Of a stretch of DNA of 36,688 bases, positions 1-36,688 are shown piece by piece. Location of the stretch: the NCBI GenBank assembly GCA_024276605.1, contig JAJRWX010000081.1, forward strand, positions 1 through 36,688, given 5' to 3'. The stretch is from Planctomycetota bacterium. Lineage in GTDB: Bacteria > Planctomycetota > Phycisphaerae > UBA1845. The notes under the pieces were generated by a model. It worked only from the letters and a program-made list of their open reading frames with translations. It did not search any database and had not been told where the DNA came from. The position numbers were made by a program, and so were the translations under genes. The stretch's first letter is position 1. Each line of letters begins with the position of its first letter.

Positions 1-474
1 CATGCCTACGATAGCGGGTTTGTTGGTCAGCGCTGCAGAGTGAATAGCCATCAGTTTACGATCGGATTTGCGGATGATGGCTACGGGAGAGAGGTAGCGA
101 TACTGTTTAGCCGCAAGCATCTCTTGGGCTTGCTGGGTCCATTCGATTTCGGCGAACAGGCCCACACTCGCCTCACCGATGATACGTTTGATCCATCCGG
201 CGGCTGGGGCTTGTCCGTTGGGCGAGGCGTAACTGCCGCCGAGTGTTTGATGTTCGTAGTCGATGGGCAGGTCCGTGCCGTGATCGTCGAAGGCTGCGAG
301 GACGAGCTGAACGGACTCTTCGTCTACGGCGAATGAGCCGTTGGTACTCTCGACGTTTCCCCACGGGGCGAGCAGAATGCGGGTGGCGAGGGCATCGCCG
401 TGCAGCGTGGTTGATCGTAACGGCTGAACCTCACGGGCTTGATCTAATGTTATCGCTTGGTCATTGGTCTTCAT
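1..474 (-). CDS. Mu-like prophage I protein (gp32-type head protease/scaffold), partial
   Basis: The minus-strand frame is open from 474 to the window edge (158 codons; the 3' part is missing). The translation contains RILLAPWGNVESTNGSF, LPIDYEHQTL, APAAGWIKRI and YRYLSPVAIIRKSDRK, which match the N-terminal part of the phage Mu gpI (gp32) family. In that family the protein acts as capsid scaffold and as the serine-type protease that matures the head. I chose the ATG at 474 because GAGGA lies 7 nt upstream. An in-frame ATG at 501 has no ribosome binding site. The gene follows the portal gene on the same strand. The Mu F-type (gp30) head morphogenesis gene that often sits between them is absent. 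Family assignment is fairly sure; catalytic residues lie outside the visible part. Confidence 0.8.
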   Translation of the reverse strand, partial: MKTNDQAITLDQAREVQPLRSTTLHGDALATRILLAPWGNVESTNGSFAVDEESVQLVLAAFDDHGTDLPIDYEHQTLGGSYASPNGQAPAAGWIKRIIGEASVGLFAEIEWTQQAQEMLAAKQYRYLSPVAIIRKSDRKLMAIHSAALTNKPAIVGM

Positions 475-570
475 CTTTTGATCCTCATTTGGTGTGGTCA
501 TCGTGTCTATAAAAAGAACAACGCCGGTGGTCGCTCATAGAGCTAGCTCTATTTTTCCAAAGAACAAGCT

Positions 571-1848
571 CTATTGATCTGCATTCGATGGCGTTGTGGG
601 TTTGTTTTCTTGATCCGCAGGAATGCCCAGCGTTTCGTGCATCCACGGCTTGGGCACGGAGAGACCGAGCTTGTTGATGGCTCGTTCCAGCAGGTCGGCT
701 TGCGCGCTGCGCTGCTCGAAGCGATCGGTGATTCTACGAAATTGTGGTATGGGTACATCGTGACCGAAGCGCAAGCGCACCATTGGTGCCAGGACATCGC
801 GCTGGATGGTTCGTGCTTCTTTGCGCATATCATCGGCCAGGATTTCACTGCGGACGCGCTCGTGGACGCGGGCGGCTGCGATGGATCCACTTTGCCCGAC
901 AATGTCGGTGGTTAACGTTTGACCTAACCAGGCTTTGCTCAGTTCGCGATTGAGGAATTGGATCAGCCCTTCGTAGGGTGCGCCGCTGCCAGCGCGACGG
1001 GGTTCGAGTAGTTGTAGTTCAACGCTTTGGCTAAACAACCCGGCGGCTTGGCTGCCGAGTGATTCGAGCATGTGGATTAGCTCACGTTTTTCATCGGCAG
1101 TGGTATTTGGGCCGTAGCGAGCGACGCGGACGGGCATACCGAAAATTTCTGCGAAGATCATCCAGTCTTTGATGGCTAGATTTTTAGCGAGGTAGATCAT
1201 GGACGTCACGCGGGATACGCCGCCGCGTTGTGGATGGCCCGATGCATTATGGGGGGTGTGGATGATAAATTTGTTGGGTTGCGGCGCTTGGCCTTCGCGG
1301 TCGTCGTCATCGGCAAGCAATTTAGGCTGATCCAATTCGTCGAAAATAATGCGACCGAAATCGACAGGTATAAAATCTACCGGTCTGAGTCCTGCGTCCA
1401 CGACATCCCAGATAATTTCGGATATGGCGATGTTACGGCCAACGGCTAATGAGAGGTGTTGCAGGGTGTCGTCGAAGTTGTCGCACCGCCCCAGCCAATG
1501 GCGGCAGTAATCGGCGGCCTGGTCGGCCAACTTTCGACGGCTATCGTCTGTCACGTTTGTGGCACTTAGTATGTGCCAGGGTAATCCGGTCAGCGCCAGC
1601 CTGCGGGTTTGTGCGACGGCGTATAGATGGGCGTCTTTTTCCTCCATTTCCTCATATAGTGCAAACATGGACGCGGGTAATCCTTCGTCGGCTTCGCGGA
1701 GGATGGCTATCAGTCGTGAAGGGGTCAGGCCTGCGCTGGGGTAGTCGCGAACGGTGTCTTGGCGGCGCGGCACCAGAGATTGGCCGGGTTTGGGGTCCGG
1801 TTGTCTAAGCGACCGAACAGCGCCTACGATTCGTTGGGTCCAGGTCAT
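571..1848 (-). CDS. Mu gp29-like portal protein (DUF935)
   Basis: This 425-residue protein belongs to the DUF935 / phage Mu gp29 family, which forms the dodecameric portal through which DNA enters the capsid. Diagnostic stretches are the N-terminal LIAILREADEGLPASMFALYEEMEEKDAHL region split over residues about 45-75, the central FIIHTPH and YLAKNLAIKDWMIFAEIFG segment (about 195-245) and the C-terminal AINKLGLSVPKPWMHETLGIP region. Length is close to the family norm of 430-520. The start at 1848 has AAGGAG 7 nt upstream. It lies 53 nt after the terminase gene and 96 nt before the protease gene, all on one strand, so the three are probably one morphogenesis operon. No frameshift is seen. Confidence 0.88.
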   Translation of the reverse strand: MTWTQRIVGAVRSLRQPDPKPGQSLVPRRQDTVRDYPSAGLTPSRLIAILREADEGLPASMFALYEEMEEKDAHLYAVAQTRRLALTGLPWHILSATNVTDDSRRKLADQAADYCRHWLGRCDNFDDTLQHLSLAVGRNIAISEIIWDVVDAGLRPVDFIPVDFGRIIFDELDQPKLLADDDDREGQAPQPNKFIIHTPHNASGHPQRGGVSRVTSMIYLAKNLAIKDWMIFAEIFGMPVRVARYGPNTTADEKRELIHMLESLGSQAAGLFSQSVELQLLEPRRAGSGAPYEGLIQFLNRELSKAWLGQTLTTDIVGQSGSIAAARVHERVRSEILADDMRKEARTIQRDVLAPMVRLRFGHDVPIPQFRRITDRFEQRSAQADLLERAINKLGLSVPKPWMHETLGIPADQENKPTTPSNADQ

Positions 1849-1901
1849 GTCGTACTCCTTGAAGTCGAAGCGGTTGGGAAGTTTTGAAAATCATGCATTA
1901 G

Positions 1902-3230
1902 CTACCAAGCGCCGCTACGGGCAAATGAAAGCGGCCTGGTGTTGACGGATTCGATGGTGGCGTGCGCGTCGTGGGCTGCTCGGACGGCGAGCGCCGCCGC
2001 CCAGAATCGGTCGGCGTGACTACCTTCCTGTCTGGGGGCTGAGATGCGAAAGTGTCCGCTGCTTGTCATGGATCGCTCAACGCTGTGCCAATCGTTGATA
2101 ACGGCGTCGCGGTTGGGAATACGAATGCGATGATTCTCTACAGCGATGCGCAGGTCGCCGGCTAAGGCGGACTTGATGGATGAAGTAAAGGTGACGGGAT
2201 GAACGCGATGTTTTCCGAATCGCGTGAGTAGTTCCTCGGCTAATTGCATACCCAATCCACTAGCATCGATGCAACATCGTCTGACGCAACGCAGTGAAAG
2301 TAGTTCGTGGAGCATGGCTTGTTGTGCTCGAAAGGGTGCGGCGGATAGTTCAAATAACCCCACCGTCAATAGAACATCGCCGGTGATCGCTAAGACCCAG
2401 ACGACGGTCAGATCACGCAGTCGGCCTATGTCTACGCCGATGAAGAGGTCGCCGGCATCGCGTGGGACATCAACTACGGCGTGAGCCGGTTGAAGTTGTT
2501 CGTCTACGCAGGCAAGAATTTGGTCGTAACTCAGCAGAGCCGTGGCTTCTTCGATAAATTCGCAGAGGAATTCCTGGCGAAAGAGAAGATCGTCGCCGCA
2601 GGCTTGGCGCAGGGCTTCCATGTCGATGTTCAAACCTTGTTTGATGGCGTCTGGTAGGGTGAGAAAATCCGTAGAAAAGCGTGGGTTGTTGCGTAAGTCG
2701 TAGAAGAGGTTGCCCTTGCCTTTGGGGGTGGAGGCTATATCGAGTTCGCCGTCGCCTCGGAGTAGAGTAGGGAATAGTGACGCCCATATGTCACGATCGT
2801 CACGGTGCATGGCGAATTCATCGAGTAGTACATCGCCGGTATAGCCTCGGGCGGTTTGAGGGTTGGCGGGTAGACCGATGATGCGCACGCCGCCGGGTAA
2901 GAGTATTTCGCCGGCTGTGAAGTTCATATCGTTGAAGTAGGTGGCATTGGTGTATTGGGCAGCGATTTGTAATACCCGACAGTGTTGCCGGGCTTTAAGC
3001 ATGAGTTCTCGGGATTGGCGCATACCGGCTGAGAGAAAAATCTGGTTACGTCTTCTGGAGAGTCCGCGAAGGATGCGGCGGAGTGATTTGGTGAAACTCT
3101 TGCCGGTTTGCCTGGCCCAGCAGTTCCAGCGGAAGCGAGCGGAAGATTCGATGTCGCGGCGCTGGTAGGGAAGTAGGGGGACGAATGGTTTAGGGTGAGC
3201 GGGTTGTTTGTTGATGTTTTTGGTTGTCAT
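1902..3230 (-). CDS. terL: Phage large terminase subunit (Mu gp28-like)
   Basis: This 442-residue DNA-packaging motor has an ATPase followed by an RNase H-fold nuclease. Visible ATPase motifs are the deviant Walker A ARQTGKS (residues 39-45), Walker B VLLDE (134-138) and the coupling motif ASTPKG (166-171). Nuclease acidic residues are D267 in GVDIGR, D322 in CCIDASG and D407 in HADRFW. All needed catalytic positions are present, so the gene looks intact. The ribosome binding site before the ATG at 3230 is poor, and an internal start is possible but would remove little. No small terminase gene lies upstream; instead the 420 bp up to 3650 hold dispersed chromosomal repeats, so the phage block ends abruptly here. 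Confidence 0.9.
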   Translation of the reverse strand: MTTKNINKQPAHPKPFVPLLPYQRRDIESSARFRWNCWARQTGKSFTKSLRRILRGLSRRRNQIFLSAGMRQSRELMLKARQHCRVLQIAAQYTNATYFNDMNFTAGEILLPGGVRIIGLPANPQTARGYTGDVLLDEFAMHRDDRDIWASLFPTLLRGDGELDIASTPKGKGNLFYDLRNNPRFSTDFLTLPDAIKQGLNIDMEALRQACGDDLLFRQEFLCEFIEEATALLSYDQILACVDEQLQPAHAVVDVPRDAGDLFIGVDIGRLRDLTVVWVLAITGDVLLTVGLFELSAAPFRAQQAMLHELLSLRCVRRCCIDASGLGMQLAEELLTRFGKHRVHPVTFTSSIKSALAGDLRIAVENHRIRIPNRDAVINDWHSVERSMTSSGHFRISAPRQEGSHADRFWAAALAVRAAHDAHATIESVNTRPLSFARSGAW

Positions 3231-3294
3231 GGTTATGGCATCATTGCGTGGTATATGTTTGGTGATGGTGTCGTCACTGCTCAGTCACGGTAAA

Positions 3295-3641
3295 CCGGCG
3301 GTTGGAAACCCGCCCTATCCGTTGTTACGGAGTTGGAGGCCCGTATGCGCAATCAAGACGGTCAAATCCGAGCGGCGAGCGCAAGCGACCCGTGTCTTCA
3401 AGCGCTATACACACCGACATCACGTAGAACCATCGCAGCGCGAGTGTCCAGCTGAAGACACCGGGCGCTGGCGCTTCGGCTCGGATTAGAGAACCGGTGG
3501 GTGAAACCCGTCCTACGAATGGCCGCTTACTTACGAGTGCGGTTGGGATTATTGATCGTCACACCTATAGAACGTGGCGGGTGATCGCTGAAGGGGGGGG
3601 GGAATAGAACGGTGAATCCGGCGGGTAAAACCCGCCCTACC
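3295..3641. repeat. Composite dispersed repeat, copy A
   Basis: This fills most of the gene-free stretch 3231-3649. It begins and ends with variants of a palindromic unit of the form CGGCGGGTAAAACCCGCC (3295-3320 and 3619-3641; a third diverged copy is at about 3492-3516). Between them are CCGAGCGGCGAGCGC...ACCCGTGTCTTC, its partial inverted partner GAAGACACCGGGCGCTGGCGC...CTCGGAT, and a TGGCCGCTTACTTACGAG segment. The same modules occur in the same order at 5079-5425, on the other side of the secreted-protein gene. The palindromes could fold as hairpins in RNA. No coding function is seen. Confidence 0.75.
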
Positions 3642-3649
3642 TGGCATGG

Positions 3650-4879
3650 TCAAGCGTTATGTATATCTGGACGCTTACGCCGAAACACGAGCGTTCCTAC
3701 TATGTTGAGAAGAAGTACCATGGCTAGGGCGCCCCACTCTGACATGGTTGGGACAGGCGGGGGTGGCGCCTCGCAATCGTCGGCTATGCCGCTGCCGTTG
3801 GCATCAGTGCAGTCTGTTTGAGAACCGGCCCAGGCGGAGTTGGGGATGACGCCGCAGTCCGTTTCACTCAAAAGAAGACATCCTCCGCTGATTAGACAAC
3901 AGGCGCCGCTGGGTTGCGGGCACAAACCGGCTGAGCATTGGACCTGGTCGCCTTGGAACACACCGCCGGACGCCACGCAGTCAGTATCGAGGATGTCGTT
4001 GTCACAAGTGCCATCCGGGTTGCAGCAAGCGCCGGTTGGAAAGCATATCGTCGTACCACATAAGGTGCCGGGGCCTTGGTTGAATCCGGAGGCTAGATTA
4101 CAGTCTGCCACGGTCAAGTCGAGACAACTAGCCGGCCCAAAGCAGCAGGCTTCCTGACAGCTTACCGCACCACAACTGACCCCCTCGCCCTGAAAGGCGC
4201 CACCTGAAACAGCACAAGTTGTACTTGTCACGCTGGAGCACCCGCCACCGACTTCGCAGCAAGCCCCCGTCAGCGAACCACAATCAATGACGGCGCGAAT
4301 GAAGAAATCACCGGACACCCCAAGGGAGCACGCATTGAACCAGCCAAGGCCATCGGCATCAATGGCGTTTTTGCCAACCTGACAGCCGGTATCGGTGACG
4401 ATGCTGGGGCCGTTGGTGGGATCCGGCGCGTTAAGAAATCTTAACGAGACCACAAACTCTTGACCGTTGCTGATGGGTACCAGAAGCGGAATGGCGCCCA
4501 TGTCGTCAAGAAAACGAAACTCGTTATTGGCACCATCAGTCATAACCGGTCCGGAAATCGTCTCCAGCACCGTACTGGGGAAAGTAAAGGTGCCGGCCTC
4601 CATAATGCTGATAGAGTCCTCAATGGATTGAGGTTCCGTGCCGGTAACTGATCGCCAGAAAATCTGTATGGCTACGATATTGCCATCGCATGGCGAGGTG
4701 AGCCATGAAGCCGCACTCTCACCAACAGCAAAGCCGGCCTGGATATTCCCCGTCGCGCCGTCGGCGAGCGAATCGTTTTGTACCGTGACCTCTGCAGCCT
4801 TGGACTTTTCTGCTGAAGTGATGACGGATAACAAAACCACCACTACGCACCCGAGGGGCCATCTCGTTGACTTGCTCAT
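3650..4879 (-). CDS. Secreted Cys-rich protein with IPTL-CTERM-type sorting tail
   Basis: From the ATG at 4879 (GGAGG 10 nt upstream) the protein is 409 residues. An upstream in-frame ATG at 4957 would place 26 residues before the signal peptide and has no support. Residues 1-29 form a signal peptide. Residues about 30-210 are a beta-rich domain of unknown function. Residues about 215-355 hold four to five Cys-rich repeats of about 45 residues with the pattern TGACC...C...C..SGG.FQG....C. The C-terminus has a proline linker, the motif VPTMSEWG (376-383), a hydrophobic helix (384-399) and RRKR (400-403), which is the IPTL-CTERM architecture recognised by exosortase-like enzymes for surface anchoring. 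The substrate or role is unknown. The gene is flanked by direct copies of a composite repeat. Confidence 0.85.
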   Translation of the reverse strand: MSKSTRWPLGCVVVVLLSVITSAEKSKAAEVTVQNDSLADGATGNIQAGFAVGESAASWLTSPCDGNIVAIQIFWRSVTGTEPQSIEDSISIMEAGTFTFPSTVLETISGPVMTDGANNEFRFLDDMGAIPLLVPISNGQEFVVSLRFLNAPDPTNGPSIVTDTGCQVGKNAIDADGLGWFNACSLGVSGDFFIRAVIDCGSLTGACCEVGGGCSSVTSTTCAVSGGAFQGEGVSCGAVSCQEACCFGPASCLDLTVADCNLASGFNQGPGTLCGTTICFPTGACCNPDGTCDNDILDTDCVASGGVFQGDQVQCSAGLCPQPSGACCLISGGCLLLSETDCGVIPNSAWAGSQTDCTDANGSGIADDCEAPPPPVPTMSEWGALAMVLLLNIVGTLVFRRKRPDIHNA

Positions 4880-5078
4880 GCTTGCTTTCCTCCCATCCGA
4901 TTGACAGTCTCTCGATGCCACGGCCCTGCATAGCGGACACATCTTCATATCCGACATTGGCCAAATGGCACGTATGCCATCGAACTAAAAGGCTATTCTA
5001 CGAAATCAGTCTGCTTGACTCAAGAATTTTCTTGCAAAATATGATGCTATTTACCGGGGTCTTGTTTACTCAGAAGAT

Positions 5079-5425
5079 CGGCGGGTAAAACCCGCCCTAT
5101 AGGGTTGGATGCCCGCCCAATCCGAGCGGTGAGCGCCGGCAACTCGGCAACCCGTGTCTTGGAAACTTAACCATATCGCCTGTCCATGTTTTCAAAACGC
5201 TAGACACACTGCAATCTCGTAGAACAATCACAGCGTATGTGACCATCCGAAGACACGGGTAGCTGGCGCTCGCCGCTCGGATCAGGCAGTCGCTCGGGTA
5301 CGGACTATAGCATATCATCCACCGGAAAGTGGCCGCTTCCTCACGAGCGCAGTTCGGATCGAAGAAACTGCTATATTGACAATTATGATGGCGGTAGAGA
5401 ATCGGCGGGTAAAATCCGCCCTACC
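5079..5425. repeat. Composite dispersed repeat, copy B
   Basis: Second copy of the element at 3295-3641, occupying most of the gene-free stretch 4880-5450. It is bounded by CGGCGGGTAAAACCCGCC (from 5079) and CGGCGGGTAAAATCCGCC (from 5403). Internally it has CCGAGCGGTGAGCGC...ACCCGTGTCTT and an inverted partner ending GGCGCTCGCCGCTCGGAT, then TGGCCGCTTCCTCACGAG. Modules are in the same order and orientation as copy A, but with many substitutions and short indels, so the duplication is not recent. I see no gene in 4880-5450. Confidence 0.75.
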
Positions 5426-5450
5426 AGTAAAGTGTTCGGAATGAGCGTCA

Positions 5451-5714
5451 CTACTTCGTCACCAGTTGATAGAGTCCTTGGCCGGCGTACTTGAGTCGGC
5501 CCTGTTCGACCAGTTTTTCCCAGATGGCTTTGGGATATTGCATGGGGGGCATGATGGCTACAATGCCGGACGACTTACCGCCGGACATGGGTCCGTGTCC
5601 AAGTTTTGATTCGTCGTCGAGGCGGGAAAGCTTGAGACGCTTTTTGAAAGCCTTGAGTGCTTTGCGAAGCTCCTCCGGTGTTGGGGCATCCGGTGATGGC
5701 TGAGACTCGGACAT
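5451..5714 (-). CDS. Small conserved hypothetical protein (87 aa)
   Basis: The 87-residue product starts at an ATG with AGGAG 9 nt upstream. It has a Pro-rich N-terminus, a basic helix (PTPEELRKALKAFKKRLKL, residues 11-29), a Gly/Ser loop (GHGPMSGGKSSGIVAI) and a C-terminal segment PKAIWEKLVEQGRLKYAG that ends in a short beta hairpin. No cysteines, signal peptide or membrane segment is seen. The pattern resembles small uncharacterised proteins I associate with planctomycete genomes, but I cannot assign a function. A 9-bp perfect inverted repeat lies 25-46 nt upstream of the start and may control it. The clean start signal and the typical codon pattern make it a real gene. Confidence 0.7.
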   Translation of the reverse strand: MSESQPSPDAPTPEELRKALKAFKKRLKLSRLDDESKLGHGPMSGGKSSGIVAIMPPMQYPKAIWEKLVEQGRLKYAGQGLYQLVTK

Positions 5715-5738
5715 GATTCGTGGCTCCTATTGATGGAC

Positions 5739-5760
5739 GTATACTCGCTGACGAGTATAC
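5739..5760. promoter_or_regulatory. Perfect 9-bp inverted repeat, possible operator
   Basis: GTATACTCG, a 4-nt loop CTGA, then CGAGTATAC. It lies 25 nt upstream of the start of the 87-aa gene, where a promoter or operator would be expected. As RNA it could also form a hairpin in the 5' leader. The two half-sites are perfect. Function is inferred from position only. Confidence 0.4.
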
Positions 5761-5860
5761 ACTATTAAGCAGCCACGACCAGGACGACTACAACGGTTAC
5801 ACTCAACAATGTGCATGACAACATTGGCGGGTGGGTGGCATGGACAAACGCTGCGGAATC

Positions 5861-5963
5861 GGGCTGTCGAATGTCCAATGGATGCTACTCGCGGCGTTTG
5901 CCCGTGCAGGCGCAACCGAGGAAAAGCACGGGCAAGCGTCGCCCCTACGCCTCTTTTCATCCG
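5861..5963. repeat. About 103-bp dispersed repeat, copy 1
   Basis: This segment runs from GGGCTGTCGAATGTCC to CTACGCCTCTTTTCATCCG and recurs at 13625-13728 in the same orientation with roughly 90% identity by eye. It contains an inverted pair GCCCGTG...CACGGGC about 20 nt apart. It is the main content of the gene-free stretch 5715-6094. The rest of that stretch is the inverted repeat at 5739-5760 and an AT-rich leader before the next gene. Confidence 0.75.
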
Positions 5964-6094
5964 TGATTACTTCAACGCGACGCTTGTCCATGCCACCCTA
6001 CTCAACACGTTGTGTTTTCCATATCATGCTATGCATGTAAAACCGCGTATTGCTCGCTACGATAAGATAGAACTTGTACTTTGGATAAACAAAC

Positions 6095-6322
6095 ATGTCA
6101 GCTCGACGAGATACCTGCCCGGACTGTAACCGAGCGTTAACCGCTATCCAGATCATTGATAAGAAAGGTCTAGGCATAACTCCGCACGGCGTTATGGAGT
6201 ACGCAGTCAGCGAGGCCAAGCAGAGCAAGTGGACAGGCCAGTTTCCCGTTCAAGGCAAAGTACACGCCTACATGTGCGACGGTTGCGGCCGGGTACTGCT
6301 GTATGCCGGTATGGACGATTAG
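6095..6322 (+). CDS. Small zinc-ribbon protein (75 aa)
   Basis: The 75-residue product has two CxxC knuckles, CPDC (residues 8-11) and CDGC near residue 61, separated by about 50 residues. This is the layout of a single structural zinc ribbon. The C-terminal VLLYAGMDD after the second knuckle is typical of small zinc-ribbon proteins in which the last strand packs on the metal site. No signal peptide or membrane helix. There is no clear Shine-Dalgarno before the ATG at 6095; the leader is AT-rich. The next two genes run in the same direction, and the third of them also encodes a zinc-ribbon protein. Metal binding is inferred from the cysteines; the cellular role is unknown. Confidence 0.65.
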   Translation: MSARRDTCPDCNRALTAIQIIDKKGLGITPHGVMEYAVSEAKQSKWTGQFPVQGKVHAYMCDGCGRVLLYAGMDD

Positions 6323-6341
6323 ATTGACGCCGCCCGGCATA

Positions 6342-6445
6342 GGGTACCCTTCGGGTACTCCCAAATGTTGAGGGCCGGATCCCGATTCGCAAGGTATCGC
6401 AAGTGTCACTGCCATCGTACGGTACATCCTTCCCCCACCGTTCAA
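6342..6445. repeat. Dispersed repeat, family 3, copy 1
   Basis: Lies just after the stop of the small zinc-ribbon gene. It shares TTCGGGTACTCCC, a GGACGGATC-like segment, CGCAAGTGTCA and CATCCTTCCCCCACC with two copies in 7857-8173. All three copies sit immediately 3' of a gene, which suggests that they contribute transcript ends. This copy is the most diverged and lacks the clear terminal inverted repeat. Confidence 0.6.
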
Positions 6446-6530
6446 CTAGTTGCCATGCGAGCGTAACTCGCAGACAATAAGATATGAAGATTGACTCCCG
6501 AGCCATGTTGTAGAGCGGGCAAACAACACC

Positions 6531-7349
6531 ATGATAATCACTTTTCTTTATGCGCTAGCAGGCGGCGTGTCTATTGTATTAGCCACCAACAATCCCCGAC
6601 AGATTGCCTGGAAATTCCACCGCTTCGCCGGCATCCTGGTGCTTGTATTAGCTGTACCGCCAACCGTCTGGCTTTGGCAAAACCAAGCTTCGGATGAAAC
6701 CTTCGTTGGTGTCGCCACGGTGCTCGGCGTCGTGGCGTCTTTGGGGGCGATGGGTATGATATTGTTAGCCCCGTTAGTCGCCCGTATTCCTGCCATTTTT
6801 CGCTCATGTTGCATCGTGGCTGGTCTGGGTGGTCTGGGTGGGGCATCCATTATGGCGTGTGTGGGACAATCTTTTTCGACGGGCGTCGCTACAATGGTAG
6901 TCATCAACGCCTGGTTAGCGGCTATGCTGTTAGGCAGCATTACCGTTGCCTGGCTCTTGGGTCATGCTTATCTAACCGCCACCAAAATGACCATCGCACC
7001 GATGCAACACTTTAGTAGAATGCTCACGCTTTCCGTTGTTGCCCGGGCGGTTTTTGCGGTTATCAGTTTGGTTGTAGCCTACTTTGCCGGCGGTGGAGAA
7101 ACCTCGCAGGTATCACCATATACCGGCGTTTGGGTGATGAACTTATTGCAGAATCAATGGCTCATCGTCACCATCAGGCTAGGACTTGGTTTGGTAGCTG
7201 TTGGGATATTCGCTTATATGGTGTCGGATTGTGTCAGGCTTCGCGCTACACAATCGGCTACGGGCATTTTGTATTTTGGCTCAATTTTTGTATACGTAGG
7301 GGAGTTGGCCAATCAGCATCTCATCGTAGAATGCGGCTGGCCCATATAA
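6531..7349 (+). CDS. Polytopic membrane protein of unknown function (272 aa)
   Basis: The 272-residue protein is hydrophobic throughout, with seven or eight likely transmembrane helices (about residues 1-18, 30-48, 58-80, 88-108, 120-142, 160-182, 210-232, 240-258). Conserved-looking polar points are NPRQIAWKFHRF after helix 1, LGHAYL with a following APMQHFSR loop, and a C-terminal YVGELANQHL. The intramembrane histidines could bind a haem or metal, but I see no family motif that proves it. The pattern of a LGH-Y-L loop and a terminal GEL segment resembles uncharacterised multi-pass proteins in other bacteria. The ribosome binding site is weak. The following zinc-ribbon membrane gene starts 53 nt after its stop, so the two may be co-transcribed. 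Confidence 0.7.
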   Translation: MIITFLYALAGGVSIVLATNNPRQIAWKFHRFAGILVLVLAVPPTVWLWQNQASDETFVGVATVLGVVASLGAMGMILLAPLVARIPAIFRSCCIVAGLGGLGGASIMACVGQSFSTGVATMVVINAWLAAMLLGSITVAWLLGHAYLTATKMTIAPMQHFSRMLTLSVVARAVFAVISLVVAYFAGGGETSQVSPYTGVWVMNLLQNQWLIVTIRLGLGLVAVGIFAYMVSDCVRLRATQSATGILYFGSIFVYVGELANQHLIVECGWPI

Positions 7350-7402
7350 CGGATGACCCGCAGTAACATGCACTGCGGATCAAGCGGAGTGACAATAAGG
7401 TT

Positions 7403-7843
7403 ATGCAAATACGCTTTCACTGTCCGACGGATACCTGCGTAGCTATTATCGAGTATGAGCCGTTAGAGAACTGCGGCGATACCATGGAATGTCCGCGCTG
7501 CCATACCAAGCATCACATGCATATCACGGACGCCATGCGCAACGAGCAATCGTTGGATCAATGTGCGGTGTGTTCTGGTGGAGAGCTGTTTGTTCGTAAA
7601 GATTTTCCACAAAAGATAGGTTTTTTTATTGTTGTCGTATTCGGTATCGCCGCGATTTACTACTTCAATACATCCGTTCTGACCTCTTGGGCTATTCTCG
7701 CGTCAGCCATGCTGCTGGACTTAGCCATCTACTTCTTCATTGGTAAAGTCACGACATGCTATGCTTGCCGCGCGGAATATCGCAAGTGCGCGCCCAACGA
7801 CGCCCATGAAGGTTTCGACTTAGCTACGTCGGAAAAATACTAA
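7403..7843 (+). CDS. Zinc-ribbon membrane protein (146 aa)
   Basis: The N-terminal half carries cysteine pairs in MQIRFHCPTDTC and MECPRCHTKH and then CAVCSGGELF, giving one or two zinc ribbons in the cytoplasm. Two transmembrane helices follow (about residues 73-90 and 95-112). The tail has CYACRAEYRKC, a third cysteine cluster, and the charged end HEGFDLATSEKY. AAGG lies 5 nt upstream of the ATG. The layout of ribbon, two helices and a cysteine tail is compact and looks purposeful; a role as a membrane-tethered sensor or assembly factor is only a guess. It probably forms a transcription unit with the preceding membrane-protein gene. Confidence 0.7.
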   Translation: MQIRFHCPTDTCVAIIEYEPLENCGDTMECPRCHTKHHMHITDAMRNEQSLDQCAVCSGGELFVRKDFPQKIGFFIVVVFGIAAIYYFNTSVLTSWAILASAMLLDLAIYFFIGKVTTCYACRAEYRKCAPNDAHEGFDLATSEKY

Positions 7844-7856
7844 TAGTGAAGGAGAT

Positions 7857-8173
7857 GGGTGCCCCATCCTTTGGGTACTCCCAAAGGGTGGGGGACGGAT
7901 CTTGTTTCGCATGGCCTCACAAGTGTCAATATTTTGGCATGAGACATCTTTCCCCTCTCTTTTGCCAGTAAGCAAAGAAGGGAGTACCCGCTAATCACGA
8001 AGGTTTTACGACATGGAGACGTGAGTCACGTATCGAAGACACGGGTCGCTTGCGCTCGCCGCTCGGATTGGCGAGGGGACGGATTTAGTTTCGCATGGCC
8101 TCGCAAGTGTCAATATTATGACACGGAACATCCTTCCCCCACCCTTTGCCGGTAGGCAAAGGATGGGGCACCC
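7857..8173. repeat. Nested repeat block bounded by a perfect 17-bp terminal inverted repeat
   Basis: The block starts with GGGTGCCCCATCCTTTG (7857-7873) and ends with its exact inverse CAAAGGATGGGGCACCC (8157-8173). It fills nearly all of the gene-free stretch 7844-8184. Inside are two copies of family 3 (7857-7990 and 8071-8173), both with GGACGGAT...TTTCGCATGGCCTC.CAAGTGTCAATATT. Between them lies half of the composite repeat seen at 3295-3641 and 5079-5425. The ends could fold into a strong hairpin between the converging genes at 7843 and 8185 and so end both transcripts. Confidence 0.7.
8034..8070. repeat. Partial copy of the composite repeat
   Basis: CGAAGACACGGGTCGCTTGC followed by GCTCGCCGCTCGGATT. 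It matches the right-hand internal arm of the composite repeats at 3295-3641 and 5079-5425. Here it appears without the flanking CGGCGGGTAAAACCCGCC palindromes, between two family-3 copies. It shows that the composite elements break into separately mobile or separately retained modules. Confidence 0.6.
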
Positions 8174-8184
8174 GCTCAGTCGCA

Positions 8185-9450
8185 TCATCCAAGATCAAGG
8201 GCCATGATCTTCTTTTTATCGCGCACGAACAGCGTTTTACCGGCCAAGGTAGGTACGGACCATGCGACTTTATCGAGCAACTGTACCTTAGAGAGAATCG
8301 TGAATTCTTCCGGCGTTGCTGTGGCTAAACCCAATACACCGTCTTCATCCAAGATGATAAATTTTCCATCGGCATACACGCACGTGGCCTTGGCGAAACC
8401 GCGTTTACGCCAGGCGATGTCGCCGGTTTTGATATTAACCGCAGCAAAAAAGTTAGGTGCGCGATTACCGGTAGAACCGTATACATAGTCACCGATTTTG
8501 ATCGAATTCACGTGGTAGAACTGCACTTTTCGCGTTGACCAAACTTCTTCGATATCAATTTTGTCGCCGTTTTTCGTCAGCTTCAAACCGCGCGATCCGG
8601 CAGTGGATGTCGAGAGGAATAAAATATCGTCATCAATGACCGGCATGCATATGTTTTGCTTCCACTGATTGCCGATTTCATATGACCATAGCAAGTTGCC
8701 ATTGTCTGGATTGAACCCGACAATCTCATTAGCCATGAAGGTAACCAAATGATCTTCGCCTGCCAGATTGATCATTTTCGGCGTTGAATAACTGTTCTCA
8801 TAGCTAAGTTTCTTCCACTTCGTTTTACCGGTTAGCTTATCCAGCGCAATGATACTTTGATTTTCACCGCCGACGAGAACAATAATCGAATCTTTATACT
8901 CAATCGGACTCGATGAATAACCGTGATTGAGTACATTGCCCTTGTACTTCTTCCATAAATTCACTGACCAGTATTTCTTACCGTCTTCTTTGTTTAAGCA
9001 GTGCATCTTGCCGGCTATACCGATCGTATAGATGCGGTCGCCGACGATCAGCGGCGTGCTCCTAGGTCCGGTACCAAACTGCTCAACATGGCCTTCTTCC
9101 GGCTTGGATGTGAACTTATGCTCCCAAATCGTATCACCTGTTTTCGCATCCATACAAATGGTGTATTCGCGTTTTTTATCACGGTACATCGTGTATAGAC
9201 GATCATTTTCCGCCAGAATAGCCGAGTATCCTTCGCCAAGATCACGCGTCCAAAGTTTTTTAGGGCCTTCGTCCGGCCATTTATCCGCTAGGCCGGTCGA
9301 ATCCACTTTGAAGCTTTGATTCGGACCACCCCATTGCGTCCACTGGGCCACAGCCATCTGGCTGGTTAATGCAGAAAATGTCAAGGCTGTGACAGCCATG
9401 CGGCTGACACTGCGCCATGCGCGACGATGGTTTTCGATAATAGTGTCCAT
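8185..9450 (-). CDS. Secreted PQQ-like beta-propeller repeat protein
   Basis: From the ATG at 9450 the protein is 421 residues. AAGGA lies 8 nt upstream; a TTG immediately before it is also in frame but sits too close. Residues 1-36 look like a signal peptide with a basic N-terminus and a likely cleavage after MAVAQ. The mature part starts WTQWGGPNQSF and then shows repeated blade motifs of the PQQ_2 / BamB-like kind: MDAKTGDTIWEHKF, LNKEDGKKYWSVNL, LDKLTGKTKWKKL, FNPDNGNLLWSYEI and VNIKTGDIAWRKR. Such proteins are common in planctomycetes and usually lie in the periplasm. The calcium and PQQ ligands of true quinoprotein dehydrogenases are not evident, so a scaffold or unknown role is more likely than an enzyme. 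Confidence 0.85.
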   Translation of the reverse strand: MDTIIENHRRAWRSVSRMAVTALTFSALTSQMAVAQWTQWGGPNQSFKVDSTGLADKWPDEGPKKLWTRDLGEGYSAILAENDRLYTMYRDKKREYTICMDAKTGDTIWEHKFTSKPEEGHVEQFGTGPRSTPLIVGDRIYTIGIAGKMHCLNKEDGKKYWSVNLWKKYKGNVLNHGYSSSPIEYKDSIIVLVGGENQSIIALDKLTGKTKWKKLSYENSYSTPKMINLAGEDHLVTFMANEIVGFNPDNGNLLWSYEIGNQWKQNICMPVIDDDILFLSTSTAGSRGLKLTKNGDKIDIEEVWSTRKVQFYHVNSIKIGDYVYGSTGNRAPNFFAAVNIKTGDIAWRKRGFAKATCVYADGKFIILDEDGVLGLATATPEEFTILSKVQLLDKVAWSVPTLAGKTLFVRDKKKIMALDLG

Positions 9451-9453
9451 CAA

Positions 9454-9830
9454 ATGAGTCCTTTGTTGTTAATGGGATATTTTTTTCCCGCGGTCTCTAC
9501 GACAGCGCTTTCACTACTTGTCGCGGCCCACGACGCTATCAGTATAACCAAATAATACACGTCAATCCATGCATGATCATTCCTAACTATTGTGTCGAAA
9601 CATGTCATACACGCAGCATCGATATTACGAAAAAAGCCTTTTTTTGAGTTGTCCCATGCGATTTTACCGGCCTATAGTCGGTGCGGGGCAGGTGTTACGG
9701 CTGACCGAACAAGATAAAACATGGTGTCCCTATCAGGATACGGCAGCCCTAGCGCGTATCAACGCTGCCCCGCATTGATTGAAAAAGCGAGCAAGGATGG
9801 TGGGGCGTCGGGCGCAGTAGGTGCCTTGGC
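9454..9830. other. Intergenic stretch, nothing firm
   Basis: Lies between two minus-strand genes and should carry the promoter of the beta-propeller gene. A 62-codon plus-strand frame at 9590-9778 has no ribosome binding site and no recognisable product. I see no repeat of the families found elsewhere in the window. Confidence 0.5.
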
Positions 9831-10934
9831 TTAGGCTGCTTTGGATTTGGCATCGATGTGATGCGATTCGCGAATCTTTTCCGGTATTTCGTTCAAATCC
9901 CAGATGATACCGAGCTTGGACATACACCAAAGTACATAGTAGGTGAAATCATATTCCCACCAGTAAAAGCCCTGGCGTGCAGCGCCTGGGTAATAGTGGT
10001 GGTTATTGTGCCAACCTTCGCCGAACGTGATGATAGCCAACCACCAATTGTTGCGACTTTCGTCCTTGCTTTTATACCGCTTTTTACCAAACACATGTGT
10101 CAATGAGTTGATGGTAAACGTCGCATGTGAACAGACGATGGTCGATATGAAGAAGGCCCAGATCAACATCTGTCCGCCGGAGGTATTCCAGCCAAGGTTT
10201 TGCAGATACACACCCAGAAAAAATAACCCTACCGCTTCGATGAGCGGTACCAAGTTGTCGTATCGATCAAGGAAGCGTAGTTCCGGAAACTTCATCAAAT
10301 CAGGCACGGTTTTTTCTTCAAAACCAAAAGCACCTTTGGATGTGACCCAACCCACATGGCTCCAGAAAAGACCGTGTTGTACGGGTGAATGAACGTCGTC
10401 TTCCTGATCGGAGTTGCGGTGGTGGTGACGATGACGGGCCGCCCACCAGATAGGCCCTCGCTGCACACTTGAGTTTCCAATCACGGCAAAGATAAACTGT
10501 GCCACACGAGATGTTTTATACGCGCGGTGCGAAAACAACCGGTGATAGAATGCCGTGATGGCGAACATATGCACCACGTATAGAGCGGCGGCGATAGCAC
10601 AGGCAATCCAACTCCAACCGACCCATATAACCCCGAAACACATCAGGTGCATCCCCACGTAGGGGATCATACGCGTCCAATCCACCGCGTACCGATTCTC
10701 CGTTTCGTCACTGGAGTAACTCATTTTGGAATTGTCGAACCAACAACCAACCGCGCGCACCATTTTACTAAACCGGCCCATATTTTTGTCCGCCTGAACT
10801 TTGCTCTGATCTTCAACAGTCTGTGCTGTTGTGTTGCAAGCTGATACTTGTGGTGTCATATGTGTGTCTGTAGATCTCATGCCATCCATTTCCCAATATC
10901 CATCAGTCTCGTTGAACCACAGCCATAACCGCAT
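9831..10934 (-). CDS. Membrane fatty acyl-CoA/acyl-lipid desaturase (delta-9 type)
   Basis: A diiron membrane desaturase that puts a cis double bond into acyl chains and so tunes membrane fluidity. The three histidine boxes are intact: HRLFSH (residues 131-136), HRHHH (168-172) and HNNHH (309-313), with the fourth conserved NSLTH (276-280). Four transmembrane segments are visible (about 88-106, 108-128, 228-246, 258-276). The catalytic core starts near residue 80. The first 50-70 residues are unsupported: ATGs at 10934, 10880 and 10859 all lack a good ribosome binding site, so the true start is uncertain. Length matches the bacterial stearoyl-CoA desaturase-like family. It stands alone, with no desaturase regulator nearby. 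Confidence 0.9.
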   Translation of the reverse strand: MRLWLWFNETDGYWEMDGMRSTDTHMTPQVSACNTTAQTVEDQSKVQADKNMGRFSKMVRAVGCWFDNSKMSYSSDETENRYAVDWTRMIPYVGMHLMCFGVIWVGWSWIACAIAAALYVVHMFAITAFYHRLFSHRAYKTSRVAQFIFAVIGNSSVQRGPIWWAARHRHHHRNSDQEDDVHSPVQHGLFWSHVGWVTSKGAFGFEEKTVPDLMKFPELRFLDRYDNLVPLIEAVGLFFLGVYLQNLGWNTSGGQMLIWAFFISTIVCSHATFTINSLTHVFGKKRYKSKDESRNNWWLAIITFGEGWHNNHHYYPGAARQGFYWWEYDFTYYVLWCMSKLGIIWDLNEIPEKIRESHHIDAKSKAA

Positions 10935-11508
10935 TTACCGCGCAGTAAACAACGGGTACTCGCCAGATTGGCTGGCTGGGACACGAACCATACATTCTTT
11001 GTCGTGAAAAATCAATGCCCGAGTAGCATCTTCAACCACGCGCATGCGCCGTTCCATCATAAAACCACATGCTCGCATAGCTGAGTATTCATCACGACCC
11101 TGCCCATTATTATCCTAGATCGTCTTGAACAAACGTTTTACATCATACCGGGAGTTCCACCTAGGGGATTCCCTAATCCCTCACTCATTCGGTATCGGTC
11201 CCACCGGCATCTATACGCCGTGTAGCTACAACGACGATGGGGGCGTGAACGGCGCGTACAACGCGAGGCCGTGGGGCAGCCGGTGCAGGACAATCGGAGG
11301 AGGATGAACACCCTGTTCAGTGATTTAACTATGGAGCGGACGTCCGATCCGTGCAAATACAGCACATTCCGACCACTTAACGCCTCGGCTGTACGCTTTC
11401 TTGCCCGGATTTCCCGGTGCCGTTATGCTCCCGCTGGAGGGCCTGTCGACGGCAAGCTGTGCCGCCGTAGGCTTGGCAACCTATACCCCCATGATGAGAG
11501 TTAGATTC
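10935..11508. other. Divergent intergenic region, no gene seen
   Basis: Separates the desaturase gene (minus) from the peptidase gene (plus) and must hold both promoters. The longer open frames here (for example 11138-11365 minus) have low-complexity Arg/Cys/Ser-rich products and no start signals. A short palindrome GGGGATTCCC at about 11163-11172 is the only symmetric element noticed. The plus frame that opens at 11401 continues into the peptidase but lacks protein-like character before 11509. Confidence 0.5.
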
Positions 11509-13407
11509 ATGAAGACACGTACTTTAATTACCAGATGGACAATCATGCTTATGGTTCCAACATTTTTCATTCCTACTGCGTCGTCGCTTGCGGATGAAGC
11601 AGTTAACGTAGCCGAGCGCGGAGATATTGAGACAAAGTACCTTTGGGCCACGGAGAATATTTTTCCGAATGTAGACGCGTGGGAAAAAGAATATGCTGCG
11701 GTCGAAAAACAAGTGGCGGAGCTCGGGAAGTTCAAGGGATCGCTCGGGAAAGACGCGAAGCATTTAGTCGAGGTGCTCCAAATGCGGGATGACACGGAGT
11801 CCCGGCTTGACCGCGTCTACGTCTACAGCTCACTGCTTTCGGATCAGGACACACGGGTCGGCGAGAAACTAGCGATGAAATCGCGTTCCCGCTCACTGGC
11901 TGTGAAGTATAACGAAGCTACCTCGTGGATGGAGCCGGAGCTGACAAGCATCCCCTTCGAGACACTCAAATCGTGGATGCGGGTGAATAAAGACCTCGCC
12001 CTTTACGATCAGGCCTTCGATGATCTTTTCCGGCGGAAGAAGTACATTCTGTCGCCGCGAGAGGAAGAGTTGATGGCTATGACGGGCGAGATGCAGAGCA
12101 CGCCCGGTCAAGCCTATAGCCTGCTCGCCAACGCCGACCTCAAGTTCCCCACGATGAAGGATGAGAAGGGCAACACGGTAGAGTTGAGTGACTCGGCCTT
12201 CTATGTTTTTATGCGTTCGAGCGACCGCCGGGTACGCAGCGACGCCTATAAAGGAATTGTGGGCGCATATCGCGACTATCGCAACACAGCCGCCGCCCTG
12301 CTCAACGGTGCGGTGCAGAATCATATTTATACCGTAAAGGCGCGGGGCTACGACAGTTGCCTGGCCGCAGCCCTGAATGACAGCAACATTCCGGTGAAGG
12401 TGTATCAAACGTTGGTGGATACGGTCAATAAAAATCTACCTTTGCTGCACCGATATCAAAAGATCCGAGAGCGCGTGTTGGGTTTCAAGGATGGCGTACA
12501 CGCCTACGATCTGTTCGCCCCATTGATCGAAGGACAGACCTTGGAGTTCACCTATGAAGAAGCCGTGGAGACAATCATCAAGGCGCTGGCCCCGTTGGGA
12601 CCGAACTACCTGACTCCCATGCAGAAGGGCTTCGATTCTCGCTGGGTAGACGTGTTCCCGACAAAGGGTAAGCGCAGTGGTGCCTACTCAAGCGGCACAT
12701 TCCTGACGCAGCCCTACATCCTGTTGAACTTCCACGGCGGCTATGAAGATATGTCCACGCTAGCCCATGAGATGGGGCACTCGATGCACTCATTCTTCTC
12801 GCGTAACACCCAGCCGTATATCTATTCCAACTACACCATATTTTGCGCCGAGGTCGCATCGACGTGCAACGAAATTATCATGCAGAACTACATACTCGAA
12901 CGGACGACCGACCCTAAGAAGAAGCTCTATCTGATCGGCGAATTCCTGGAAGGTATCCGAGGCACGGTCTTCCGCCAGACGATGTTTAGCGAGTTCGAGC
13001 AGCGCATTCACGAACTGGCGGAGCAAGGTCAACCGCTGACCGCCGACAAACTAGGGTCTGAGTACGGCACGATCATGAAGAAATACTACGGGCCGTCGTA
13101 TACCCACGACGACATCGTGGACAACTATTGGATTCGCATCCCCCACTTCTATTACAACTTCTACGTATACAAGTACGCGACGAGCTATTGCGCGGCCTCG
13201 AATATCGCCAATCGGGTGATGGCCGGCGAGCCTGGAGCGGTCGATGCGTATATGCGATTCCTCAAGAGCGGAAGCAGCAAGTATCCGGTCGATCAATTGA
13301 AGGAAGCCGGCGTGGACATGACAACGCCCCAGCCCATCGAAGCCGGGATGAAGATCTTCGAGAACCTGCTTGACCAAGCAGAGGCCTTGATTAAGCAGAT
13401 GTCCTAG
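11509..13407 (+). CDS. pepF: Secreted M3-family oligoendopeptidase F
   Basis: From the ATG at 11509 (GAGAG about 8 nt upstream) the protein is 632 residues. The open frame extends to 11401, but the signal peptide begins exactly at 11509 (MKTRTLITRW followed by a hydrophobic core ending near ASSLADEA). The zinc site HEMGH is at residues 420-424, with the expected downstream glutamate in FCAEVASTCNE. N-terminal helices (about 40-200) match the oligoendopeptidase F family, and the C-terminal segment IMKKYYGPSYTHDD is typical. It hydrolyses short peptides. Most PepF enzymes are cytoplasmic, so export to the periplasm is noteworthy. The stop codon TAG lies within the terminal inverted repeat of a MITE-like element, so the last residues may have been altered by its insertion. 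Confidence 0.9.
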   Translation: MKTRTLITRWTIMLMVPTFFIPTASSLADEAVNVAERGDIETKYLWATENIFPNVDAWEKEYAAVEKQVAELGKFKGSLGKDAKHLVEVLQMRDDTESRLDRVYVYSSLLSDQDTRVGEKLAMKSRSRSLAVKYNEATSWMEPELTSIPFETLKSWMRVNKDLALYDQAFDDLFRRKKYILSPREEELMAMTGEMQSTPGQAYSLLANADLKFPTMKDEKGNTVELSDSAFYVFMRSSDRRVRSDAYKGIVGAYRDYRNTAAALLNGAVQNHIYTVKARGYDSCLAAALNDSNIPVKVYQTLVDTVNKNLPLLHRYQKIRERVLGFKDGVHAYDLFAPLIEGQTLEFTYEEAVETIIKALAPLGPNYLTPMQKGFDSRWVDVFPTKGKRSGAYSSGTFLTQPYILLNFHGGYEDMSTLAHEMGHSMHSFFSRNTQPYIYSNYTIFCAEVASTCNEIIMQNYILERTTDPKKKLYLIGEFLEGIRGTVFRQTMFSEFEQRIHELAEQGQPLTADKLGSEYGTIMKKYYGPSYTHDDIVDNYWIRIPHFYYNFYVYKYATSYCAASNIANRVMAGEPGAVDAYMRFLKSGSSKYPVDQLKEAGVDMTTPQPIEAGMKIFENLLDQAEALIKQMS

Positions 13408-13581
13408 TGCTGTGTCACAGCTTATTTTTCGGGTTCATCGAGGGTGGCATGGGCAAGGCTTTTTTTGCCCGTGGTGGCTACCGAAGCTACACGGGTAAGT
13501 CCCGATGTATCCCGACGTATAGTCGGGATACATCGGGACTTACCCATGCCACCCGAATTCTTCGCTGTGACAAAGCACTAG
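13404..13581. mobile_element. MITE-like element, 178 bp
   Basis: Bounded by 18-bp terminal inverted repeats, CTAGTGCTGTGTCACAGC (13404-13421) and, inverted, CTAGTGCTTTGTCACAGC (13564-13581), with one mismatch. The interior is largely self-complementary: GGCATGGGCAAG on the left pairs with the GGGTGGCATGGG-type segment on the right. In the centre is a perfect 24-bp stem (13493-13516 with 13522-13545) and a 5-nt loop GTATA. No transposase is encoded. CTAG at both ends is compatible with insertion at a TA or CTAG target. It should also act as a strong 3' hairpin for the peptidase transcript. Confidence 0.75.
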
Positions 13582-13624
13582 AGCTTGAGCACAGACAAGA
13601 ATACGGGTTTCATGCACAAACAGC

Positions 13625-13728
13625 GGGCAGTCGAATGTCCAAAGGATGCTACGCGCAGCGTTTGCCCGTACAGGCACAACCGAAGAAAAGCACGGGCAAA
13701 CATCGCCCCTACGCCTCTTTTCATTCCG
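13625..13728. repeat. About 103-bp dispersed repeat, copy 2
   Basis: Second copy of the sequence at 5861-5963, same orientation, starting GGGCAGTCGAATGTCC and ending ACGCCTCTTTTCATTCCG. It lies 43 bp after the MITE-like element, within the gene-free stretch 13408-14194. The rest of that stretch holds only two doubtful small ORFs. Confidence 0.7.
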
Positions 13729-13825
13729 CTACCAATTTGACGGAGACTTGCTACATAGTTTCAACCCCACTCAAGCCCGCCTAATCTGTCACGGACACAA
13801 ACAGCCCTGCTCAGGCGTAAAGCGC

Positions 13826-13990
13826 ATGACAACCAGTTCGGATTCTGACAGATTGAACATCGTAGATTCAATCTGCACGAGGATGTCATATGATCCCCCG
13901 GCATTTATTGAAAACCTTGAAGGCCGCAGCCCGGGATTCCCCGGTCGTGACTGGAAAGTAAACCGATTGCCTCACTATGAAACTCGCTAA
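13826..13990 (+). CDS. Possible small ORF (54 aa), uncertain
   Basis: The product begins MTTSSDSDRLNIVDSI and ends RDWKVNRLPHYETR. Composition is protein-like (balanced charges, few Arg/Ser/Pro runs), unlike the shadow frames nearby. No Shine-Dalgarno is visible before the ATG at 13826. A second small frame follows 36 nt later. It may be a fragment of a decayed gene. No family recognised. Confidence 0.25.
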   Translation: MTTSSDSDRLNIVDSICTRMSYDPPAFIENLEGRSPGFPGRDWKVNRLPHYETR

Positions 13991-14026
13991 ACCGATTGAC
14001 GATGGCGACCTGTTCCGGAGCAGGCT

Positions 14027-14170
14027 ATGAAAGTGGGAACATCACCTGAAAACCGACTCACACCGGCGGCTGAGCCTGCCACTTGGGTACTCACGGCACC
14101 GTCCATGCAGGACGGTGAGTATCTGCATGTACAGGTTCTGCTGGATATCTGGCGCGCGTTGGACTCGTGA
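14027..14170 (+). CDS. Possible small ORF (47 aa), uncertain
   Basis: The product begins MKVGTSPENRLTPAAEP and ends VQVLLDIWRALDS. GGAG lies 7 nt before the ATG at 14027. It converges on the end of the giant secreted-protein gene, 24 nt away. The segment SMQDGEYLHVQVLLDIW looks like real protein, but there is no second line of support. It may be a remnant of a larger gene together with the frame at 13826-13990. Confidence 0.25.
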   Translation: MKVGTSPENRLTPAAEPATWVLTAPSMQDGEYLHVQVLLDIWRALDS

Positions 14171-14194
14171 GCCGCAAGGGCAATCGTGATTAAC

Positions 14195-17100
14195 TTATGG
14201 TTCGCATAACCTCCGCTGCAGCTGGGCGAAGTCGGCCAAGTCTACTTCGCCACCGGCATTTATGTCAGATGTCTGGCACCCTGTTCTAGTGGGTATCCCC
14301 GGTCCGTCCATGCAAGGCAGGAAACGGCCCGCATCTTCGAGGTTGATTTGTCCATCGCCATCGACGTCGCCGACATCGAATATACCGCATCCGGAGCCGT
14401 TTACGGATAAGCCCGCCGGCGTATCGAGACAACAGTCACATGCATCGCCTATCCCGTCGGCGTCACCATCTCTTTGCATCGGGTTGAAGGTAGTCGGACA
14501 GTTGTCCACATCGATCAAGATGCCATCTTCATCGTTGTCAACAATTTGACAGGGATAGGTGCAGCCGGTCACGTTGGCGTCATTCCAGCCCACCGTGTTC
14601 GAGCAGGCGTTGGCGAGTCCGCTGTTTCCGGTAACGCTGTCGGACCAGATGTCGAACGCGGTGTTCGGGCATAACAAGTTTTCGGTTAGCGTGGTCGCAA
14701 CCGACGACATCATGCGTACGCCGTCACCGTTGTTGATGATAACGTTGTGCGTCAGTTCTGCGTTGTTGGCTGTCAGGAGCGATAGACCAACGTCGCTATT
14801 GTCGGTGATGGCACACGCGCTGATCGTCGGGGAGCTGACACCTAGTAGTTCTATACCCGTTTGGAATCCCTTAATTTTACATTGCTTGATCTGAATACCC
14901 GTGGTACCAACGGACGATACACCCACGCCGCTTCCGGTTCCCATCAGCGTTGCCCCGTTACAATCTAAGACGGCGTTGTCACCCGTAACCTGAAGCACGC
15001 CGACCGTCCCAACATCGGTAATCTCATATATGCCTGGGCAGAGTGTAACAGAACCGGTAATCACCATATCGTCGGTCGGAATCACACAGGCCAGCGCGGC
15101 ACAATCCGTAGGACAGTTGACGTGATCTTCTCCATCGGCACAGACGCTATCTCCGCAGACGTTGGAACTTATCATGACGGTCGCATTCGAAAGGTCGCCC
15201 CAGTTGCTCGGTGTGAGCACCTGAATCTGTTGTGGATCGATGCGCACACCGGCTAATGCCAGGCGGGGCCATATACCCACGAAGTACGCCTGCCTGTCGA
15301 TCAACTCGTTCTGGAACATCACATCAAATACAATCGAACCGGCACCTACATTGGCCATCACCAGCGACTGAAGGTCGGGTGATACTTTCACGATGAGCTT
15401 ATCAGTATTCGTTACGGATGCGTTGGAAATTTTGTACAGCCTGCGATCAGCGTCCGGACCGAACTGCTTCATCAGGCTGAGGTTGATGAGCTTGGACACA
15501 TCGTTTGTGGCGAACGACAGCGCACTATGCGACAGCGAACCATTGATGCGCCGAAACTCCATGACATCATGTGTAGACACCGTAGCGGGTATGTCTTCAA
15601 GGACGAAGGCACCGTCATGACCGAACGACATGATCGAGTATGCCCCCGTCTTGCCGTAGACGTTAAAATCATAATCGTCCGGTTGTACAAGATAGATCGG
15701 CGGAATCGTGTCCATGATATCTTCGTTGGGTGTCGCCCAGACTGGATAGGACATGCCCATCGCAATATTCTCGTTAGCTGTGCCGTTGGCGTCGAGTCCG
15801 ATCCGTTGGCCGGACTTGTCCTCGACGTTGCCTGTCGCATTGCCAAAAACGAGTATGCCGATGCCATCCATCGAGGTCGGTAGTGACCAGTCGGTTCGGT
15901 TAACTAGTGAATAGGGAACATCAAAAATATTTCCGTTGCTCCAGACACTACCGCCACCATTATCATAGCTCCAACCGTTAGTCGCCGTGTCAATAATGAT
16001 GGCTGGATACATCAACGGATCACGCTGAATGGTTGTGGCAAAGCTCTCCTTGTTGTTGTCGTATAGAACCATACGTTCCTTCCCCGCAACAACAGGCAAG
16101 ACGGTGTCATAATTCATCACGTGGCCTTTGGTAAGACCTTGTTTGATAGAGACCATACCCTGCTTGCGCTGGGCTAGATCACGTGCTGCGATGTAGGACA
16201 CCCAATTGGCATTCGCATGTCCATAGGCTAACTCTTTGAGAAAATAGTGTAAGCTTTCCGAGGACATCTGACTTCCTTGGATGATCTCACGTTTCACGGC
16301 AAGATTGTGGCTCCCGTTCGCGCTGTTGACCGACAAGTCCTTCACTTTTGTGGCATTAGGATCGTAGTTGGATACCCAATCATGACCATAATAAAAGGCG
16401 AGTGAGGTTCCTGACATGCCATAGCAAGTGCCGGCGGCGGCTCTGGGACGGTAGGCAATGCCGTAATAGATGGCGGCAAACGGATCAGGAATGGGTGTCT
16501 CGATGGATACTTTCTTACCCAAACACTTACATCCTACGAACGGAAAGCAAAGGGGTAGACCGATGCAGACATTCAACGAGATGTTCACTTCGTTCGAACC
16601 GAAAGTCTGTTTGTATCTTGCCCAGGAGAGCGAGCTTTTAGAGGGATTGTGGAAGCTGAAACCCCATTGATAATTATACCAACCGACGCAGTTGTTAGTG
16701 CATCCCAACGGGGCGCCCGTATCATTCCACCCCCAGAGATTGTTGGAACAAGTATTGCCTGTGCCGGTGTTGGTGGTGCCGTTATTGTATACATCGGAGC
16801 TAGCGCTATAGCAAAACGAGTTGCCGGTAACTGTGGCGTTGGTGGAATTGTTATAAAAGAACAGTCCGTAGTTGTTCGCTACCGCATCATTGTTTGCGAT
16901 GATCGAAGCATTAGCCGCCTCAATCTCAATACCCGTGCCAACCAGCGTATTTGTATGGTCATCAATTTGATTGTCATACACTTGGACGTCGTTGGCAGCA
17001 TATACCCGTATACCGCCATGATTGGCCGTCACTGTATTATTGTACACCTTCGCATTGTGGGAACCGGCGTCGACAAGAATACCGAATCCCTGGTTATTTT

Positions 17101-20100
17101 GTGTAGTACAGCCGAACACCTCGCTATAAGGTGATTGGTTAAGCACAATGCCATCAACCTGGTTTCGCTCGACCGTCGTATCACGTACCGTCGTGTTGCG
17201 CGAGTTACGTGCGAGAATACCGTTGCTATTGCGAATGTTGCTGTTTCGCACTGAAAGTGGGAAGCAATCGACCAGTAGAATACCATCGTTTTTCTTGGCA
17301 CCGTTATCAATCGTCACATTGTCAATGACGGCGTGGCCCACATTACAGTAAATAATTTGTGAGTAGGTACCGCCGGAAATAGACCCTCCAGCCGGAATAT
17401 CATGCTGATAAAAAATAGGGTTCGCCCCGGTACCACCGTAGTTATTGACTATATTGTTGTTGCAGGAGCCATCCACCCATATCGAATACAGTCCGTTGTC
17501 CATGAGTATATTGTTGTCCAACGTGTTCAACTCGGTGTTGGACAGTGCAATACCATACGTGGCGTTGTCGCGGATCGTGTTGCTCAACATAGTATTAGAC
17601 CGTGACTGCGTTTGACCTATGGAAGTTACACGAATTCCGGTTGTGTTGTTCCTGATGGTATTCCACTTGAGCACATTCTTTGTAGCCGAGCGAAGTTCGA
17701 TTCCCACGCTGAAGTTATCAACGATGCAGTTCTTGATGGTTACACCGATTTTGTTATCCAGCACAATTCCAGCGTTTTGCGAAGATCCGCTAATCGTGTA
17801 GTTGTTGCAATCGAGCGTGACGTGACTCCCTGCGATGCCAAAGCCCCCGGGTGCTGTGATGTCACGATCGAGCGTCACTACGTTAAACCCACCGCCCAGC
17901 GCAGTGGCACACGATGCCGCATCGCCACACGCAGTCGCTACATTGGGCGTACACACGGTGTCGCACCAGGTGGTGTCGTTGTCACTGTTCCAGTTAACAA
18001 TCGCATCGCACTTGTTTCCGCTGCGCGTGTTGAGCGGACTCGGCGCGGTTGGTGTACTGTCCAATATATCCTGCTGCGTGTTCTGACAGAACGTGTTATT
18101 TAGGAAAGCGTTGTCGTTAGCGTCCGCCAGACGGACGCCGTATTTACTCTGCTGAATGTCGTTGTTTTTGATTTGGTTGCCGTTAGCTGCTGAAAGCAGA
18201 AGACCGGCGTTGGTCGTGCGCGTTACGGTATTACCGTCAAGGATATGGTTGGACGAATTTTCGAGCCGAATGCCGGTCGTGTAGTCGGAGATAACACAAT
18301 TTTTAACGGTATTGCCAGTCCTCCCGACCGCGTCGATACCAATATCGAACTCGCCTATCGCATCGCCGTCGATCGTATTTCCCTGACAGTCGAACACGAG
18401 TGTGTTAGCCGTAATCAGAATACAGGAGCCTGCTTCGTCGGTCAGGTTGACCGCCAGTCGCACAGTCTCATAACGACCGTCGAGTTTCGATGAGCAATCC
18501 GTACAGGAGTAACAGTCGATGATGCATCCGTCGCCTACGCCGTCACCGTCCGAGTCGATTTGATCCACGTTCGCAATGTCGGGGCAGTTGTCACAGACAT
18601 CTGGAATGGTATCACCATCCTGATCCGGTTCGCACTCGTCGGGTATTAGGTTACCGTTGCAGTCTTTGCTCGTCCCCTGCTCCAGGTCAATCGAATCAGC
18701 GATGCCATTACCGTTGCAGTCGGGAAAACACTGATCCTGGCCCTCATCACACACCTCGCCGGTCGAGCACGCGGGTCCAATGGTTTGGCATGCACCCTCT
18801 CCATTACAACGTTCATCACCATTGCAAAAAAATACATCAGAGCAGGACACACCATTGGCCGCAAAGTTGGCGAAGCAGACACCGGCTCCGTTGCAGGTAT
18901 CCGGGTCGTCGCAAGACGTGTTCGCAGGATTACCACAGGACGTACCGACTGCTTCGGGCGGGTGACTGCATGATCCATCACCATCGCATACGTCGCGCGT
19001 ACAGTCATTGGCATCGGGAGTACATGATGTACCTGAGATGACGAAATTCGGGCTACAGACGCCCGCTCCGTCGCAGGAATCGGCACCGTCACATTCCGTA
19101 ACCGTGGGATTGCCACATGTTGTGTTGACCGGCTCGGGCGGATGTGCGCACGTACCTGCGCCGTCGCATTGATCCTTCGTACAAACGTTGCCATCGTCGG
19201 GACAAGCTAAGCCTGAGACGACCGGTAGGGTATTGCACGTTCCGCTGAAGCAAAAGTTAGAGGTGCATGGATTGCCGTCGTCGCAGTCGGTGTCTGCATC
19301 ACACTCTGCCACGGTAGCTCGCACACCCAAACATAGTGGATCACAACCTGCAAAGTTGTCGTTAAACGAGCCGACCTGAAAGTAGTACGTCGTACCCGCC
19401 ACGGCATTGTCAATAGTCATTTGGGCACTGCGGCGATTGCTAAGATCGCAACCGTTGGCGCATTGTGCATCGGTAGTGAAGTCGTCATTGCACGCGACTA
19501 ATGTAGAGAACCCGGTACAACCACTTCCGAAAAGGTAGGCCTGAATGACCGTGTCAAACGTCGTGTTGGGATGACAGGTGCTGAATGTCAAAGGCCCGCT
19601 GATCTGCGGTGTCACCTTGAACCAAACCGAATGGCCGATGGCAGGCGTAACACACTGCGGAAGCGGTTCGGACATAAGCACTTCTGCATCCTGCACATCC
19701 ACTGTAAATTCGTGCGTACCCTGTGTACCGGGCAAATCAATAGCTTCTGAACAAACCAGGTTGCGCGGAGGCGCCCCACATGGATTTCCAATCGTCACGA
19801 TCACGCCGAGGCAAAGTGTGCAGACTGCGGAGTTGTCGCCGAATGCGCCGACCTCAAAGACGTAGCGTGTGTTGGCGATAGCATTGGGGATGGTCACTAC
19901 GGAAGAACTTCCGGAACATCCATTATAGCACTCGGCTGCCGGATCGTCGTCACTACAACCCTCGTCGATGTACCCAAGGCATTCCGCCGTACCGCCGCTA
20001 TAGGCCTGGACAACGGTATCATAAGTTGTAGACGGATGGCACGTGCTGAAAGTCAGCGGGCCGGAAACTGTCGGCGTCACCTCAAACCAAACCGTCTTTC

Positions 20101-20305
20101 CGACTGACTTGCTACAGATCGTGCCTGTTCCGGTTGCGGTGGAAACGTCCATGCGGACCACATGGTGTCCAGGTGTACCCATAATGACATGTGGTGCTAC
20201 GCATGAGTCACTCGCGGATACGCCACATTGTCCGAAGACATCGACATTCGAAATGAAAAGAACGACAACGGCAGCGAGTATGACATAGACTTGTCGTTTC
20301 AGCAT
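14195..20305 (-). CDS. Giant secreted multidomain protein (2036 aa): PPC-like, Cys-rich, beta-helix, papain-like and dockerin-like domains
   Basis: The start at 20305 has TGGAG 9 nt upstream. Residues 1-26 are a signal peptide. Residues about 27-335 hold two tandem pre-peptidase-C-like domains (both contain GPLTFSTCHP). Residues about 340-560 are Cys-rich repeats (CDGAGTCAHPPE, CDGDGSCSHPPE). Thrombospondin type 3-like calcium repeats follow (DSDGDGVGDGC). Residues about 610-1235 form a right-handed parallel beta-helix of NosD/pectate-lyase-like repeats. A domain at about 1250-1600 contains GTCYGMSG (C1294), GHVMNYD (H1395) and LYDNN (D1416), a Cys-His-Asp order that suggests a papain-like fold. 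A second beta-helix segment, more TSP3 repeats and a dockerin-like tail (GDVDGDGQINLEDAG) end the protein. It is probably an extracellular surface or matrix protein; its substrate is unknown. It is transcribed divergently from the sigma/kinase pair. Confidence 0.85.
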   Translation of the reverse strand: MLKRQVYVILAAVVVLFISNVDVFGQCGVSASDSCVAPHVIMGTPGHHVVRMDVSTATGTGTICSKSVGKTVWFEVTPTVSGPLTFSTCHPSTTYDTVVQAYSGGTAECLGYIDEGCSDDDPAAECYNGCSGSSSVVTIPNAIANTRYVFEVGAFGDNSAVCTLCLGVIVTIGNPCGAPPRNLVCSEAIDLPGTQGTHEFTVDVQDAEVLMSEPLPQCVTPAIGHSVWFKVTPQISGPLTFSTCHPNTTFDTVIQAYLFGSGCTGFSTLVACNDDFTTDAQCANGCDLSNRRSAQMTIDNAVAGTTYYFQVGSFNDNFAGCDPLCLGVRATVAECDADTDCDDGNPCTSNFCFSGTCNTLPVVSGLACPDDGNVCTKDQCDGAGTCAHPPEPVNTTCGNPTVTECDGADSCDGAGVCSPNFVISGTSCTPDANDCTRDVCDGDGSCSHPPEAVGTSCGNPANTSCDDPDTCNGAGVCFANFAANGVSCSDVFFCNGDERCNGEGACQTIGPACSTGEVCDEGQDQCFPDCNGNGIADSIDLEQGTSKDCNGNLIPDECEPDQDGDTIPDVCDNCPDIANVDQIDSDGDGVGDGCIIDCYSCTDCSSKLDGRYETVRLAVNLTDEAGSCILITANTLVFDCQGNTIDGDAIGEFDIGIDAVGRTGNTVKNCVISDYTTGIRLENSSNHILDGNTVTRTTNAGLLLSAANGNQIKNNDIQQSKYGVRLADANDNAFLNNTFCQNTQQDILDSTPTAPSPLNTRSGNKCDAIVNWNSDNDTTWCDTVCTPNVATACGDAASCATALGGGFNVVTLDRDITAPGGFGIAGSHVTLDCNNYTISGSSQNAGIVLDNKIGVTIKNCIVDNFSVGIELRSATKNVLKWNTIRNNTTGIRVTSIGQTQSRSNTMLSNTIRDNATYGIALSNTELNTLDNNILMDNGLYSIWVDGSCNNNIVNNYGGTGANPIFYQHDIPAGGSISGGTYSQIIYCNVGHAVIDNVTIDNGAKKNDGILLVDCFPLSVRNSNIRNSNGILARNSRNTTVRDTTVERNQVDGIVLNQSPYSEVFGCTTQNNQGFGILVDAGSHNAKVYNNTVTANHGGIRVYAANDVQVYDNQIDDHTNTLVGTGIEIEAANASIIANNDAVANNYGLFFYNNSTNATVTGNSFCYSASSDVYNNGTTNTGTGNTCSNNLWGWNDTGAPLGCTNNCVGWYNYQWGFSFHNPSKSSLSWARYKQTFGSNEVNISLNVCIGLPLCFPFVGCKCLGKKVSIETPIPDPFAAIYYGIAYRPRAAAGTCYGMSGTSLAFYYGHDWVSNYDPNATKVKDLSVNSANGSHNLAVKREIIQGSQMSSESLHYFLKELAYGHANANWVSYIAARDLAQRKQGMVSIKQGLTKGHVMNYDTVLPVVAGKERMVLYDNNKESFATTIQRDPLMYPAIIIDTATNGWSYDNGGGSVWSNGNIFDVPYSLVNRTDWSLPTSMDGIGILVFGNATGNVEDKSGQRIGLDANGTANENIAMGMSYPVWATPNEDIMDTIPPIYLVQPDDYDFNVYGKTGAYSIMSFGHDGAFVLEDIPATVSTHDVMEFRRINGSLSHSALSFATNDVSKLINLSLMKQFGPDADRRLYKISNASVTNTDKLIVKVSPDLQSLVMANVGAGSIVFDVMFQNELIDRQAYFVGIWPRLALAGVRIDPQQIQVLTPSNWGDLSNATVMISSNVCGDSVCADGEDHVNCPTDCAALACVIPTDDMVITGSVTLCPGIYEITDVGTVGVLQVTGDNAVLDCNGATLMGTGSGVGVSSVGTTGIQIKQCKIKGFQTGIELLGVSSPTISACAITDNSDVGLSLLTANNAELTHNVIINNGDGVRMMSSVATTLTENLLCPNTAFDIWSDSVTGNSGLANACSNTVGWNDANVTGCTYPCQIVDNDEDGILIDVDNCPTTFNPMQRDGDADGIGDACDCCLDTPAGLSVNGSGCGIFDVGDVDGDGQINLEDAGRFLPCMDGPGIPTRTGCQTSDINAGGEVDLADFAQLQRRLCEP

Positions 20306-20756
20306 GGGAACAACTCCACATAAGTGTATTGCGTCACGGCTTCGGGTCCGCCCCCTAGAACGGCCGTAATGCGTTCAAGGTGATACGGGCAAACAATGGC
20401 CGCAAAAAAACGGTAAATTGTGTGACTGAAAAATGCGTCTGAGCCATCGAATCGGAATAACCGAAACGGCACGAAACCAACCACATGCCGGAACATGACT
20501 TGCCCAATATGGGACCTTCGTGAACGATCGTCCGTGGCGATCAATCCTGGGCATTTGTAGGCCCGATATTGAGAGCGCCGGCCTTTTGTGCGCCCTACTA
20601 AGGACCGTACAATGGCTAGTATTTTATGAAGATTTCTGCTAATATGTAACATGTTGCCACCTCACCCAAGGGGAACTGGACGCACCTCGCCCAGTAGTAA
20701 ATGCGCCGTTCCGGATAGAAACCGGACACGTAATATGAAAAAAGATTGGAGGCAAC
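20306..20756. promoter_or_regulatory. Divergent intergenic region of the giant protein and ECF sigma genes
   Basis: About 450 bp with no convincing gene. It must hold promoters for both directions. A small inverted repeat TCCGG-7 nt-CCGGA lies at about 20711-20727, 30 nt upstream of the sigma-factor start. An ECF factor often controls its own and a neighbouring promoter, so conserved ECF-type -35/-10 elements are expected here, but I cannot pick them with confidence. Confidence 0.4.
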
Positions 20757-21356
20757 TTGGAACGGGTTTCACGACAATCTAAAACCGCCGCCCTACCGCC
20801 TTCAGGCTACGGTAACCATCCCACAGCCATCCAGTTGATTCCTGCGCTGTACAAAGTCTTGCACGATATCGCAAAGCGACAATTGCTACATGAAAGATCC
20901 GATTTGACCTTGAATGCCACGGCACTCGTACACGAGGCTTATATTCGATTGGCCGACCAGACACACGCGCATTGGCGCAATGAGGCCCATTTTCTTGCGA
21001 CCGCATCGCAGACCATTCGCCGCATATTGGTAGACTACGCCCGAGCGCATAACCGTAAAAAACGAGGACAGGGTTTCCAACGAGTTACGTTAAGTCTGAT
21101 ACCCGCGCCTTCGGGTTCCTCACCGGTCGACATCGTCGCCCTCGATGATGCCCTATCGCGTTTAGCGACGGAATCAGAGACTGAAGCCCGCATTGTCGAG
21201 TTGCGTTTCTTCGGCGGCCTATCCGTTATGGACATTGCGAAGGTCTTGGCGATTAGTGATAGGACAGTACGGCGTCATTGGAATTTCGCCAAAGCGTGGC
21301 TATTTCGAGAACTCGGTGACGGCGAAAATCGTTCCAATAGTGACGCGATGCCATGA
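20757..21356 (+). CDS. ECF-type RNA polymerase sigma-70 factor
   Basis: The 199-residue product starts at TTG (20757): GGAGG lies 4 nt upstream and no better ATG exists. Region 2 covers TQLIPALYKVLHDIAKRQ-like residues through LVHEAYIRLADQ and ILVDYARAHNRKKRG (about 20-105). Region 4 is TEARIVELRFFGGLSVMDIA and ISDRTVRRHWNFAKAWLFREL (about 140-190). The signatures NATALVHEAYIRL and RRILVDYARA match the planctomycete/acidobacterial sigma family known as TIGR02999. It directs RNA polymerase to a small regulon. Its last codons overlap the start of the Ser/Thr kinase gene by 4 nt (ATGA), so the two are translationally coupled. The kinase probably signals to this sigma factor. Confidence 0.92.
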   Translation: MERVSRQSKTAALPPSGYGNHPTAIQLIPALYKVLHDIAKRQLLHERSDLTLNATALVHEAYIRLADQTHAHWRNEAHFLATASQTIRRILVDYARAHNRKKRGQGFQRVTLSLIPAPSGSSPVDIVALDDALSRLATESETEARIVELRFFGGLSVMDIAKVLAISDRTVRRHWNFAKAWLFRELGDGENRSNSDAMP

Positions 21357-24067
21357 ACAGCAGCGTAGACCAACGTGTCCGTAAGTTGTTTGATGCGGCA
21401 AGCAGCTTGCCGCCGGCATCTCGTACAGCCTTCCTTGACGAATCATGTGCAGATGCCACAGACCTGCGGCGTGAAGTTGAATCTCTTCTCGCCGCTTTTG
21501 ACGGTGCGAAGAGTTTTCTGGAAACACCTGTCACCAGCGAAGCATCCCTATGGAACAGCGCGGGTGTGCAGTTTCCCTCTTCACCCACGAATCATGAGCC
21601 GGATCAAATACATGGATACCGCATCGTACGCGAACTTGGCCGAGGCGGGATGGGCGTCGTGTATGAAGCCGAGCAGACCCATCCGCACCGGTTGGTGGCG
21701 CTGAAAGTGATCAGTCATGCCTTTCGCTGGGACGAACACGCGCGACGCATGTTTCAACGCGAAGTACAATCGCTGGCACGGCTTCGGCATCCAGGCATCG
21801 CCGCCATTCATGAGGCAGGGGTTTCCGGAGACCAACAATACTTCTATACCATGGAGCTTGTACAAGGTGTGCCGCTCACCGAGTACGCCAACCGTCATGA
21901 TTTATCGATGGCCGACCGCCTACGCACGATGCAACGCGTATGCGAAGCCATTCACTACGCGCACCAGCGGGCGGTCATTCACCGCGATATCAAACCGTCC
22001 AATATTCTCATTGACGCGACGGGTAGCCCCAAGATTCTGGATTTTGGATTGGCCAGGATTACAGACGCTGATCTGGCACTGACCACCATGGGAACTGAGA
22101 TAGGTCGCATTCAGGGCACACTAAACTATATGAGCCCGGAACAAGCCCGCGGTCGCTCAGGCGAGATCGGCGTGATGACCGACGTGTATGCGCTTGGGGT
22201 TGTCCTCTTCGAACTCGTCACCGGCAAGTTGCCGCACAATCTCAGCGGCATCCTCCTACCGGAGGCCGTACGCGTGATTTGCGAGGATTCGCCGACGCGA
22301 CCGGGCACCCTGAATCGAACCCTACGTGGCGATGTGGAAGCGATCGCACTGAAAGCGATAGAGAAAGACCCTACCAGGCGGTACCAAAGTGCCTCAGATA
22401 TGGCACAAGACATTGAGCGGCACTTGGCTAATGAGCCGATTCTGGCACGCCCCCCCACGGCGATTTATCAGTTACACAAACTCGTCGCCCGCCATCGCCT
22501 ACCATGCGCCTTCGCATCACTGGTTTTCTTATTGACCGTAGTTTTCGCAGGTTGGATGAGCTGGGCTTATCGTCGGGCGGATCAGGCGCTGGAGGCGGAA
22601 CGCGTGCAGCATGAACAGGCGACATTCAACCTCGCACGGGCCGAGAGAGCGGAGAAAAAAGCCATCACCGAAGCTACCACGGCAGACCAAACGACCAGGT
22701 TTCTACAGGGTATGTTGGCCTCGATTACACCAGAAACAGCCAGGGGTCGTGACATCAGTGTGATTAGAGAAGTGCTTAATGAAGCGGATAAACGAATCGA
22801 GACCGAACTCTCCGACCAACCCAAAGTCGCCGCCGCTATACATCACACACTTGGCACCACCTTCCTAAGTCTGGGTGAACTCAGTCAAGCTGAAGAACAC
22901 CTACAAGCTGCCATCAATCTAAAGCAGAGTGTATCCACAGATACATCACGCACCTTACACGCGCTCGGGCGATTGAAGACGGCCCAAGGTGCCTACGAAG
23001 AGGCCCAACAATACTTTAGCGATGCCCTCGAACAACAGCACGCTCAGTTCGGATCCAAACACGCGGACATCGCCCAAACCATGAACGATTTCGCCTGGCT
23101 ACTCATTCAAAAAGGTGATTACGCGAAAGCCAAACCCCTACTACAGCAAGCGCTGGCTATGCGGCGCGAGTTGCTCGGCGACAACAGTATTCATGTCGCC
23201 CAGAGTCTCAATGATCTTGGTAATTTCATGTTTTACGCCGGCAGCTATACGGAAGCGGAAACGCTCATGCGGGAGGCGCTACAGATTCGGCAAACAATTC
23301 TTGGTGACGATCATCCTTACGTAGCGACTAGCCTCAACAACCTCGCCGCCCTGATGAATGCCAAAGGTGACGATGCAGCCGCGGAACCGCTTTACCGACG
23401 CGCCCTCGCCAGCAGACGCGCGCTACTGGGTAAGGCTCATCCGGATGTGGCGGGCACACTGAACAATTTAGCCGTCACATTGCAACACCTGAAGGATTAT
23501 GATGGAGCCGAGGCTTGCTTCCGTGAGTCGCTCGATATTTTTCGGCAGGTACATGGCGAAGAGCATCCGGCAGTCGCGACTGGCATATCCAACCTCGCCA
23601 TCCTCTTAAAGATCAAAAAAGACTACACCGGCGCCGAAACATTACTACGAGAAGCGCTTCGAATTCGCACCCAACTTCTCGGTCGTCAACACCCGGACGT
23701 GGCCTACACACTGTTGACACTGGGGGAAGCACTTCAACTGGGGGGTGACGCAGCCGGCGCGGTCCAACCCATCCGGGAAGCATTGAACATTCGAAAGAAA
23801 GCACTACCACCCGATCATTGGCTGACGGACCACACGCGAAGTATTCTGGGATCATGCTACGCATCACTAGGTAGAGACGACGAGGCCGAGGCGCTGCTGA
23901 TCGATAGCCTCACGCAACTAGGCACAAAACGTGGTACGCAGGATATTTACACGCAAGGGGCGTTACGCAGACTCCTTCGCTTTTATGAATCCATAGGACA
24001 CCAAGACGAGGCCGCCACATACCGCAGCCTATATCTGGAGCCTTCAGAAATTGTTGACGATCGCTGA
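21353..24067 (+). CDS. PknB-type Ser/Thr protein kinase with C-terminal TPR repeats
   Basis: This 904-residue membrane receptor kinase has residues 1-85 as an N-terminal helical segment like those in sigma/kinase pairs. The kinase domain spans about 89-370: glycine loop LGRGGMGVVYEAE (95-107), K118 in VALKV, catalytic HRDIKPSN (210-217), DFGLAR (230-235) and activation segment GTLNYMSPEQ (255-264). All catalytic residues are present. A transmembrane helix lies at about 384-404, then a coiled coil rich in Glu/Arg (about 410-450). Ten or so kinesin-light-chain-like TPR units of 42 residues follow to about residue 890, with the recurring pattern H-P-x-V-A-x-x-L-N-N-L-A. The TPR part is probably outside the membrane and binds a ligand. 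ATGA overlap with the sigma gene indicates one operon. Confidence 0.93.
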   Translation: MNSSVDQRVRKLFDAASSLPPASRTAFLDESCADATDLRREVESLLAAFDGAKSFLETPVTSEASLWNSAGVQFPSSPTNHEPDQIHGYRIVRELGRGGMGVVYEAEQTHPHRLVALKVISHAFRWDEHARRMFQREVQSLARLRHPGIAAIHEAGVSGDQQYFYTMELVQGVPLTEYANRHDLSMADRLRTMQRVCEAIHYAHQRAVIHRDIKPSNILIDATGSPKILDFGLARITDADLALTTMGTEIGRIQGTLNYMSPEQARGRSGEIGVMTDVYALGVVLFELVTGKLPHNLSGILLPEAVRVICEDSPTRPGTLNRTLRGDVEAIALKAIEKDPTRRYQSASDMAQDIERHLANEPILARPPTAIYQLHKLVARHRLPCAFASLVFLLTVVFAGWMSWAYRRADQALEAERVQHEQATFNLARAERAEKKAITEATTADQTTRFLQGMLASITPETARGRDISVIREVLNEADKRIETELSDQPKVAAAIHHTLGTTFLSLGELSQAEEHLQAAINLKQSVSTDTSRTLHALGRLKTAQGAYEEAQQYFSDALEQQHAQFGSKHADIAQTMNDFAWLLIQKGDYAKAKPLLQQALAMRRELLGDNSIHVAQSLNDLGNFMFYAGSYTEAETLMREALQIRQTILGDDHPYVATSLNNLAALMNAKGDDAAAEPLYRRALASRRALLGKAHPDVAGTLNNLAVTLQHLKDYDGAEACFRESLDIFRQVHGEEHPAVATGISNLAILLKIKKDYTGAETLLREALRIRTQLLGRQHPDVAYTLLTLGEALQLGGDAAGAVQPIREALNIRKKALPPDHWLTDHTRSILGSCYASLGRDDEAEALLIDSLTQLGTKRGTQDIYTQGALRRLLRFYESIGHQDEAATYRSLYLEPSEIVDDR

Positions 24068-24285
24068 TGTAATAGCCATGTTATGGCTCAAGATAAAATC
24101 ATCGCCGTTCTTTTTTTCCGCTTTCGCAGCCATACAGCATCCTTCGTTTTTGTGTGTCGCTTTGTTGAGGCCATCTTCTGGGGAATGATGAATATAGACC
24201 GCCACACGACCATAGAGCTTACTCTAGACACGGTATCCGCTATGCAAAACGGTAGTACCCACGGCTTTTTGCAAACGAGTTACGC
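24068..24285. other. Flank between kinase gene and CRISPR array
   Basis: About 218 bp with no gene. AGCCAT-GTT-ATGGCT at 24074-24088 is a small hairpin just after the kinase stop and may help end that transcript. This is the leader-distal (trailer) side if the array is read on the minus strand. No degenerate extra repeat is seen before 24286. Confidence 0.5.
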
Positions 24286-25606
<1,321 letters not shown>

Positions 25607-25623
25607 ACTAAAAATTTGGCCAT

Positions 25624-25896
25624 TTATGTGCTCCTAACCAGAAATAGGCCTTCGAAGTCTTCAATTGTTCTTGCCGTTGTTCCCCAAGTTCTCACCTGAA
25701 AGCCTTGTTCCGTATTACTCGAATACATCATGATACAAGCTCCATCCTTTGCCTTGCCACAAGCCTTTTCCCACAAGCGGTCTCGTACCATACCAGACAC
25801 CCGTCCGACAAACACGCATGCTTTCGGCTCCAATAGCCATCTTGTCAGTTCACCACGCAAGCTTGGCGATACTCGTTCAAGAATCAGAACAATCAT
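25624..25896 (-). CDS. cas2: CRISPR-associated Cas2, subtype I-E
   Basis: The 90-residue protein starts MIVLILERVSPSLRGEL, a strong match to the Cas2e (CT1978) branch, and carries LEPKACVFVGRVSGMVRDRLW and a C-terminal ARTIEDFEGLFLV. It forms the central dimer of the Cas1-Cas2 integrase that inserts new spacers. Length is close to the 94 residues of the E. coli protein. It starts inside the cas1 gene (20-nt overlap) with GAGGT just upstream. It is the last gene of the operon. Its stop is 17 nt from the first CRISPR repeat, so any leader or integration signal must lie in its 3' coding end. Confidence 0.95.
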   Translation of the reverse strand: MIVLILERVSPSLRGELTRWLLEPKACVFVGRVSGMVRDRLWEKACGKAKDGACIMMYSSNTEQGFQVRTWGTTARTIEDFEGLFLVRST

Positions 25897-26860
25897 GATC
25901 TACCTCATTTTCCGGAGCATGGTTAAGGCCTCCTTCCACGATCTGTTTGTCCGGATCCCACAATCCTCCGGGGGCAGCGGATTCAAGATCATGTGGTTGA
26001 AGAATGTCTTTTTTCGCTTGTCTTGTGGGAATCGCCAGTATTGTTTGCATATCCGGAATAATCCTTGCCAATAGTTTGGTAGAAACGAAGACATCGCGGC
26101 AGGCCAGACGAATCTGCCGCTCCAATTTTTCCGTACCCTGGGCTATTGCCTTGAACGCCAGGGGGATCGTGATCTCAGCCTTGTACAGATCAGCAATATC
26201 GTACACAAAAGACAACATCTTTCCCGTGTGAATGAAACCAAGCGCCGGAGAAAAACCCGCTGAGACAATCGCAGCATGACAAATGCCGTACAAGCATGAG
26301 TTGGCCACTGAAAGTGCCCGGTTAACCGGATCGGCGTTTTGCCATTTGTCCCGCTTGTAACTTCGCCCCGACCAAGGAACTCCGGTTTCTCTCGAAGCTT
26401 TGGCGTATATTTCCCGTACCCTGACACCCTCCATGCCACGAATTTGTTTGAGTGTCAAAGTCGGTTCGAGCTTCTGAGGGAAACGCAACTGATAGAGACG
26501 CCGCACGACTTGCATGTGAAGCGATTCGTCCGCCCACATCCGTGCCTGATGGAGCGTGTTGGATGCGTTGCGCGTTTCACCCATGCCCGCCGCATAGAAT
26601 CGCACACCTTCCTCACCGCACCAGACGACAAGACAGCCATGGTCTGCCAACACCGAAACGGCGGCATGGGTAATCGAAACGCCGGGGCCTAACATCAAAA
26701 GAGCGAGATTGGCACAGGGCACGGGTACTTTACCAGCGGCGTCGTGAATAGCGATGGCACGAGCCTCCTGATCCACGCGACAATGCTCCACATAGAGATA
26801 GCTCCACCCGTCGCGGAATTTCGGCAAGACGTGCAAATCTTGTATGCTCATTTCAATCAC
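25877..26860 (-). CDS. cas1: CRISPR-associated Cas1 integrase, subtype I-E
   Basis: This 327-residue spacer integrase has metal-binding residues E144 in RGMEGVRVR, H211 in GFIHTGKMLSFVYDIADL, and D221/D224 in the same motif, all as in E. coli Cas1. The N-terminal beta domain (1-90) and the helical catalytic domain are complete. The C-terminal tail after about residue 290 is acidic (ENEVDHDCSDS) and variable in the family. Start: GTG at 26860 overlaps the cas6e stop as GTGA; an ATG three codons later (26851) with AGGGTG upstream is an alternative. With Cas2 it forms the adaptation module, so this locus should be able to acquire spacers even without Cas3. Confidence 0.97.
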   Translation of the reverse strand: MIEMSIQDLHVLPKFRDGWSYLYVEHCRVDQEARAIAIHDAAGKVPVPCANLALLMLGPGVSITHAAVSVLADHGCLVVWCGEEGVRFYAAGMGETRNASNTLHQARMWADESLHMQVVRRLYQLRFPQKLEPTLTLKQIRGMEGVRVREIYAKASRETGVPWSGRSYKRDKWQNADPVNRALSVANSCLYGICHAAIVSAGFSPALGFIHTGKMLSFVYDIADLYKAEITIPLAFKAIAQGTEKLERQIRLACRDVFVSTKLLARIIPDMQTILAIPTRQAKKDILQPHDLESAAPGGLWDPDKQIVEGGLNHAPENEVDHDCSDS

Positions 26861-27597
26861 CCTGGTAGTGGTGCGACGGACAGCAGTCCAAAGCCAAACG
26901 CTTTGGCGGGGCCGATGCCTTTGATGATAGTTTCATGCAGGCGTTCAGGGTCGGTAACTTCTAGACTACCGTCATAACGGACGGAACGCAGACGTTTTCC
27001 TTGCCTCTTACCTTCTTTGTTGACATAGACATAACCCGGCTGGATGACGATAGAATTCTGATCAACGGCGAAACCTCCCGCTTCGGCCCGGACAATGAGC
27101 CAGTTAACAAGCTGATCGGACGGCACTGGAACACGTTTGCCGTGCCGTCGTTTGCCATCCGAACCACTTTTTGTGTCGATCTTACGTGTTGGATTTGCAA
27201 ATAAGCGAAACCGTAAAACTTGGTTTTGTACAAAGGCAGGATTAAAGTCCTTCGTCTCCGGTTTTGCGGCTAGGAAATAACCGGCATTATGAAAGGCGTA
27301 ATCCCAGTCCGGTCGGAGGGCGGATTGGACGAGAATAGCCACTCCGCCGCGCATTATAGGATCAATACGAAATAAGAAACCGGATGTTTCTTTTCTTTCG
27401 ACATGGACCTGTTTATCACCAAAATCTTCCGGTTTGAACGGCTTTAAAAAATCCGGATCATCCGACTTGCGCTGCTCCGATGGGAAAGCCATACACAAGC
27501 GCTGATGAACGCGGTAAAGGTTGCGTAGCCACTTCTGCCCAGGACGGGGAAGGTCGAGGCCATCGTCAACGGCAATACAAAGTCGGCTAAGAAACAT
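26857..27597 (-). CDS. cas6e: CRISPR-associated Cas6e pre-crRNA endoribonuclease
   Basis: This 246-residue processing enzyme cuts the repeat hairpin and stays bound to the crRNA 3' end in Cascade. The Cse3/CasE family features are an N-terminal RRM fold with the pair Y28 and H31 in RNLYRVHQRL (the spacing of the Thermus catalytic pair), a basic groove KRRHGKRVPVPS (about 148-159) and the C-terminal Gly-rich loop GIGPAKAFGFGLL (about 228-240). Length is slightly above the usual 200-220. The ATG directly follows the cas5 stop, with GAGGAAG inside the cas5 3' end as ribosome binding site. It ends in a 4-nt overlap with cas1. Confidence 0.95.
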   Translation of the reverse strand: MFLSRLCIAVDDGLDLPRPGQKWLRNLYRVHQRLCMAFPSEQRKSDDPDFLKPFKPEDFGDKQVHVERKETSGFLFRIDPIMRGGVAILVQSALRPDWDYAFHNAGYFLAAKPETKDFNPAFVQNQVLRFRLFANPTRKIDTKSGSDGKRRHGKRVPVPSDQLVNWLIVRAEAGGFAVDQNSIVIQPGYVYVNKEGKRQGKRLRSVRYDGSLEVTDPERLHETIIKGIGPAKAFGFGLLSVAPLPG

Positions 27598-28743
27598 TCA
27601 ATCTTCCTCCCCTGATGAAGCATCCAGCATGCTGCCAAAGAAATCCACCGTACGGGCAGCCTCCAGCAACTCGCGGCGACGGCCAAGACGCCGCTCCTTT
27701 AGAAGTCGATTGATCAGATCGAGAATCGTCCGACGTTGAGCCGGGTCAGAAGGGTCGACGCGACGCGCTTGCATGTCGTGCCCGTATTCCAATATGGTGC
27801 AAGCATCATGACAGGATTTGCACAAAGATCGGAGATCTTCATTCGTCTCGTGGCCGACGTTGCTGTAATCCACGTGATGCACTTCCTCGGCAGGTGATTT
27901 GCAAAAGACACAAAGGTAATTGTCAAGTAGCAGACGAGCTTGTCTTGCGTTCTTCCACTGCTGAGACGTGTAATCGACCCGCCGTACTCGAGGTTGATCA
28001 GTGAGATTACAAAGCGCATTTTCCACGGGAACAGTAATCTGATCTTTGATCACCCATCGCGGGTCATGACTGTAAAAGCCAAAGACCTGTGGAACATCAT
28101 GAACAAGTATTGCGCTGTCAGGTGCGGGTGTTCCCGCTGGGTGTTCAATATAAATGTCGAGCGTCTGCATGGAGCCTTGCCCATGATCATCAATGGTCGG
28201 CATTCGAGGTTGCCACGCAACCGAAGAAAGTGCTTTTTTCAAATCATGAAAGATCTCCACGCCCACCAAAACCGGCTTGCCCGGAATACAGCTCTTGCGT
28301 CCAAGGAATATAGGCCACACCGGATCGTCCAGCGCGCAGGCACAATCGTTGATTGTGTCGGAAGGCCCTTGGAGCGCGATGAGAAACGAAGCATCGTAAA
28401 GATACTGACGGCGGGAAAGCAAGGTCTCTTCTTTGCCGGTCGATTGGGTCTTTTTGATTTTGCCATCGGCACTCCGAATGCCAATTTTCGCTCCTACGGT
28501 ATGGTAATCCCAATCGGTGGTTCCGTGTCGATCTACGCGCACGCCCATCTGAAGTAACGCAAGTCGCTTCAGTTTTGGCGGCGAATCTTCACGACGAACC
28601 CCCATAGCACAAAGCAGCATTCCCAACACGCCGGATTTACTGGGGTAACCATCGGTACGCCGCAGCTGAAAACGCGATGAGGTTCCCCATGATTGCATGG
28701 GACCAGCCAGACGAAGAAACAGAGTATTACCATCTTTGCTCAT
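27598..28743 (-). CDS. cas5e: Cas5e fused to a C-terminal HNH nuclease domain
   Basis: The 381-residue product is far longer than Cas5e alone (about 225-240). Residues 1-245 are a normal Cas5e RAMP: FLRLAGPMQSWG at the N-terminus, then RRTDGYPSKSGVLGMLLCAMG and YHTVGAKIG, ending near PRWVIKDQITVP. Residues about 262-345 are a zinc-ribbon HNH domain: CVFC (278-281), AEEVHHVDYSN (H289, H290), NEDLRSLCKSCH (N301, C308, C311, H312). Thus the zinc cysteines and the His-Asn-His triad are all present. Residues 345-381 are a basic helix and acidic tail. Cas5 caps the crRNA 5' handle next to Cas8, near the PAM. An HNH there could cut the target DNA. It overlaps cas7 by 4 nt (ATGA) and abuts cas6. HNH-fused Cas5 variants of I-E are known but rare. 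Confidence 0.95.
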   Translation of the reverse strand: MSKDGNTLFLRLAGPMQSWGTSSRFQLRRTDGYPSKSGVLGMLLCAMGVRREDSPPKLKRLALLQMGVRVDRHGTTDWDYHTVGAKIGIRSADGKIKKTQSTGKEETLLSRRQYLYDASFLIALQGPSDTINDCACALDDPVWPIFLGRKSCIPGKPVLVGVEIFHDLKKALSSVAWQPRMPTIDDHGQGSMQTLDIYIEHPAGTPAPDSAILVHDVPQVFGFYSHDPRWVIKDQITVPVENALCNLTDQPRVRRVDYTSQQWKNARQARLLLDNYLCVFCKSPAEEVHHVDYSNVGHETNEDLRSLCKSCHDACTILEYGHDMQARRVDPSDPAQRRTILDLINRLLKERRLGRRRELLEAARTVDFFGSMLDASSGEED

Positions 28744-29969
28744 GCCATTGCCTCTGTTTTCTCCAGCGCATCGACAACGGATTTGACAAGATCCTCCAGA
28801 CTCTTAAAGGATGTCGCTCCATTGACCTCGACCGAATCAGCAGACCCCACCGCAAGGAGAAACCGACGCATATCTAGAGGTGCGAAGGCGGTTGCGACGG
28901 ATTTAATATAGGAGCTCAAAGCTTTCGCAGATTCGGTCATGAGATTGCGACCCTCTACGGGCTGGAGAAAAGCGTTGGCATAGCTGATCGGATGCTTTTT
29001 CCCAGATATTTCAACCAGAATCAGTTCGGGGACGCCGTGTGCAGCAAAGCTGTTTTGTTTGCCCGTGGGATTGGCGAGTGCCGAAGCACAGACAAGATTA
29101 CCGACCGCATTTGCCGAGTCTTTATCCTCCCATGAAAGATGCTTCTTCAAAGCGTCAAAGTCAACGTTGAGGTACTTATAATAGACCGATGCGTTGAAAA
29201 ATGTTTCTGTATCTCCGGAGCCGAGAAAGGCAGCTCCCATCTGATCCGTCTGCGTCGAGGCATACTCTCGTTTCCGGTCGTCCATGGCTGTGAAGTAATC
29301 GCTCTCGATCATTGTCTCATGCGTGCTGATCGCGTGGGCCACCTGACAGGTCGCCTCAACGTTCACCACCAGATCGCTGGTTGTCATTCTCCCAAATAGG
29401 GCGATATCGACGGTTAGTGTTTCGCTTGCCTTAAATATCTCACTTTCAAATTTCTCAATTTTGTCATACCCGTTCTTGTTCTTTTTGCCGTTGATCCACT
29501 CTTTGTAGATGCTCTCGTTGTCCTTCTTCAGGCGTGAGATCAACTCAGCTATTTTTTGAGCAAAGAGGGGCGGAAAGTAAACCAGTTGACCAGTCTTGTC
29601 CGCAACATCGTCTCCGGTTGAATTAGTGTTTTTTGAGTCGTTCTTTTCCCGAGCGTCGTCGGAACTTGACTTCTCTGATTTGAATTTCTTCCCTAGCGCC
29701 GTCTTGATCTTGCTCAAGTCCTTATTGGGAAAATCGGATTCTTTCAGTTTATCCGCGACCATTCGGGGCAAGTATAGTGTGCGGTCCGCAAGTGCATCTC
29801 CAAATGCCTCTCTGAATTGAGAAGAATGCCGGATATTTCGCTTGAGACACTGGCTGCTGATGCGTCCGCGCGTCACGCCACCGAAGATGCACTTCTTTGG
29901 CTGTCCGGTATCGTCGCGGTTGAGGTTTCCCGGCGGCATGCTTTGAAGCATGTGGATTTGAACAAACAT
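28740..29969 (-). CDS. cas7e: Cas7e (Cse4/CasC) Cascade backbone subunit
   Basis: The 409-residue backbone protein polymerises along the crRNA. The N-terminus MFVQIHMLQSMPPGNLNRDD with KCIFGGVTRGRISSQCLKR is diagnostic for Cas7e. Further matches are TLTVDIALFGRM (about 184-195) and the VEATCQVAHAISTHE segment that follows. Residues about 96-130 form a low-complexity Ser/Lys/Asp insertion (SEKSSSDDAREKND), making the protein longer than the 360 residues of E. coli. The start has AAAGGAA upstream. It lies 22 nt after cas8e, with no room for the cse2/cas11 gene that normally sits here, and its end overlaps cas5 by 4 nt. Confidence 0.97.
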   Translation of the reverse strand: MFVQIHMLQSMPPGNLNRDDTGQPKKCIFGGVTRGRISSQCLKRNIRHSSQFREAFGDALADRTLYLPRMVADKLKESDFPNKDLSKIKTALGKKFKSEKSSSDDAREKNDSKNTNSTGDDVADKTGQLVYFPPLFAQKIAELISRLKKDNESIYKEWINGKKNKNGYDKIEKFESEIFKASETLTVDIALFGRMTTSDLVVNVEATCQVAHAISTHETMIESDYFTAMDDRKREYASTQTDQMGAAFLGSGDTETFFNASVYYKYLNVDFDALKKHLSWEDKDSANAVGNLVCASALANPTGKQNSFAAHGVPELILVEISGKKHPISYANAFLQPVEGRNLMTESAKALSSYIKSVATAFAPLDMRRFLLAVGSADSVEVNGATSFKSLEDLVKSVVDALEKTEAMA

Positions 29970-29991
29970 GGGGATATTCCTTTCGTAAGTA

Positions 29992-31671
29992 TCAATTGAT
30001 CAGTTGATCGAGGGCGGAACAAAGTCCTGCCCAGTCAACCCTCTCGGGTTTTCGTTGTCGCATGTTCTTGTCAAGGGCACTGCGAAGTTCGGCTTCCAAT
30101 CGGCGTCCACGTGGGAATGAAACCGGATAGAGAGACGCCGACTTTCCCTTGCTGCGCTCATTCAATTGACGCTTCGGAAAAGTGCTGAGCGGGCAAAAAG
30201 CCTTGTTCCATGACACGCGAGCGAAGGATGGGGCGGCGGCCATAAGTTTCAGAACCATCCATGCTACTTTTCGGGACGGGAGGTCTTGGACTCCCTTGCT
30301 GCGTAATCCCCAGTACAAGCCGCTTAGTACATCGAATCCTCCGGGTGAATCATGCATATCCCGGTATGCGGAATTTAACAATGCAACCCAATCCGTACGT
30401 GTAAGAAGTTTCGCGGCTGCTTGCACAAATCGCTTAGCACCTGTAGAGGGAGTACGTGTGGGCTTTCTCCAACCGTCAATACCCTGTGTCCTTTGTGGTG
30501 ATCGATTATCGGGTAAGTAATTACAGATACTACCTGGCAAAAGACTTGGCAGATCGAGTTGTCGGTGGTCAAAAGTCTTGTTGTTTGCCGGATTTGTGCA
30601 GGGAATCACGAGTTGCCAACTGCCGTGGTTTGAGTTCCCCTTGACGACTGCCGATTGCGGAGGTGAATGATCTTTTTTTCCAACCAGCGCGCCGAGATCT
30701 CGACCGATTGCAGCCCATTCTTCCTTCGTACTTTTCATCGTTTTATACTTATTTATCGTCCGGTGCTTATCGGATTCGGCACTGGGGTAGAAGGCAGCGG
30801 GATCCTGCCATTCAAACGGATTATTGTCTGATCGTTTTTTTGTATTCTTGTTCTTGTTGTACACGATAGGGCCGACGACAGAGACTCCAGACTTGCCGCA
30901 TCTCCAGCAAGTTTTCAAATTTTTGTGTGAATCCAAGAAAACACATCGCGGGTTCCAGGTGAAAGCTTCAAGATATGGGATAGTGGCACCCGCATCAGCC
31001 GGTTCGAAGTGTCCGGACCATTGCGCTCGCCCTGCATTGACATCCAAGGGTATGAGATTTAGGCCAAGTGTGAATGCTAAGTTCTTGCCCGATGCGATGG
31101 CCATGATCGGTGGGGCATTGTGTATAGAAGGGGTCAAACCTGCGCCGCCGGATTGGCTCCAAGGGATCAATCGAAGCATACCTAATGATGCACACGGAAG
31201 ACATATACACGCTTTCTTGTCGTCACCATGATGAAAGTGGGCGACGTTGGTACCCGAAGCGAGTTCAGCAAACAGGGAGCCAGCGGATTTTTGGGCTCTT
31301 GCGTTTTTCAATTTTTGGTCTTGCAAAAAAGGAACCTTGTCATCGAAGAGGTTGAAATAGTTTGCTTCTCTTTCGATGGCATCAAACACTTTCGATGGCA
31401 AGCAATCTGACAAAAGAATATCCCGCAGCTTTTCTACCCCTTCCGCTTCATCTGCTTTCCAATAAAGCAACGTCAGAAGAAAACGGTGTGCGGCGAACAT
31501 ATCTAGCGGACTTGAAGATGAAATGCAGCGGATATCCATTGCCCTTTTCATGGCGTCTAATGGAGAACAAACTAGGGGCTCGGAATTTAAGTTTATTACG
31601 TGTAGCCATGTGCTGGTAAGCACGTTCCAGTCCATCATCCGTTGAGAGGAGTCTTGCTTTATGCTGGACAT
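29992..31671 (-). CDS. cas8e: Cas8e (Cse1/CasA) large Cascade subunit
   Basis: The 559-residue large subunit recognises the PAM and starts R-loop formation. Matching features are the N-terminal AHRFLLTLLYWKADE, the YFNLFDDKVPFLQ motif (about 105-117), and the central AHFHHGD loop. Two CxxC pairs, C157/C160 and C255/C258, form a likely zinc site. The C-terminal helical bundle runs from about 405 to 559. The protein is about 55 residues longer than E. coli CasA. The start at 31671 has GGAGGG upstream and overlaps the stop of a 54-aa ORF (TAATG). A possible internal start lies at an ATT (residue 397), 9 nt after AAAGGA; if used it would give a 163-residue C-terminal product, the size of Cas11. 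That is speculative. Confidence 0.93.
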   Translation of the reverse strand: MSSIKQDSSQRMMDWNVLTSTWLHVINLNSEPLVCSPLDAMKRAMDIRCISSSSPLDMFAAHRFLLTLLYWKADEAEGVEKLRDILLSDCLPSKVFDAIEREANYFNLFDDKVPFLQDQKLKNARAQKSAGSLFAELASGTNVAHFHHGDDKKACICLPCASLGMLRLIPWSQSGGAGLTPSIHNAPPIMAIASGKNLAFTLGLNLIPLDVNAGRAQWSGHFEPADAGATIPYLEAFTWNPRCVFLDSHKNLKTCWRCGKSGVSVVGPIVYNKNKNTKKRSDNNPFEWQDPAAFYPSAESDKHRTINKYKTMKSTKEEWAAIGRDLGALVGKKDHSPPQSAVVKGNSNHGSWQLVIPCTNPANNKTFDHRQLDLPSLLPGSICNYLPDNRSPQRTQGIDGWRKPTRTPSTGAKRFVQAAAKLLTRTDWVALLNSAYRDMHDSPGGFDVLSGLYWGLRSKGVQDLPSRKVAWMVLKLMAAAPSFARVSWNKAFCPLSTFPKRQLNERSKGKSASLYPVSFPRGRRLEAELRSALDKNMRQRKPERVDWAGLCSALDQLIN

Positions 31672-31835
31672 TATCCCTCCGTATCCTCTAGGAAGTTTGA
31701 AGCGTTGAACTGAGGTACGGTGGGAACAAGTATATTAACCCAGAGATGGTTGTTCACCGGAAAATGAGAAAGTTCGAGTTCCACTCGGGATGCTAGTGGG
31801 ACGGGGTTGTTAATGAGAGACTTGTGGGTTTTCAT
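31671..31835 (-). CDS. 54-aa ORF coupled to cas8e, function unknown
   Basis: The minus-strand ORF starts at ATG 31835 with AGGGA 5 nt upstream and stops with TAA at 31673-31671, overlapping the cas8e ATG by one base (TAATG). The product begins MKTHKSLINNPVPLASRVEL and ends PQFNASNFLEDTEG. It has no Cys, no signal peptide and a protein-like composition with a central beta-rich part (HLWVNILVPTV). I do not recognise a family. Stop-start overlap strongly suggests that it is translated and that its translation feeds cas8e. It could be a leader peptide that sets cas8e expression, or a small accessory protein of the complex. It is too small for Cas11. Confidence 0.6.
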   Translation of the reverse strand: MKTHKSLINNPVPLASRVELELSHFPVNNHLWVNILVPTVPQFNASNFLEDTEG

Positions 31836-31871
31836 GAAATTCCCTGTAACTCTTTAGCTTCAACAGCTTAC

Positions 31872-31923
31872 AAAAAAAGCCCGGAGGATCTCTGCCTCGG
31901 GGCCTCCGTTAACTAATCGGGCC
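31872..31923 (-). terminator. Rho-independent terminator or attenuator
   Basis: On the minus strand a nested hairpin is formed: outer arms GCCCG/CGGGC (31918-31922 with 31879-31883) and inner arms GGAGG/CCTCC (31903-31907 with 31883-31887), followed by seven T (31872-31878 on plus as A). It lies 120 nt after the vsr stop and 36 nt before the 54-aa ORF. It can end the methyltransferase-vsr transcript. Because so little room remains for a cas promoter, it may also act as an attenuator of the cas operon. Confidence 0.7.
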
Positions 31924-32043
31924 TGAGAATTCAGGCAAAATAAAAATGACTCCCCGAGAACGCACCAACGCGAATTGCCCAACCGGAGATCGCCATCTTG
32001 AAGCCCATCCTGCGCTTCCGTGCTGCATGACCTGCCGCACTCA

Positions 32044-32454
32044 TCAGGGACGCTCCAAGAAGGCTTCGAGCTTCTTCTTCAGACGGCTTGGTTGGCGTGT
32101 TTCGCATTCCCAAACGACGCACACCGACCATCCGTCGCGCCTGAGCTTCCGCATGTTCCGCCGATCCGGTTCCATATTCCCCGCAAACTTCTTGGCCCAA
32201 AACTGGGCGTTGGTCTTCGGGCGTGGCCGACCATACTTGCATCGGTGGCGGTGGAAAAAACAACCGTGTACGAAGATCAGCTTTCTGTGGCGTGGCAGTA
32301 CCAGGTCAGGCCGTCCGGGGAGATCGCGCCGGTAGAGCCGGAACCTGTAGCCCATTGCGTGGACAGCCCGTCGCACGACCAGTTCCGGTTTGGTGTCCGC
32401 ACCACGGATACGCGACATGCAATAAGATCGCTGGTCAGGCGTCAGGACATCCAT
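32044..32454 (-). CDS. vsr: Very short patch repair endonuclease Vsr
   Basis: The 136-residue Vsr endonuclease nicks next to T:G mismatches that arise by deamination of 5-methylcytosine, starting repair back to C:G. Family motifs: MSRIRGADTKPE (residues 13-24), GRPDLVLP with catalytic D50, FVHGCFFHRH (H63, H68, and zinc ligand C65), and the C-terminal VVWECET. Length matches E. coli Vsr (156) minus a short N-terminal arm. It follows the C5 methyltransferase gene by 68 nt on the same strand, the usual arrangement. AGGA lies just before the ATG. It is followed by a hairpin terminator. Confidence 0.95.
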   Translation of the reverse strand: MDVLTPDQRSYCMSRIRGADTKPELVVRRAVHAMGYRFRLYRRDLPGRPDLVLPRHRKLIFVHGCFFHRHRCKYGRPRPKTNAQFWAKKFAGNMEPDRRNMRKLRRDGWSVCVVWECETRQPSRLKKKLEAFLERP

Positions 32455-32522
32455 CCTGCTGCATCCCTTTCGATTCGCCCGCGTCGTGAAAAGCCATCTG
32501 GCGGACTACCCCGTTGACGGCC

Positions 32523-33959
32523 TCATGCCACGCGCACGAATAGGCGGAGAGAATCCGTCCGCCCCGAGCGCCGGCGTTTTTCGGTTATCACGCCAGCCGC
32601 CTTTAGTTGCGTGCGGAGAGCTGACGCGATGGCATAGGCCATCAGCGGCGGCACCGAGTTGCCGATCTGCTTGAAGCCATCATTCATCGCGCCACAGAAG
32701 CGGAAACCGTCAGGGAAGCTCTGGAGTCTGGCGGCCTCCCGTACCGAGATTGTTCGTGCCTGGTCAGAATCGTAGTGAATGTGCGAGTAGGTATCTTTCC
32801 CAAGGTGAGCCGTAACCGTCCGCGCGGGGGCATACGCCTCCATCTTCCGCCACTTGTTCGGAAACTTTGAGGGGTCGTATGGCGGCACGCATGCCCGGCG
32901 CAGCTCCTGATACTGCTCTCCATGGCTACGCAGACTCTTGCCGCGCCGGCGCTCCTCTGCGGCAAGTCGTCTGACGAAGCGGCGTTCCGCAATCTGGTGC
33001 GCCTCTGGATACTGATCGCCCGGCTTCATGTTCCGGAAGATCGTGTAGTCACGCGGCGTGTAGCGGATCACATGGTCAGCCGGAGGCGGAGCTTGCTCCA
33101 AACCTGGCCATGATCGCATCAGCCGCTGGTAGCCGTTCCTCGCCGGACGGTTGTACGCGATCTCCGTGAGGAATCGCCGAGCGCCCGCCCTCGACTTCAT
33201 ATGCCGCAGATGCTCCGTTATGGCGGGCAAATCGCCGAGAGCCTGCCCCGTTGTGATCGCCGATGCCGGATTCAGCACGCGCTCGAAGTCCTCCGTGTAG
33301 TAGTCGTGTGGTTCGAGAACGGGAATGCTGTCATCTCGTCCGTGCCGGGATGTGGCGTACCCAACAGGGAGGTCAACCGCATGCGTGAGGCTGGGAAACT
33401 GCGGCGCTTGCTGTAAGTGTCCATCCAATCCGATAAGTAAAAGCCGTTCGCGCATCTGCGGCACACCGAACCATGCTGCGTTCAGAATAGCGTATCGAAC
33501 CTCGTAACCCAAAGCAGCCCCGGTCGCCGCAATCTCCTCGGCAATGTTGCGGCCACCAAAACGAGCGATGTCCCTCACATTCTCCATCACGAACGCCGCC
33601 GGGCGCAGGCTTTCAACGAATCGGAAGAAATGTGTGTAGTAGGACACGCGGGGGTCGCTCAGGTGAGCGAGCCGCTCGCCGGCAATTTCCCGGAGCTTCG
33701 CGCGACCGATCCGGGCGAACGGCTGGCAAGGAGGGCCTCCAATGATAACGTCGACGCGGGAACCCTCGTACTCGCGGGCATCCACCTGGCGGATGTCACG
33801 AGGCTTGCTGGAAACGCAGGCCGCATGAAAGTTGGCTGCATAGGTCGCGTGAGGCACGGCTGCCAACTCGATACCATCCACGATCTCGAATCCGGCGGCA
33901 TCAAACCCGAGTGAGAATCCGCCGCACCCAGCAAACAAATCAAGAACTCGTCCCCGCAA
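32523..33959 (-). CDS. C5 cytosine-specific DNA methyltransferase
   Basis: The frame is open to 34139, but the best start is TTG at 33959: GGAGGTG lies 7 nt upstream, and the protein then begins MRGRVLDLFAGCGG as in most family members. This gives 478 residues. Motifs: I DLFAGCGGFSLGF (7-19), IV GGPPCQPF with catalytic C78, VI ENVRD (E126), IX VREAARLQSFPDGF and X QIGNSVPPLMAYAIA. The target-recognition region between VIII and IX is long (about 200 residues). It transfers a methyl group from SAM to C5 of cytosine in a DNA site not predictable here. With Vsr and the GHKL ATPase it forms a modification/defence cluster. Base composition is visibly GC-richer than the cas genes. Confidence 0.93.
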   Translation of the reverse strand: MRGRVLDLFAGCGGFSLGFDAAGFEIVDGIELAAVPHATYAANFHAACVSSKPRDIRQVDAREYEGSRVDVIIGGPPCQPFARIGRAKLREIAGERLAHLSDPRVSYYTHFFRFVESLRPAAFVMENVRDIARFGGRNIAEEIAATGAALGYEVRYAILNAAWFGVPQMRERLLLIGLDGHLQQAPQFPSLTHAVDLPVGYATSRHGRDDSIPVLEPHDYYTEDFERVLNPASAITTGQALGDLPAITEHLRHMKSRAGARRFLTEIAYNRPARNGYQRLMRSWPGLEQAPPPADHVIRYTPRDYTIFRNMKPGDQYPEAHQIAERRFVRRLAAEERRRGKSLRSHGEQYQELRRACVPPYDPSKFPNKWRKMEAYAPARTVTAHLGKDTYSHIHYDSDQARTISVREAARLQSFPDGFRFCGAMNDGFKQIGNSVPPLMAYAIASALRTQLKAAGVITEKRRRSGRTDSLRLFVRVA

Positions 33960-34268
33960 CAGTGAACACCTCCATGCAAGCCAAACCCTGCTATCCCGTA
34001 GCCTTGACGGCTCTGCATCCGCTCCAGCTACACAAGCCGGCCTGTGACCGCCAATGCACTCGCATTCGGTCACTTGCCACCCGGCGACATGGTGTGGCTG
34101 GAGACCGCACCGCCCCGTCAAGGGCTGGGCAAGAGCCACGCCCCCACGGAGCCGTCCGCCGGGTGGAGCAGGGCCGCTGGCAACGATTTATAGCCGGACG
34201 ACGCGGCCAGGGCAAAAAAACGGCGTCGGCGGGGTTGACAGCCTGTAGTTTCGCTGTATTATACGACC
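33960..34268. other. Divergent intergenic region of the methyltransferase cluster
   Basis: 309 bp, GC-rich, between the methyltransferase (minus) and the 214-aa gene (plus). The strong plus-strand promoter at 34235-34262 lies at its right end. The open frame of the methyltransferase extends into it, but the translated sequence there is not conserved-looking. No inverted operator site is obvious. Confidence 0.5.
34235..34262 (+). promoter_or_regulatory. Sigma-70-type promoter giving a probable leaderless mRNA
   Basis: TTGACA at 34235-34240, a 16-nt spacer, then TATTAT at 34257-34262. The ATG of the next gene starts only 6 nt later at 34269, which is where transcription itself should begin. 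The mRNA would therefore have little or no 5' leader, and no Shine-Dalgarno is present. The -35 is a perfect match to consensus and the -10 differs by one base. Confidence 0.7.
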
Positions 34269-34913
34269 ATGGCTCTTGTGAAGCGTGCAGCTCAACATCT
34301 CCTCGACACCGAGAAAGCCCTCCGCGCCCTTCTTGCCGACGGCGCTTCCAACGGAAGCGACTATGACGATCTGTTCCGTGTTGCCGAGCTGGCCAAGGCC
34401 GTCAGGCGGATGGCTGACGGTGCCACCTCCCACCGACCGCCAGCGACCACGCGGAACGCGGCTGCTGCGACTCGAAAGGTTGGCAAGGTCGGGACAGCAA
34501 CCAAACGTCGACGCAACCCTGCAACAGGCCGATCGCGCGCGAATACCCGTAAGTACCCGGTCTTTCTGCGGACAGGTGACAACCTCATCAAGGTGGCTTG
34601 GTCAAAGTCCTCGAAGGCGGAGTACGAGCATAAAGCTCCGAAGCGGGCGCTAACCGATCTCGTGGCAGTGATCGCTGAGGTCGGCGCACGGCAGGATCAG
34701 TTTACGACTGAGGATGTCATGCCCGTGAAGGATTCGCGCGATAAAACGGAAATCCCAAGCTACCAAGCCTATCTGTGCTTGGCGTGGCTGCGCGAGGCCG
34801 CGTTGGTACAACGGCATGGGCGACAGGGGTATTCGGTAACTGATCCCGAAGGTCTCCGGGGCCAGGTGGATACGCATTGGCAAATGCTCCCGGTCAAGAC
34901 ATTGAACAAGTAG
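34269..34913 (+). CDS. Unknown basic protein of the methyltransferase/GHKL cluster (214 aa)
   Basis: The 214-residue product has three parts: an N-terminal helical segment (residues 1-50, DTEKALRALLADG), a low-complexity basic linker (about 55-95, KRRRNPATGRSRANTRKYP) that could bind nucleic acid, and a C-terminal part (about 96-214) containing KVAWSKSSKAEYEHKAPKRA, SYQAYLCLAWLREAALVQRHG and YSVTDPEG. The last segment has the shape of a winged helix. I recognise no named family. It starts at the ATG of a probable leaderless transcript and is followed 32 nt later by the GHKL ATPase gene, so it is probably a specific partner of that ATPase, perhaps its DNA-binding component. That is inference from position. 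Confidence 0.65.
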   Translation: MALVKRAAQHLLDTEKALRALLADGASNGSDYDDLFRVAELAKAVRRMADGATSHRPPATTRNAAAATRKVGKVGTATKRRRNPATGRSRANTRKYPVFLRTGDNLIKVAWSKSSKAEYEHKAPKRALTDLVAVIAEVGARQDQFTTEDVMPVKDSRDKTEIPSYQAYLCLAWLREAALVQRHGRQGYSVTDPEGLRGQVDTHWQMLPVKTLNK

Positions 34914-34945
34914 CTGTCGCAAACCACTGGTGGAGGACGCGCAGT

Positions 34946-36688
34946 ATGCCCGAGGCAGGAACATGGCGATTCAAGAAGATGGAGCGGGCCGACCCAAACG
35001 TCGACCCGATCCAGACCGAGTTCTTCACGACCGAGGCATTGTCCAGCCTCAGTGACGCCCTGTTGCGGGAGGTAGTCCAGAACGCGCTGGACGCGACGGA
35101 CGGCTCCTCGCCAGTGCGTGTGCGATTCGACCTGACCGGAATAGATGAACCGCTCCGTGGGGATGCTGCAGCAAAGTACCTGTCCGGACTCACTGAGCAT
35201 CTGACAGAAGGGTTGTCCCAGCCGCCGCACAACCTGTCCGAAATGCCGTTTATGGTGATCGAGGACTTCTCGACGGTTGGCTTGACAGGAGACTACGAGC
35301 AGCATGATGACGCCCCCCATATCGGTGATGCAGTCGTCAAGAACAACTTCTACTACTTCTTCCGCAACATCGGGCGATCCGCGAAGTCGGAGAAGGAGCG
35401 GGGGCGCTGGGGGCTGGGCAAGACGGTGTTTCCTGCATCGTCGCGGATCCAATCCTTCCTTGGCCTCACGATGCGGGATCAGGAACCTCGAACCCTCCTG
35501 ATGGGCCAATCTGTTCTCCGAACACACAAGGTGGGGGACGATCGTCACAACCCATATGGCTACTACGGCGTATTCGCATCCGACGGCTTTCAGCTCCCGA
35601 TCCAGCAACACGAGGCGGCTGGTGAGTTCGCGCGGGACTTTGGCCTTACGAGAAACGGCGATACGGGTCTTTCCATCGTCGTGCCATATCCTCACGAGGA
35701 GATCGCCGCAGAGGATATCATTCGGTCGGCGATTCTTCATTTCTATGTGCCGATACTCGCCTGTGACTTGGAGGTCGAGGTCGTTCGAGGAGCGGATCGC
35801 TGGTCGCTTACTCTTGGAAACATCTGTGATGTTACGCGCAGTCTCGACTGGGCGTCATACCCTGTGGACGCTGATTCGCTCCTTACCTTATTCAGATTTG
35901 CCGAGTGGGCCATCTTCATCCTTGAGGACGGAAGCGAGGTGACTCGGCTAGAGGAACCGCCAGTCTCGCTGCGATGGAGCAAAGACCTTTTTTCTGGTGA
36001 TGCCCTCGAAACGCTGCGGCACCAGTTCGAGTCGGGCGACGCGCTGGCGTTCAGGGTGCCAGTGACGGTTGAGCGCATCGGCGCGGATTCGGCCCGATCA
36101 CACTTTCATGTCGTTCTCCAGCGAGACGAAGCTGCGGACAGGGGCCGGAGTCACTTCGTGCGCGAGGGGCTGACCATTACGGAGGTCGGTGCCAGAAATC
36201 GCACTAGGAATGTTTGCGGAATTGTGTTCATCGACGATGCACCGCTGTCGCAGATGCTGGGCGATGCGGAGAATCCGGCCCACACTGACTGGACGCCACG
36301 ACGCACCAATCTTACAGACCACTATGTGAAGCCGGAGAGAATTATTCGGTTCGTCAAAGACAGTGTCGTAAAACTGGCCACCCTGCTGTCACGCCCGCCG
36401 GAGGAGCGTGATGAGGAGCTGCTTCGGGACATTCTACACTACGAGTTGGAGGTCGAGGACGGCACTGGTTCTGCCGCAGGCAATAAAGGTGGTCGGCGGC
36501 GACGCGGGCGAACTACGCCAGTTATCGTGCCACCTTCCCCTGAACGGAGGCCAAGCGTTTTTCGGGTCACGAAAATCGCTGGAGGCTATCGCATCGCGCG
36601 CAACCCGGAGGCGGATTTCAGACGAACTCGGATACGCACACGGGTCGCGTACCACACGCGGCACGGGAATCCGTTCCCCAAGTATCAC
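34946..36688 (+). CDS. GHKL-fold ATPase (MutL/MORC-like) of a defence cluster, partial
   Basis: The ATG at 34946 has GGAGG 9 nt upstream. The frame is open to the window end (581 codons; the 3' end is missing). Nucleotide-binding motifs of the GHKL superfamily are visible: N box LREVVQNALDATDG (E42, N46), motif II VIEDFSTVGLTG (D107) and the glycine lid GRWGLGKT (153-160). The later region has a transducer-like beta fold and a basic linker GGRRRRGR (about 514-521). Related ATPases occur beside C5 methyltransferases, Vsr and Z1-type helicase or nuclease genes in bacterial restriction-modification-like islands, as known from comparative work on MORC origins. The partner helicase or nuclease would lie beyond the window. 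ATP-driven DNA clamping is inferred. Confidence 0.85.
   Translation, partial: MPEAGTWRFKKMERADPNVDPIQTEFFTTEALSSLSDALLREVVQNALDATDGSSPVRVRFDLTGIDEPLRGDAAAKYLSGLTEHLTEGLSQPPHNLSEMPFMVIEDFSTVGLTGDYEQHDDAPHIGDAVVKNNFYYFFRNIGRSAKSEKERGRWGLGKTVFPASSRIQSFLGLTMRDQEPRTLLMGQSVLRTHKVGDDRHNPYGYYGVFASDGFQLPIQQHEAAGEFARDFGLTRNGDTGLSIVVPYPHEEIAAEDIIRSAILHFYVPILACDLEVEVVRGADRWSLTLGNICDVTRSLDWASYPVDADSLLTLFRFAEWAIFILEDGSEVTRLEEPPVSLRWSKDLFSGDALETLRHQFESGDALAFRVPVTVERIGADSARSHFHVVLQRDEAADRGRSHFVREGLTITEVGARNRTRNVCGIVFIDDAPLSQMLGDAENPAHTDWTPRRTNLTDHYVKPERIIRFVKDSVVKLATLLSRPPEERDEELLRDILHYELEVEDGTGSAAGNKGGRRRRGRTTPVIVPPSPERRPSVFRVTKIAGGYRIARNPEADFRRTRIRTRVAYHTRHGNPFPKYH

Follow-up and report, generated by a model that had tools for sequence, protein, structure and literature searches.

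Can a type I-E Cascade cut DNA with a nuclease of its own, and which of its usual parts does it keep when it does? This question is raised by a CRISPR-Cas operon of a Planctomycetota bacterium, located in a stretch of 36,688 nucleotides (contig JAJRWX010000081.1) that we refer to as the window. The window combines type I-E gene content with a full-length Cas5-HNH homologue, conserved HNH residues, no detectable Cas3 in the genome and a fusion of cas8 to cas11. We read it as a type I-E2 (Cas5-HNH) CRISPR-Cas system in a compact form, in which the HNH domain would cut DNA without Cas3, and we put the probability of this reading at roughly 0.85. Other loci and genomes are given by their L and G numbers where they have to be told apart.

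Organization of the operon

The operon runs on the minus strand in the order cas8, cas7, cas5, cas6, cas1, cas2, followed by the CRISPR array, and all six cas ORFs are open. It begins with a cas8e-cas11 fusion of 559 amino acids (29992..31671), recognized by the Cse1 Pfam model at 110.6 bits, which is followed by cas7e (Cse4/CasC, 28740..29969, 409 aa; TIGR01869, 247.9 bits, cut-off 178.05) and by the cas5-HNH gene (27598..28743). The remaining genes are cas6e (Cse3/CasE, 26857..27597, 246 aa; TIGR01907, 90.1 bits, cut-off 45.2), cas1e (25877..26860, 327 aa; TIGR03638, 390.3 bits, cut-off 215.6) and cas2e (25624..25896, 90 aa; TIGR01873, 77.5 bits, cut-off 33.15). The tight packing of cas5 with cas7 and cas6, pointed out in a preliminary description of the locus, is evident from the coordinates: cas7 and cas5 overlap by 4 nt, cas6 starts at the base adjoining the cas5 stop codon, and cas6 and cas1 again overlap by 4 nt. 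The same description regarded the operon as otherwise ordinary for type I-E, which does not hold, as no cas3 was detected in the genome and cas11 is fused to cas8. As predicted from the genes, the effector module consists of cas8-cas11, cas7, cas5-HNH and cas6, making up a putative four-gene Cascade.

Cas5 carries a C-terminal zinc-ribbon HNH domain

The cas5-HNH ORF starts with ATG and encodes 381 amino acids with no internal stop, compared with 224 amino acids (675-nt CDS) for the E. coli Cas5e homologue, annotated CasD. The Cas5e part spans residues 1 to about 240, of which residues 7-176 match TIGR01868 of NCBIfam with 160.8 bits against a cut-off of 68.95, and it is followed by a linker and the HNH domain, a division that is borne out by 8yb6_A and by an AlphaFold2 model. 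The core of the HNH domain (residues 261-324, 27772..27963, minus strand) holds a zinc ribbon of C278, C281, C308 and C311 together with H290, D303 and H312, as delineated by residue conservation, the model and the zinc HNH nuclease of phage GVE2 (PDB 5h0m).

A search against HNH families, proposed earlier as a check on the domain, gave a divided result. The Pfam HNH model aligns with residues 278-314 at 17.4 bits, below its cut-off of 21.4, and NCBIfam yields only a sub-threshold IscB match; due to the low Pfam score, the family model alone would leave the HNH assignment in doubt. In contrast, a search with the last 112 residues finds the solved Cas5-HNH at an E-value of 2e-26 and 5h0m at an E-value of 4e-4. 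The AlphaFold2 model, built on 63 sequences (the Cas5-HNH alignment comprises the window and 62 of 65 surveyed loci, with L053, L076 and L090 left out), has a mean pLDDT of 87.5 and a pTM of 0.67. Strands 287-290 and 304-307 and helix 309-320 follow each other in the order of an HNH core, block pLDDT values are 91-97 across residues 261-320, and residues 245-324 superpose on 5h0m with a Z-score of 8.4 and an rmsd of 2.9 over 79 aligned residues. Furthermore, the five best VIA-align fold matches of the whole model are all Cas5-HNH chains (Z 24.7-27.3, 330-342 residues), with a high rmsd of about 15-17 that we read as two domains turned relative to each other. Taken with the full-length match to 8yb6, these results establish the ORF as a Cas5e with a C-terminal zinc-ribbon HNH domain, as first proposed.

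Residue conservation was assessed in an alignment of 72 Cas5 rows, which includes the window and has 70 distinct rows; 70 of the 72 rows span the HNH domain. C278, C281, H290, C308, C311 and H312, all named in the preliminary description, are invariant (70/70). Its further candidates fared differently: position 289 is variable, with Q in 53 and H in 17 of the 70 rows, including H289 of the window, and N301, taken to be the catalytic asparagine, varies across the rows. According to the 5h0m alignment, the position of the HNH asparagine is occupied by D303, where D is found in 53/72, E in 11/72 and a gap in 5/72 rows. The residue matching H312 is an alanine in PDB entry 9jxs, presumably as an inactivating change.

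The aspartate at the canonical asparagine position, together with the Pfam score under the cut-off, could be taken to mean that the HNH domain lacks catalytic activity and has a purely structural or regulatory role, so that targets would be silenced by binding. However, H290 and H312 do not vary in any row spanning the domain, aspartate is the family's commonest residue at position 303 and is also present in the active Cloacimonetes protein, and DinG-HNH works with an H-D-H set of residues (H497, D514, H523; PMC10910872). A dead domain is therefore very improbable, and we proceed with an HNH domain that is predicted to cut.

Place among known HNH-containing Cascades

Over residues 1-357, the window protein matches Cas5-HNH of Candidatus Cloacimonetes (8yb6_A) with 46% identity and an E-value of 9e-79, collinear from end to end, in an alignment of the sort proposed earlier as a check. 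Due to this end-to-end match, the window system belongs to the published variant I-E2. The Cloacimonetes system was found and tested in 2023 (Altae-Tran 2023, PMC10910872), and the variant I-E2, under which Cas5-HNH falls, was named in the 2025 classification (PMC12669027). The structure has been summarized (PMC11822464) and is represented by PDB entries 8yb6, 8yha, 8zlu, 8zp7 and 9jxs. The window system is thus a sequence-level addition to an already published family, and its recognition as a type I-E system of the Cas3-less, HNH-bearing kind known from large-scale mining was correct, here in a planctomycete.

The Cloacimonetes complex carries out PAM-dependent, precise dsDNA cleavage in vitro, cutting the target strand 3-4 bp and the non-target strand 8 bp past the protospacer, on the PAM-distal side, and leaving 3' overhangs (PMC10910872). 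In human cells it produces indels, which are lost on mutation of the HNH domain (PMC10910872). Within the complex, the HNH domain is located in the inner belly, between Cas6 and Cas11 (PMC11822464). An HNH cut close to the PAM, as suggested earlier for the window, is unlikely because this characterized relative cuts on the PAM-distal side. Target DNA also triggers collateral ssDNA cleavage by the Cloacimonetes Cas5-HNH (PMC10910872), and the main effect of the window system, besides or instead of precise cutting, could be an abortive-type degradation of ssDNA upon target recognition. We consider this unlikely, as precise dsDNA cuts and indels in human cells have been obtained with that very complex (PMC10910872), and favor a system that cuts its target DNA.

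The window and the Cloacimonetes I-E2 locus have in common a full-length Cas5-HNH, the I-E proteins Cas6, Cas7, Cas1 and Cas2, the lack of Cas3, and I-E-type repeats, with a period of 61 nt in Cloacimonetes and 61-64 nt in the window. They differ in that Cloacimonetes has separate cas8 and cas11 genes and therefore five effector genes, whereas the 559-aa fusion leaves the window with four, and in the residue before the catalytic histidine, which is Q in Cloacimonetes and H289 in the window. One of the surveyed loci, L043, is probably a MAG of the Cloacimonetes relative or a near copy of it. Of the features of I-E2, the window shows the HNH nuclease attached to Cas5 in a type I-E Cascade and an effector set that includes Cas7, Cas6, Cas8 and, solely as part of the fused Cas8 chain, Cas11; where the characterized locus has five separate effector genes, the window has four. 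Because a fusion of cas8 to cas11 is reported 'in some cases' among Cas5-HNH systems (PMC10910872), we do not take five separate genes as defining I-E2.

With canonical E. coli type I-E, the window shares the Cas5e, Cas6e, Cas7e, Cas1e and Cas2e families and the repeat hairpin, but it differs in the HNH domain on Cas5, in having no detected Cas3 and no separate Cse2, and in its truncated Cas8. Type I-F4 Cas8-HNH is similar in that an HNH domain inside Cascade takes the place of Cas3 and the C-terminal bundle of Cas8 is remodelled, being replaced by the HNH domain in I-F4 (PMC11822464). In I-F4, however, the HNH domain resides on Cas8f and not on Cas5, and the two are described as independent acquisitions (PMC10910872). 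Subtype III-H, a type III system with Cas10, is an architectural parallel only.

Search for Cas3

The window's genome (4.5 Mb in 110 contigs, 96.03% complete) yielded no match to Cas3 helicase or HD models above curated cut-offs, and no Cas3 was found in the 5 kb upstream of the window cas8. Sub-threshold matches of Cas3 type occur at 16 loci, and the 10 better-scoring ones, which were scanned, are other proteins: DEAD-box helicases, a RecG (which also has a just-sub-threshold Cas3-like match in its C-terminal part), a TRCF-like gene in two frames, a secretion ATPase, and HD, GGDEF-HD and HDOD proteins. As the genome is an incomplete draft in many contigs, a cas3 gene far from the operon may have escaped detection.

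An E. coli Cas3 query gave no match in 72 loci, made up of 65 contig-survey loci, five loci from close relatives, one viral contig and the window (within these 72, L019 repeats L034 and L023 repeats L076); L021, included in this set, is a canonical I-E locus whose Cas3 lies outside the piece searched. With planctomycete Cas3 added as a query, fragments of 116 and 143 amino acids were found directly upstream of cas8 in L075 (3698-4045) and L057 (3699-4127), respectively, as well as a weak one in L060 (2334-2624); these pieces are likely remnants of a lost cas3. Intact Cas3 was found in no HNH locus searched, and 46 of the 58 HNH loci with a visible cas8 start extend at least 3 kb upstream. In the canonical I-E loci of the phylum, Cas3 is present in 11 of 13 (as contig-end pieces in L182 and L189); in the remaining two, the contig breaks off at the gene cluster.

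These data bear on whether the window could be an ordinary Cas3-dependent I-E system, with Cas3 encoded elsewhere and the HNH domain as an accessory. The draft state of the genome and the Cas3-like fragments upstream of cas8 would fit such a system, as would the statement that 'most', not all, Cas5-HNH examples lack cas3 (PMC10910872). Against it stand the genome without a match over the cut-off and the contrast between canonical loci, where Cas3 is usually close by, and HNH loci, where it was never seen intact. We regard dependence on a distant Cas3 as hardly credible and retain the reading in which the HNH domain would replace it.

Cas11 is fused to a shortened Cas8

In type I-E systems, the PAM is read by Cas8, Cas8e of E. 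coli ends in a C-terminal four-helix bundle, and Cascade contains two copies of Cas11. The Pfam Cse2 model had no match in the window's genome at an E-value of 10, and because it also misses the fused Cas11 domain, the genome was searched again with a Cas11 alignment of the family (20 rows, window included). Its sole match is the C-terminal part of the window Cas8 (next E 0.9), and no separate cas11 gene was found in the genome by this profile.

Several comparisons identify this C-terminal part. In a search of PDB sequences, residues 441-479 match Cloacimonetes Cse2 with an E-value of 6e-4. A fusion-free Cas11 profile, made from 46 separate Cas11 proteins with the fused loci L019 and L029 and also L091 left out, gives 52.8 bits for residues 403-554 of the window protein and 39-177 bits for 14 of the 15 fused genes, and it reaches 15 bits on none of 43 separate Cas8 proteins; the remaining gene, in L156, scores 8.9 bits and is thus an uncertain Cas8-Cas11 fusion. 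Conversely, a profile of the 43 separate Cas8 proteins ceases to match the window Cas8 at profile position 332 of 501. In a model of the fusion (13 sequences, mean pLDDT 72.4), residues 11-398 correspond to Cas8 chains (8yb6_J, Z 27.9, rmsd 3.9, 338 aligned) and residues 409-559 to CasB/Cse2 (4h7a, Z 11.1, rmsd 3.0, 118 aligned), a Z-score that helical bundles may reach by chance and that we credit because the sequence profile agrees. With plain Foldseek, alignments of the fusion to entire Cas8 chains were obtained too, at a high rmsd, and we read these as two helical bundles being superposed.

Due to the point where the Cas8 profile stops and the fold matches of the model, the Cas11 domain (residues 403-557, 30001..30465, minus strand) can be placed at about the position where the Cas8e C-terminal bundle would begin. 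Profiles and model together thus point to a Cas11 that is fused to Cas8 in place of this bundle. Of 21 held-out separate Cas8 proteins, 18 reach 15 bits or more against a bundle profile built from the other half of the separate set; the profile built from the full set matches none of the 15 fused Cas8, with a best score of 0.8 bits. A divergent Cas8 bundle, considered as an alternative identity of the C-terminal part, was ruled out by the bundle profile and the Cas11 profile. The longer Cas8-Cas11 fusions (L033, L044, L045 and L191) are missed by the bundle profile as well, so in them, too, the bundle is lost or changed.

We also searched for internal starts from which free Cas11 could be made. 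Across 13 fused genes, no shared in-frame start, either ATG or GTG/TTG with a Shine-Dalgarno-like site, was found upstream of the Cas11 domain in a scan that is blind to starts lacking such a site, and the window gene has no ATG around the Cas11 boundary. Within the domain, M439 is fixed in all 10 short fusions and in the frameshifted L029, while the equivalent position in separate Cas11 is L in 42/46 and M in 0/46; no Shine-Dalgarno-like site precedes M439 in the window. Free Cas11 from an internal start at M439 is possible, and the fixed methionine keeps this alternative alive.

In the open-access literature consulted, we found neither the loss of the Cas8 bundle nor the repeated fusion nor a Cas5-HNH-Cas6 chain as described below. 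Within the same literature, the Cas8-Cas11 fusion appears in print in one clause only (PMC10910872).

Distribution and phylogeny

In a Cas7 tree of 80 rows, a branch with a support of 95 separates 14 canonical rows from 66 rows of the HNH group, support values being from quick SH-aLRT only and long branches being present. Duplicate or short rows (L018-L021, L023, L062, L157, L158, L160-L165) and Cas7 stretches below about 200 residues are not part of the tree; in L022, a member of the HNH group, cas5 is cut before the HNH region. By this grouping, the window appears to share descent with the other Cas5-HNH Cascades. Its own clade comprises 12 rows (support 99), all with Cas5-HNH. The short fusion occupies one open frame in 10 of them, L029 is frameshifted, and the contig of L032 begins in cas7 with no cas8 visible, so that cas8 and cas11 are fused in all 11 members with a visible cas8. 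Record titles of the clade name Planctomycetota, Deltaproteobacteria (filed as Myxococcota), Nitrospinota, Calditrichota and unnamed bacteria, which suggests horizontal spread if the bins are right.

Across the tree, 15 of the 69 rows with a stated cas8 architecture are fused, and at least four changes are needed to explain them. This count is without 10 HNH-group rows, in which cas8 is not visible or unsure, and three canonical rows; the 11 canonical rows counted as separate include seven in which both genes were recognized, the rest being too divergent for the profiles. All fused rows are HNH loci, and canonical rows are separate in 7/7 cases where both genes are recognizable.

In a sample of the phylum, matches were found in 18 of 392 genomes, seven with full-length Cas5-HNH (the window's own included) and 11 over the Cas5 part only, among them G232, where cas5 is cut by the contig end. 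In the survey of Cas5-HNH contigs, 24 of 65 record titles, by reading, name planctomycetes. The suggestion that a planctomycete member with this operon may be new is therefore upheld for the sequence itself, and not for the kind of system or for its occurrence in planctomycetes.

Among 60 close relatives, seven have a match. Cas5-HNH is present in the window's own genome, in G031, which is of the same family, and in G050, which is of the same order. G030 has only the 3' half of cas5-HNH, cas5 of G009 is cut by the contig end, G049 encodes a canonical Cas5e without HNH and with Cas3, and G057 has a short HNH-like match only. In G050, one open frame of 630 amino acids (L156 4828-6759, minus strand; L020 157-2049) encodes Cas5, HNH and Cas6e in succession, with the Pfam Cas5 and Cas6 families both over the cut-off. 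The adjoining Cas8 of 654 amino acids is weakly Cas11-like at its C-terminus, and G050 possibly has a three-gene Cascade, if both the chain and the Cas8-Cas11 assignment are right.

Two further arrangements were observed in the survey. In G030 (L157 7832-9724, identical with L076 6438-8330), the 3' half of cas5-HNH is joined in frame to a repeat-rich frame that is YD/RHS-like by eye; cas6, cas1, cas2 and an array are present, cas7 and cas8 were not found at this locus, and it is rearranged or misassembled. An 8.3-kb contig of the viral collection IMG/VR (L091) carries cas8, cas11 (in two frames), cas7 and cas5-HNH.

CRISPR array and surrounding genes

The CRISPR array (24287..25606, minus strand) contains 22 listed copies of an identical 28-nt repeat, ATTGTCCCCACGCGCGTGGGGGTGAACC on the minus strand, and begins 17 nt after the cas2 stop codon (gap 25607-25623). 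The repeat is predicted to fold into a hairpin of -11.7 kcal/mol (z -1.75). From its likeness to other I-E repeats beside cas2, we infer that the minus strand is transcribed. A DNA search revealed no second similar array in the genome. The short distance to cas2 recurs in the family, with the array within 33 nt of cas2 in 31 of the 45 HNH loci in which an array was found; the distance is 301 nt in L191, outside this count, and in canonical loci it amounts to 26-152 nt (five from the phylum) and 105 nt (E. coli). The leader of the array may lie inside cas2.

Searches for spacer targets gave no match for the whole array in a phage collection, only matches with an E-value of 0.8 in the own genome besides the array itself, and none in IMG/VR for exact 22-24-nt cores of three of the 21 spacers. 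Together with the array abutting cas2, the fused cas8-cas11 gene and the absence of any match from both other genomes of this genus, this could indicate a decaying locus that has lost its function. However, six open cas ORFs and a repeat without variation argue otherwise, the fusion is common to the whole clade, and a close-set array is usual in the family. We judge decay to be most improbable and continue to regard the system as probably functional.

The window also contains genes outside the operon. Genes for a Mu-type portal protein and a terminase large subunit (571-3230, minus strand) mark a prophage remnant or prophage end. A gene at 14195-20305 (minus strand) encodes a likely secreted protein of 2036 amino acids that combines right-handed beta-helix/NosD repeats with a dockerin domain at its C-terminus. 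Adjoining the array, an ECF sigma factor gene overlaps a gene for a Ser/Thr kinase-TPR protein (20757-24067, plus strand), and a cytosine-5 DNA methyltransferase and a Vsr mismatch endonuclease are encoded upstream of the CRISPR operon (32044-34139, minus strand).

Proposed mechanism

By analogy with the Cloacimonetes relative and from general knowledge of type I-E, we infer how crRNA processing, PAM reading, cleavage, cut position and trigger might proceed. Cas6e would cut the array transcript into crRNAs, and Cascade would be assembled from Cas8-Cas11, Cas7, Cas5-HNH and Cas6. The N-terminal part of Cas8 would read the PAM and open the DNA, and upon formation of a full R-loop, the HNH domain tethered to Cas5 would cut both strands without Cas3, and the cuts would most likely be PAM-distal, as they are in Cloacimonetes. 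Cas11 would be covalently tethered to Cas8 where the C-terminal bundle would otherwise be, and each complex would then hold a single Cas11. Because Cas11 is fused to Cas8, the pocket of the HNH domain, which lies between Cas6 and Cas11 in the relative, may differ, and the cut position of the relative may therefore not carry over to the window.

Implications for the Cas5-HNH family

Taken together, the clade of the window could be a distinct compact sub-variant of I-E2, a tentative reading to which we give somewhat less than an even chance. Freed from Cas3, its Cascade would have lost the Cas8e bundle and gained a Cas11 domain in the same chain, with a single tethered Cas11 instead of two free copies. 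The HNH domain would be held and released differently, and the cut site or the collateral activity would be unlike that of the solved Cloacimonetes complex. The fusion would have arisen several times among Cas3-less HNH loci, in line with the number of changes on the Cas7 tree, and the Cas5-HNH-Cas6 chain of G050 (L156) would possibly be part of a DNA-cutting Cascade of three genes.

Cas5-HNH Cascades make precise DNA cuts without Cas3 and have been used for indels in human cells (PMC10910872). Delivery would be easier with a natural system that needs one gene less, and with a relative that perhaps requires only three effector genes. The compact systems furthermore make it possible to test to what extent a Cascade that no longer has to recruit Cas3 still depends on the Cas8 bundle and on two copies of Cas11. 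With Cas3-like fragments in two or three HNH loci and the repeated fusion of Cas8 to Cas11, the family looks like a Cascade that has been shrinking after gaining its own nuclease.
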